A stretch of DNA of 64,000 bases. Origin: Massospora cicadina. Its lineage: Eukaryota; Entomophthoromycota; Entomophthoromycetes; Entomophthorales; Entomophthoraceae. This document shows, one piece after another, positions 1-64,000 of this stretch (the first letter of the stretch is position 1; every line of letters starts with the position of its first letter). A model generated the notes under the pieces. It was not told the DNA's origin, did not search any database, and saw nothing but the letters and a program-made list of their open reading frames with translations. Made by a program: the position numbers and the translations under genes. The DNA lies in assembly GCA_022478985.1 (NCBI GenBank), contig JAKSZP010014888.1, forward strand, positions 1-64,000, read 5' to 3'.

Positions 1-860
1 AAAGGTATGAAGACTGATTTATTGGCTGGAATGTCTAACAGGTGCGATTTGGTTAACATGACAATCGGAATAATCTTACCCCTCCTAAATCCATCAGGCA
101 TCACCCCTGATGGGCAGGTAATAGCACTGATCACTATTGATGAGGTTCCAAAGCTTCCTGCTGACAAATCAGGTATTGCACCTGATGCCATGCCATGGAC
201 CAAAGAATAGTTCAGCAACTGAGCATGGGTGGGTTGGGTGTCCTGAACCTGTTCCCAACCAAATGGGCCCACCCCTATATGGGGTGGCCTTGGGGGATTC
301 CCACAACTTGTTGGGCTAAATGCCATCATGCCAACCATCAGAAACGTAGCTGAGCCTTAGTTTGGATATTCAAGATTGAACCAACAGCAACTTGGCCCAC
401 CGCGAAATTTTTTGATGTCAGCTTCCAGGGAACTAACCCACCCATTTTTTGAACAATTTGCCAGTTAGGTCAAATTTGTGGGACCCAATCCCAGCTTGTG
501 TTTCCCCCATTCAACTACTATTTAATCAATAACATCACACTGAGAAAATTGTTAGTCAATTTTTCTTTCCTAAAATTCCATTAAAAATGCTTCCCCAAAA
601 ATTAGGTTTATATATTAAAAATTAAGGTGCCTTATCTACTGATGTACTCGTACCCCTCAGGGTTAACAGCCATGTGCATCTGGTACTCTATTTTGTGCCT
701 ATATGAAATTCTGGCTCACTGGCAGATATTGGTGGAACTCCTTCTGGTTCCATATTTGTTGTATCAGCAGCAGTGCCTTGGGCATTCTGGTTTGCTGTTC
801 AGATGCTCTGGCATCTGGACTGGCAGGCAAGTCTAATTCTTACTTGCTGTTTGCCTGACA
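1..860 (+). repeat. 5' LTR of chromodomain gypsy element A (left end outside window)
   Basis: This segment aligns by eye with the 3' LTR of the same element at 11,772-12,927. The shared part begins near base 1 (compare 12,065) and ends in CCTGACA at 860, so roughly 290 bp of the LTR lie left of the window. A TATTTAA-like promoter element is near 520, and the internal region starts right after 860. Short ORF-like stretches (7-210, 627-836) match coding-like stretches of the other LTRs. Orientation follows from the downstream protease and reverse transcriptase on the plus strand. LTR identity is well supported by the matching far-end copy. Confidence 0.85.
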
Positions 861-1922
861 TAATTGACCAACCATTATCCTCAACCATTTCCACTTTTCT
901 CATGTGTATTGGCGCAGCAATGGTTCCTTCCTTCCAACTAAACCAGGTTGTAAAGAAGATTATCTCTGATCACATCAGTCCAGCCACACTCAAAACTCCA
1001 AAACCATACCCCATAGTTGCCGCGGCTATTTTCCCAGTGGTTTCCCCTGACCCCACCACCATCTCATCGGTATCATAGGATTCATCCACAGCTACCAATA
1101 AGGAGAACTACACTTACTTCTTAGTACCCATGAAGATTAGTGTTGGGTCCCATCACATCTCCTTTAAGGCTCTGGTGGACACTGGAGCCGCAGGAAATTT
1201 TATGAGTGTTGAGTTGGCACAACAAAAAAACTGGAATTGGATGTGAGCTCCTCAGTGATGGTGGCCTCATCTGCTTATCAGCCCTCATATGTCATTCGCC
1301 AACTGGTACCTTTTTCAATCCACCAATTCAGCTTCTGAAAATACTTTTCAGTTATGCCAAACTTGGTGTTTCCAGTAATTTTAAATGTGGGGTGGTGGCA
1401 TCAACAACATGTGAAGATTCATTTAGAGTCTAATACATTGTCATTTGCCAACAACCAATCAGAGGGAGAATTTCCTCTTATTGATACCCTCAAGAAGATA
1501 TAAGGAACTAGCTCTATCACTACCCTGGTCACTTCTGCGGGCATTTCAGCCAATTTCCCCAAAAGCTTAATGTGCTATTAAAAACCTTTGTTATTGAAAA
1601 GGTGGATTGTTTTAACACACCAGGTTTGATTGTAGGTTTTGAACGACTGTGGAGTTGATGAACATCAACTGTCCGTTGTATCCCCAAACAGCGGAGGAAA
1701 AAGTTGCACTTAATACCTGGTTGGATAATATGTTGAGAAAAGGTTGGTTGTTCAAGGAGACCTCAACCATCGCCTCCTTCATTGTCTTTGCTAAAAAAGT
1801 AGATGGTTCTCTCCATCCCTGCATGGATCACGGTCATCTGAATAAAATAATGGTTACTGATCCCTACCCCTTGCATCTGGAGCAGACAATCAGCCAGGCA
1901 ATCACCAAATTCTGTGTGTTCT
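861..1922 (+). pseudogene. Element A: gag remnant, protease and start of reverse transcriptase
   Basis: Between the 5' LTR and the protease only about 270 bp remain, compared with about 800 bp in element B, so gag is mostly missing or never present as a long ORF. An aspartic protease core follows, with the active-site triad Asp-Thr-Gly at 1178-1186 inside the context LVDTGAAGNFMS. The N-terminal part of the reverse transcriptase runs from about 1,649 (MELMNINCPLYPQTAEE) to 1,922, where element B is inserted. Stops near 1,230 and 1,500 and at least one frameshift show that it is not functional. The reading continues after B at 9,136. Family assignment rests on the protease-RT-integrase-chromodomain order in the complete copy. 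Confidence 0.8.
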
Positions 1923-3287
1923 TGTAAGTCTTGGGGAATGTCCCCAGGCTCTTGATTGGGCCATCTTCCCATTCCTAAGTAAAAAGACACCAAAGAGGAT
2001 GGCGGTACCCCTCATTACTCAAGGTGATCTCGCTCACATAGTAGATTAGTGATGGGTAACAGCTCTTTCACTTTGGATCCCACCCCCAGTACCCATACTC
2101 ACCTCAACAGAACTATTGTGGGAAATTAACAAAATCTGTGCTGAGATTGTCAAATTGAAATTGGTCATATCTAGTTCAAGTGGCAATCTGTACGGTGCCC
2201 AAATCTCAAATGGCTGGAAAGACATGAATACTGAGGTATCAGACAGAATGCTTAACGGTTCCAATTAATTAATATGCTGATAGAACTAACATCAGGCACC
2301 ATTGACAAGGGATCAAAGCCCTCTGTTGGCAATTTGGGTGGTGTGGCTGATATGATGCCATTGACTGAACGAATGGACCAGTGACTGAGCGCAGATGGGT
2401 TGGAAATCCCAAACCCATTCCCAACCAAATGGACCTGCCCTTATGTGGGGTAGCCTTGGGGGATTACCATCACTCGTTGGGCCAAACACTGTCACACCAA
2501 CCATTAGAAATGTAGCTGAGCCTCAGTTTGGACGTTTGAGGTCAAACCAACAGCAACTCAGCTAAGCCAAATTTTGTGATGTCAGTTCCCATGGAACAAA
2601 CCCGCCCATTCCTGTACAATTTTAAAGTTAGGTTGAAATGGAGGTACCCAATCCTAACTTGTCACTACCCCAATTGACCACTATTTAATCAGTTGCATAG
2701 CACTGAGAAAATTGTTGGTCAATTTTCTTTTTTCCTTCAATAAAATTTTACCAAAAAACACAAAAAAATTTATTATTTCTTCTAACTGCATCTCTGATGG
2801 CATTTCCCTGGTGGCCTGTCAGTCCATATACTGGATAAACTCTACCAGTACTCTTGGTCACTATGGCCCCCTCTGTCATCAATTGGGTTCAGTGAGTCCA
2901 ATATTTTTGGCTCTACAACCCCATTCTTTTTAACTTCCGGCAGCAATACCCAAGGAACTTGTGGCCATATGTCCACCAATTGCAAGAGAGAATCAATCTC
3001 CTTGCCACCTCAGTTGAAATGGCTCCATATGCTGAGGATCTCATCAAAACTATCTCAGTGATCCCACCCCCTGCAGTAAGACCCCCTGGGTCAGGAGTGG
3101 GTTCAGTGTGGTTTGTCATTGGGATCATTCTTACCATGTTGCTGCACCAACACTGTCATCTCCCAATGCCCAGCTCCATATCAAGTCATTCAGTCGGCAA
3201 TGCCTCTGGCATTCTGGCTTGCTTTTTGGGTGTTTATGCATCCCAATTGGCAGGCCGGTCTAAACTTCTTCTTCTGTTTCCATGACA
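1923..3287 (+). repeat. 5' LTR of element B (1,365 bp)
   Basis: It begins TGTAAGTC and ends CCATGACA, matching the 3' LTR at 7,762-9,130 throughout, with scattered substitutions. A TATTTAA promoter-like motif lies near 2,682 and an AATAAAA polyadenylation-like signal near 2,738, which places R between them. Both sides of this core hold coding-like sequence. Upstream (about 1,975-2,400) is homologous to the sequence after the chromodomain. Downstream (about 2,780-3,287) is homologous to the 149-residue ORF at 8,640-9,089. This is long for an LTR of a chromovirus. Confidence 0.9.
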
Positions 3288-4080
3288 TAATCAACTAACC
3301 TTTATATCCAGCCACTTCCGCCCTGTTTTTTGAACTGGGTGCTGCAGTGGTTACTCTCTACCAAATGAATGTGTAATCAGTAGTTTGCTGTTTGTTGTTT
3401 ATTTGGTTACTTTCCAATTTTGGGAGAAGTATCCGCTTTACCTTTGGAAATCTTCTTCAAGCCACCCAAGCTGCACAGATTTCATCTCCTCCTCTGTCCT
3501 CCAGCCCGGAGAGAAGATCAAGTGTCCTCTCCCAGAAGATCACTAATCAGGTTCTCAAAGTGCTCACTGAAGTGCAAATATGTACAGCAATTGCACTTTA
3601 TAATGCTTCTGCGTTGTCTCATGCTAACAAGGGCTCGCGTTGTTGGATGCTGTGGATGGAGATGCCCGCTGTTGGGTGAGAGGTCTTTTGCGTTCTTCCT
3701 CACAAGCAGGAGACTCCACCCCACTGATGGCTGTCGTGTCAGCTGCCCTGAAACCCCCTGTGTCCCAATCAGACCACTTATTTATACTAATCTATGCTAT
3801 GGCTGAAACCCTAGCTTGGTTTCTTTGGTTTCTACCTTTTTTGAATTGGCCCCTGTGTCAGGTCTACCTTTCAATATGCTTCAGGCAGTCTTTATATTGG
3901 GCTTGGACTCAGGTTCCACTCATCATGGGGTCTGATCTACTGTCCAAGGATCAGTAGATCAAATATGTGACTCTGCAACCACCATCAACGCCTTACCTCA
4001 TCATGTTACCCGTTATCAGAAGGCAAATTTCTTAATTGGATTACCCAAAGTAGACGCAGATGATGCTCCAGTCTCTGAGG
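3288..4080 (+). pseudogene. Element B: decayed gag region
   Basis: This is the interval between the LTR and the protease. Open stretches at 3,392-3,679 and 3,640-3,957 overlap in different frames and are broken by stops. No CCHC zinc knuckle is visible, so the call as gag rests on position only. Directly after the LTR the sequence reads TAATCAACTAACC. Element A has TAATTGACCAACC at the same place, the expected primer-binding-site position, but neither begins with the usual TGG and I cannot assign a primer tRNA. Self-priming, as in Tf1-like elements, is possible. Confidence 0.5.
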
Positions 4081-4607
4081 TAGTGGTAGACTTGGGTACC
4101 AACCTTGCCATAACCCCTGAGTCCAAGTTGGCAGTTACAGAGTTAACTATTAATGATTCTGTCCAAGCCCAGATGGAGGAAGTCGTTTCCCCTGCCCTCA
4201 TACTTCCAATTTTTGCTCCAGCAAAGGACCCTGACCTTACCCCCAATATACCCGTTATTTCTTCAGTCACAAATGAGTTGGTAAAATCTTCCAATAAACA
4301 GAACTTTGCTTATTTTCTTGTACCTATGAAGATCAGTGTCAACCTGCATCATGCCTCCTTCAAAGTTCTGGTGGGTACCAGAGCTGCGGTGAACTTCATG
4401 AGTGTGGAGTTGGCACAAAAATTAAAACTGGGAATAGATGTGGGCTCCTCAGTAATGGTGGCCTCATCTGCTTATCAATCCTCATATGTTGTTCACTGAC
4501 CAGTACCCTTTTCAATCCACCAGTTCAACTTCTGTGATCGTTTTTTGGCTATGCCAAACTTGGTGTTTCCAGTAATCTTAGGTGTGGGGTGGTGGCGCTG
4601 ACAGCAT
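4081..4607 (+). pseudogene. Element B: aspartic protease, active site lost
   Basis: The open frame at 4,083-4,499 continues past a stop at about 4,497. It carries the region homologous to the element A protease, recognisable by YFLVPMKISV before the active site and NFMSVELAQ after it. The catalytic Asp-Thr-Gly has become Gly-Thr-Arg (about 4,372-4,380), so proteolysis is impossible even if translated. The downstream sequence up to about 4,600 leads into the RT in a shifted frame. Homology to the A copy is clear. Confidence 0.8.
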
Positions 4608-6120
4608 GTGAAGATTCATTTAGAGTCTAACACGTTGTCATTTACCAATGATGATTCAGAGGGAGAGTTCCCTCTGATCAACACCCTCAAGAAGATACAG
4701 GGAACCAGCTCTATCACTACCCTGGTTACTTCTGCGGGCATCCCGGTCAATTTCCCTGAAAGCTTAATGCAATATTGGAGAATCTTCAACATGGAAAAGG
4801 CGGATCACCTGCCTAAGCACATCAGGTATGATTGTGGGTTTCAAACAACCGTGGAGTTGGTGAACATCAACTGTCCGTTGTATCCCCATACAGCGGAGGA
4901 AGAAGTTGCACTCAATACCTGGTTAAACAATACGTTGAAAAAAGGTTGAATGTTCAAAGAGACCTCACCCATCGCCTCCCCCACCATCTTTGCCAAAAAA
5001 TTGGATGGTTCTCTTCATCTCTGCATGGATCACGGTCATCTGAATATAATAACAGTTTTTGATCTCTACCCATTGCCCCTGGAGCAGGCAATCAGCCAGG
5101 TAATCACCAAATCCTGTGTGTTCTTAAAGCTGGATCTGGTGAATGCCTTCAACCAAATTTGGGTAATGGAAGGGCAGGAATGGTTAACCGCAATCTGAAC
5201 AAAGCGAGGCATTTTTCAGTTTTGTGTAATGCCCTTCAGGCTTAAGAATGCTCCCACTACATTTCAATGGATGATCAACAATGTACTGGGTGACCTCTGG
5301 TTTACTTGTGCAATTGCATACATTGATGATATCCTGGTTCACTCCCCAACTCCTGAACAACATGCTATTGACTTGGAAGCCGTGGTGGTCGCCTTGCATA
5401 AAGCAGGGTTGTTCCTCAAAGCTTCCAAGTGTGAGTTTTATAAGGAGGAGGTCACTTTCCTTGGGAACCTGGTTCTCAAAGATGGTGTCGCAATCCCTCC
5501 TAACAAGTTAGATGCAATCCAAGAATAGCCAACTTCAACTACCCAGAAACAATTATAGAGTTTCTTATGAACCATCATTTTCTTAAAAAAAGTTCTCCCC
5601 CGCACTTTCACAGCTCGCCGCACCACTCCACCCCATTACTGGGAAAAACATACCATTTTGTTGGACGCCCAAATGTCAGCAGTCATTTAGATCAACCAAA
5701 GAGGTGTTTATGTCTCCGCCTATCTTGAAACATGCCAATCCCACCCAAACTGTATATTGTTGCACGTTATTCCTCATCATTAGCAGTGGGAGCGGTGTTG
5801 CTTCAGGAGCATTATAGTCTGGAACATCCGGTTGCTTATTTTTCCCAAAAGTTCACAGCCATGGAGCAACCTTGGGCCATTTACGAAAAGGAATTGACAG
5901 CTGTTGCATGGGCATTAACTCATTGTCAGTATCTGTTGCAGGGTGCCTGACATGAATTAACAGTCTACACGGATCACCAGGCCCTTTTGTATTTCTGCAA
6001 ACCCCAAAAATTGGCACATCAGCAGGCCAAAGATATTGGGACCTGTGAAGTTTTAACTTTAAATATGAATTTGTCAAAGGTGTGCATAATGTACTTCCTG
6101 ATTTCCTAAGCCACAGTCCC
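4608..6120 (+). pseudogene. Element B: reverse transcriptase and RNase H
   Basis: Frame segments at 4,608-4,949, 4,950-5,198 and 5,229-5,528 carry the RT. Recognisable blocks are KLDLVNAFNQI near 5,128, FCVMPFRLKNAPTTFQ near 5,219 and the catalytic YIDD at 5,319-5,330 followed by ILVHS. RNase H follows at about 5,732-6,100, with the block VAYFSQKFTAMEQPWAIYEK. The NAPTTFQ block and YIDDILVHS are typical of Ty3/gypsy RT. Stops at about 4,948 and 5,197, and frame changes between 5,530 and 5,740, disable it. Confidence 0.85.
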
Positions 6121-7479
6121 TCCCAATGTACCTCAGAACCTGAGGAAGTGGATCTCGTTACTGTGATTCCTGCCACTCAGATTCTGTCAATTGTTCCCCC
6201 ATTGTTTCCTCAGTCACATTGGCTCCTGACGCCCCATCATTGGCTCAGGTTTTAGTCAGTCAAATGGCCTTCCCTGAGGGTGTGGAGTTGGTCGAGCAGT
6301 TGGTCCACTTGAGTCACAAACACTCCCTATACTCCTTAGAAGAGGGACTCATTTACTTCCATTCCTGCATTTGGGTTCCCCCTCCTTCCAATCAGAGATA
6401 TTCCACGCACATCACGATTCCCTCATGGTCAGACATCCCAGTAACAAGAAATGTATTGATTTGATCAAGCAAACCTTTAATTGGGTGGGACTGACCAAGG
6501 AGGTCCCAGCTTGGATCGCCGATTGTGTTATTTGTGCTAGGGCCAAGTCAGATCGCTCTGGGAAAAATGGCCTCATGCACCCTTAAAGCAGGTGAAAGGT
6601 TCATGGACCTCAGTGTCTGTGGACTTTATCATTGATCTCCCCTGTTCTAATGGGTTCACAGTGGTGATGGTTGTGGTGGATTGTTTCACAAAATTTTCTC
6701 TTTTTATCCCTTGTACTTCTGTGATTATGTCAGAAAAAACTGCCTGTCTTTTTATACGCCATGTGTTTTGAATGTTCAGTCTTCCCAGGAGATCATCAGT
6801 GACCGGGGTTCACAGTCTACTGCACAGTTTTGGAGTGAATCCTATCGATCCTGAAAATTACCCCTGTCAATCCATGGTGTATCACCCTCAGTCTGAAGGA
6901 CAGACCAAGCGGGTTAATCAAGTCTGCAAACAGTACCTGCGTTTCTATGCTGCAGCAGCGCAGGATATTTGGGCCGGTGACTTGCCCCCACTCAATTTGC
7001 TTACAATAATGGGACCCATGCATCCACGGGGTGTTCCACTTATTAAGCAACGTTGGGTTTTAATCCTTCATTTTCAGTCAGCCCGTGCTTGCAGCCTGAG
7101 GTTCAAGCTGCCGCGGATCATGCTTCCCATATCCAATCAATGCAAGCTTTAGTGAGGAAACACCTTACCAAAGCCATTGACAACTACAAGTGGTTCACAG
7201 ATCATAAGCACCTTCTGGGTCACAATTTTATGGTGGGTTCCTATGTCATGCTTGATACCCGTCATTTGCAAATTCAAACCCCTTCCTGCAAGTTCGCCAG
7301 TAAGCGCTCAGGCCTCCATTTAGTGGAGAAGGTATTGGGTAACAGGGAGTTCTTACTGAAGCTTCCTGTGCATTGGAAGCTGCACCCTGTTTTCCATGTT
7401 TCCCAGATGTCGCCCTTTAAGGGTGTAATTCCTATAGAACTGGAACCAATCATTGTCAATGATGGGGAAGAAGCCAAGG
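6121..7479 (+). pseudogene. Element B: integrase
   Basis: Open segments at 6,219-6,464, 6,371-6,586, 6,772-7,152 and 7,053-7,511 cover the integrase in several frames. The zinc-binding region retains a CVICARAK block near 6,523. The catalytic core is recognisable by DFIIDLPCSNGFT (first Asp, about 6,628) and by YHPQSEGQTKRVNQ near 6,880, the block carrying the catalytic Glu in related elements. The C-terminal part contains HPVFHVSQMSPFKG (about 7,383-7,424), typical of the gypsy integrase tail just before a chromodomain. Frameshifts make it a pseudogene. Confidence 0.82.
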
Positions 7480-7640
7480 TAGAGGCCATTCTGGCATCCT
7501 GGAAGTTGTGACGTTCTGTCCAATATCTTGTGGTCTGGAAAGGGTACCCAGCCTACAAAAATAGCTGGGTCAAGGCGCACAATTGCACAAATTGCATGGA
7601 CTTGGTCGAAGCTTTCCATATATCCCACCCCAAGGCTCCC
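7480..7640 (+). pseudogene. Element B: C-terminal chromodomain
   Basis: After the integrase tail comes VEAILASWKL, a stop at about 7,509, then YLVVWKGYPAYKNSW (about 7,529-7,573). The aromatic pair and the W-K-G-Y-P...W pattern are characteristic of chromodomains at the end of chromovirus integrases, where they bind modified histone tails and steer insertion. The same block is present in element A near 11,500-11,600. The reading frame remains open past the chromodomain, through the polypurine tract and into the 3' LTR. Confidence 0.82.
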
Positions 7641-7740
7641 CTTCCTCCCCAAAAAAAGGTACAATGATTATGGCAATCAAGTTACTCAAGGCGCATAAGA
7701 ACGTGGCTCTGGTGCAGTTTCCCAGTGGGGGTGCCCTTCC

Positions 7741-7761
7741 TTTGGAAAAAGGAAAGGGTAA
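7741..7761 (+). other. Polypurine tract of element B
   Basis: The purine-rich run GGAAAAAGGAAAGGGTAA directly precedes the TG of the 3' LTR. This is the expected primer for plus-strand DNA synthesis. Element A has the equivalent run before 11,772. Confidence 0.85.
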
Positions 7762-9130
7762 TGTAAGTCCCAGGGAACGTCCCCTTGCTCTTGATTGGGC
7801 CATCTTTCCATTCCTGAGTAAAAAGACACCAAAGAGGATGGTGGTACCCCTCATTACTCAGGGCGATCTCACTCACATAGTAGATGAGCGATGGGTAACA
7901 GCTCTTCCACTTTGGATCCCACCCCCAGTACCCACGCTCACCTTGGCAGAACTGTTGTGGGGAATTAGCAAAATCTGAACTGAGATTGTCAAATTGAAAT
8001 TGGTTAGATCTAGTTCTAGTGGCAATCTGTCTGATGCCCAAATCTCAAATGGCTGGAAAGACATGAAGACTGAAATAAAAGCCAGAATGCCTGACAGTTC
8101 TAATTCAATTAATATGCTGATAGAACTAACATTGGGCACCATCGACAAGGGATTGAAGCCCTCTGTTGGCAATTCAGGCGGTGCATCTGATGTGATGCCA
8201 CTGATCAAACAAATGGATCAGCAACTGAGCGCAGGCGGGTTGGGCATCCCAAACTGTTCCCAACCAAATGGACCCACCCCTATGTGAGGTGGCCTTGGGG
8301 GTTTTCCATCACTCATCAAGCCAAAAACCTTCGCGTTAACTGTCAGAAACATAGCTGAGCCTCAGTTCAGATGTACGAGGTCAAACCAACAGCAACTTGG
8401 CCCACTGCCAAATTTTGTGATGTCAGTTTCCATGGAATAAACCCATCCATTCCCTAAAAATTCGCCAGTTAGGTCAAAATGTTAGTACCCAATCCTGACT
8501 TGTCACTACCCCAATCGACCACCTATCTAATTGGTTGCATAGCACTGAGAAAATTGTTGGTTGATTTTCTTTCTTTTCCTTAATAAAATTTTACCAACAA
8601 ACACAACTGTTTTTATTATTTCTTCTGACTGCATCCCTGATGGCATTTCCCTGGTGGCCTGTCAGTCTGTATACTGGATGGGCTCTACCAGTACTCTTGG
8701 TCACTATGGCCCCCTCTGTCATCAATTGGATTCAGCGAGTCCAATTTTTTTGGCTCTACAAAATCATTCTCATTAACTTCCAGCAGCAATACCCAGGGAT
8801 CTTGTGGCCATATGTCCAACAATTTCAAGAGAGAATCCATCTCCTTGCCACCCCAGTTGAAATGGCTCCATATGCTGAGGATCTCATTGAAACTATCTCA
8901 GTGATCCCACCCCTGCAGCAAGACCCCCTGGGTCAGGAGTGGGTTCAGTGTGGTTTGTTGTTGGGATCATTCTTACCATTTTGCTACACCAACACTTCGT
9001 CATCTCCCAATGCCCAGCTCCATATAAAGTTATTTGGTTGGCAATGCCTCTGGCATTCTGGCTTGCTTTTGGGTGCTTATGCATCCTGACTGGCAGGCCA
9101 GTCTAAACTTCTTCTGCCATTTTCATGACA
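7762..9130 (+). repeat. 3' LTR of element B (1,369 bp)
   Basis: It starts TGTAAGTC and ends CATGACA, matching the 5' LTR. An AATAAAA signal is near 8,582. It contains open frames at 7,583-7,978 (crossing in from pol), 7,994-8,287 and 8,640-9,089. The first two would extend the pol protein after the chromodomain; the last corresponds to the sequence directly upstream of gag in the 5' LTR. It is followed at once by the target duplication GTTCT. Confidence 0.9.
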
Positions 9131-9135
9131 GTTCT

Positions 9136-10140
9136 CTAAGCTGGATCTGGTGAACGCCTTCAACCAAATTCAGGTAATGGAAGAGCAGTAATGGTCAACA
9201 GCAATCGGGACAAAGAGTGGCATTTTCCAATTTTGTGTAATGCCTTTTGTGCTGAAGAATGCTCCCACTACATTTCAACAGATGATCAACAATGTACTGG
9301 GTGATCTCTGGTTCACCTGCGCTGGTGCATACATTGATGATATCCTGGTTCACTCCTCAACTCCTGAACAACATGCTATTGACTTGGAAGCAGTGGTGGT
9401 CGCCTTGCACAAGGCAGGGTTGTTCCTCAAAGCTTCCAAGTATGAGTTTTATAAGGAGGAGGTCACTTCCTTGGGAACCTGGTCCTTAAAGATGGTGGCG
9501 CAATCTCTCAATAAGTTGGATGCTATCTGGGAGTGGCCAACTCCAACTACCCAGAAACAATTATAGAGTTTCTTATGAACCATCAAATTCTTAAAAAAAG
9601 TTCTCCCCCGCACTTTCACAGCTCTCCGCCCTACTCCACCCACTCACAGGGAAATGTACCATTTTGCTGGATAGATGAATTCCAACAGGCGTTCAAATAA
9701 AATAAAGAGATGTTTGTATCCTCTCCCATTTAAAACACGCTGATCCCACCAAGCCATATATTGTTTCATGTGATGCGTCATCAGTAGCTGTTTTGCAGTG
9801 TTGCTCCAGGAGCACGATGGTTTGGAACACCCAGTCGCCTACTTTTCCCAAAAGCTTACCTCTACATAGCAGTTTTTAGGATATTTGCAACAAGGAGTTG
9901 GCAGCCATTGCATGGGCCTTAACTTAACGGATGTACCTGTTGCAGGGTGCCCAACATGAATTAACGGTCCACACAGATCACCAGGCTCTTTTGTATTTCT
10001 GAAAACCCCAAAATTTGGCACATCAGCAGGCCTGAACCTATTGGAACCTGTGCATTTTTAACTTTAAATACAAATTTGTCAAAGGTGCGCTCAATGTTTT
10101 TCTCAATTTCTTAAGCTGCGGTCCCACCCACTATCCCTTG
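9136..10140 (+). pseudogene. Element A: reverse transcriptase (continued) and RNase H
   Basis: This resumes the RT interrupted at 1,922. LDLVNAFNQIQVME starts near 9,142, the catalytic YIDD is at 9,330-9,341, and the open frame 9,240-9,566 is homologous to B's 5,229-5,528. RNase H remnants continue to about 10,130. Stops (for example at 9,189 and 9,564) and frameshifts are present. It is about as decayed as B. Confidence 0.82.
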
Positions 10141-11480
10141 GAACCTGAGGAAGTGGATCTCGTTACCATGATTCCTGCCACTCAGATTCTGTCAATTGTT
10201 CCCCCTGTCATTTCTTCCATCACTCTGGCCCCCAATGCTCCATTAGTTGCTCATGTCTTAGCCAGTCAAATGGCCTGCCCTGAGGGCGTGGAGTTGGTTG
10301 AGCAGTTATCTCACCAGAAGCATAACCACTCCCTATACTCACTGAAGGAGGGTCTTATATATTTTAGAATTTACGTTTGGGTTCCCCCTCTTTCTGAACT
10401 GAGGTATTTCACGCACATCACAATCCCCCCACGGTTAGTCACCCTGGTTCTAAGAAATGCATCAATTTGATCAAACAGACCTACAATTGGGCAGGTTTGA
10501 CAAAAAGAAGTTCCATCCTGGATCACCGATTGTGTTACTTGTGCCAGGGCCAAATCAGATCGCTCTGGCAAAAATGGCCTCCTGCACCCCTTACAACAGG
10601 TGGAGGGCCCATGGACATCGGTGTCTGTGGACTTTATTGTCAAGCTCCCCTGTTCTAACAGGTTCACAGCGGTGATGATAGCGGTGGATCACTTCACAAA
10701 ATTTTCCCTTTTTATACCTTGTACTTCCACGATAATGTCAGAAGAGATTGCCCGCCTTTTTGTACGCCATGAGTTTTGATGTTTGGTCTCCCCCAGGAGA
10801 TCATCAGTGACCGTGGCTCCCAGTTCACCATGCAGGTTTGGAGTGAACTCCTATTGATCCTTAAAATATCCCCCTGTCACTCCACAGCATATCATCCTCA
10901 GTCTGATGGACAGACCAAGTGGGTCAATCAAGTTCTTGAACAGTACCTGCGTTGCTATGCTGCAGCTGCGCAGGATACTCGGGCCAATGATCTCCCCTCA
11001 CACAATTTGCATACCATAACAAAACTCACGCATCCATGGGTTTTCCCTCTTTGAAGCAACGTTGGGTTATAATCCCTCATTTTTGGTCAGACCGTGCTTG
11101 CAGCCAGAGGTTCAAGCTGCCATGGACCACGCTTCTCATATTAGATTGACTTAAGCCTTAGTGCAGGAACACTTCATCAAAGCCATAGATGACTACAAGC
11201 AGTTTGCAGATTGTAAGCATCTTCCAGGTCACGAGTTTACAAAGGGCTCTTATGTTATGCTCAACACCTGTCACTTAAAAATCCAGGCCCCTTCCCACAA
11301 ATTTGCCATTAAATGCTTGGGTCCCCATTTGGTGGAGGAGGTATTAGGTAATGGGGCATTCCAATTGAAGCTCCCCGCACATTAGAAGCAGCACCCCATT
11401 TTTCATGTTTTCCAGCTGTCACCCTTCAAGGGTGCAACTTCTACAGAACCTGAACCAATCATCATCAAAAACGAGGAGGA
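10141..11480 (+). pseudogene. Element A: integrase
   Basis: Segments at 10,138-10,470, 10,776-11,054 and 11,161-11,385 match the integrase of B. Visible blocks are ISDRGSQFTMQVW near 10,801, containing the second catalytic Asp, and YHPQSDGQTKWVNQ near 10,890 with the Glu-bearing region. The SVDFIVKLPCSN block near 10,623 holds the first Asp. The C-terminal HPIFHVFQLSPFKG block is near 11,390. The tail leads into the chromodomain. Frameshifts separate the segments. Confidence 0.82.
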
Positions 11481-11771
11481 GGTTGAGGTAGATGCCATCC
11501 TGGCATCCCAGAAATCCTGACATTCCGTACAATACCTCATGGCCTGGAAAGGGTATCCAGCCTATGAAAACAGTTGGATCAAGGGCGCGCAATTGCGTGA
11601 ATTGCATGGACTTGGTAGAGGCTTTCCACATATCCCACCCTAATGCTCCCCATCCCCCCAAAAAAAGTTACAACTATTATGGCAATCAAGTTGCCCAAGG
11701 TGCACAAGAATGTGGCTCTTGTGCAGTTCCCCAGTGGTGGGGGCTCTTCCCTTGGGAAAATGAAAGGGTAA
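11481..11771 (+). pseudogene. Element A: chromodomain and polypurine tract
   Basis: VDAILASQKS, a stop, then YLMAWKGYPAYENSW (about 11,536-11,580) form the chromodomain, homologous to that of B. The downstream sequence to 11,771 ends in the purine-rich run GAAAATGAAAGGGTAA, the plus-strand primer directly before the LTR. The chromodomain marks the element as a chromovirus-type gypsy. Confidence 0.78.
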
Positions 11772-12927
11772 TGTAAGTCCTGGGGAACGTCCTCTGGGTG
11801 TTGATTGGGCCATTTTCCCATTTACAAGCAAGAAGGCACCGAAGAGGATGGCTGTACCCCTCATTACTCAGGGCGATCTTGCTCACATGGTAGACAAGCG
11901 CTGGGTAACCGCTCTCCCACTTTGGATACCACTCTCAGTACCCACACTCTCCTCAGTAGAACTGCTACAGGGAATCAGAAAAATCTGCGCTGAGATCATT
12001 GAAATGAAATTGATCATAACCAATTTAAGAGAAAACTAGCCCAATGCTCAGATTTTAAATGGTCAAAAACGTATGAATACTGATTTATTGGCTGGAATTC
12101 CTGATGGGTGCGATTTGGTTGGCATGACTATCAGAAAAATCTCCCCCTCCCAAATTCATCAAGCATCACCCCTGATGGGCAGGTAATAGCACCGGACACC
12201 ATCAACAAGGTTCCAAAGCTTCCTGCTGACAAATTGGGTGTTTCACCTGACACCATGCCATGGACCAAACGAATGGTTCAGCAACTGATCATGGGTGGGT
12301 TGGGTGTCCTGAACCTGTTCCCAACCAAATGGGCCCACCCCTATGTGGGGTGACCTTGGGGGATTCCTGCCGCTCATTGGGCTAAATGCTATTACAACAA
12401 CCATCAGAAATTTAGCAGAGCCCTGGTTTGGACATTTGAGGTTGAACCAAAAGCGACTCAGCCCACCACTAAATTTTTTGATGTCAGTTTCCAGGGAACT
12501 AACCTGCCCATTCCAAAATAATTCGCCAGTTAGGTCAAATTTCGGTACCTGATCCCAGCATGTGTTTCCCCCAAATTGATTACTATTTAATTAGTTGCAT
12601 CGCACTGAGAAAATTGTTGGTCAATTTTTCTTTCCTAAAATTCCATTAAAAAATCCTTCCCAAATTTTAAATTTTATATGTTAAAAATTAAGCTGCCTTA
12701 TCCGCTGATGTACTCGTACCCCTCAGGGTTAACAGCCATATGCATCTGGTACTCTATATTGTGCCTATATGAAATTCTGGCTCACTAGAAGATATTTGTG
12801 GAACTTCCTTCTGGTTCCATATTTGTTGTATCAGCAGCAGTGCCTTGGGCATTGTGGTTTGCTGTTCAGATGCTCTTGCATCTGGACTGGCAGGCCAGTC
12901 TAATTTCTACTTGCTGTTCACCTGACA
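11772..12927 (+). repeat. 3' LTR of element A (1,156 bp)
   Basis: It starts TGTAAGTCCTGGGG and ends CACCTGACA. It matches the partial LTR at 1-860 closely, and the element B LTRs more distantly, so A and B belong to different subfamilies. It is about 210 bp shorter than the B LTR, mostly in the part after the polyadenylation-like region. It is followed directly by LINE-W sequence (ATCCATTCACATATTGATCA), so A is inserted in LINE-W. The expected duplicate of TTCGC (12,928-12,932) lies outside the window. Confidence 0.9.
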
Positions 12928-13056
12928 TTCGCCATCCATTCACATATTGATCAGGGGGAGACTGGCTCTTAGAGCCTTGGGCTCTTGCCCAGTTCACGCC
13001 CATGCTAGAGTTGGGCAGCGCATGTGCATCTGTGTTAGCTTCAGAAACAACTTTCC

Positions 13057-14500
13057 CTATATATGCCAGGTGTGAGATTTGAAGTCCAGGAGGCCCATGC
13101 CTCCTTTGTTCTTTGGTTTTGACAGGGCTTTCAGTGGTATTGGTGCCACCTTTGACTTGAACCACAAGAAAGTTTGGAGCATTGACCTGATTTCTTCTAT
13201 AAGTTTGGGCTCATTGGCAGCATGTGAGCAACATACCACAACTTCAAGAAGATGAAGACATTTATTGCCTGTACTTTCTCTTTGAGGCATAGTCTGGCGC
13301 TTTTCCAGCATGGCATTTGGATCAATAAGCTTGACAATACTTCTTGTTTGGTCTCCAGTACTGCTGGTCCCTTGTAATTGAAGAGTATCCTGAGGTATTG
13401 GACTGTCTGGGAGTTTATAATTGGCGTTGTGTCAGTTAGCGGGCTGAAGCTCAGGTGGCTGACCCTCATCACTGAGGTTTTTGCTAAGTTGATTTTTGCA
13501 TTTGATGCTAGCTGATAGAGGTTTAATAGTTCCTCAGCACCCTGGAGGTCAGTTGAGGAGCTTATTCCTACTACCATATCATCAGCGAATGCTAGCATTT
13601 TAGTGGCATTTGGTTAGGGTGGACTAAACCCTGGAGCTTTGCATCTACTGCTGCCAGTAGAATGTTGGTGCAAAGTTGAAGAATATTGGTGACATAGGGT
13701 TGCCTTGGTGGAGACCTTGCCTGACAGGGATTTTGTTGGTTGTGCCATCTGTAACAATAACCTTTGTTATCAGGCCTGAGTACAGTGTCATTATCCATGC
13801 TCAAAACTTGTCAGGGATACCAACTGTCTTTAGTGCCTCATGAAGGAATGACCATGCTACTTGGTCATATCCTTTTCCATGTCGAGGAACATAAGGTCCC
13901 CTTGTTTGATGCCCCTCATATCCTGGAGTATGCTCTGGACTGAACCAATGCTGTCCCATATACTAAACTTTTGATGAAGCCATGCTGGTCACTATGGATC
14001 GTGCATGGTGCTGTTGCCATCAGACATTTAGATAGGATGCGCGTGAGCAGTTTATAATTGGCATTTGATAGTGCAATTGAGCACCAGTTCTGAAGTTGGC
14101 ATCTGAGGCCTTTTTTGTACAGAATTACAATTCAGGTCTCATGGACTCCCATAATTTGTTTGCCATTGTGCAAACAGTGGTTAAAGAGGGCTTTGAGCTC
14201 TGGTGTGATGCGGTTTCAGAATATGCTGTTTATTTCTGCACACATTGTTGGGGCCTGGTGCTTTCATTCTTGGTGACTTCTTTAGCACCCTCTTAACTTC
14301 ATCAATAGAGATTTTGGAGGATATCTTGGCAACGTCTTCTGACATACAGCCACCCAGTGCCATCTTGGCCAGATCAATAAGGGTTTTTGTCACTGATTTG
14401 CTTGTTTCTCTTTGTTGGAAGAGATTGCCATAAAAAAGTTCGACCTTGCACTTGATTGTTTTGGGGTCTGATGATACTTCCCCTTCCACTGTCTCCACTT
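13057..14500 (-). pseudogene. LINE-W copy 1 ORF2: reverse transcriptase
   Basis: The catalytic motif is F-A-D-D at 13,578-13,589 (context LAFADDMVVGI), the non-LTR version of the Y/F-x-D-D box. Upstream is a fingers region (14,181-14,498) and a frame with remnants of the QGNPMSPILFN-type block. Downstream is the block beginning LNLYQLASNAKINLAKTSV, typical of LINE RTs after the catalytic box. At least two frameshifts split the domain. The homologous copy at 30.8-32.2 kb is slightly better preserved. Confidence 0.85.
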
Positions 14501-14990
14501 CCTGTACCCTAGCCTTAGTTCAAATTTCCTTGAGGTGTTTCAGGCCCTCTTTGGTCATCATCCCCGCTAGGCTCTGATATTGGTAAGTTGCATTGGTCCA
14601 TCTCTCTAAGTCTTGCTTTATCATTATGGCCCAATACATTTTGTGTGTTGTTTAGTACTCACTCCACCAGTCTTTGCTGTCCTGGTGGGTGAGCCTCAGC
14701 CTTTCTAATTTAGACTTCAGTTGTTTCACAGCAGCATTTTGCTTGTAGGAGGTCACTTTTTTGAACTTCATACTATCATTTTTCATTTTTGCTTTGATAT
14801 GGGTCCATCATTCTAGCGGGTCCAACTCCAGGTGGTTGTTCAGATATGTTACCAGTCATTCCAGTCCTGCGTCAACCATTTAGCGCCAATCCCCATTCCT
14901 CAGCGTAGCTGGTGCCAGATGCCACTCATGGTTCCTTAGAGGTTCATCAAGTCAATCTCCACCTTGATGACCATGTGGTTTTTTGGCATT

Positions 14991-15720
14991 TTAGCTAACC
15001 TCGCTGTTGGTCATCATTGGCCTGAGGTCCAATGATATGAGGATGTAATCTAGATGTGATCCTGACAGTGGGGATCTGGTGGCGTCATATGACCATTGCA
15101 TTATATTGGCCAGGTCGTCGTCCTCTTCATCAATCATTAGGCACATCCCCAATTTGACTAAGTAATCAAGCATCTCGTCAGCTTTACTGTTGGAACGTTC
15201 TCTCATTGGGTATGTATCCCAGCTCACATTCATCCAACAGTTCAGGTCACCTGCTATTATGGTCATCACTTAGGATGGCACTTCTGCTAAGAATACTCAA
15301 AAATACAGTTTTTGTGAAGCTTCAGTGGGGTGTAGACTGCTACCACTCATATGCTCCTACCAGTGTCTCTGTTTGTAGCTTTAGCTATCAAGATCCTACC
15401 AGCGTGAGTTTCTTCCACAAATTCCAAGTCTATTTTCTTGTCCATTGTGACTATTGCCATGTGGTCCATATATAGGGCTTGGTAGCCTATCTGGCGGGAC
15501 CATGGGTAATTTTTCATGTCACAGTTCAAGCTTGGCACCATTTCCTTTTAGTTACCAGCTTGTGTTTTTTAAATAAAAATTAGGTCAATATTATTATTAG
15601 TTTTTAGATGGTGCATTTTCCTCCTCCTCATTTGTATGCTTGCCATCCCCCGAGCATTTGTAGTCATTATCCTCATTTCTGACTGCTTGACCCACAGGTA
15701 TGAGGTTTAGCGTTGTCTGG
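14991..15720 (-). pseudogene. LINE-W copy 1 ORF2: APE-type endonuclease
   Basis: The segment 14,991-15,269 contains IIAGDLNCWMN and, near its end, SHLDYILIS. These correspond to the GDFN and S/D-LDYI blocks of apurinic-like endonucleases that nick the target in non-LTR elements. The segment 15,347-15,541 carries the preceding beta-strand region (MDHMAIVTMDKK). The start codon equivalent to copy 2's MLNLIPVG is changed to ACG here. Frameshifts separate the two segments. Confidence 0.82.
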
Positions 15721-18700
15721 GTTATGGATCAAGTCCCATACTGAGTTCTGGTTGGTCGATTATGGTGGTGTCAATGGTAGTGGGGTGCAATATTAGGTTT
15801 TTGGGGTCAGTTGGTTGGGACTGGGATTATATACCCAGGCATCCTGTGTACTGGGAACTCAGTCACCATCCCCATCTCCCTGTTGATGGTTAATGGGATG
15901 GTTTTATGATTGGGTCTGGGTGCCCCTTGTTCCCTGCTAGCAGATTATCCCTCATCTATTGGCTGTATTTGCACCCCTTCATTCAATTTAATGGCAGAAC
16001 TCAATTTTTAATCAAAGATTGCCTGGCCAATTTTGTCAATTTTGTCACTCCTGCTGATTTTTCACTGGTTGCCTCAGGTTTGTTTGCTGATGACTTCCAA
16101 TTTGATTTTGTATTCTCTTTTGTCTTGTCAGGCTTCAATTTTGACTTGCTGGCATCCTGTATCCGCCCTTGCTTGGGAGACTTCTTTAGATTCACCTTCT
16201 GCCATCTTTCCTCCTCCAGGACCATCCATTCTGCTTGGGTTAGGCGTTTCTCTGTTAGTCTGGGGTTGGTTCCCTCATCCATTGCATAAGATTTGGGGTT
16301 CAGAATTGTAAACAGTTTATCATCCACTTTGGGTCACTTTGCCATTTCCCATTTCCACGCTTCTCTATGTGCCAGGTCCAATTCTTGTCGCTGGCATTTC
16401 ATATCCGCTACCTCTAAGTTGCGCAGGATCCATTCTCTGGCTTTTGGGTGGAGAGAAAACTTGGTACCCACCTTAGTGATTCCCCTGACGGGGTCATATT
16501 TGTATTCCCATGTAGTTTTACCTTTACAATGGTGGCATTGAGCCATTGTGTGGCCATTCTGATAGCAGAACTGGCACACTTTTTTGGTATCCTCCTGTTT
16601 GACATATAATACCCTATTGAGGCCAGAAAGGAAGGATTAATCTGGGTAGAGCAATTTTGTTCAGTTTCATCCAGGGTGCCAGTTCATACAGCGCTTCCAT
16701 TGTCTGAGGGCAAAGGCACTTTGCAATGTAATTGCCACCAGCTTGCTGGAATTCTCATACTTCCCCATAGTATGACAATCTGGTCTGGATTGCTTTGTGC
16801 ACCCACTCCTATTTGCAATTAGTGGGGAGATTCTGGAAGGTTACCCACCTTGCAGTTTGGTTGGCATATCTGGTCAGTTCCATTTGCAGATAAATCCCCT
16901 TGTATTTGATGCCAATTTTGAGGAGTTTCTTGTGGTCCAAATCGCCTGGGATTACTATATCTATATAGCCCCATTTGGGTACCCAGTGGCGATCAAAGTC
17001 CCCTCTAGCTAGGACTTTGTCAAGTTCCTGATAAATTGACAATATCAGGTCGGACCATTCCTCCTCCTCCACTAGCTGCAGGTGGATTCAGATAGCATCT
17101 TTTAGGTATGATTTTGGTGCCTGGCAATCTGTAAAGCCCCCGCTGATCAACTGGCAGATGTATCTGATGTGTCTCCCTGCTCCGTTCCAGGTGTTGTCTT
17201 TGGTATGCGCCACCACGGCGCTGTAGGATTTGGTTTTCACATTCAGTTTGGGTACTTTGGCAGGGGTCTTTCCCCTTCAAAATCCAACTTACCAATTTGT
17301 CAAGGCTGAATCCCCAGTTGAGGAATGCTTCAATCTGTTGGATGCTGATACCTCAGCAGTTGATACTTCTAGCTATTTGCGCTCCAATCTCTAGGCCCTG
17401 CCACTCTAGGGCATCCAATGGCGAGAACCCCAGTCAGTATCACTTGAGGGTGGATTCTGGGCCACACGTTGGGTGGAGGTATTGTTGAAGGACCTCCAGT
17501 GTAATTGAGCTAAGCTGGCACCAGTCCCTTACTGTGACGCTATTCCAGCCCCTTATCTGTAAATACCCATACCATGTCTTCTGGAACACCTGCTTCACTC
17601 CATTGGAATGCTTCTGAGGGGGTGAAGCCTTCAGCGGCATATGGGGCTGCTAGCGTTGGTTCCAGGAAGGATTGCTTCCAATCCCAGATAGTTTCAATGT
17701 GGATCCCCACTTTGAGCCATTATTGGCCCAAGTCTGGGGTCATGACCCCTTTCATCAATGTTGCTGCCTGTGGCGAAATCTCGTGTTCCATCCAGAGTTG
17801 AGCTGATTGAGGGGTGAACCCCGCTATGTCCCAGTCTGCAGCTTTGGTGATTGTTACAGCATTGCGCCAGATTTTCCACTTTTCAATCAGAAATGGTACA
17901 GCCTCTAAGAGTTTCATTAATTGGTTTAATCACCCCCAGCTCTGCCCATTTGCACACTAGGTCCATACTGGCCCCCACTCAGAACCAGTATTTGATCACA
18001 ACGGTGTGAATTTGTTAGTGGACCAGTTGATGGCCTCTTTCAGCGACTAATCCTGAAAGGGTCCCCATTCCACCACCTTTTCCTTTGTCCACCCCGCTAT
18101 CATCAGGTCTGATGTGGTGGCTGGTGGAATTTGGGTGTATGAGCAGTGTAAGGCCTTGGTGGCCTTAAATCCAGCCATGATCCATGGTAGTGCCTCCTCT
18201 GGGGAGAAAGTAATGTTATACCACTCCAGTGTCATGTCCACTGGAATGGAGTGTCAGGCTCATTTGAGGGCCATAGAGGCATTCAGGAATCATTTTACAT
18301 ACTCAGCTAAATCTGTTGGGTTGAGGACTGAGCTTCTGATGGCTTGGGCATATCAATCTGTAATGCCTGCCTTGTACTCCATCGCATTATATAGGTTGAT
18401 GCTGGCCTCCATACAGGCTTTTGCATATTCTGGTTTTAAATCTTTGCAGATTGCAGCCTCTATTACCTTGTAATCCATGGGGATCTTCATCCATTCCAGG
18501 GCGTCTTCAGTTTGAACTCATGATGCCTTGAATTGTACCGCCATGTCAATCAAGATTTGGGTGTTGAGCCAGCATTTGGCCGCTCCAGCAAAAAACTTGT
18601 AGTCTCACCATATAGCTGCAATGGCTGGTTTGATATCTTTAGAGACCCACTGAGTCACCATAGAGTATGGAAACTGGAGGGCCTCCCATTGTTTAACCTT

Positions 18701-19612
18701 GTGGGCAGACATGCCTCAGTGTGCTAACATGTCTGACTGGATTAGTGTAAATTTAACTGGGGCCCTGGCTGCTGACTTGACCGCTGTCAGGGTTTCTGCC
18801 CCTTCCAGTAATACTTTTAGTTTTTTAGCTGAACTCTCTTGGGTGTCTGATCCCTCATATTTGGTCCCCAATATAGTTTCACCCCCACCTAGGTTAGTCC
18901 TCAATGGATCATATTGAGCCAGCAATTGGCTATTTGGTATCAGCTGTTAATTCATTGTTGAGCTAGAGCCCCCTGTCAGCATGACTTCATCAGTGATTGC
19001 ACCTGATAATGTATTGGGGATCACACCCAATGATTTTATCATGTTGCCAAATCAATTTTGGTTGGGGACCATTCACCCCCCTGACTGAGCCTTTTCAGAA
19101 TTGGAGCCCAACTTCTTCTTCACTTAAATACCCTGAGTGGATTCAGTAAGTTTCTCCATGTTGGTAGAAAACTTTTTGTAGCTTTTCTCTGTTGGTATGA
19201 GCTGCTGATTTTTGTCAATCAAATCTAAGTCAGTTTCAGATCCTACCAATACTTCATCTAGGTTTTTTGTTTTTTTGGCAAAAATTTTCTCACCCTGCGA
19301 GGCCCCAATCCCCTCTACTAATTGAGGTTCAATGGGGAATATTCCCAACTCCACTGTTCTTGGTGCCAGGCCTCACTCCTGGAAGGTTGCTCTTGATGTC
19401 TGGGTGTCATTGGTCACTGATCCTAGGGAGTTGACCCCATTATCTGTGCTAGTCACTAGGGCCCCATGACCCATCAATGCGTTTGCACATTTCATCATTG
19501 TTCATGTCACCAGATCATTACTTGATGTACACATGTTATATTGACCTTCTCTATTTCTAGTCATGTGGAGGCTTGGGCCAGTGGGAAGTTCATCAGATGG
19601 TACATCCATCAT
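15721..19612 (-). pseudogene. LINE-W copy 1 ORF1: 13-residue repeat protein with CCHC knuckle
   Basis: The best start is the ATG at 19,612, conserved in copy 2 at 38,148. N-terminal to the repeats is about 240 residues of polar, weakly conserved sequence (for example MELGIFPIEPQ). About 39 tandem 13-residue repeats follow (about 18,790 to 17,275), then a domain of about 200 residues (16,809-17,270) rich in charged residues with the block KIGIKYKGIYLQMELTRY. Last are a zinc knuckle CQFCYQNGHTMAQC (C-x2-C-x4-H-x4-C, near 16,530-16,580) and a lysine-rich tail. A gag-like nucleic-acid-binding role is inferred from the knuckle and position. Stops and frameshifts are frequent. I know of no LINE ORF1 with such repeats. 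Confidence 0.75.
17275..18790 (-). repeat. Array of about 39 coding repeats of 39 bp (13 residues), LINE-W copy 1
   Basis: Read in the ORF1 frame and allowing for a few indels, the protein falls into consecutive 13-residue units. Examples are SPEEALPWIMAGF, TPQSAQLWMEHEI, TPSEAFQWSEAGV and SIQQIEAFLNWGF. The shared positions are Ser/Thr-Pro at the start, Ala at position 5, Trp at position 8 and a hydrophobic residue at position 13. The DNA units are highly divergent, so the array is old and the pattern is held at protein level. A helical solenoid is the natural guess. Confidence 0.78.
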
Positions 19613-19841
19613 AGCATTCTTTGTATTATTATTAATAAATATTGGTGCAGGAAAGTCATCTGTTTTATGTGCTGCACACAGATGGGCAGATTGGCTTCCC
19701 TACACTTGGGTGGTTGGCTGTTGTTCACTGCTCTATATAATTGCAGTGCGCTCTGGCAGTTGGTTGCTCTCTCAATTCTTGTTCAGTTCACTTTTTGCTT
19801 TTAAAAGTGATATTTGTGAGAGAGGAGCTGATTATGCTAGA

Positions 19842-20205
19842 GAAGATATTTTTAAAATCAATTGGACTTTTGATTCAAAGTTTTGATTTAGATAAACTTG
19901 TTAAATACACAAATGACTACTAACCACTTAACAAAAACATTTAAATTATCAAATCAGCTGAATATCAAACTGCTCAGCTGTAACAATATAGTAAATACCA
20001 TCAAAGTATATAGGATTTTCACTTGTTACATATAAAACTTTTTATTTTACTATTAAAATAATATTTTTTAAAATTTATAAACCTTTTCAGGCATGCACAC
20101 AAAAACTCACCAAAGTTTCATCACAATTGGATGAATGGTATAGGAATGCATTTGGGACAGACAGACAGACAAACATACAGACATTCATTTATATATATAT
20201 ATATT
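19842..20205. repeat. Family Z tail flanking LINE-W copy 1
   Basis: This is non-coding, AT-rich sequence ending in a conserved module: the block CTTGTTACATATAAAACTTT, then TTTCATCACAATTGGATGAA, then GACAGACAGACA and a (TA)n run. The same block follows LINE-W copy 2 (38,384-38,746) base for base with few differences. More divergent versions end the Z copy at 29,150-29,341. Confidence 0.7.
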
Positions 20206-20890
20206 ATATGGCAAACTTTCATAAATCTATCTATATTACCTCTATATTATTTGGTTGATTTAATTGGCCAACCTATAGTAAATTTACTGATTGTCATCTA
20301 CAATAATTCATTTTAGCTCTAGTTGATTTAATTGGTCAACCTATGCAAAAACAATCCACACCCATAGTAATTTAGGCTCGTCAGTTATGATCTCATGCTT
20401 GAACATACCCCCCAGCCATAGGACATATATCATGTCAAAATAATCATATGAATTTTAGTTAAAAAGGAAAACATTTCTGCAGGCTTGCAAATTAGTAGCT
20501 TTACTTTCTCTTTGGTGAGATAAACTTTTGTATTTTAGGCATGTGGTGCTTAGTAAGGGATTAATTTGACACGTAAATTTATAGTGTAAACGATCAGCAA
20601 ATACTATAAAATATTTTTAGTTAATCTGTGATGCTTGGTTTGAGTGATTTTAATTAAAAGCTACTAATATGATAACACAGACATTATGGTTTTTAAACAA
20701 CTATAGTTTTTCAATTAAATTAAATACTAGAACCGTTTTTAAGTTGAAAACATAAAACAAGCAAAAGATACCTTTGGTACTTCATAATCATATGATCTTG
20801 ATAGCATTAAAATACAGTATCTCTAAAACTTAAATCAAGAACCCTGAGTTTTAAGTTAAGTAAACAAAACTACAACAAAAACTGAACTAC
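20206..20890. other. AT-rich non-coding stretch
   Basis: No gene is visible. Two degenerate copies of a TTGATTTAATTGGYCAACCTA unit (about 20,250 and 20,320) belong to the repeat style of family Z. The rest shows no recognisable structure. Confidence 0.5.
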
Positions 20891-20902
20891 AAGAAAACGA
20901 GT

Positions 20903-20908
20903 TTTATT
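20903..20908 (-). promoter_or_regulatory. Possible polyadenylation signal of the Kunitz gene
   Basis: The minus strand reads AATAAA here, followed by a T/G-rich stretch (GTTTTCTTGTAGTTCAG). It lies about 350 bp after the Kunitz stop codon, on the far side of the inserted SINE. It is the first canonical signal I noticed downstream. Confidence 0.45.
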
Positions 20909-21013
20909 GCATATTTTGCAACTGCAAAAGATGAACATAAATTTATAGCAAGTGGGGTGAATTCTTATGTGCAAAAAGCCAGAGATTATCATCTTCAACA
21001 TTACTTCTAATTC

Positions 21014-21247
21014 CGAGTTCGATCCCGGTAATGGAACTTTGGGTAGGGGACAATTTTGACTGCGTTGGTTTTGCGCACCAATCCCCCAACTCGAGATAGC
21101 GAATAGCAAAGGCGGTCCATGGAGTTCCTGGCCTATCATATGCCGCACATGGAGGTTTTCCGGGTTCTATCCTCCTTTCCCATTTTCTTCACTTCCCTAA
21201 TCAGTGCGGTATTGTCCCCAGGTCGGCCCACCTCGAATAAAATTTAA
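21014..21247 (+). mobile_element. SINE-A copy 1, inserted at the Kunitz stop codon
   Basis: This tRNA-derived SINE is 5'-truncated within its tRNA-like head. It starts at the B box GAGTTCGATCC and runs to the tail CCCACCTCGAATAAAA. It is flanked by a perfect 17-bp duplication AACATTACTTCTAATTC (20,997-21,013 and 21,248-21,264). The right copy of the duplication contains the Kunitz gene's last Asn codon and stop. It is antisense to that gene and forms part of its 3' UTR. Other copies are at 21.9, 28.7 and 44.5 kb. Confidence 0.9.
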
Positions 21248-21257
21248 AACATTACTT

Positions 21258-21432
21258 CTAATTCTGACACGCTCTGCGACATTGCTTGAGAGTTGAGAAG
21301 GGTCTGCAACCCCCACATCCACCATAAATGCGATAAACACAATCATCTCTTTTAGGATTGTACTCAAAGGAGCTCATTAATGCAAAACAAGGACCAACCT
21401 TGGCTATGTACGAACATCGTTCCGACTTCCCC
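21258..21432 (-). CDS. Kunitz/BPTI-type protease inhibitor domain, terminal exon
   Basis: The exon encodes a single Kunitz domain that normally binds serine proteases as a substrate-like inhibitor; some family members act on ion channels. Cysteine spacing is C-x8-C-x15-C-x7-C-x11-C-x3-C. The first three intervals match the family exactly; the fourth is one short of the usual 12. There is an additional cysteine three residues after the fourth, giving seven. The block after the second cysteine, GPCFAL, puts Phe at the P1 position. A pyrimidine-rich tract and AG at 21,433-21,434 look like a 3' splice site; the exon would begin in phase 2. It ends in TAG at 21,258-21,260. No signal-peptide exon was found, so the upstream exon(s) lie to the right and are not identified. 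Confidence 0.78.
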
Positions 21433-21446
21433 CTAAAAAAGAACAG
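21433..21446 (-). promoter_or_regulatory. Predicted 3' splice site of the Kunitz exon
   Basis: The minus strand reads TTCTGTTCTTTTTT followed by AG, a good polypyrimidine tract and acceptor just before the domain. The open frame continues upstream only as FFF residues encoded by the tract itself, which supports an intron boundary rather than coding sequence. Confidence 0.6.
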
Positions 21447-21905
21447 AATCATACATGAACTTTACCTCAATTTACTACTAGGACCTCTCTTTTTGCACGA
21501 ATTTGAGAACCTATAACACGCTTAACTTAATTTCACATGACAATTGGTTACAATGATTCAACCACAATAACCGACGCAATTAAAACAGTAAATTTTAGTA
21601 AGGAAAGCATGTGTTTGTATTATAAAACCCAGTTTATATCTTTTCTAGATAATTAAATTAAGCTTTGTTAAAACATTTAATGCTTTCAGCTAAAACATCA
21701 ATGATTGCTATTGATATCAGGTAGATGATTAAGATAATAGCTGTATTTAAAAAGCTTCATCTAAGCTTAAATTATAAGCCAATAATTTATAATTTAAGCC
21801 AACTAAAGTTTAGTTAGCTTGGTAATTGTAAATTTTTACAATGGGTGGAGTCAAGTGACATTTGCATTAAAAGATATTTTATGCCCTAATATATATATGT
21901 CAACC

Positions 21906-22161
21906 CTCTACCACTGCCTCCCGAGTTCGATCCCGGTAATGGACTTTGGGTAGGGGACGATTTTGACTGTGTTGGTTTTGCGCGCCAATGCCCCGAACTG
22001 AGATAGCGAATAGCAAAGGCGGTCCATGGAGTTCCTGGCCTATCATACGCCGCGCATGGAGGTTTTCCGGGTTTTATCCTCCTTTCCCATTTTCTTCACT
22101 TCCCTAATCGGTGCGGTACCGTCCCCAGGTCGGCCCACCTCGAATAAAATTTAAAATTTAA
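21906..22161 (+). mobile_element. SINE-A copy 2
   Basis: The element is 256 bp, starting CCTCTACCACTGCCTCCCGA (part of the tRNA-like head) and carrying the B box GAGTTCGATCC. It ends CCCACCTCGAATAAAATTTAAA. The flanking perfect 18-bp duplication is AATATATATATGTCAACC (21,888-21,905 and 22,162-22,179). It is highly similar to copy 1. Confidence 0.92.
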
Positions 22162-22179
22162 AATATATATATGTCAACC

Positions 22180-23290
22180 TGACATCTTGCAATCTTAACA
22201 ATTATAAAGAGAAGTTGCCAGGATGAAACAAGTTTCAAATATCATTTCCAGTGACTAATCTTTGAAATTATTGGTGTTTTTATTTACCATCATTTTATAT
22301 AAATTTCTGTTAATTTTTGAAATGATTAGTAGAATTTTTGTTTCAGGAGTATAAATTATTATCATAAAAATAAAAGTTCCCTGATTTATCAGATATGATT
22401 GATAAAATCTTATTTTTATATCATTTTTATGTCAGACTTCAAATTGTAGATTAGATATTACTAAGTTAAGGTATTAGTCTCAGATCACAGATGACTGTCA
22501 ACAAAATGATTGGTGGCTTCTTAGCTATATATCATTTCTTCATCAGTTTTGGATCATTGATCAGTTGTTAATCAGTTGATTTAATGAATTCAATTGATTT
22601 TGGTTTTGTATCTGGCAGTTTTTGGTTAATTTGGCAGTAGTTTCAGTTTGCATTTGCCAAGCAGATATATTTGATTGATCTGATAATTTAATTGATTTTG
22701 GTAAGTGGTTGGAAATTTTGAATTGATATGTTCAATTGGTTTAGGGTAAATTGTTGGTGGTTTATGGTTGATTTGATAAGCTCTAATAGTTTTGGTTGAT
22801 GAGTAGTAGGTTTTGGTTACTTCAATAGACTCAGTTTGGGTTTGGTTAAGTGGTAAGTGGTTTTTTGTTGATTCAATAGATATAAAAAGTTATGGCAGAT
22901 TGTTTAGTGGTTATAGTTGATTTGATAAGCTTAATTGGTTTTGGGTATCAGTTTGCTAATATTTTTTTGATTTAGGTGGGTATATTTTTATTTGGCCAAA
23001 TGGTTGGCAATTTTTAGTTGATTTGATAAGTTTAGGTTTGGCTAAGTGCTTTTTGGTTGATTTAATAAGTTCAATAGGTTATAGCCAAGTGTTTAGTATT
23101 TTGGTTGATTTAATATTTTCAGTGGCTTTAACTATGACTAAGTGGTTGGTGTTTTTTTATTAATTTGATAGGGCAATTAATTTAGCTGAGTGGTTGAAGG
23201 ATTTTGGTTAAAATTGATAAGTACAATGAGCTTGACCAAGTGGTTGGTGTTTATCTTCAGATATAAAATATAAAGCAATGATTCAAATTA
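22180..23290. repeat. Degenerate family Z internal repeats
   Basis: From about 22,560 to 23,250 the sequence is built from imperfect units of about 45-60 bp. The recurring phrases are TTGGTTGATTTGATAAG, TTCAATTGGTTTTGG and AAGTGGTTGGTG. It reads as the reverse complement of the units in the Z copy at 27.7-29.3 kb. No gene is visible. The first 350 bp are plain AT-rich DNA. Confidence 0.6.
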
Positions 23291-24110
23291 TCTGGTAAGC
23301 TATAAACACTGTAGCAAAGCATGGTATCTGGATGCTAGTTATATCTACTTAATAAAAAACTTTACTGACTGATCGATGTACTGACTGACATCTGAAACCT
23401 TCAAGTCTGATAGGGTCAATCTATTTGGGTGAGTGGGTGAGAATTGGTGAATAATATCAAATCTGAAATTATTAAGCCTGATGGGTTCAATTTACAAGCT
23501 TGCACTGGCACAGCTAAAGCTGTGCCTCTGATACACTATGAGCCCCATTTATCTTTGAAAAAACTATCATTTGTCCCACTTGGACTAACAGCTTTGCTGT
23601 TGCCCTCATGCTCTGTGAGCTAAATCTATTACTATTAAATAACTCAAAAATTAGCTCTGAGGTTCAATATACTAAAGTATTATAGTATAATACCATAAAA
23701 ACTATCATCTATGCCACTTGGACTAACAGCTTTGCTGTTGCTCTCAGCCTGTGAACTAACTTATTATTATAAAAATTAACTCTGACCATCTCTCTAGGGT
23801 CCAAATTACTAAAACAGTATTGTTTGATACCATAAAAGCTATCACTTGTGCCACACATATAATATAATACTTAAAAACTATTTTTTTTAGTACTAGATGG
23901 TCCCAAAATACTTAAAAACTATTATTTATTCCACTTGGACTTAAAGCTTTGCTGTTACCCTCATAACCTGTGAGTAACTTATTAATATTTTTAAAATCTC
24001 TGAGCAATGTGCTAAATATCAAAACACCTATCATATTGAGGTATAGTACCATAAAAGCTATCAGTTGTGGCACTCTGACTAACAGATTTGCAATTGCCCA
24101 TGAAGCCAGA
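23291..24110. repeat. Tandem-like array with ACAGCTTTGCTGTT core
   Basis: Units of roughly 135-145 bp recur at about 23,565, 23,700, 23,915 and 24,047. Each carries the phrase CACTTGGACTAACAGCTTTG or a variant, and AAAACTATCATYTRTGCCAC before it. The left part (23,300-23,480) holds the reverse complement of the Z terminal motif GCTTTGCTAC and a TTTGGGTGAGTGGGTGAGAA unit also found at 40.4-40.6 kb. One ultrashort retroposon interrupts the array at 23,883. Confidence 0.6.
23883..23906 (-). mobile_element. Ultrashort retroposon 1 (24 bp)
   Basis: Six T's, then TAGTACTAGATGGTCCC, lie between two perfect copies of AATACTTAAAAACTATT (23,866-23,882 and 23,907-23,923). On the minus strand this is the end of an unknown element, GGGACCATCTAGTACTA, plus an oligo-A tail. 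Three other insertions in the window end identically. Confidence 0.8.
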
Positions 24111-24518
24111 AAAATAGTAGCATAACTCTAAATAATAAAATTTATACTTTAATTAAGCTTACAAACTCAAGTAAACTGATCATAAGCAACATGATCAAGT
24201 GCCTTAATACAAATAAAATATATTTAGTCAGGGAAGCTGATTTAACTGATTTATAGTAGAGATGAATTAAATATATTTCAGTACAATTCACACTTTAAAA
24301 AAGCAAACACTTTTTAAAGTTATAATAAACTTAAAGCAATATAAATAGTGTAATATTAGATAAATTATAAATATGGTTAGATTTTTAGAATATTAAAAAT
24401 TTTAAAAACTCAGTATAATAAAACATATTACCAAGCTATCACTTCTTGCTAGTAATAAATTGTTTTAAAGTTAAATTTTAGTAGCTAGAAAAATAATAAA
24501 CCCTTATTTTGATAGTAT

Positions 24519-24798
24519 CTATTTAACTGAGGCAAGCTGACCAGGGGACAGGCATTACCAAAAGAAAGAAATGACATGAAACCTGAACAGGGTCAACTCC
24601 ATTGAAGAAAGTTTTTCCACCTCCAGATTGGGACTCAAATTTTTTTGGTTACATCATGAGTAAGGTTTTCGTGTTATTAGACCTACTACCACCAATAGCT
24701 TCCTCTGGCTGGCACCCCAATCGATGTGCAAAGGGTGGGAATCAAACCTGCAACCTTCAGGTTGGTAGCTGTATGCCCTTACTGACTCACCCTCCACC
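24519..24798 (-). mobile_element. SINE-B, tRNA-derived
   Basis: The element is 280 bp, flanked by a perfect 18-bp duplication CCCTTATTTTGATAGTAT (24,501-24,518 and 24,799-24,816). On the minus strand a tRNA-like head starts GGGTGGAGGGTGAGTCAGTA (A-box region) with the B box GGTTTGATTCCC. It ends in CTGTCCCCTGGTCAGCTTGC and CTCAGTTAAATAG. The end closely matches the 3' end of the ORF1-only element at 45.7 kb. Confidence 0.85.
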
Positions 24799-24816
24799 CC
24801 CTTATTTTGATAGTAT

Positions 24817-25780
24817 TAGTAACTATATATGATAACAAATAGAATATAATAAAATCAAAAATAAAATTACTATCTTAAATTAGATTTATTAAAAAGATTA
24901 AAACTTACCTTAAACCAAATAATAAATATAGTTAAAACAGATAGTTTAAGCTGAGATAAAAATCAATAACTTTACTAAAAATATTACCAAGCAGAAAACA
25001 AACCTCACCTTAAAAAGATATTCATAACTATATCAGGCAATTATAGATGGGTAAATCAAAAACATACTCACCAAAACTAATTTATCACCACCAAAGGCTT
25101 ACAATGAAAAGATACTGATCATTTCAGATTTCAAATGGTCATACTGAAGCCAAGCACCTAGTAAAGCATCAAAATTAAATGCATTAGTTTATAAAATAAG
25201 TAAACTATCAAAAATTACTTTAAAAATATCAATGACTACATCAGATTATAGATGTTATACTGGAAGCAAATATTTAGCAAAGTAAAACATCAGTACCTTT
25301 AGTTTTGAAGAATGTAAAATTATCAAAAGGTTTAAAACAAAATGAAATTGATTTACATATCAGAACTAAAATATTTATGCTTACATTGGTGATGAGACCA
25401 TAATTCTGCAATTTAATTGATAAAGTTATTTATAAAAATAAATAGTTATTACTAAGTAACCTTTAAACTTTATTATCATGATGAGTTAAATTAAAAGATG
25501 TCTGGCCTACCTATAAATATGATTGCTATTTATATATTTATTAATAACATTGATAAAAGCATCAGATAGTCAATCTATAGTATAATAGTATAATAGTAAG
25601 TCATACTTCATACTTATCAGTGAAGCTTGGATTTAATATGATTTTATTGGTTGAAAAAATGTGGGTAAGTTACAAATATGAAGATACAAATTGATTTGAA
25701 ATATCTGGTATCAAATCATCTATATAAATGTTAAATATTTAGAATTGGAGAATTTTTTACCTAATTTTTAGGATACTCTG
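24817..25780. other. AT-rich non-coding stretch
   Basis: No gene, terminal repeat or strong tandem repeat is visible. There are loose recurrences of phrases such as AAACATCAG and AAATATTTAGCAAAG, suggesting old diverged repeats. Confidence 0.4.
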
Positions 25781-26588
25781 ATTATCCCAAAATGATCTAC
25801 ATTAGAGTGGGGTACATATTATTAAATTAAAACTAAAACCATTTCTATCAGATTAGATTGATTAGATAATGATAGATCATATAATAGTAAAATTTATCCA
25901 ATTGGCTACAAAAATTTAGGCTAAAACTCTTCATATTAGTCTAAACTAAAGTTATTTTTAATCAGATTAGATTAATTTGATAACAATTACTTATTATACT
26001 AATGGATTTTTCCAAATATTATGTGCAATAAAATTTAATACTCTAAATACTCAATTTAAACTAAACTATTTCAATCAGATTAGATCATTTAAATAACGTT
26101 AAGCATCATTTATACTAATAAAATTTATCTGATTGGCTTCTTATGGTATAAATTAAAACCTTAAACTTTAGTTTTAGATCAAAACTAAAGTCATCTTAGT
26201 CAGATTATATTGATTGATTTTAAATCATCATTTTTATAAAATTTATCCTATTAACTGTATTTAATTAGTTTAAAGCTTTAAATATACATTAAATCTATTC
26301 TAATCAGATTAATTGATTATATAATTTATACTTATAAATAAAATTCATTAATTGGCTGAATTTATATTTTAGTATAAAATAATTTAGATCAAAGCTTACC
26401 ACTTTTAATCAGATTAGATCATTTAGGTTAGCTAAATCATCAAACATATATAATTTATCCAATTGGCTGCATTTGATATATTTTAAAACTCTAAATTTAG
26501 ATTAAAACTTACCATTCTAATCATATTAGATCAATTAGATTATGTTAAATTATCACAATTATAATTTTATCTGATTGACTGCATTTAA

Positions 26589-26741
26589 ACTATTTCGAGG
26601 TGGGTTGACCTTGGGACAAATATACTACACCAAGAATGTTTTTTATTTCTAGCCAGTACAGGTTTCGAACTCAAAACCTGCACTAGGAGTGGAAGCAGTT
26701 TTACCTGCTCAACTAACCACCCTTTTTTAAGATGGCGAGGT
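26589..26741 (-). mobile_element. SINE-C, short tRNA-derived element
   Basis: On the minus strand the head reads GGGTGGTTAGTTGAGCAGGT (A box), with the B box GAGTTCGAAACC spaced as in a tRNA. The body is short and ends GGTCAACCCACCTCGAAATA. The tail matches the SINE-A tail (GGTCGGCCCACCTCGAATAA). Flanks ACTGCATTTAA (26,578-26,588) and ACTGTATTTAA (26,742-26,752) form a probable 11-bp duplication with one mismatch. Confidence 0.75.
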
Positions 26742-26962
26742 ACTGTATTTAAGAGCAGTGTTGAAATCATCTTGAGTTGAATCTGGTTTGGAAACCAAAT
26801 TAGTTTATAAGGTCTTTATGCATTTAATATAGTTTAAAACTTAATTTTTAGAATCAGATTAGATCAATATATAAATAAATTTATGTTATTGTATTAAAAA
26901 AAGTTAATCTGATAAGTGACATCAATAATATTTTATTGGAGAAGTGAAAAATATATTTTATC

Positions 26963-26976
26963 ACCATCTAGTACTA
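26963..26976 (+). mobile_element. Ultrashort retroposon 2 (14 bp plus tail)
   Basis: ACCATCTAGTACTA followed by A's lies between two copies of AAAAATATATTTTATC (26,947-26,962 and 26,977-26,992). The uninterrupted sequence GGAAAATATATTTTATCTAT exists in the neighbouring satellite unit at about 27,234, giving a direct empty-site comparison. Confidence 0.8.
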
Positions 26977-27559
26977 AAAAATATATTTTATCTATGGTGA
27001 ATCTATTTTACAATATTATTTTAATGGATTAGAACTTATCTTTCTAATCAGATAAATCAATTAGATTATGTTAAATCATCACAATTATAATTTTATCTGA
27101 TTGGCTGCATTTTGTATAGTTTGAAAACTTAATTTTTAGAATCATATTAGATCAATATGTAAATAAAGTTATGCTATTGTATTAAAAAGGATAAATCTGA
27201 TAGGTGGCATCAATAATATTTTATTGAAGAAGTGGAAAATATATTTTATCTATGGTGAATTTATTTTACAATATAGTTTTACTACATTTTATCTATTCTG
27301 TGGAAAATCTGCTTTAGTATATAATTTTAATATAATAAGTAATAGTTTTATCTGTGGAGAATATAGTTTATAGTATAATCTTAAATAAATTTATAAGCAA
27401 TTTTCATTATATTGGGAAATTAGATAATATAATTTATATATGGAGATTCCTATTTATATATTTATAATTGATTAAATCTGATAGGTAGTATCATTTATGA
27501 TTATTGAAAAATCATTAAATAGATCTGATAGGCAGTATCATTCACAATTATTGGAAGGT

Positions 27560-27680
27560 TGGAGAATATATTTTATATAGTGAGAATCTAGTTTATATAT
27601 ATAATTTTACAAATACTCCGATTATCTAGTTTATATATATAGTTTTACAAATACTCCGAATATCTAGATTATATATATAC
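27560..27680. repeat. Short tandem array, units of about 40 bp
   Basis: Two to three units of TTTTACAAATACTCCGA(A/T)TATCTAG followed by (TA)n. The same unit forms a longer array at 39,826-40,105. It abuts the start of a Z copy. Confidence 0.65.
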
Positions 27681-28249
27681 TAGCGGAGTTACCCGTGCTT
27701 CGCTACGGTTTCTATAGAATTTCAGGTGATTCGAATTGATTAATTTAGATTTTATATATAGTTAAGCAATAACTACTCGGCCAAATCCAATTGCTCAATC
27801 GAAGCAACCAAAACCACCAACCACTCAGCTAAAACTAACTGAACTTATCAAATCACCCAAAAACTAATCACCCCCAAAGCTAAATTGTATCCTGTCGATT
27901 CAACCAAAAACCATCAAACCACTCAGCCAAGGAAAATAAATATATCAAATCAATCAGATTCTAAATTATTAGTTTTTATATTGGTAGATAGCTATCAATA
28001 AGTTCAGAAACCATTAAACCTATTAAAAATTCAAACCTCCAACCACTTAGCTAAAATCAATAAAGCCTGCCAAATTAACTAAACCATCAATCACTTACCT
28101 GAAACTATTGAGCCTATCGAATCAACTAAAAAATAAACCACTACTCAGCAAAAACCAATTATGGAACTTACAACAGCCAAAAACTACCAACCCCTTATCA
28201 AAAACCTATGAAAAAATCGAATTAAATGAATATGAAAATACCCAGCCAA

Positions 28250-28272
28250 TGGGACCATCTAGTACTAAAAAG
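28250..28272 (+). mobile_element. Ultrashort retroposon 3 (23 bp)
   Basis: TGGGACCATCTAGTACTAAA plus AAG lies between two perfect copies of AAATACCCAGCCAA (28,236-28,249 and 28,273-28,286). It has the same 3' end as the other three ultrashort insertions. Confidence 0.8.
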
Positions 28273-28701
28273 AAATACCCAGCCAAATTGCTATATAATT
28301 ATATTAGAAATATATGTTCTAGATCTTAAATAGAACTGATATTTAAATTTATATGATTATTTTAAATAATTACATATTGGCATTCCGTTCCCAAACTTTA
28401 TAGAATACTTGTGCCAAGGTTGGTGATTTTTTGGTTATTTGCTCGAGATAATGCATCCGGTATAAATAAATAAACAGAATGATAGTTTTGTAAAGAAAAG
28501 TTTGGCTAATTCTTGTTGATACCCGGTTTAGCGCAGATTTATTTTTGAGCTTTAAGTTTACCTGATGATCCTAATCAATTCTTTTTTATATTTGTAGATG
28601 GTTATCGATAATATTAAAAAATCAAATTATATTGAATCAATATAAAGTTACCAACCATTCAGCCATACCCAATTAAGACTATCGAATTAACTAAACCACT
28701 T

Positions 28702-28878
28702 GACGCACCAATGCCCCGAACCGAGATAGCGAATAGCAAAGGCGGTCCATGGAGTTCCTGGCCTATCATACGCCGCGCGTGGAGGTTTTCCGGATTTTAT
28801 CCTCCTTTCCCATACATTCGATTTCCCTTAATCGGTGCGGTATCCTCCCCAGGTCGGCCCACCTCGAATAAAATAAAT
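28702..28878 (+). mobile_element. SINE-A copy 3, 5'-truncated
   Basis: 177 bp starting in the body of the SINE (GACGCACCAATGCCCCGAAC) and ending CCCACCTCGAATAAAATAAA. The flanking 15-bp duplication is TTAACTAAACCACTT (28,687-28,701 and 28,879-28,893). Truncation at the 5' end with an intact 3' tail is the usual result of target-primed reverse transcription. Confidence 0.9.
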
Positions 28879-29341
28879 TTAACTAAACCACTTAGCTAAA
28901 ATAATTAGATTAAAAATCAACCAATCACCAACCGCTTCATAACCAAAACTAAATGTATTGAAACAACCAAAATCACCAACCACTTACCAAAACCAATTAA
29001 ATTATCGAATCAACCAATCAGTAACTTCTTTATTAAAATCGTTAAGCTTAATCAACCCAAGTCCACTAACCGCTCAACAAAACCATTTGAACTATCGAAT
29101 AAACCGAATATCAAACTTCTCGGCCATAACAATATACCGATTTCCATTAAAAACATATAAAATTTTAACTTGTTACATATAAAACTTTTTATTTTACTAT
29201 AAAAATTAAAAATCAGACTTCGAGGTACACACGGACCCCCTCCCGTCCACCTATAGCCAAATTTTCAGAGCTTTACATGCTCTAGTTTTGGCTGGGCATC
29301 GCACACACAAACACACACACATTTGCTTTTATATATATAGA

Positions 29342-29500
29342 TAAGTGTCTGAAATAGAGCTTGTAAGATTTGATTACAGACAGACAGAATTGACAGTGAG
29401 TTTAAGAAAAATGTATAAAAAATGATTACCCCAGGATTTGAACAACTGACCTTTTATAGAGTTGAAGTTTAGAGCCAAAAGCTGAGCCAATTATGCTAGA
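29342..29500 (-). mobile_element. tRNA-like SINE fragment (SINE-D), target of LINE-W copy 2
   Basis: On the minus strand the sequence reads TCTAGCATAATTGGCTCAGC and continues with a B box TTGTTCAAATCC about 50 bp later, followed by a short AT-rich body. It lacks the intact acceptor stem expected of a functional tRNA gene. LINE-W copy 2 inserted at its 5' edge and duplicated TGAGCCAATTATGCTAGA. Confidence 0.5.
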
Positions 29501-29519
29501 TTTTTTTAAAAACTCCATA

Positions 29520-29525
29520 CTTTAT
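29520..29525 (-). terminator. Polyadenylation signal of LINE-W
   Basis: AATAAA on the minus strand, about 20 bp before the oligo-A tail that marks the 3' end at 29,501-29,507. This fits a polyadenylated LINE transcript. Confidence 0.7.
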
Positions 29526-29717
29526 TAAAATAAAAATTTAAGGGAAAGTAAAGGGGAGGGAGGTATACAGGCAATTCGCCAAGAGTAAAAGGATGGGGTT
29601 CAGGCCACTAGAGTTCTAGCACCTCCGACCATTGTTGATCAGCAATTGCCATCACTAGCCATGGTTCTAGCATCATCAGGCTTACAGGCCATTCTATTTT
29701 CAGTTGATTAGTAGCTT

Positions 29718-29763
29718 TTTTTTAGTACTAGATGGTCCCAACCCAAGGGGGATTCATCGATGT
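29718..29763 (-). mobile_element. Ultrashort retroposon 4 (46 bp), in LINE-W 3' region
   Basis: Six T's, TAGTACTAGATGGTCCC and 23 further bases lie between two perfect copies of AGTTGATTAGTAGCTT (29,702-29,717 and 29,764-29,779). It is the longest of the four and shows more of the source element's 3' end (minus strand: ATCGATGAATCCCCCTTGGG next to the shared end). It postdates LINE-W copy 2. Confidence 0.82.
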
Positions 29764-30430
29764 AGTTGATTAGTAGCTTCATTGCATGCAATGAGCAATC
29801 CAGTGGGGAAAGCCAAATGTGCAGCTTTATAACACCTGGAGATTATGCACAAAAATTTTGAGATCTGATGGAGCTGATCAGAAATAATCCAAATGGTCTT
29901 CAATACCAAACCTCTGTGATGGGGGCGCTCATTACTCAAAACCTTGGCAACGAGTGCACAGTGAATTACCCATACACAATAATGGTAAATGAAGGCTCAT
30001 AGTTAGATCGGAGCCATTCTCAGGGTTTTTGTAAAAAAGGTCCTGCGATGTATATATACCCGGTGGCAAATATTTGCCTGATAGGATGTAATGCATTGTG
30101 GACCAGTATTTTTTGAACATGGCATATTCATAATAACAGTGTGCTATGTCTGCTTCTGGTTTGGTGCATATGGGGCATTCTTTGTGCTGGTAATACAGCC
30201 CAATTTGAATGCCCAATTTAGGATCTGCCGGGTTACTGAACGCTGTTTGGCTGTAACCAAGCAGGAGTTCAGGCCCAAAATCAACTCCTTCATTGGGTAG
30301 TTGGTGTTGTGGCTTTTGGTAGTCCAGTCATTTAGAATTTGTGGACAGGTGGGCAGATTGCACCCCAGTTTTGGAAGCAGATCCCCATATTCTATCAGCA
30401 TTAATTTGTACCTTATTCTGATCAACTTAG
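29760..30430 (-). pseudogene. LINE-W copy 2 ORF2: C-terminal region with zinc motif
   Basis: Frames 30,144-30,425 and 29,932-30,216 overlap at one frameshift. They contain ECPICTKPEADIAHCYYEY (about 30,118-30,180), a C-x2-C...H-x4-C-type motif typical of the zinc-binding region after the RT thumb in many non-LTR elements. No RNase H catalytic pattern is recognisable downstream. Confidence 0.7.
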
Positions 30431-30759
30431 TTGTATGTTTGTCAGCTACTTGGTTACACTTCTCCCAGCTTATAGCAGAAATTATTATGGAATTATGCGC
30501 TTCAACGTCCCTCTGAATTTGGTCAGCCTCTCAGTCTGATTGCTCAAATGACCACCCACCCTAGTGCACAGCCCAATTACATAGTTGCCAATAGTGTGGG
30601 GCACCTTTTTGGGAGGTTATCTGTGGGTGGTTTGCCATCCATTCACATATTGATCAGGGTGAGACTGGCTCTTGGAGGCCTTGGGCTCTTGCCCAGTTCA
30701 CACCCCATGCTAGGGTTGGAAGCGCATGTATATCTGTGTTAGCTTCAGAAATGACTTTC

Positions 30760-32205
30760 CTATATGTGCTGGGTGTGAGATTCAAAGTCCAGGAGGCCCA
30801 TGCCTCCTTTGTTCTTTGGTTTTGATAGGGCTTCCAGTGGCATCAGTACCATCTTTGCCTTGAACCACAGAAAAGTTTGGAGCATTGACCTGATTTTCTT
30901 CTCTAAGTTTAGGCTCATTGGCAGCACATGAGCAACATACACAACTTTGAGAAGATGAAAATATTTATTGCCTGCACTTTCTCCTTGAGGCATAGTCTGG
31001 TTCTTTTCCAGCATGCCATTCATATTGATAAGCTTGACAATACTTCTTGTTCAGTCTCCAGTACCACTGGTCCCTTGTCATTGAAGAGTATCCTGTGGTA
31101 TCAGACTATCTGGGAGCTCATAATTGGTATTATGTCAGTTGGCAGGCTGAAGCTCGGGTTGCCAATCCTCATCACTGAGGTTTTTGCCAAATTGATTTTT
31201 GCATTTGATGCGAGCTGATAGAGGTTTAATAGTTCCTCAGCACCCTGGAGGTCAGTTGAGGAGCTTATTCCTACTACCGTATCATCAGCAAATGCTAGCA
31301 TCTTCAGTGGCATTTGGTTATAGTGGACTAAACCCCAGAGCTTTGCATCCGCTGCTACCAGTAGAATGTTGGCTGCAAAGTTGAAGAGTATTGGTGACAT
31401 AGGGTTGCCTTGGTGGAGGCCTTGCCCAACAGGGATTTTGTTGGTTGTGATATCTGCAACCATAACCTTTGTTACCAGGCCTGAGTACAGCGTCGTTATC
31501 CATGCTCAAAACGTGTCAGGGATGCCAACCATCTTTAGTGCCTCATGTAGGAATGACCATGCTACTCAGTCATATCCTTTTCCATGTCGAGGAACATAAG
31601 GTCCCCTTGTTTGATGCCCCTCATATCCTGGAGTATGCTCTGGACTGAACCAATGCTGTCCCATATACTAAACCTTTGATGAAGCTGTGCTGGGCACTAT
31701 GGAGTGTGCATGGTGCTGTTGCCATCAGACATTTAGATAGGATGCGCGTGAGCAGTTTATAATTGGCATTTGATAGTGCAATTTAGCACCAGTTCCAAAG
31801 TTGGCATCTGAGGCCTTTTTTGTACAGAATTACAATTCAGGTCTCATGGCCTCCCAGAATTTGTTTGCCATTGTGCAAACAGTGGTTAAAGAGGGCTTTG
31901 AGCTCTGGTGTGATGCGGTCTCAGAATATGCTGTTTATTTCTGCACACATATTGTTGGGGCCTGGTGCTTTCATTCTTGGCAACTCCTTTAGCGCCCTCT
32001 TAACTTCATTGATAGAGATTTTGGAGGATATCTTGGCAACGTCTTCTGGCATACAGCCACCCAGTGCCATCTTGGCCAGGTCAATAAGGGTTTTTGTCAC
32101 CAATTTGCTTGTTTCTCTTTGTTGGAAGAGATTGCCATAAAAAAGTTTGACCTTGCACTTGATTGTTTTAGGGTCTGATGATACTTCCCCTTCCACTGTC
32201 TCCAC
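30760..32205 (-). pseudogene. LINE-W copy 2 ORF2: reverse transcriptase
   Basis: The segment 31,101-31,463 carries the uninterrupted blocks GLHQGNPMSPILFNFAAN and LAFADDTVVGI; catalytic F-A-D-D is at 31,281-31,292. The segment 31,921-32,205 holds the fingers region (LDLAKMALGGCMPEDVAK and RMKAPGPNN, the latter like the GPDGI-type block). The segment 30,760-31,023 holds the thumb region. Frameshifts occur between the segments. It performs target-primed reverse transcription in intact relatives. Confidence 0.87.
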
Positions 32206-32599
32206 TTCCTGTACCCTAGCCTTAGTTCAAATTTCCTTGAGGTGTTTCAGGCCCTCTTTGGTCATCATCCCCGCTAGGCTCTGATATTGGTAAGTTGCAT
32301 TGGTCCATCTCTCTAAGTCTTGCTTTATCATTATGGCCCAATACTTTTTGTGTGTTGTTTGGTACTCACTCCACCAGTCTTCGCTGTTCCAGTGGGTGAG
32401 CCTCACCCTTTCTAATTTAGACTTCAGTTGCTTTATGGCAGCTATCCGCTTGTAGGAGGTCACTTTTTTGAACTTCATACTATTGTGTTCATTTTTGCTC
32501 TGATTCAGGTCCACCATTCTAGCGGGTCCAACTCTGGGAAGTTGTCCAGATGCGCTACCAGTCAATCCAGTCCCGCGCCAACCATTTGGCGCCAATCCC

Positions 32600-33414
32600 G
32601 TTCCTCAGCGTGGCTGGTGCCAGTTGCCACTCGTGGTTTCTCAGAGGTTTATCAAGTCAATCTCCACCTGGATGACCATGTGGTTGCTTTCAGCATTTAT
32701 GCTAACCTCACTGTTGGACATCATTGGCCTGAGGTCTGATTATATGAGGATGTAATCTAAACGTGATCCTGACAGTGAGGATCTGGCAGCATTGTATGAC
32801 CACCACATTATATTGGCTGGGTCATCATTCTCTTCATCAACTGTTAGGCATATCCCCAATTTGACTAGGTAATCAAGCATCTCATCAGCTTTACTGTTGG
32901 GACATTCTCTCATTGGTTATGTATCCTGGCTCACATTCATCCAACAGTTCAGGTTACCTGCTATTATGGTCATTGCTTCAGATGGTACTTCCACTAAAAA
33001 ACCAAAAAAAGTTTTTGTGGAGCTTCGGTGGGGTGTAGACTGCTACCGCTCATATGCTCCTGCCAGTGTCTCTGTTTTTAGCCATTGCTATTAAGATCCT
33101 ACCAGTGTGAGTTTCTTCCACAAATTCCAAGTCTATTTTCTTATCCATTGTGACTATTGCCATGTGGTCCATCCATAGGGCTTGGTAGCCTATCTGGCAG
33201 GACCATGGGTGGTTTTTTGTGTTGCAGTTCAAGCTTGGCACCATTTCCTTTTGGTTACCAGCTTGTGTTTCTCAAATAAAATTAGGTCAATATTATTATT
33301 AGTTTTTAAATAAGCTTTTTCTTGCTCCTCATTTGTATGCTCGCCATCCTCCAGGCATTTGTAGTCACAATCCTCATTTCCAGCTGCCCAACCCACAGGT
33401 ATGAGGTTTAGCAT
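32600..33414 (-). pseudogene. LINE-W copy 2 ORF2: APE-type endonuclease and ORF2 start
   Basis: ORF2 probably starts at the ATG at 33,414 (MLNLIPVG), soon after ORF1 ends. NNIDLILFEKHKL near 33,270 corresponds to the IxLxQE(T/H) block of APE endonucleases, and DHMAIVTMDKK near 33,150 to the next strand. Frameshifts follow, and the GDLN and LDYIL blocks are disrupted here but clear in copy 1. Confidence 0.75.
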
Positions 33415-34984
33415 TGTCTGGGTTGTAAGTTGAGTACCATACTGAGGTCTGGTTAGTCAATGGTGGTGGTGTTGATGGTTGGCAGGGTGCAATATTTGGT
33501 TTTTGGGGTCAGTTGGTTGGGACTGGGATTATATACCCAGGCATCTTGTGTATTGGGAATTTGGTCGCCATCTCTGTCTCCCTATTGATGGTTAATGGGA
33601 TGGTTTTATGATTGGGTCCAGGTGCTCCTTGTTCCATGCTGGCGGACTGGCAGATTCTCCCTCATCCATCAGATAGATTCACACCCCTTTGTTTGATTTA
33701 CCAGCAGAACTCAATTTTTTAGTCAGTGATTGCCTGTCCAATTTTGTCAATTTTGTCACTCCTGCTAATTTTTCACTGGTCACCTCAGGTTTATTTGCCG
33801 ATGACTTCCAATTCAATTTTGTATTCCCTTTCATCTTGTCAGGTTTCAATTTTGACTTGCTGGGATCCTGCATCTGCCCTTGCTTGGGGGACATCTTTGT
33901 GTTCACCTTCTGCCATCTTTCCTCCTCCAGGACCATCCATTCCACTTGGGTTGGACATTTCTCTATTGGTCCAGGGTTAGTTCCCTCATCCATTGCATAA
34001 GATTTGGGGTTCAGATTTATAAATGGCTCATCATTCACTTTGCATCGCTTTGCCATTTCCCATTCCCATGCTTCTCTATATGCCAGGTACAATTCTTGTT
34101 GCTGGCATTTCATATCTGCTACCTCCATTAAGTTGCACGGGATCCATTCTCTGGCTTTCAGGTGGAGGAAAGTCTTAGTACCCACCTTGGTGATTCCTCT
34201 GACGGGGTCATATTCATACTACCATGTAGTTTTACCTTTACAATGGTGGCATTGAACCATTTTGTGGCCAGTCTGGTAGCAGAACTGGCACACTTTTTGG
34301 TATCCTCCTGTTTGACATATAATACCCTATTGAGGCCAGAAAGGAAGGATTAATCTGGGTAGAGCAATTTTGTTCAGTTTCATCCAGGGTGCCAGTTCAT
34401 ACAGTGCTTCCACTGTCCAAGGGAAAAGGCACTTTGCAATGTAGTCACCACCGGCTTGCCAGAATTCTCATACTTCCCCATAGTAAACAATCTGGTCAGA
34501 ATCGCTTTGTGCATCCACTTCCATTTATAATCGGTGGGGAGATTTTGGAAGGTTACCCACCTTGCAGTTTGGTTGGTGTATCTGGTCAGCTCCATTTGCA
34601 GATAAATCCCCTTGTATTTGATGCCAATTTTGAGGAGTTTCTTGCAGTCCAACTTTCCTGGGATCTCTATATATATACAGCCCCATTCAGATACCCAGTG
34701 ATGATCAAAGTCCCCTCCATCTAGGACTTTGTCAAGTTTCTGATAAATTGACAATATCAGGTTGGACCATTCTTCCTCCTCCACTAGTTGCAGATAGATT
34801 TGAATAGCATCTTTTAGGTATGATTTTGGTGTCTGGCGATCTGTAAAGCCCCTACTGATCAACTGATGGATGTATTTGATGTGGCTCCCTGCTCCATTCC
34901 AGGTGTTCTCTTTGGTATGCACCACCGCGGTGCTGTACAATTTAGTTTTTGTGTTCAGTTTGGGCACTTTGGCAGGGTCTTTCC

Positions 34985-37340
34985 TTCAAAATTCAACTTA
35001 CCAATTCATCAAGGCTGAATCCCCAGTTGAGAAACACTTCAATCTGGCAAATGCTGATACCTTGGCAGTTGATACTTCTAGCCATTTGCATTCCAATCTC
35101 TAGGCTCTGCCACTCTAGAGCATCCTATGGTGAGAACCCCAGTTGGTACCACTTAAGGGCAGATTCTGGGCTGCACGTTGGGTGAAGGTATTGTTGAAGG
35201 ACCTCCAGTGTAATTGAGCTACGCTGGCACCAGTCCCTTACTGTAACACTATTTCAGCCCCCATCTGTAAATACCCATGCCATGTCTGCTGGAACACTGC
35301 TTCACTCCATTGGAATGCTTCTGAGGGGGTGAAGCTTTCAGCGGCGTATGGAGCTGCTAGCATTGGTTCTTGGAAGGATTGCTTCCAATCCCAGATAGTT
35401 TTGATGCAGATCCCCACTTTGAGCCATTATTGTAACGCACTGGCTCCTTCCAATGAGCCACAAATGAGTTGGGCAACAGGATCCATGTTAAAGACCATAG
35501 GGCTGACAGGACTCCTGATACTACTCTCCTGGTGCGCGCTACAAGATTGGACAAGCACCCCCTGGAAGACAGTTGCAAGTATACTTAACCCCAGCAACAT
35601 GCCTTGACTCCATGACAAGGTATAGAGGGAGGCAATAGCCCTCCCAGCTCACTCTCAAAGTCCAACTCTTGTTGATTTAAGCCAAAAATGGCTGCAGTTA
35701 GGCAATATCTTTAAAATAAACCCAAATTATAAATATATGAATTTTAGGATCTTTTATTTAATATTTAGCCAAGTTGATAGAAAACAGAACTGAGGAGCCT
35801 CCAGCTCCCAGTTCCTTCCCTATATACACATGTTAAAAGCTAAAATAAAATATAATATAAGCTTATGGTGCCAGCTTGAATAATGTTTGGTGTAAACTTT
35901 ACAGCAGGATTGCAGAATCTTTACTTAATGGTTTCGTGCCAGTTCCAATCCTCAATGGTTCCGCGCCAGTTCCATTTTAAATCCCAATCAAACTGCAAAA
36001 CTCCCAAGCACCCATTTCATTCCATTCTCAATTTGAATCCAAATAGAATCTCAAAACTACCCATTTTACTCGTTTTCCATTTTGTTCCAACTTGGACGCC
36101 CATCTTGCTCCTTGGCCTACTCCAAGCTCCGGCCCCTTAGGCGTCCTTGCCAGAACCAACGCCCCCTCCTCCTCCATACATCCAGACACAGCCTGCCCTG
36201 TCTTACCAAAGGTCAGGGCAATGTGATGCTGAGGATAGACCTCAACCGTCACAATTATCAGCCCAAGTCTGGGGTCATGACCCCTTTCATCACTGTTGCC
36301 ACCTGTGGTAAAATCTCATGTTCCATCCATGGTTGAGTTGATTGGGGGGTGAACCCCACTGCATCCCAGTCTGCAGCTTTGGTGATTGTTGTGGCATTGT
36401 GCCAGATTTTCTACTTTTCAATTGGTAATGGTCAGCCTCTAAGAGTTTCATGAATCAGTTTAGTCACCCCCAGCTCTTCCCATTCATGCACTAGGTCCAT
36501 ACTGGCCCCCACTCAGAACCAGTATTTCATTTCCATTGGTGTGAATCCATTGGCAGACCAGTTGATGGCCTCTTCTGGCAACTAATCCCAAAAGGGTCCC
36601 CATTCCACCACCTTTTCCTTTGTCCAGCCCGCTTTCATCAGGTCTGATGCGGTGGCTGGTGGAATTTGAGTATACAACCATTGTAAGGCCTCAGTTGCCT
36701 TGAACCTGGCCATGATCCATGGTAGTGCCTCCTCTGGGGAGAAAGTAATGTTATACCATTTCAGTGCCTTGTCCACTGGAATGGAATGTCAGGCCCATTT
36801 GAGGGCCGTAGATGCATTCAGGAATTGTTATGCATACTCGGCTAAGTCTGTTGGGTTGAGGCCTGAGCTTCTGATGGCTTGGGCATATCATTCTGTAATG
36901 CCTGCCTTGTTGTACTCTATTGCATTATATAGGTTGATGCCAGCCTCCATCCAGGCTTTTGTGTCTGCCAGTTTTAAATCTTTGCAGATTATGGCCTCTA
37001 TCACCTTGTAGTCCATGGGGATTTTCATCCATTCCAGGGCATCTTCAGTTCAAACTTAGGATGCCTTGAATTGTACACCATATCAATTGAGATTTGGGTG
37101 TCAAGCTAGCGTTTGGCCACTCTGGCAGAAAATTTGTGGTCTTGCCATATAGCTGCAATGGCTGACTTGATACCTCTAGAGACCCACTGAGTTGCTGTAG
37201 AGTATGGAAACTGGAGGGCCTCCCATTGTTTGACCTTGTGGGTGGACACACCTCAGTGCGTTAACATGTCTGACTTGATCAGTATAAATTTTACCAGGGC
37301 CCTGGCTGCCAACTTAACCGCTATCAGGGTTTACACCCCT
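34985..37340 (-). repeat. Array of 13-residue coding repeats, LINE-W copy 2
   Basis: Same array as at 17,275-18,790, here divided by the solo LTR at 35,431-36,253. Clear units include KSAIAAIWQDHKF, KLADTKAWMEAGI, SPEEALPWIMARF and SMDLVHEWEELGV. Phase is kept over long stretches, for example 36,590-37,050, with hydrophobic residues at positions 5, 8 and 13. Confidence 0.78.
35431..36253. mobile_element. Solo LTR (823 bp) inside LINE-W copy 2
   Basis: It starts TGTAACGCAC and ends AACCGTCACA, TG...CA with short imperfect inverted termini. It is flanked by a perfect 5-bp duplication ATTAT (35,426-35,430 and 36,254-36,258). LINE-W copy 1 has the uninterrupted site (GAGCCATTATTGGCCCAAG at about 17,716). 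TATA-like and AATAAA-like motifs occur on both strands, so orientation is unresolved. It is not similar to the LTRs of the other elements here. Confidence 0.9.
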
Positions 37341-38383
37341 TCTGGTAATTTTATTAGTTTTTTAGCTGAACTCTCTTGGGTGTCTGATCCCTAGGATTTA
37401 GTTCTCAATATAGTTTCACCCCCACCTTGGTTGGTCCCCAACCTATTGTATTGGGTTGGCAATTGGCTATTTGGGATCAGCTGCTGATGCATTGTTGAGC
37501 TAGAGCCCCTGTTAGCATGACTTCATTGGGGATTGTTCCCAATAGTGTATTGGGGATAACACCTGATAAATTTCTCATATTGCCAAATCAATTTTGGTTG
37601 GAGACCATCTACCCCTCTGACTGGGCCTTTTCAGAATTAGAGCCCAACTTCTTCTTCACTTGAATACCCTGAGCAGTTTTAGTAAGTTTCTCTATGTTTG
37701 TAGAAAACTTTTTATAGCTTGGCTCTGTTGGTTTGAGCTGACTATTTTTGTCATTCAAATTTGAGTCAGTTTTGGATCCTACCAATACTTCATCCAGGTT
37801 TTTTATTTTATCAGCAATAATTTTCTCACCCTGCGAGGCCTCAATCCCCTCTGCTGATTGAGGTTCAATGGGGAATATTCCCAACTCCACTGTTCTTGGT
37901 GCCAGGCCTCACTCCCGGAGGGTTGCTCTTGTCATCTGGGTGTCGGTGGTCATCAATCCTAGGGAGTTGACCCCATCATCTGCACTAGTCATTAGGGCCC
38001 CATGACCTGTCAACACATTCACATATTTTGTCATTGTTCATGTCACCAGATCATTTCTTGACATACACATATTAAATTGCCCTTCCCCATTTCTAGTCAT
38101 GTCAGGGTTTGGGCCAGCGGGAAGGTTGTCAGATGGTGCATCTATCATAGCATCCTTTGTATTATTATTAAAAATTAATATTGGTGCAGGCAAGTCATCC
38201 ATTTCTATGTGCTGTGCACAGACAGGTGGATAGACTTCCCTACGCTTGGGTGGTTAGCCTTTGTTTACTGCTCTATATAATTGCAGTGCGCTCTGGCAGT
38301 TGGTTGCTCTCTCAATTCTTGTTCAGTTCACTTTTGCTTTTAAAAGTGATATTTGTGAGAGAGATTGAGCTGATTATGCTAGA

Positions 38384-38746
38384 GGAAGTATTTTTAAAAT
38401 CAATTGGACTTTAGATTCAAAGTCTTGAGATAAATTAACTTGTTAAATACCCGAATGACCACTAACCACTTAAAACCATTTAAAATATCAAATTTAGCTG
38501 AATATCAAACTGCCCAGCTGTAACAATATAGCAAATACCATCGAAGTATATATAGGATTTTCACTTGTTACATATAAAACTTTTTATTTTACTATTAAAA
38601 TAATATTTTTTAAAATTCATTAACCTTCTCAGGCATGCACACAACTCACCAAGGTTTCATCACAATTGGATGAATGGTATAGGAATGCATTCGGGACATA
38701 CATACACACAGACAGACACGCAGACATTCATTTATATATATATAGA
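38384..38746. repeat. Family Z tail flanking LINE-W copy 2
   Basis: Closely matches 19,842-20,205 next to copy 1, including CTTGTTACATATAAAACTTT and TTTCATCACAATTGGATGAA, and ends in (TA)n just before the palindrome's left arm. Confidence 0.7.
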
Positions 38747-38773
38747 TAGCCGATCTACCTGTGCTTCGCTACG

Positions 38774-39390
38774 GTGTCTATAAAATTAAAGATTTTCAAT
38801 TTATTAATTTAGATTTATATTATAGTTAAACAAAACCACTCAGCCAAATCTAATTGCTCAATCGAATCAACTAAATCCACCAACCACTCAGGTAAACCTA
38901 ACTGAACTTATCAAAACAACCAATAACTAATCACCCCTCAAAACTAAACTGTGTCCTAACAATTTGACCAAAAGCCATCAATTACTCAGCCAAACATAAT
39001 AAACCTATTGAATTAATCAAATAACACCAAACTGCTACCTGAAACATCTCTTTATACTTAAAATCATTGAGTATGTGACATATCTTCCAAACCACTAAAT
39101 CAACTTCTACTTAACTTGCCAAAAGTATTTTATTAATTAGTTGAACTATATTATGCAGGCTTTTAAAATATATAAACCTAACATCCAGATACCTGTACTT
39201 CACTACGGTATTTAGTTTTCAGATGGTGATAAGCTCACATTGTAGCCTATAGGCTGTGCTAGCACTACTCTCAAGCCACTCAGACTAACAGCTTTGCTGT
39301 TACCTTCATGGCTGGTGAGCTGATTATCCTAACTACCTAATCTATTTAAACTCTAATGCTGATTTTTATTGAGTTTCAGGTGAGCAATTT
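38774..39390 (+). repeat. Left arm of a long inverted repeat (617 bp)
   Basis: The arm starts GTGTCTATAAAATTAAAGAT and pairs with the reverse complement of 40,594-41,210. By eye I find fewer than about a dozen differences over 617 bp. The outer tips carry versions of the Z terminal motif (TGCTTCGCTACGG on the left, ATGCTTTGCTACTG on the right), more diverged than the arms. It contains Z-style units and an ACAGCTTTGCTGTT block. Confidence 0.85.
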
Positions 39391-39820
39391 GGTATATTAT
39401 TCAATGATATTTGTCAATCTTCACCCACTCTCCCAAATAGAATGAACCTATCAGGCTAGATAATTTCAGATATGATCTTATTTGCCAATTCTCACCAACT
39501 CACCCAAATAGATTGAACTTATCGTACTCGGTAGTTTCAGATTCGATCTTATTTGCCAATTCTCACCCACTCATCCAAATAGATTAAACTTATTAGACTC
39601 GATTAGCTTCAGGTGAGCAATTTGGTGAATTATTCAATGATATTTGTCAATCTTCACCCACTCGCCCATATAATTGAACCCATCAGGCTCGATAATTTTA
39701 GATTCGATAAGATTCACCAATTCTCACCCACTCACCCAAATAGATTGACCCTATCAAACTCGAAAGTTTCAGATGTCAGTCAGTCAGTGAGTGAATTTGT
39801 CTTATTAAGTAGATAATTTT
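39391..39820. repeat. Inner part of the palindrome: units of about 70 bp
   Basis: Units of TTCTCACCCACTCACCCAAA followed by TAGATTGAACYTATC recur near 39,415, 39,490, 39,560, 39,650 and 39,720. Their reverse complement appears at 40,385-40,560 with more divergence than the outer arms. No gene is visible. Confidence 0.6.
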
Positions 39821-39825
39821 ACAAA

Positions 39826-40105
39826 TACTCCAAATATCTAGTTTATATATAATTACAAATACTCCAAATATCTAGTTTATATATATATATAATTACAAAT
39901 ACTCCAAATATCTAGTATATATATATATATAATTACAAATACTCCAAATATCTAGTATATATATATATATAATTACAAATACTCCAAATATCTAGTTTAT
40001 ATATATAATTTTACAAATACTCTGACTTTCTAGTTTATATATATAATTACAAATACTTTGATTATATAGTTTATATATATAATTTTACAGATACTCCAAA
40101 TATCT
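39826..40105. repeat. Tandem array of ACAAATACTCCAAATATCTA units
   Basis: About seven units of roughly 40 bp, each ending in a (TA)n stretch of variable length, lie in the loop of the palindrome. The array is closely related to 27,560-27,680. Variation in the TA run suggests slippage. Confidence 0.8.
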
Positions 40106-40593
40106 CCAAATGCATGCTTACCATTGAGGTGGGGGTTGCAAAGTGAGATTAAAGCTTTTTGATTTGCTACAAAATAAACTTGGGGGTCAAAAAACTACCT
40201 TTAAGTGACCTGATTGCCTGAATTTGGGGTTAGCATTACCAAAAGCAAAATACTTTATGATATCATAAGCTAACTCTAAAAGATTTAAAACCCCCCAAAA
40301 AAGCACCCTGAGCTTAAAAGGGTGACCCCACAAAGTGGCACACCAAACAAACTACCTAGCTGTGGGTGTTGAAGAAAAGAAGATTTGGGTGGGTGGGTGA
40401 GAATTGACAAATATCATTGAATAATTCACCAAATTGCTCACCTGAAGCTAATTGAGTCAGATAGGTTTAATTTATTTGGGTGAGTGGGTGAGAATTGGCA
40501 AATAAGATTGTATCTGAAATTATCAAGAATGATAGGTTCAATTTATTTGGGTGAGTGGGCAAAAATTAGCAAATATTATCTAATAATTCAATT

Positions 40594-41210
40594 AAATTGC
40601 TTACCTGAAACTCAACAAAAATCAGTATTAGAGTTTACATAGATTAGGTAGTTAGGATAATCAGCTCACCAGCCATGAAGGTAACAGCAAAGCTGTTAGT
40701 CTGAGTGGCTTGAGAGTAGTGCTAGCACAGCCTATAGGCTACAATGTGAGCTTATCACCATCTGAAAACTAAATACCGTAGTGAAGTACAGGTATCTGGA
40801 TGTTAGGTTTATATATTTTAAAAGCCTGCATAATTTAGTTCAACTAATTAATAAAATACTTTTGGCAAGTTAAGTAGAAGTTGATTTAGTGGTTTGGAAG
40901 ATATGTCACATACTCAATGATTTTAAGTATAAAGAGATGTTTCAGGTAGCAGTTTGGTGTTATTTGATTAATTCAATAGGATTATTATGTTTGGCTGAGT
41001 AATTGATGGCTTTTGGTCAAATTGTTAGGACACAGTTTAGTTTTGAGGGGTGATTAGTTATTGGTTGTTTTGATAAGTTCAGTTAGGTTTACCTGAGTGG
41101 TTGGTGGATTTTAGTTGATTCGATTGAGCAATTAGATTTGGCTGAGTGGTTTTTTTAACTATAATATAAATCTAAATTAATAAATTGAAAATCTTTAATT
41201 TTATAGACAC
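40594..41210 (-). repeat. Right arm of the long inverted repeat (617 bp)
   Basis: Reverse complement of 38,774-39,390 with equal length. The arms are separated by 1,203 bp. Such a structure can fold back as a hairpin or cruciform. Confidence 0.85.
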
Positions 41211-41469
41211 AGTAGCAAAGCATGGGTAAATTGGCTAGTATATATATAAATTTGAAAAAAAGAACTGTCTTCAAAAAGAAACTAAAATGTATAAAATAAT
41301 TGATAAAAGTATATATTCAATAGATACCCTTTTTGAAGCTAGTGTTATATTTTAAACTGATTTATAATAGCCTTTTATAATATATATACTCAGTACTTAT
41401 ATTCAAAGTCGCTTATAGTTTACACTTGTACCCAATCTGATATAAGCTTTAATTTTTATTTCTAAGCAA

Positions 41470-42262
41470 ATTCTTAAAGTCAGTTTGAAATATGGTGATG
41501 AATTCAAAGATGTTTTTATTGATTACACAGAGGAGAAAAAAATTGTTTGTTTTATGAGATTTTTAACTATTTATATATATTTTGGCATTGTCAATTTTAG
41601 ATATGAAGTCAGTTTTCCTGTGCATGCTCTAGTTTAAATGCACTACAGCTGATGCAGAAATTATTTTCCCCCACTTCATATCAAGCTTAGCTTGATAAAG
41701 CAATTTTTAAAGGCTCTAGATACTGAAAATGAATATTTTCAACAAATTGTTTCTTTTTTTCTGGTCTGTCATTCAATAAAATTAAATCAGGTGCATTTGA
41801 TGGTTCTCACATTCAATCCCATATGTGACAAGGAGTTTATCAGGAAGATGGATCAAAAGAAGAGAGCAGCATGGATATTCTTTGTAGCAGTTATTCATCA
41901 ACTTCCTTGGTAAAAAGAAGACAGAAAACTATATACCTCTGGTTCAGAGGATGCTAAAGGTATTTTGCAATCTTAGATGCAAAATGAGTATTAAGATGCA
42001 CTTTCTGAAAAGCTATATTGATTAATTTTCTGAAAACCTTAGGGATAATAGCAATGACCAGGGGAAACACTTCTATCAAGATCTGAAGACAATGGAAGAG
42101 CTTTATCAAAGGCAATGGGACATGTATATGATGGCAGACTACTGCTGGAGCATCAAACAAAACCATCCCAAGCAAGTCTACCAATACAAGAGCTACAAGT
42201 GCAAATTTTGCCTGAATGAGTTTTTCATGCCATCTATATCACATTGCTGCATTAACTAATTA
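41470..42262 (+). pseudogene. Decayed copy of a widespread invertebrate repeat-family protein
   Basis: The open frame 41,692-41,913 (start MIKQFLKALDTENEYFQ) continues after one frameshift near 41,905 as NFLGKKKTENY and MSIKMHFLKSYID. A stop follows at about 42,022, and the frame continues with HFYQDLKTMEELYQRQW and MMADYCWSIK to a stop at 42,260. I recognise these blocks as those of an uncharacterised protein present in very many copies in arthropod and other invertebrate genomes, probably carried by a mobile element. That identification is from memory. Its function is unknown. Confidence 0.65.
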
Positions 42263-42996
42263 ACTTCTTCTATCTGTATGTACATATCAATGGTATAGTT
42301 ATAAAATTATAAATTTTTATTTAATAGTGTTTTATATTATCTTTATACCCAAAATAAGTGATTTTATCCCTTTGCATTTCAGAAATTTTATGCATATTTG
42401 TATAATATTACATGTTTTTGTGTTTAAATGACTTGTATTATTATCATAAAAGTGATAAAGATAATATCCCATATTTGTAAGTCAAAATAAATGCTAAAAA
42501 TTAGAGAATTTTACACTGACATAAAAATTGTTAAAATAAATTGCAAAAAACTATAGATTGCAGAGGAAAACTAACTTCAGATATGAGATCAGTGTACCCT
42601 AAATCAGTTAAGAACAAGTTTTATCAATACAAAAAAATTTTGTTTTCCTATAGTATTCATACTTTTATCAATTATTTTATACTTTTTAGTGCCTTTTTTG
42701 AAGGCAGTCCTTTTTATAAAAGAATTATGAAGGCAGTTAATTTTATCCAAAAATAGTGCATTTTTCAAAGTTAGTCTTTTTCTTTTTTTTGATAAATCCT
42801 CTCTGTTTTTTTAAAAAATCACTATTTTTATATAAAAATAAGAAAAACCTTTTTATAATATTATATATATATATATTATATTATAAACAAATATACCAAA
42901 AATAACCAAACCTGGAACAAATATTTATAAACATTGGGAAACATATTATGCTGCTTTGCATTTTTTAATCATAAAAAGATAACTAAAAGTCAAATA
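42263..42996. other. AT-rich non-coding stretch
   Basis: No supported gene. The frame at 42,541-42,756 is rich in Ile/Phe/Lys with no recognisable domain and probably arises from base composition. Confidence 0.4.
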
Positions 42997-43439
42997 CAGT
43001 AGGACCTCAATATATTAAATTTTTGTTATATCAAAAAGCTTCATTTATTATTTTTTAAATCATATAAAATTTTTTTATATAAAATAAGTTCCATATAATG
43101 AAAAAATCTTTATATTGAACTTTTTAAACTTCAGAAATGAGGAAAATTATCTGTGATTCTACATTAACCAAAAATGAATAGACTAGTCTGGATTAGTCAG
43201 TTAATCACATGACACTATGCATGTTTCTCACTCCCTCAATCTATAATAATGCTTATGGTTTTCATTTATTTATTACCAAAATGTTTTTTGATGTATGGAG
43301 GTCTATACACGTTTTTTTAAAATTCCAATTTCTTTCTAACTACAAATAATAATAATAAATATGTTTCTGTATATCAAAATTTCTATATATCAAAATTTTT
43401 CTTAAAGATTGTCAAATTTAATATATGGAGGTCCTACTG
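42997..43439. mobile_element. MITE with pogo/Tigger-like terminal inverted repeats
   Basis: It starts CAGTAGGACCTCAATATATT and ends with the reverse complement of CAGTAGGACCTCCATATATT. It is flanked by TA on both sides (42,995-42,996 and 43,440-43,441). The terminal sequence resembles the CAGTAGAACCTCG-type ends of pogo/Tigger members of Tc1/mariner. It is 443 bp long with no transposase, so it is non-autonomous. Confidence 0.85.
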
Positions 43440-43441
43440 TA

Positions 43442-44488
43442 TATAAATATCAATGTTATATAAAGTATAATGGTAGTCTTTATACCATTTCAGCTGAGAA
43501 GTTTGTTGTTATTTGGTCAATTTGAAAAGCTTAATAAATTTTGAGTATTTAAAAATATATTGAATTAATTTATGAGGCTAATTAGTTTTAGTAGCAGTTG
43601 GTGGTTATTTAGTTAGTTCAGTAGGATCACTGGTTTCTGTATACAGTTGGTGATTAGTTGATGCAAAGGGTTCACTTAAGATTGGTTAAGTGGTTGGTAG
43701 TTTTAGTTAAATTGAAAGTTTTATTGGTTTTACTATGCTGTTTGGTGTTTACTTAGTTAAATCAATATGTTTAATTAAAGTAAACCTATTGATGTCCACT
43801 TAACAAATGCTAGACTTGCAATTAACCACCATTAACTCTAAAAATATTAATCTATATATAAAGTTGATTAAAAACTATTGGTTCACCAATGTTAGAATTA
43901 AGTTTATCTGGTAATAATCTAGACTCACAATTGACCACCATTGCTTTCATTAAATTTTAATATAATAAAAATTACTTAGTTAAATTGTAGGTATAAATAC
44001 TGCAAACCTATTTGTTTTCATCTCCCAAAAATGACACCATATCTAAAAAATGATGTCAGATTAAATATTTCAAGTTAATCAAAAACCTACCAATTTCTAT
44101 GCCAAAACAATATGTTAATTCATCATAATCATATATAGATTTCTACTTCTTAGATATACTACCTTTTCTTTTATTAAAAATCCTTACAAAATTAGAATAG
44201 ACTATGCTGGGAGCGTCCTCTTGCAACTAATAAAGATCATCTAAATTGGTCCAGTAGTTTCAGAATAATGCACAAACAAGCCTCAAAAATATACATACAG
44301 GTCAAATTTTAGAACCTTCTACTCTTCAAAATCAGTCAAAAATGAGATTTTCTTTGTTTCTTTGTTTGAAACATATAAGTTCTTGAAACTTTAAACCAAT
44401 TGTGATTAAACTTTGGTGAGCTGTTGTTTGCATTCCCAAAAGGTTTCTGGATTTTCATAACAATTTTTATAATAAAATATAAAGGTTG
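43442..44488. repeat. Diverged family Z sequence
   Basis: Units such as TTAAGTGGTTGGTAGTTTTAG and ATTGACCACCATTRMYTY recur in both orientations. The phrase TTGGTCCAGTAGTTTCAGAATAA near 44,238 is another diverged form of a tail module. No coding capacity is visible. Confidence 0.5.
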
Positions 44489-44508
44489 ATATATAAGAAG
44501 TAAATTTT

Positions 44509-44780
44509 ATTTGAGGTGGGCTGACCTGGGGATGATACCGCACTGATTAGGGAAGTGAAGAAAATGGGAAAGGAGGATAAAACCTGGAAAACTTCCATGT
44601 GTGGAATATGATAAGCCAGGAACTCCATGAACCGCCTTGCTATTTGCTATCTCAGTTTGGGGCATTTGTGCACAATGCCAACACAGTCATAATTGTCCCC
44701 TACCCAAAGTCCATTACTGGGATTGAACTCGGGAGGCAGTGGTAGAGGGTCCATACTCTATCAATGGGGTATCCTCCCCA
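44509..44780 (-). mobile_element. SINE-A copy 4, longest copy, with tRNA-like head
   Basis: 272 bp flanked by a perfect 20-bp duplication ATATATAAGAAGTAAATTTT (44,489-44,508 and 44,781-44,800). On the minus strand the head reads GGGGAGGATACCCCATTGAT followed by AGAGTA (A-box region), and the B box is GAGTTCAATCCC. The body matches copies 1-3, and the 3' end is CAGCCCACCTCAAATAAA. The most complete copy here, it shows the pol III promoter arrangement. Confidence 0.92.
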
Positions 44781-44800
44781 ATATATAAGAAGTAAATTTT

Positions 44801-45675
44801 TTATATTTTTAAGGTAATTGGTATATTATTATGGCTGATCAGTTTGATATTTAGTTCATTTAATAGAAAGAGTCATAAAAACTTACCTATTAATTTTAAT
44901 CAATCAAAATCTCTTTATTTCAAACTCCACTGATAAAAATAAATTTGTGTTAATAAAATGGATTGTCTTTAATTGCTTTTACAAATATTTTAATGTGTAA
45001 CTAATTATTGCATCTATAAGTTGTTTATACTATCTTTAGATATAAACTTATATATTATAAAAATATAAAGATTTTATAGTACTAAATATCTTAGGGATTA
45101 TACCCTCACTTAAACTGCAAAAAACTTCAAAATAAAATTTCTACCCAAAAGTAATTTCTTTAATAATTTTTGGTTATTTTGTAAATATCCACTTAATAGT
45201 TGTTTTCATTATCCCATTTAAATTGCAGAACTGTATTAGAACACAAAGATATAACTCTTTAATAGTCTCTGATTATTTGGAAAAAAGTTACCTAATCTTG
45301 TTTTTAGTAGCTTAACAATAAATTTTTTTATTTATTCTATTACAACATATAGAACTTTCTTATAGTTGCTTCTGTGTTGCATAGAATATTTATGCTATGG
45401 TTGTTTGAAATTGATTCATTTTTTAGAAATTAAAATATACCCATAAACAAATTGGACATATTACATCAACCTAAAACCACCAACCGCTTGTCAAAACTAT
45501 TTAAACTATATTAAAAACAAATTAATTAGTACTAAGATGATTAGCTTACTAAGTTGGCCAAATGACCGCCAACTGCTTAGATTTGGAAAAATCAAATATA
45601 ATATCCTTATAATTTTGACCAAATTAGGATCAAAGCGCTTTGATTATAACTCTACCAATACATGTGCATTCCTTA
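44801..45675. other. AT-rich non-coding stretch
   Basis: No gene is visible. A GCCAACTGCTTAGATTT phrase at about 45,567 repeats at 45,677 and, in part, at 48,196, next to the insertion described below. The first 150 bp are Z-tail-like. Confidence 0.45.
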
Positions 45676-45999
45676 TGCCAACTGCTTAGATTTAAATTTA
45701 ATTGAGGCACACCAACCAGGGGACAGATATTACTGAGCAAAAAAAGAACCGCACCAAAAGTCAAAACAACTTGGCCTAAGCCATTCATACAATGCAAAAA
45801 CCAACTTAAAACTCAAACCAAGTCAGAAGTGGAAACTGATAGCTGACCATGGTGGAGGGAGAGGGGAGACCAGGAGTCTGGGCAAGCTCAACTGGGGTGG
45901 ACAGGCAGCAGCACAAAGCAGAGAGCAGGGGCATAGACGCATCATGGAAATGGGGGATCTAGGGAGAGGAGTGGTGCCGGCCAAGGGATCCCTTTTTTG

Positions 46000-47960
46000 A
46001 GGCAGTTGGAAAGGTAAGTAGCAAGGGCCTTCTCACATCTAAGGCAGGTGCCGTGCATGGGAAAAGCCAATTCCACAACTTTGGGGGTGAGGCGGGTATT
46101 TGGACCAAACCTAGCTTGTTGTGCTAAGAGCTTGAGCAGATTGCTGGTATAGGAGTAGTGGCGGAGGTAGTATCATTTTTGGGGGAGGGTCAGCGTAGAG
46201 TCCACAGGAGGGGGAACAAGGCCTTTAGATAACCTCTCAACAGATAAACTTGTGGTGGATCAGAGCACAAGATCATGAGGGGAGGCGATTACCTCATTGA
46301 ATAACTGATAGTCAGACTGGAATATGGGGGCACCAGGGTGAGGTAAATAGTAGTGAGGGGAATTGGGCTGCATAGTCAGCATTGATGAACTCTTTGAAGC
46401 AAGGAGGGTCAACCAATTCAGAGACAGGATTACCCAATTCATTGACTTTGTCCAAATAATCACAGGGATTTTTGTTAACAATAATTAGATTGATAGAATG
46501 CGTTGGCATGGGGGAGCATGGCTTGGGATAAAACAGGTGTGGCTTAGAATTAACTGGAGTTCAGTCAGACCTCTGATTGGTTGGGTGAGGAGAAGGGGCT
46601 TGGAGACACTGCTCCTTATTGGCTGGGACTGGCCCAGCTGCAGGTTTCAGCTTTTGGATAGGAGGGGGGAAGGTGTACCAAGTGAAGAAAATAACCAGGT
46701 TGGCTATTGGGTCATAATGCAAAGAGTTGGGTGTGTGGGCTGCAGCTTGGGTGTTGGAGGGACAGCACCGTTTTGAATGGTCCAGTTTAAAACAGGTAGG
46801 GCAGATGGTGCACCCTCCATCCATGCGGGCCCAGAAAGGATGGTCTGGGCAGAGGGAATGATGGTCTGAGGGGAAATTGGGAGGGCAACCTCCAAAGAAG
46901 CAGGTCATATGGTTGTGAAGTCGTGAGGGCCTGCATGGCAGGAAGCGCCAATGGGAACCATAAATTGTAGGATGGGGTCTAAACCATATGATGACAAACT
47001 GGCTAACAGTTTGTTGTATAAAACTTCGCGCGCGCGCGCGCGCGCGCGCGCGCGCGCGCGCGCGCGCGCGCGCGCGCGCGCGCGCGCGCGCGCGCGCGCG
47101 CGCGCGCGCGGCGCGCGCGCGCGCGCGCGCGCGCGCGCGCGCGCGCGCGCGCGCGCGCGCGCGCGCGCGCGCGCGCGCGCGCGCGCGCGCGCGCGCGCGC
47201 GCGCGCGCGCGCGCGCGCGCGCGCGCGCGCGCGCGCGCGCGCGCGCGCGCGCGCGCGCGCGCGCGCGCGCGCGCGCGCGCGCGCGCGCGCGCGCGCGCGC
47301 GCGCGCGCGCGCGCGCGCGCGCGCGCGCGCGCGCGCGCGCGCGCGCGCGCGCGCGCGCGCGCGCGCGCGCGCGCGCGCGCGCGCGCGCGCGCGCGCGCGC
47401 GCGCGCGCGCGCGCGCGCGCGCGCGCGCGCGCGCGCGCGCGCGCGCGCGCGCGCGCGCGCGCGCGCGCGCGCGCGCGCGCGCGCGCGCGCGCGCGCGCGC
47501 GCGCGCGCGCGCGCGCGCGCGCGCGCGCGCGCGCGCGCGCGCGCGCGCGCGCGCGCGCGCGCGCGCGCGCGCGCGCGCGCGCGCGCGCGCGCGCGCGCGC
47601 GCGCGGGGGAGGGTGGGTAGGGAGGCCCACAAACTGAACCACAAGGGTGGTATAAGTGGGCAACTGGGTTTAAGTGGTAGGGAGGGGCACACCCTAGAGC
47701 ACCAGGGGAATGGTAGCTGCAACTTCAATGTTGGCTTCACTCAAGAAGCTAAGGTCAAAATACCCCTTTAAGGGGAAGAAGTCAATGAAGCCAGCAGGGT
47801 GCAAAAGATCTTGGGCAAGTTCAATGATAGGGCATTCAGAATACATTAACAACTTGCCATATGTGGCCCAAAGGCCAAATTGAATGGTGCTCTGAGGGAG
47901 CATGAGGGGGCAATGAGGCACTTCCTGAGTGTGGGCGAGGTGTAAAGAAAGGTTCTTAGG
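46000..47960 (-). pseudogene. ORF1-like protein with CCHC knuckle and (CG)n interruption
   Basis: From 47,960 leftwards: a segment with LANIEVAATIPLVL-type end (47,694-47,921); then a stretch reading Ala-Arg repeats from the (CG)n tract; then 46,561-46,908 with CPTCFKLDHSKRC-C, a C-x2-C-x4-H-x4-C knuckle; then proline-rich sequence; then a segment near 46,030-46,060 with MHGTCLRCEKAL. The segments are in different frames. A nucleic-acid-binding ORF1/gag-like role is inferred from the knuckle. I do not recognise the family. Confidence 0.5.
47027..47605. repeat. (CG)n dinucleotide tract, 579 bp, one phase slip
   Basis: Uninterrupted alternating CG apart from one GG at 47,110-47,111. Alternating CG readily forms Z-DNA. 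In every frame it reads as alternating Ala and Arg, so it never introduces a stop. Local GC content is in extreme contrast to the surrounding AT-rich DNA. Tract length may be affected by assembly or sequencing. Confidence 0.97.
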
Positions 47961-48209
47961 CAGAACAAAGTGACCGTCTGAGTTGGGAGGGCTAGTAGAA
48001 CCATCCCAGGCGCATTTTAGCAGAGGTCAAAAAACACTAGGAGGGGCATCCCCCTGCTACACAAGGGGACATTGAGCGTTGGGCTTGTTGAAATAGGGGG
48101 ACTGGAGAGGGCCAATGATGAGTGGAGTTGTTTTTTAATTAATTGATCAAGATTTGACCAAAAAAATGGGCAAGTTGAGAGAAAGAAGTTTACCTGCCAA
48201 CTGCTTAGA

Positions 48210-49039
48210 AACACCAATGAAACTATCAAAGCAAACAAGTATCAAACTGCCCAGACATAACTGCATGAAAATTTTTATAATAAATGTAAAATTTCCACTT
48301 CTTAATATAAAACTTTTTTAATTTACTATGAAAATTAAAAACTACAGTGGTATATTATATTGTCATCCAACCTTAGCAACTATGCAAAATTTTATTAAGA
48401 GGGCATGCCAGGAAGTGTGCTAAATTAATGATGCACAATTCCAGGAGAACTAAGATTATGCTTTAATAAGAGCAAGTAAAATGTAGATTTTAGGTCAATA
48501 TCTTATTAGATGATTGATCCCAGAATGACACTAAATAGTTTGTTGTTAAGATTATTATAAGGCAAGTTTCTTAGCAGTTTTACTTATTTTTTACTACATT
48601 TAGTTATTATTTCACCAAAGTTATTAGAAGTTTATTTCCAGTATGAACATCTAAAATTTAATTGTTCATCAGTATCTTTTAAAGATAAGATTTTTTGATG
48701 GAAATACTTTATTTTTCACTAGATTTTTGTTTCAAGTATTATCATATATAATCAATTAAAATGATTACAAATATTTTTTAGATAAGTTCTGCTTTTTATT
48801 TGAAAATATTTTAGTAATTTTATTGATTTTGATTTCAGCATACATCTTAAAATAAATTGTAAATATCTTTTTAAGATAAGGTTTGTTTCTTACTTGGTAA
48901 GAATTTTAGTTGTTTTGATGTTTTAATTTTAAGCATAAATTATTGTAAATGTCTATGTTTACTAATATCATTAAGGTTTAATTTGATATCTTAGCTTGAA
49001 ATAATAAAAATTGTAATTTTGTAGATTTTGATTTCACAT
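48210..49039. other. AT-rich non-coding stretch with a Z-tail fragment
   Basis: A diverged Z tail (CAAACTGCCCAGACATAACTG and TTAATATAAAACTTTTTTAA) lies at 48,230-48,350. The rest is AT-rich with no feature that I can support. Confidence 0.45.
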
Positions 49040-49786
49040 TGTAGGAATCCAGCTCTCTGATGCTCTCTGGTGCTTACGCCACTGGGTCCCACAAAAGCTT
49101 TGATAAAAATACTAAAAATAAACTATAAAAATTTTGGTTTTATAATGTTTTTATTAAGAGAATGGGGTAGTAACAGAAGAACAATCCCTCTCAATATTTG
49201 ACCATTCATAATTTAAACTGTTTTGATGGTTGGGGGAATTTGGAAATAGGTTTGGAATAGCTTGATACTTCTGAATTAAGTAATATGGTTTTTGCTCCTA
49301 TCAGATCTTGGGTAAAGTGAGTTAATTTTTGATATAACAAAGGTTGGGGTTTTGGGGCAGAATGTACCCATGTGGTAAAGTTTTGTTGATCTTGAACTAA
49401 TCACCACTAGATAAATTACTTTCACCTCAGGGGACCTCCACCACACCTATAAAAGGGGGTGGCCCCCACATAGGTGTTTTGAAGAACCTGGTTGTGGTTG
49501 AGGGAGTACCTTCTGATGGTTGCCTCAAGGTCCGTCATGTGGTCAGGGAAATCCAACTGTTCAATTTTTCATTAATCACCAAAACAGGTTTTGTAATGGT
49601 GTTACCCTGATTAATGGGATTCCACCGTGAATTTGCCAGGTTCTTTTGGCCAAAACCTCGTCATTATCATTAAAATCGCTCTTAATTTCACCAGAGAATT
49701 GCAAATGGCTGACATTTCCTCTTTTTGGATGAATTTGACCTAAACCATTCTTATCTTTCAGCTGCAAGGGCAAATGTCCTAAATCA
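49040..49786 (-). repeat. 3' LTR of Gypsy-2
   Basis: Aligns with 54,561-55,302 from GGAATCCAGCTCTC to AGGGCAAATGTC, including TATAAAAGGGGGTGGCCCCC near 49,448. Next to its inner edge the minus strand reads a purine-rich GAGGGGGGTGA, the likely polypurine tract. Confidence 0.88.
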
Positions 49787-50212
49787 CCCCCCTCAAAAAT
49801 GTTGGGGGAAGAATATGGACATAGGAAATGGTTATGTATGCGATTAATAGTGATACCAGTAGCTAAAGATTTTATAGAGTACTTGTTTCCTCTCTTGTAG
49901 GTGATGGTTAAGGGACTATCTTAAATAAATACAAGATAACCGCTTCTAAAAGTGATGTGGTTATGGTAGTATGATACCATGTTGGACACTTGGAATGTAA
50001 GTAGGGAGTTCAGAACACAATGGCAGCCTGCCCTTCTTTGGTTACTGTTTTGGCTAAATTGGTCATAGCTTTGGATTGGAGTTAGATTATGCGTTGAGCC
50101 AATCTCCTCATAACTTTCTCTGATTCCTCAACTCTAGAAGAGAATACATACTTAGCTAAAAGGGAAGGTATTCCTGGTTCCCAACTATACAAGACATGGA
50201 ATGGAGACTTTC

Positions 50213-50860
50213 TTAAAATCTGGTGATAGATAATCTGGTATGCCATAAGAGCACTGTGTAGATATTTATCCCAGTGAAGAGAATAAGAGGAGGCCAGTTT
50301 TTAAGAATGGAAACTAAGGTTCCATTTTCTCTTTCCATGGTCCTATTAGTGGAGGGGCTATATAGAGCTGAGAAAAGTTGTTGTGCTCCCATAGATGTGG
50401 CCAGGATTTTGACTATTCTAGAGGTGAAGTTCTTACCATTATTGCAGAGTAGTACTTGGGGGCAGCCATGATGTATATGGATGTGTTGATGTAAAAAGGT
50501 GGGGGTGGCCTTGGCCATTTGGGCAGGAAGAGCCATGGCTCCAAGCCACTTAGTGAAGTGGTCAATAGCTACTAGGATAAACTTGTTCCCACTATTAAAC
50601 TGAGGAAGGGGACCTACTACATCCAAACTGATGGTGTGGAATGATTGTTTAGGGTAGTTGGTTGATACTGGTATCTAATCTTAAAACTGGATTGCTTCTT
50701 ACATGTAAGGAAGGCTTCCAAGACGTCAACAATAGATTCCTCATACCATCCCTATAAATCTAATCCTTAATCCACTCATAATTTTTCTTTGCCCCTCCAT
50801 GACCTAGGGTGGAATGAGCTTCTAAGATAGCAGGTATGAGTTCTGAGGGTCAAAGGTAAG
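50213..50860 (-). pseudogene. Gypsy-2 integrase
   Basis: The segment 50,213-50,626 starts MDVVGPLPQFNSGNKF, with the first catalytic Asp, and continues LVAIDHFTKW, a strong gypsy integrase signature. The second catalytic block reads LLCNNGKNF where SDNG is usual, so the Asp is replaced by Asn. The Glu-bearing block is NRTMERENGTL. Remnants of the zinc-binding domain lie at about 50,690-50,860. No chromodomain follows. It is inactive. Confidence 0.85.
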
Positions 50861-50961
50861 GTAGCCATTTTTCCTCCACCTGCTTATACACTTCCCATTT
50901 TCAACTTTGGTGTTATGGAGTGCCGGGCTAACATCTTCTGAACAGGCTCATCCTCATCCTC

Positions 50962-51618
50962 CTATTCATTGGGGGTCATTAAGAAGTCATGTAACCTCTT
51001 TGCCTCACTATTATCTAAGTGAAGGTCTGGTAGCCAAGTCAACCCATCAACATTCAAGTGATGGCTTCCAGCATGGTGTTCAACTTTCATGTCATAAGGC
51101 TGGAGCTTTAGAGCCCAGCGAGCTAGCTGACCAGTAGGATCGCTCATGTTCTGTAACCACTTTAGGGATTCATGGTCCATAACTACAGTGAAGGTGGTTC
51201 CATATAGAAAATAGCAAAAGATTTTTACAGCTAACAAAACAGCGAGGCACTCCTTCTCCATTACACTTTAGTTGCATTCCGCCTTTGACAGCACCTTACT
51301 AAAATAAAATACAGAATATAATACACCAGTTTCTATTAATTGGGCTAAGATGGCCCCAGCGGCATAATTTGAAACGTCAGTGAACAAGATGAAAGGTTTA
51401 TTATAATCTGGGTGCCATAGGATAGGACTTTGTTGTAGTAGTTGCTTCATCATCTCAAAAGCGGCTTTTTGTTCAGCACCCCAATAGAAAGGGGTACTAT
51501 TGGTTAATAGCCGGACAAGGGGCTCACTGAGTTGGGTGAACTTAGGGATGAACTGATGGTAATACCCCATCATCCCTAGAAATACCCAAATATCCCGTGG
51601 ATTTTTAGGGGGCATCAT
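50962..51618 (-). pseudogene. Gypsy-2 RNase H and RT connection
   Basis: The segment 51,268-51,618 contains FLGMMGYYHQFIPKF, the post-RT block of gypsy elements, and FILFTDVSNYAAGAIL with the first RNase H acidic residue. The segment 50,962-51,261 contains MEKECLAVLLAVK and FTVVMDHESLKWL with further catalytic Glu and Asp. A stop separates the two at about 51,265. Confidence 0.87.
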
Positions 51619-51639
51619 TTTTGAGAAGGCTTTGACCTT

Positions 51640-52938
51640 GTCCTGAATAGGTCAAATTCCTTCTTGGGAAATGGAGTGACCAAGGAAATCCAATTTCTTT
51701 GGAAGAAGGTACACTTTGAGGGCTTCAACTTTATATTAGACTTACGTAACTGTTGAAACACCTCCTTCAAGTGATCAATATGTTAGTTGAAGGTTTTTGA
51801 GAAGACTGTGATGTCATCAAGACAGACAATGACACAAGTTAACTTGAAGTCCTGCAAGATGTGATCCATCACATGCTGGAAAGAGGCAGGTGCATTGCAC
51901 AACCCTTGGGGTAATCATGTGGGTTAGAAGAGACCTTCACTACATATAAGAGCGCATTTCTCCTGATCTTGAGGAGAAATGTCCATTTGCCAATAGCCAC
52001 TGGCCAAATCCATGGCGGAGAAGAAGTTAGAGCCAGAGAGTTGGGCCAGGCATCATCAATGTGAGGGATAGGATAGCTATCCTTCTTAGTGAGTTATTTA
52101 TCTTACAGTAATTTATGACTATCCAAAGATCTCCATTTTTCTTTTTAATTAGTAATAGGGGTGAAGACCAAGGGCTTTGTGAAGGAACTAGTAACCCCAA
52201 GTCTAATAACTGTTGTTCCTCCACCTTTGACTTATGATAAGGTTTGGAACTTTTAGGCTGGGCGTCACCCACAACAATGGAGTGGCACCAGCCCTTCATG
52301 TGGCTATAGTCAGTATCTAATTTGGAGAATACATCACTGTATTTGTCTAATAAGGTATGAACTTTTTTAAACTCCTCTGGGGTCAGCTTATCCGAAATAT
52401 GAATATAAGGCAAGGTGCACACCATGTTGTCCATGAGTAAGCCCAAACCCGCCATAGAGCCAATGGAGTGGATATGTTCAATGTCCTCTACTGGGAGTAG
52501 AAAACCTCTGCTAATCTCCTGGTGTTTCCTTATGATCATGTACTTTCCAGTAAGGTTCCCTAGTAGAATGGTAATTGGCCTCTGATAGGATGGGTCTAGT
52601 ATTCCAGGCAAGGCACAAGACTCCAAGGGGCTAACGCCCTCAATACTTATGAGGTGCAAAAAGCAATGATGTAAGATTTGTAAGGTGATTTTAGTGTCAA
52701 CCACTCTTTGTTCCCCAGGTTTAATCAAGACCTCATCTGCCGCATAGAAAGGGACACCATCTTCAGCATCCACTGAATCAGGTAATTTCTTTGTATTGCA
52801 GCCAGAAGTGGAATATGGCAAGGTTATAGCTGAAAAAGGGTATTCAACCAAGCAAGAGTATTCATGCTTGCTAAGTTCTTTATTAGATAAGACTAAGGGG
52901 ACTTTGTAGTTGAGTAAAAAGAGGACCCCTTGCTTCAT
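51640..52938 (-). pseudogene. Gypsy-2 reverse transcriptase
   Basis: The segment 52,027-52,938 holds the linker from protease and the start of RT (LVPSQSPWSSPLLLIKKKNG near 52,160). After a frameshift come LCNAPASFQHVMDHIL (about 51,860-51,910) and the catalytic block VCLDDITVFSK (about 51,800-51,830), where Tyr of YxDD is Cys but both Asp remain. A stop follows within the next block. Confidence 0.87.
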
Positions 52939-53129
52939 GTTGATTATTCCTTCATACTAAAGTATAAATTGAGTTTCAATGAGCATATCATATGCGTTGT
53001 TGTCCAAAGCCACAGAAGAGGCTGATAGGATAAGCTTCCCAAAGAAGAATGGGAAGGGAATAGTATGCTTAAATAGCACGGGTATTTTAGTGACCAGCAG
53101 TTCCAAATTCTTGCGTTTGCTCCAAGTCA

Positions 53130-53626
53130 GGCGCTAGCTTTATCTTCTAAATAAGCTTATTGGAGATCACGTTGACTGAGGAGCCAGTGTCCAGGATGGC
53201 TAGTATTCAGACCTTTTGAATGACCACTTCAACCTTAGTGAGCGTTCCTCCAAATTTAGGTGAAAAAGCTAAGACCTCCTTGAGCTGGAAGGTGGAGGTT
53301 AGCTTTTTAGCGGTCTCAGGGTATTTATCTATGACAGATTTTATAGGATGAACCCACTGAAGAGGGCGTATCAAGCCAGCTAAGATTTGGTCACCGTTGA
53401 TGGCAGTGTCAATAATTTTTGGACATCCTAGTAATTGGCTGAAGTACGTTTCCTCAGGTATGGTGGTCTTTTCTACTCCTCCAGCGTTCAAATGATCAGG
53501 CACATCTATTTCTGTAGGGGCTCTCAATATGTTATAACCAACGTTATTGTAACCCCCCTCAGATTTGTCCCCAAGGGTATTCTCAACAACTGGTAAGGCC
53601 GCTATAGAGGTAGGAAATATGGACAC
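53130..53626 (-). pseudogene. Gypsy-2 aspartic protease
   Basis: Minus-strand open frame 53,207-53,626 ends with a stop just before the active-site block LAILDTGSSVNVIS (about 53,160-53,205). The catalytic Asp-Thr-Gly itself is intact, followed by NKLI and another stop. In intact relatives the protease matures the Gag-Pol polyprotein. Confidence 0.82.
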
Positions 53627-53663
53627 AGGAGATTGAATTGCCTTAGGACGCGCATTTTCCAGA

Positions 53664-54495
53664 TTAGCTGGAGGGTAGCACAGCAGCTTTAGTGAGCTTG
53701 TGCAGGCGTATGGTTGTTACTACCTTATAGAACTTTGATTCAAAAGAAGGAGTAATAACCTTTTTGAGTCGCACTGAGGGAGCAGGTTTAGCAGGGGGAA
53801 TAGGCACAGGTGAGCTTACTCCCAACTGTTCAACAGTTGATAACTTTACAATGGTTAGAGCTGAAGGTTTCACCTCAGTGACATTTGTTTTGGCACATAA
53901 TTGGAATTTGGCCAAATCTAACAAAGCTTTTTTATGTCACAGATGGGTTTAAAGTAGCATTTCACAGAGATAATATGTCTGACTAGAGAAGGCTGAGACA
54001 CTAACTCAGTTAACAGGGCGGTGATAGCATCATCCAGGGTAAACATGTTTGAGGTTGACAACATTTGCGCAGCAAGGTAAAATCGTTCAGCAAATGCAAT
54101 GGGTGATTCACCTTAATACATACTAAAGTGCATAAAGGCCTGTTTTCCTTTAAATAGACTTTACTTTGATCCAAATTCAGCTAGAAGAGCCTTCTTCACC
54201 TCTGCTCAGATGTGCAGAGGGTCCAGGTAAGGAACTATCATATCTTGCACTAGGCGGATTAGACAAGGAAGGATGTGTTGCACATTTTGCTTATCCATTT
54301 CTCCATCCATGGCAGCTTCATAAACATACAAAAAGGTAGCAATAAGCCTTCACCAGGGATATACTTGTCTTTAAAACATGGGTTTAGAGGGCGCTGCTCA
54401 AGTTCATTGAGTCGGGCTAGAGCGCTTGTTAGTTGCTTTTTCAGAGCAACTAAATGTGATTCCATGTGAAGAGGAAAAGCGGTAGGATTACCCAT
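53664..54495 (-). pseudogene. Gypsy-2 gag
   Basis: The ATG at 54,495 (MGNPTAFPLHMESHLVAL) begins about 65 bp after the 5' LTR and leads into a heptad-like stretch (LKKQLTSALARLNELEQ), consistent with the coiled coil at the start of many gypsy Gags. Later segments (53,664-53,924 and around 54,000-54,250) are in other frames. A degraded Cys/His region may lie near 53,930. Called as gag from position and start. Confidence 0.65.
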
Positions 54496-54536
54496 GGTTT
54501 TAGCCTCCTTTTTGATAATCTTTAAGTGTACAGGGT

Positions 54537-54556
54537 CCCCCTGCAGTGAGCACCAA
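54537..54556 (-). other. Probable primer-binding site of Gypsy-2
   Basis: On the minus strand, TTGGTGCTCACTGCAGGGGG begins 4-5 bases after the end of the 5' LTR. The TGG start fits pairing with a tRNA 3' CCA end. I cannot name the tRNA. Confidence 0.55.
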
Positions 54557-54560
54557 TTTT

Positions 54561-55302
54561 TGGGAATCCAGCTCTCAGATGCTCGCTGATGCTTACGCCA
54601 CTGGTTCCCACAAAAGCTTTTATAAAAATACTAAAATAAACTATAATAAAAACTTGGTTTTTTAAGGTTTTATTAGGAGCGTGGGGTAGTAACAGAAAAA
54701 CAATCCCTCTTAATATTTGACCATTCAGAATTTAAACTGTTTTGAGGGTTGGGGGAATTTAAGGATAGGTTTGAAATAGCTTGATGCTTCTGAATTAAGT
54801 AATATGGCTTTCACTCCTATCAAATCTTGGGTAAGGTGAGTTAATTTTTGATATAACAAAGGTTGGGGTTTTGGGGCAGAATGTACCCATGCAGTAACAT
54901 TTTGATTAACTTTAACAACGCACTGCAAGAAAAATTATTTTCACCTCAGGGACCTCCATCACACCTATAAAAGGGGGTGGCCCCCGCGTAGGTGTTTTGA
55001 AGAACCTGGTTGTGGTTGAGGGAGTACCTTCTGATGGTTGCCCCAAGGTCCGTCATGTGGTAAGGGAAATCCAACTGTTCAATTTTTCATTAATCACCAA
55101 AACAGGTTTCATAATGGTGTTACCCCAATTAATGGTGTTCAACCTTGAATCAGCCAGGGTTTTTTGGCTGATATCCTTAACATTATTATTAAAATTGCTC
55201 TTAGTGGCATTGGAGAATCAAAAATGGCCAACATTTCCCCTTTTTGGCTGAATACAACCTAAAAAATTTTTATCTTTCAGCTTCAAGGGCAAATGTCTGA
55301 CA
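54561..55302 (-). repeat. 5' LTR of Gypsy-2
   Basis: Paired with 49,040-49,786. It contains TATAAAAGGGGGTGGCCCCC near 54,966. The right edge is placed at the CA of GTCTGACA. Confidence 0.87.
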
Positions 55303-55924
55303 ACTATAAACTATTATCATTCAAAACATTTTATAATATCATTTTCAAGATAAATTTTAACTTATCTACTTGATCTACTATAATATTTTTACATGAGACA
55401 GGATGACTTTGGGAAAAATATGCCAAGCTAAATAGAGGTGGGAAAAGAAAGTAATAAGGGGCCACAACTTAAGCCTGAGTGGCAGGAGAGAACAAAGTGA
55501 CTGGTTTCCATTGAACCTATTGTGTTAGAGGGGTATTGCATAAGCTGTTAAGCAAATCTTTTTTAATATGAAGACATAATTGGAGTTCCAAGTCAATGAA
55601 TAGAAAGGGGAGCTGAATCAAGCTCTGTACCATCCTCTTTAGTATGCAAAGGATTGCATCACTGAACAGCCATACATTAAAACTAAATATTTTTTGAATC
55701 AGTTTCATATTTCATATGAATTTGGAGTAGAATTTTGTATTGCCTCAGAATGTATAGTATGTAATGTTCATAAAGAAAAAGTGAAAATAACTGCTCAAAG
55801 TAATTCTAGATTGGGCAAGTCTATGTTGATTGATAGAAATTTCATGAGTAGGAAATTTTGTTGGGCTCTCAATTGGGGTTTATCAAAGGCTATGCTATTT
55901 ACCAGACTAGTCAGATAACTGAGC

Positions 55925-55995
55925 AATCTTTCAACCTGTGAACAAGGGTATCATTTGTGCCACACCTTACAGAGCTTGTGGATGGATTTGGACTT
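55925..55995 (-). pseudogene. LINE-3 C-terminal zinc motif
   Basis: Across a one-base shift the minus strand reads LCKV, then CGTNDTLVHRLKDC, matching the C-x2-C-G-x2-D/E-T-x2-H-x4-C pattern found after the RT in many non-LTR elements. Confidence 0.65.
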
Positions 55996-55999
55996 TTGG

Positions 56000-56900
56000 C
56001 TGTCAAGTAAGCCCCATTTAAGCATCTTCTGATGTGTCTCCTAACCTTCAAGTGAAGCAGATCATGTGTTACAAGGATTCATTTTTTCATTCTTTTGTAT
56101 ATAGCTGATTATTTAAGTCCAGGAGGGCGATTTAGCTAAATTTCAGGCCCTTGGTGGAGGTTATTCTTTACTGAGATCCACGTACCCCTGCATTACTGAG
56201 TGTAGGCATGAGTCACAAACCATTGGTTTTGTTGGACCCTTGTGATGCTAAGTGGAACAGCTATTCATCTTGATGGATGAACTTCAGGATCACATGGGAA
56301 AAGCCTGACAAGTGGTGGCCCATAGGCTTCTGGGTTGGCAGCCAGATATAATAGAAGGGTATTCCTTGCCACGGAATTTGCGGGTCCAAGGTCTCTAGCC
56401 ATGTTGATTTGTGTAAGTGGGACCAGTGGTTCATATCAGGGGTTGGGCTTATCACCCTTACGGTCTACTTAAAAAGATTTTACTGCCTTCTCAATGTGGT
56501 TAGTGATGTCTAAACCCCATTCTGTTCTTAGGCCATGGAGTGGACTATTCTAGTTGGGGCTCTCTTGCCATCCCACAACCATAATTGCAGAAAGGCCCTG
56601 ATGAGTTTGTGGAGGTCTGATGAGAAGAGAGTTATGGTGGCGGAAACCAGAGGGTCTGAAGTAGGAGGGCGTTTGGAACTTCATTTTTCCTAAGAGTCCC
56701 ATGTTCCTCCCTCTAATGGTGACAATGTGTCATGTGAGCTTTCTAATAAGGCCATCCACAAAATCTGGCAGTCTGACCAATTGGGTTTCAAGGAGATGTC
56801 CAGGTATTTCATTGTCACCTGAGGGCGCACTCCAAATGGAGCCTGTATTCTGCCCAGTTTTTAAACACTTTAAAACTTATTTGGTGGCTAGGGTAACCTT
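56000..56900 (-). pseudogene. LINE-3 reverse transcriptase thumb and following region
   Basis: Contains MKYLGISLKPNWSDC (about 56,770-56,815), the K/Y-LG block after the catalytic domain of LINE RTs. The open frame 56,261-56,455 shows DMNHWSHLHKSTW. Frameshifts are present. It continues from the RT core across the insertion at 56,905-57,540. Confidence 0.65.
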
Positions 56901-56904
56901 TAAA

Positions 56905-57545
56905 TGTCACCAAAATGTATGAAGTTTAGCAAATAAATTTTATTTTAATTGCTGATGATTGGCAATTACCGTTAAATTATTAATTATAATAATGTTTTGG
57001 TCCCTGATATTGCAATTTAGATTTTTCATAATTAACAATATTAGAGTCTGAGTCATTAATTTTGAGATTTTATTTTTAATTTGCATAAATTGGCTGAACT
57101 AATTTGATTTATCATTTATTCTGTCATTTAATGGTAATATGAAAGACTTGCAATTAATTTCATTAATTGCTCAATAATTGGGGTTAGATTATGAATTTAA
57201 GTAATCCCTTGCAACATAGTGAAGTTATGTTCATAGGAGCTAGTTGGCTCCTGATTGTTGCAGCTGGGGTGATTCTATGTTTTGATTTTTTTGAACGCAT
57301 TTTTTGTAAATTGTAATTAATCAAGTTTTGCTTATGCTATTTTACTGTGATGTCATGTTTCCACAGATGACCAAAGCTCCAGGTGTATAAAAACCAGCTG
57401 TTGACCACTTTAGTAAGCATTTCTAGCTGAGTGGGGGTATTGGGATTGGGAGTAGGGTGGCTATTGCTGGGCCCGGTGGAAATCACCAGCTTTAGCTTTG
57501 ACTCTTCAGGTCATTTGGGCGATTGGCACACTACCAACAGGTAAG
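56905..57545 (+). mobile_element. LTR-like insertion inside LINE-3 (boundaries uncertain)
   Basis: About 640 bp without coding blocks separate two parts of the RT. The segment has a polymerase II-like promoter: TGATGTCATG (CRE-like) near 57,348 and GTGTATAAAAACC near 57,384, with a GC-richer leader after it. It may be a solo LTR from about TGTCACC (56,905) to CCAACA (57,540). A 5-bp GGTAA occurs on both sides, but not exactly adjoining the TG, so this is tentative. Confidence 0.4.
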
Positions 57546-57569
57546 TTTCCCTTTTTTATTTACTATCAC

Positions 57570-58880
57570 TTGCTAACTTTCTCATAATGGTGTATGATTG
57601 AATTGAGTATCTTTAATTCCTCTGTGCTTGAGAACTTAATCACTGCATCATCCAAATAAGCAAAGCCTTAAGTATCAGCTTCCCATAAGCACTGATGTCT
57701 ACCACCTCTGTTTCTGCTTCCCACAGTACTGGGTCAAAGGCTAGGTTGTATAGAAGGGGAATCAAAGGGTCCCCTTGCCTCACGCCACATTGAGGTGAGA
57801 TTTACAACAATGGAAATCTGGAGCATAGGATTGACATGCTGGTTGTTGTTTGTTTCATGGCCCAGTCAATGTGCTTAGCAGGTGCGCTCTTTCCATGCAG
57901 CGGTGCAGGTATGACCAGTATACTATTTCATAAGCTTCTTTGCTGGTCCAGAAATACTAATGCCCCCCTAGAATATGAAAGTGTGATTTTTTGACCATAT
58001 TTATATTGTCCCATATGCTCTGTTGGGAAAACCCCATGTCAGTTTGAAAGTCAATGTTCTTACCAATGAAACCCAGATGATGAGCCAGTTTTTTTTGACA
58101 GAAGACCTGTCAAAATTAATCAGCGAGCTAGGATGTCAGTTGTTGAGTGATTGTGGGTTACCTTTTTCTGGAGGAAGACGAGCAGGGTTTATTTTCCCCT
58201 GAAAAAGCCTGGTTTAATCTATGCATTTATTAAGTGCTGCAAGGAGGATGTGGCTTAGCAGGTCTGGGAGCACCATGAACATCTTGTACGAGATTCCATC
58301 AGGTCTTGATTTCTTCCTTCTGTGGGAGATACCTGATAGCTGCATTGAGTTTTTCCTTTGATTTCAGCGACATGAGGGCCAGTGTATCCAGTAATTATGA
58401 TGGGTCCGCCCTCCCAAGAGATGTCTCAATGTCTTGAAATTGATTGCCCTTCTTTGAGTATAAATTTTAGAGTATTTGTGGGTTGCTTCCACCAGCGCCT
58501 CTGGAGTGCGTGCTACAAAGCATTCCTGTAAGGTCAGAGAGTAACACTGAGTCTGGGATTTCCAGGTAATGAATCAGCATATGAAGTATCTGGATGACTT
58601 TTCGCCCTCTGCCACAAGCTTTACCCCTTCCTGTGATATGAGCTGCAACTGGGCTTGTTTACTAAAAATCTTGTATTTTAAAGGGTAAGCTAAAACCATT
58701 CCCTTACCCAGATGATGTTGTGGCCTATTTGGGGGACATTTTCTCTTGGTGTTTTTGACAGTTAATTGCCTTCTGAAGAGCCACATCTCTTACATGCGCA
58801 CCTTGGGTGGAAGCACATTTTTTGTGGCTGCAACCATTACAATTTTCAAGCACCCCCTGGTTTGGATCATATCCTCACCG
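57570..58880 (-). pseudogene. LINE-3 reverse transcriptase core
   Basis: Across several frames: SRPDGISYKMF (about 58,285-58,320), INFDRSSVKK (about 58,090-58,120), VRQGDPLIPLLYNLAFDPVL (about 57,735-57,795) and the catalytic block FAYLDDAVIKF (57,635-57,667). All are standard non-LTR RT blocks in the correct order. At 58,574-58,786 a clean segment precedes them. Inactive. Confidence 0.78.
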
Positions 58881-58899
58881 AGATGGTCTTTCACATTGA

Positions 58900-59640
58900 A
58901 GAACAAGGTTCTTACCACTAAACAGTGGAAAAGCTATAATTACACACAATTTGAGGATGAATTTCAACCATTTGGGGCGCAGTTGTGCCTGCATCTCCAA
59001 GCTCAAAGTAATTATTACCAGCTGATGGTCTAAGTGACTGATGCTAACAATTTCAAAATGTTCTACCATATGCTTGAGAATCTTTAGAATGCAGACAAGG
59101 TAATTCGCATCATTAAAAGCTTGCCCTCTCCAACGTGTGGCATTATCATATGTTTAAGGGTTGGTACACTCTTTAAGATTGAGTCAATGACTCCCATAGA
59201 AGCCATAACTCAAGATGATTTCTGGTGTCCTTGGGGGATTGATGTCTAAGCCATCTGTTTATAACCCTTGTGAGCTGAAAACATCATGTCTCCTAGTAGA
59301 ATGCTGTCCTCCAGTAATGATAAACAGTCCACCTATTTGTAGAAGTTAGCACATTCACTTGGTTTGTTGGGGGCATAGACGTTGACTAGGGCATATGAGC
59401 TGTATTGCCGTGTAATGGCGATGTCCATAACTCTCTCCCTTATGGGATTAATTAATGACATGAAAGTGATGCCTCTGCCTGGTCTGATCACAAATCCATA
59501 GAGAATAGACCATGTTAGGAAGTTTGGGAGGAGCATCTGTGTCCACTCAACTTCCTCCCCCCTAAGGCAATGACTTTTATGGATCACCAAGATGTTTGCA
59601 GAGGGTTTTTGCAGATGCTATATTTTATCTTGGGATGTGA
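58900..59640 (-). pseudogene. LINE-3 APE-type endonuclease
   Basis: The segment 59,333-59,590 ends with YALVNVYAPNKPSECANFYK, the NVYAPN block of APE endonucleases. LLEDSILLGDMMF follows in another frame (GDFN equivalent, Asn lost). The rest is decayed. Confidence 0.75.
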
Positions 59641-59929
59641 TGTCCTTCAGCCTTGAATTATTGTAAATTTCTATTTTGACTAAGTTGCCTAATACATCCG
59701 TTCTTCCTTAATATCTATCCAGGCTATCTGACCCAGTCATATTGCAATTCAGGCAATTAGTTAATTAGTTTCTAGGTTGGTTTTTTGAGCCACTGCATTG
59801 AGCCAAGAAGAAGCCACGCACACTTTATCAGCTTTTAAGCCATCATGAAAACTTTTATATATTTTTATTTGTGCATTTTTGTTTAGTCTGAAGGTAAGTA
59901 TCAAGAATTAGGGATGCTGACCAGATCTG

Positions 59930-61060
59930 TCATCGTTTCATTTCTGGCTGTCATAGAAAGAATTTGCCCCTACATTGCCTCCTGTTCATGATGGTCTACG
60001 GTCCCTTCCATTGACTCTTCAGGAATATCCATCATGATCTAAAAGCAGTTTATTGCCATCTTTGTTGTTTGATTCTGGGATATGATTTTCCTTTTTAGCT
60101 TCCTTAGCACTAGCTCTAGCCTCTGCTCGCTTCTTTACCTTTCTTCTGCTTTTCATTAATTAATAGTGATTGATTTGACGATTTGATATTTAACATGCTC
60201 CCCAGTTAGATGAGGTTGTTGCCAACTTGGGTTTCCTGAGATTTTCATCATTTTCGCCCATCTTCTATAGTTCCTCCACCTCTTGTTGTTTGCCTGCATC
60301 TGACAAGCATGGCTTGATATACTAGTATCTGGCAGTACTGAAGAATTGAGGGCGCCTTAATGGAAGTCACTTTGAAGAGGTCTGACGCTTATACCTTAGG
60401 TAAAATAAATTGAGCAACGTGAGGGATCAATTTGAGGTTATAATCTACCTTTGATTTAAGGTTATTAACTACAATAGCCTACCCACTACAGAGTTCAGGC
60501 ATAATGTGGAATTGCTGAAGCTCAAAGTTCTTAAATCTGCCTCAGACTTCAAGTAATTTTATCAACTCTACTTCAACGAAGTTGCAGGGATAACACTTGT
60601 AATGTCTTCAGATGAGATAAAGAAGTCGTTTTCCTTAATTCAGTGGGTCAGTTGTACCTTGATGCAGTGTGTCACACCTTTTATGGCAACTTCAATGATG
60701 GACTTGATGTGGCATCCACCTGCTATTCCATGGCAAAGATGATGTTTAAGAATCTTTGACAAAATTTTAGTTAGATAAAACCTTCATTTTAATTATATTT
60801 TCCTTTATTAGTTATAGCCAACAAATCCCCACGTGTTCCACCCTGAAAGTTCACTCTGGCCCTATGCTAAATAGGGGAGGAGGGGAGTGAATGGTCAATA
60901 TAGTTATACAACATATGCTGTTGGAGCATTTTTAAGTACCCTTTGGTAAGACTTGCATTTGGCATTTAGTCTGGCTTGCATGACTCACCAGGAGAGCCAT
61001 GTGAGAATGTTTGATGCCCTTATGGAATGTGTTATTGGTGGGGTTTCACCCTTTGCAACG
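59930..61060 (-). pseudogene. LINE-3 ORF1-like region
   Basis: Coding-like sequence in mixed frames upstream of the endonuclease. The C-terminal part is strongly basic (KSRRKVKKRAEARASAKEAK near 60,110-60,170), fitting a nucleic-acid-binding ORF1. The N-terminal limit near 61,060 is a guess. Confidence 0.5.
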
Positions 61061-61099
61061 TTTGCCCAAAGATTCTGGTTAGTGGAGTACATCTTTCCA

Positions 61100-64000
61100 T
61101 TCTGTGTAGACTAAATAATCATATATATTCAATTTGAATCTCCTTAATTATATAGAAAGTAATTTTAAGAAAAAAAAAGAACAGTTATCTGCTATAATAT
61201 AGTATATTTATTGCTTATTCCAAACTGTGAATGATTGATAATAAAAATCATATCATACTTAGTTTACTATGGGTTTAAATTTTCTAAATTTTATAACCAT
61301 TATCTTTATTTAATTTTGAATTTTAACTCATATTGTTTTTATTCTTAAATCATTATTAAGAATTTATTTTCAAAGGTTATCTTTTATAGAAACCTATATA
61401 TTCTCTGCTATGTTTCAATCACCTCATTTCTTCTTGATGTATTGTTGTTTTATTTGTATTAAAGCATTTAATTTATTGATTAAGGAATTTTTTGAGTTTG
61501 TAAGATAAATTATATTATAAACTTTTATTTGGATTCATGCTACCCTTTCTATGGCCATAAGGGCATCAGCGATGCTGGTAGTCTAAGTGGCACAAATGAT
61601 AGTTTTTAAAGTATTATGCATCTCTATATATGGATGAATGTTTCTTTAGTAGTTTCTTTTTTTATTATGTGCATTATATACCCTTCAACTAATTGTGATG
61701 GAACTTTGGTGATCTGTATGCACACCCACAGTTTTCAAAGTAATATCTATTTTTTTACAATAGATTAAAAAGTGTTATATGTAAGAAGTGAAAATCTTCT
61801 ATTTTTTGATGGAAATTGGTACATTTTAGAGCTGAGAAATTAGCTATATGATTGATTTGATAATATAAATGGGGTTTGCCAAGCAGTTGGTGATTTTAGG
61901 TTGATTAATAAGCATGGTGGCTTTGGTAAACAGTTAGTGATTGGATGATTCATAAATTTAATTATTTTTGGTAAGTTGTTGTTGGGTTTTGATTTTTAAT
62001 AAGTTTAGTTTTTGTTTTACAAGAAGTTGGCAATTAGTGATCTTGTATGTTCAATGGTTTTATTTAAGCACTTTGGTGGATTATATATTGATAACTAAAA
62101 CTGATATTTTAAGCAATAGTTAAAACTAAAAAAATGATTACTAATATAGTCATCAAATGCTTAAAAGGCATCATGTTTCTGCTTTTACTTGGTTTTGCTT
62201 TGGACAATAAGACGTTAAGTTTTGCATTTTTGGCTAGTTTTTCAATTGAGTTCAATTTTAGCACTTAAACCTTGAAATATGTTAGCTTGAATATTAATCA
62301 ACCATTTTGTTTTATCAAAATAACTACTTTATTTGATTTCTATTAGAATTTTATAATACCTGATTAAGTTGTTTCCCTATTTTTCTTAAAATCTATGCCA
62401 AGTTAGGTTGAGATGGCTCATTAGTTTGCAAGATGATATGTCACATATATACACTCAATGATTGTTAGTTAAAGAGATGTTTTGGATAGTTTATGGTGGT
62501 ATTTAAATTGATTAATTGGTTTAATTTTATTTTCTGAATTATAAGTGATTTTAAGCAATTCAGTAGATCCAATGGACTAAATAATTAAATGGTGACTTTT
62601 TATTGAATTGATATAGATTGGAATTAAATGAGTGTTGGTTAATTTTGATCAATTTGATATGGCTTAATTTTTTTGGCTGTAAGGATGGTATAAATTATTT
62701 GTTTATTACATTCAATTGGTTTTGAATGAATTTTTGGTGGGTTCTGGTTAATTTATAAGTTCTTTGGCTTTGTCAAGGGGTTTTATGGTATTGGAGTAAT
62801 TTGATAGATTCAATTGTTTTAGATAAATAGTTGACGGTTATTGATTGATATAACATATTCAACTGTATTGGATAAGCATTCAGCGATAAATCAGTTTGAT
62901 ATGTTAATAGTAATAATAAGTGGTCTTGTGCTATTTATGTTAAGAACCTAAATAATACAATTGTCTAATAATAAACAATATGATCAAGGCTGAGTAGCTC
63001 TGCTAGTCTATATATAATAATGAATGTTTTTTGTTTTATTTGTGATATATGTGTTCCTAAAATTAGTCTGATTGTGATAAAACTTAAGAGAGTTGTTGTG
63101 TGCATGTCCGCAAAGGTTTTCTGTGTTAGTAAAACCATCTTCATTGTAGTAAAAAAAGTTTTTATATATAAGAAGTAAAGAAATTATATGTTTTAATAGT
63201 AATTGGTATATTGTTATGGCTGAGCAGTTAGATATTTAGTTGATTATATAATAATGATGGTTTACTAAGCAATTGGTGGTTTTAGGTTAATTATTTAAAC
63301 TTGATGGTTTTTAAAAGCAGGTTAATAATTGGTTGATTTGATAAGAGAAACATATTTTGGTAAGTTGTTGATAATTTTTGGCTATTTTGATAAATTTACT
63401 ATTGGTTTACCAAGCTGTTGGTAATTGGGTAATTGAACATGTGTAATAGTTTTAGCTAAGCAGTTTAGTGCATATCTATGATATAAAAATACTCAATTTA
63501 ATCATTTGTCTTAAAACCTGAGCAATATTAAGTTAATACCACTATCTATCTAATTTACTTAAGTAATTGGTTTGATTAGATTATATAAAAAAAGTATAAG
63601 ATTCTATTATCAAGTAGGCTTCCCATTATAGTACTAATACTAACTTTTTTTTTCAGTTTATTATAATCTGAAGTAAAGTTCTAATTATGTTCATTATATA
63701 AATCATTAGATTCCTAAAAGTCTTTATAATTATTAGCTCCAGTGTAAGCTTATCATTGTATAGAATAGATAGTCCTAGATATTGAAGCTTATTTTTTTAA
63801 CTATAATATTTATAATACTCTAAATTGAGTAACTAGAACTGTATGTTTAATCCCAATATATTCCTTTTATCTATTAGATTAAATTTTTTTATTAAAATCC
63901 CAAGAAGCTAAAAATTAAGAAGATCAAAAAGTAAATAAAGGGTTAGTTTAATTCTAAAAATATCAACAAATAGAAATTTCTTTGTATCTTGTTTGATTGT
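61100..64000. repeat. AT-rich region with minus-orientation family Z copies
   Basis: A Z tail module (AATTGTGATGGAACTTTGGT at about 61,690) is followed by Z internal units (AAGTTGTTGTTGGGTTTTGA and similar) to about 62,990, where GAGTAGCTCTGCTAGTCTAT corresponds to a degraded Z start. A second copy starts directly with (TA)n and GATTGTGATAAAACTT near 63,070 and runs out at about 63,480. The first 500 bp and the last 500 bp show nothing recognisable. No gene is supported. Confidence 0.55.

Follow-up and report, generated by a model that had tools for sequence, protein, structure and literature searches.

A long array of 13-residue repeats in the ORF1 region of a LINE known from two decayed copies

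The window analysed here, a stretch of 64,000 nucleotides from a Massospora cicadina contig, holds two copies of one LINE, both on the minus strand. A reading made from the letters alone (the sequence-only reading) had claimed that the first open reading frame of this element is built largely from tandem 13-residue units, each marked by a Trp. Is such an array a genuine feature of the protein that the element once encoded, and if it is, what might it have done there? Because no homologue of this ORF1 was found, all of the evidence rests on the two copies.

The copies themselves are readily recognized. Copy 1 spans 12,928-20,204, as defined by its homology to copy 2, and is truncated at 12,928, the start of an LTR element (repeat pair 1-861 and 12,067-12,928). 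Copy 2 has a homologous span of 30,631-38,747 and probably extends to about 29,700, judged by eye from minus-strand readings at 29,757-30,530. The two are 88.9% identical over 7,249 aligned bases, with self-BLASTN pieces at 89.1% and 86.3% identity. That the element is a LINE, as the sequence-only reading held, is supported by its second open reading frame (ORF2): the joined copy-2 reading contains a reverse transcriptase (RT) core at approximately 31,103-31,640 on the minus strand (Pfam RVT_1, E=2.4e-15, 57.3 bits against a cut-off of 29.6), and 43 relatives of the RT were matched at E<=0.001 among 6,378 candidates, the best being an 897-residue protein with 40% identity across 93% of the query and the runner-up showing 31% across 55%. 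An endonuclease-like piece in copy 1 (14,991-15,269, minus strand) scores 13.7 bits with Exo_endo_phos, under the cut-off of 24.5, and the copy-2 reading has no match to that Pfam family; the candidate motifs GDLN and LDYIL were spotted by eye. Both copies carry a CCHC zinc knuckle of the form CX2CX4HX4C (minus strand, 16,535-16,576 and 34,249-34,290), to which the only Pfam match is a C2H2 finger below threshold in copy 1, copy 2 having none. Dead membership in an L1-like LINE family is the best explanation of the two copies.

The array is present in both. In copy 1 it occupies about 17,270 to about 18,709 on the minus strand, a length that divided by 39 bp gives 36-37 units; the count first proposed was 39, with limits of 17,275 and 18,790. 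The copy-2 array, placed at 34,985-37,340 in that earlier reading, runs on the minus strand from about 37,246 to 34,980 and is split by 821 bp at 35,433-36,253 (no strand assigned). This insertion has TG...CA ends with ATTAT flanking it on both sides, and we read it as a probable solo LTR outside ORF1. The consensus of the unit is [S/T]-P-x-x-A-x-x-W-x-x-x-G-[F/I]. Among 31 units of copy 1, position 1 is Ser or Thr in 12, position 2 is Pro in 11, position 5 is Ala in 17, position 8 is Trp in 16 (aromatic in 22) and position 13 is Ile, Phe, Leu, Val or Met in 28; among 28 units of copy 2 the corresponding counts are 14, 10, 18, 18 (21) and 24, all of them biased upwards since the units were chosen by profile. 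Positions 3, 4, 6, 7 and 9-11 are variable.

Several statistics establish the 13-residue period. In the best frame, BLOSUM autocorrelation at lag 13 reaches z=6.77 in copy 1 and z=6.49 in copy 2 (36,254-37,340; 5.27 over the full copy-2 range), compared with at most 2.1 and 1.2, respectively, at lags in the array frames other than multiples of 13. The next multiples, 26 and 39, are likewise strong, with z of 4.2-4.3 in copy 1 and of 6.37 and 6.36 in copy 2. Lag 13 is also elevated in the remaining frames and on the opposite strand (z 2.8-6.1), because the DNA itself repeats every 39 bp and each copy switches frames; DNA identity at lag 39 is 0.318 and 0.332 against means of 0.252 and 0.256. 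A profile built from 16 seed units of the arrays scores above 6 bits at 21 places inside each array and, in each copy, at one place outside it. Of the 20 intervals between neighbouring in-array matches, 14 in one copy and 15 in the other are whole multiples of 39 bp; the profile's background is 37 of 92,928 positions, with a best score of 11.7 bits. Tests between the two halves of the array, in which a profile trained on 17 units was applied to the other 13 and the reverse, gave z=9.6 and z=10.2 against within-unit shuffles, with all 12 rotated registers far lower, in a unit register that had been fixed with seeds from both halves. Comparison with shuffled sequence had been named beforehand as a test of the repeat, which stands well above it.

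The repeat is visible mainly at the protein level, because identity between units is concentrated at the first and second codon positions. In copy 1, mean pairwise DNA identity between units is 0.34, 0.39 and 0.28 at codon positions 1, 2 and 3, with 0.26 expected, which puts the third position close to chance and bears out what had been noticed by eye. For residue 8, conservation rises to 0.70 in the first codon position and 0.46 in the second, and for residue 13 it reaches 0.81 in the second.

To read selection from two dead copies, their mode of decay has to be taken into account. CpG sites differ between the copies in 70 of 106 cases (66%), compared with 31 of 496 CHG sites (6%) and 183 of 1,977 CHH sites (9%), a pattern that fits CpG methylation, and of the 12 stops that copy 1 has in the stretch compared, 2 sit opposite CAA in the other copy, as expected of a decayed CGA (Arg). 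Because CpG changes dominate, these sites were taken out before differences were counted by codon position. Differences then remain in the array at 40 of 393 third positions, compared with 13 of 401 first and 21 of 404 second positions (P=1.3e-4, which survives correction for the seven regions covered), and the excess is gone when the same DNA is read in its two wrong frames. The corresponding dN/dS is ~0.49 (P=0.0035) or ~0.55 (P=0.013), depending on the assumed kappa. Selection on the array protein, another claim of the sequence-only reading, thus gains support: judging from this comparison of sequences, selection probably acted on the encoded repeat protein until the copies died. No significant third-position excess was detected in the RRM-like piece described below, the short piece after it, the CCHC and C-terminal part, the endonuclease piece or the middle of ORF2; an active element should show one in the RRM-like, CCHC, endonuclease and ORF2 pieces, where differences are few (6-44 each). 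Upstream of the array, copy 1 (minus strand, 18,791-19,561) is open except for stops and has 26, 21 and 26 differences by codon position, with no constraint in any frame. Over most of the element non-CpG divergence is ~5-9%; it rises to at most 12% ahead of the array and drops to 2% in the RT core. This unevenness suggests that the source lineages diverged before insertion or that the RT was converted later; divergence before insertion would explain why selection is detectable between two dead copies at all.

Directly after the array, the reading frame changes. In each copy the final units share one frame, from which the segment that follows is offset by one base (+1), with the switch at 17,263-17,292 in copy 1 and 34,972-35,001 in copy 2, minus strand. 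We call this following segment RRM-like (copy 1, minus strand, 16,637-17,262) for the helix and strand order of a low-confidence model; a Pfam search of it gave no RRM match. Frame-specific constraint follows the switch: in one-sided tests, the main array is constrained in frame 1 (P=0.0008), the array tail in frame 0 (P=0.009) and 17,262-16,805 in frame 2 (P=0.018, a value too weak to withstand correction for seven regions in three frames), with no third-position excess in the four other stretches. Immediately past the switch, at 17,262-17,025, differences fall on 10 of 70 third positions compared with 3 of 69 and 2 of 72 at the others. Each copy also shifts frame once within the array, by one base (from 1 to 0 in copy 1); since the places differ, these shifts are copy-specific, and the post-array change from 0 to 2 is common to both. 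That both copies have the switch, and that constraint changes frame across it, speaks for an element that was active with the switch in place. For the same reason, the single ORF1 of 1,200-1,300 residues ending in a knuckle that was initially proposed is not established: the knuckle motif is there, and the two copies have the +1 offset in common and lack codon constraint upstream of the array.

How translation would have crossed the switch can be approached from the local sequence. The array frame terminates at a stop common to both copies (17,022 and 34,734), with extra earlier stops in copy 2, and the downstream frame has no ATG between its last common stop (17,279 and 34,988) and positions 16,883 and 34,595, inside the domain. 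CCC-TGC is present at the switch in both copies, and GTAAGT occurs there at 17,287-17,292. We read the switch as probable programmed +1 frameshifting into the RRM-like and CCHC part. Alternatively, a very short intron at the GTAAGT may have joined the two frames, or a non-ATG start may have served the downstream one.

Structure prediction adds an indication of what a unit might look like. The copy-2 array stretch was modelled with AlphaFold together with two other stretches of the window; deeper internal alignments of the array lost register. Mean pLDDT is 39.6, and the model has no match in the PDB at E<=0.001. Within it, 14 of the 16 predicted helices begin 0-2 residues into a unit; as a control, two adjacent registers gave 13 each and the remaining ten gave 2 or fewer. 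We take these phased helix starts as sequence-level support for one putative capped helix per unit, not for a fold. Of the long helical solenoid suggested earlier, the short helix per unit is therefore what this low-confidence model favours. A model of the RRM-like segment (mean pLDDT 40.5) shows the order strand-helix-strand-strand-helix at its end, and it too matched nothing in the PDB at E<=0.001.

Searches for relatives were largely negative when the real array served as the query. Two pieces of it matched no Pfam family at E<=1, PPR, TPR and TALE profiles included; no homologue emerged among 7,995 candidate proteins scored with it (lengths of ~280-890 residues only), nor among 4,998 candidates scored with a long reading of the array plus downstream sequence; plasmid proteins yielded no bacterial homologue (best E=4); and a DNA-level search gave no match. 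The long reading and some later queries included a short linker in the wrong frame, the right one being shown by copy 2. No array appeared in scans of viral and genome contigs or in a phage collection, and a lone pattern match (L007) was dismissed as it overlaps, in another frame, an ORF resembling phage DNA polymerase. Matches of the real array in the PDB were limited to EspG5 chains (E 0.43-0.49), set aside as a composition effect, as were the weak or one-helix matches and designed toroids that consensus queries drew from Pfam, NCBIfam and the PDB. Titles and abstracts in the literature described no such ORF1 array among the matches listed.

A hand-written consensus query fared differently: through it, Nonomuraea, Euzebya and Acaryochloris turned out to carry similar units in short arrays. 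This first query returned five plasmid records, including Lysinibacillus and Natronorubrum; the other three were examined. Units of this kind lie at L001:1429-2187 (an ORF) and along a stretch of L006, both from Nonomuraea, in Euzebya P0045 and in part of Acaryochloris P0044. A second consensus query returned 99 plasmid records, 96 of them enterobacterial, which we discounted because the two examined contain a different tandem DNA repeat. A profile of 16 bacterial units was run over the window in all six frames. Of its 14 matches of at least 12 bits, 10, the top five included, fell in the two arrays, which make up ~3% of the strand-bases scanned. The share declines as the cut-off is lowered to 10 bits (14 of 27), 8 bits (15 of 43) and 6 bits (21 of 583), and the profile is not fully independent, its units having come from a query modelled on the LINE motif. 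By their sequence pattern, the LINE and bacterial units are of the same kind; common descent does not follow.

The explanation that in our judgement best accounts for these observations together, with a probability of roughly 0.5, is that the copies derive from a now dead L1-like LINE whose first-ORF region placed ~36-37 13-residue units ahead of an RRM-like segment and a CCHC knuckle. The units would most likely form one short helix each, with S/T-P at positions 1 and 2 capping its start and G12 ending it, and A5, W8 and the hydrophobic residue 13 may form a continuous core that builds the units into a helical rod or superhelix. Assembly of LINE particles is best understood for the coiled-coil trimer of mammalian L1. 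The array probably takes the place of the coiled coil of mammalian L1 ORF1p, joining RNA-binding parts and building the ribonucleoprotein. The RNA-binding part would be reached through the +1 switch directly after the last unit, in which case most translation products would contain the array only and a minority the array plus the RNA-binding part.

Other readings have to be weighed against this one. If the array were a decayed 39-bp minisatellite expanded within the LINE and devoid of a protein role, the 39-bp period of the DNA and the raised lag 13 in wrong frames would be expected; we regard this as very improbable, because conservation between units falls on the first two codon positions of certain residues with third positions near chance, the copies differ with a third-position excess, and the strength of lags 26 and 39 in both copies gives no sign of recent local expansion. 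The array might instead have been a modular solenoid that bound RNA or DNA, guiding target choice or RNA packaging in the manner of PPR or TALE proteins. Its place in front of the RRM-like and CCHC part and its variable residues would suit such a role, which we nevertheless consider unlikely: PPR and TALE repeats are helix pairs, whereas 13 residues fit one short helix, and no Pfam family recognizes the array.

The remaining alternatives concern how the array is joined to its surroundings and where it came from. A separate ORF, either a third ORF of the element or a captured gene, translated alone and unjoined to the RRM-like and CCHC part, is suggested by the +1 offset in both copies and by the unconstrained sequence upstream; it would leave a downstream frame with no ATG before the domain and in need of an upstream ORF, splicing or a non-ATG start, and we think it doubtful. 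As for capture of the units from a bacterial 13-residue repeat protein, which the sequence-only reading had raised, such units do exist in the three genera and their profile picks out the arrays at high scores. Against this, the enrichment thins at lower cut-offs, a short capped-helix motif can arise independently, and the bacterial query was modelled on the LINE motif. We leave capture undecided because the array itself finds nothing bacterial, and on balance hold it to be improbable. About equally tentative is a combined version in which a one-helix array, possibly of bacterial origin, replaced a coiled-coil or gag-like device and programmed +1 frameshifting directly after it yielded plenty of array protein and little of the product that adds the RNA-binding part, as in retroviral gag-pol.

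The LINE ORF1 region with its long array of 13-residue repeats is a real and unusual feature, known from two decayed copies and probably maintained by selection. If the preferred reading of an array of one-helix units under selection is right, it would represent a new solution to LINE particle assembly and a new natural repeat fold, and a frameshift within the ORF1 region would give a LINE a means to set protein ratios. More generally, the codon-position statistics of two dead copies can recover the frames of a lost protein and the constraint on it.

Comparison with known systems places these features in context. The designed alpha-toroids dTor (PDB 5byo, 4yxz) have similar S/T-x-E-E starts and were matched by the hand-written consensus only (E=1.1e-16), the real array having no match to them; they are artificial, with repeats of 31 residues. 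Bacterial [S/T]PxxAxxWxxAG proteins resemble the LINE units in length, S/T-P, A5, W8 and the A-G end; their arrays are short, and while two of the proteins carry the annotation "hypothetical", those of Nonomuraea have no listed gene. We know of no association of these bacterial units with retroelements. In the Type II ORF1p of L1, as outlined in PMC4120745, a coiled coil is followed by an RRM and a CTD. The proposed split into a multimerizing and an RNA-binding part would be similar here, in contrast to the period of 13 with its Trp position and the presence of a knuckle; neither coiled coil nor CTD is evident in this LINE. Type I ORF1 proteins, according to the same source (PMC4120745), have an RRM upstream of a CCHC knuckle and occur in I, Jockey, R1, Tad1, plant L1 and L2. 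Although this LINE departs from them in its lack of a Pfam RRM match, in the common +1 switch and in the 36-37 units placed in front, it shares with them a CCHC knuckle of retroviral spacing and, in a low-confidence model, an RRM-like order of helices and strands ahead of that knuckle.

In each of the two decayed minus-strand LINE copies, the RRM-like segment lies in the +1 frame relative to the ORF1 array of tandem 13-residue repeats that precedes it. This shared offset falls within a short zone at the junction of array and segment (17263-17292 in copy 1, 34972-35001 in copy 2). When the copies are compared with each other, codon constraint switches frame across this zone, within which GTAAGT and CCC-TGC are present.

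Divergence between the LINE copies is uneven. Only 2% of the non-CpG positions in the reverse transcriptase core of ORF2 (13905-14504) distinguish them (5/286 and 6/290), whereas non-CpG divergence outside this core is ~5-9%, rising to as much as 12% upstream of the array. This mosaic pattern suggests recombination or conversion.

Region 1-12928 probably comprises nested or duplicated LTR elements; it contains Ty3-like pol readings, judged by eye, and diverged direct repeats (1-861/12067-12928, 1923-3287/7762-9130 and 5120-8002/9131-12012). A further LTR element probably occupies 49044-55297, where direct repeats of ~735 bp, 87% alike, lie on either side of minus-strand pol-like readings (50216-53936, again by eye). 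Between these regions, 290 tandem CG dinucleotides make up a (CG)n array (47027-47605; 579 bp, 99% match); the DNA is otherwise CpG-depleted, with observed/expected ratios of 0.18-0.45 in the five stretches measured.

There is also a large inverted repeat at 38730-41251, the arms of which (38730-39580 and 41251-40383) are 91.5% alike. Pfam comparison of a broken ORF at 41653-42256 matched no family; this ORF contains a phrase like FSENLRDNSNDQGKHFYQDLKTMEE...MMADYCW, of a kind that occurs in animal transposon-like proteins.
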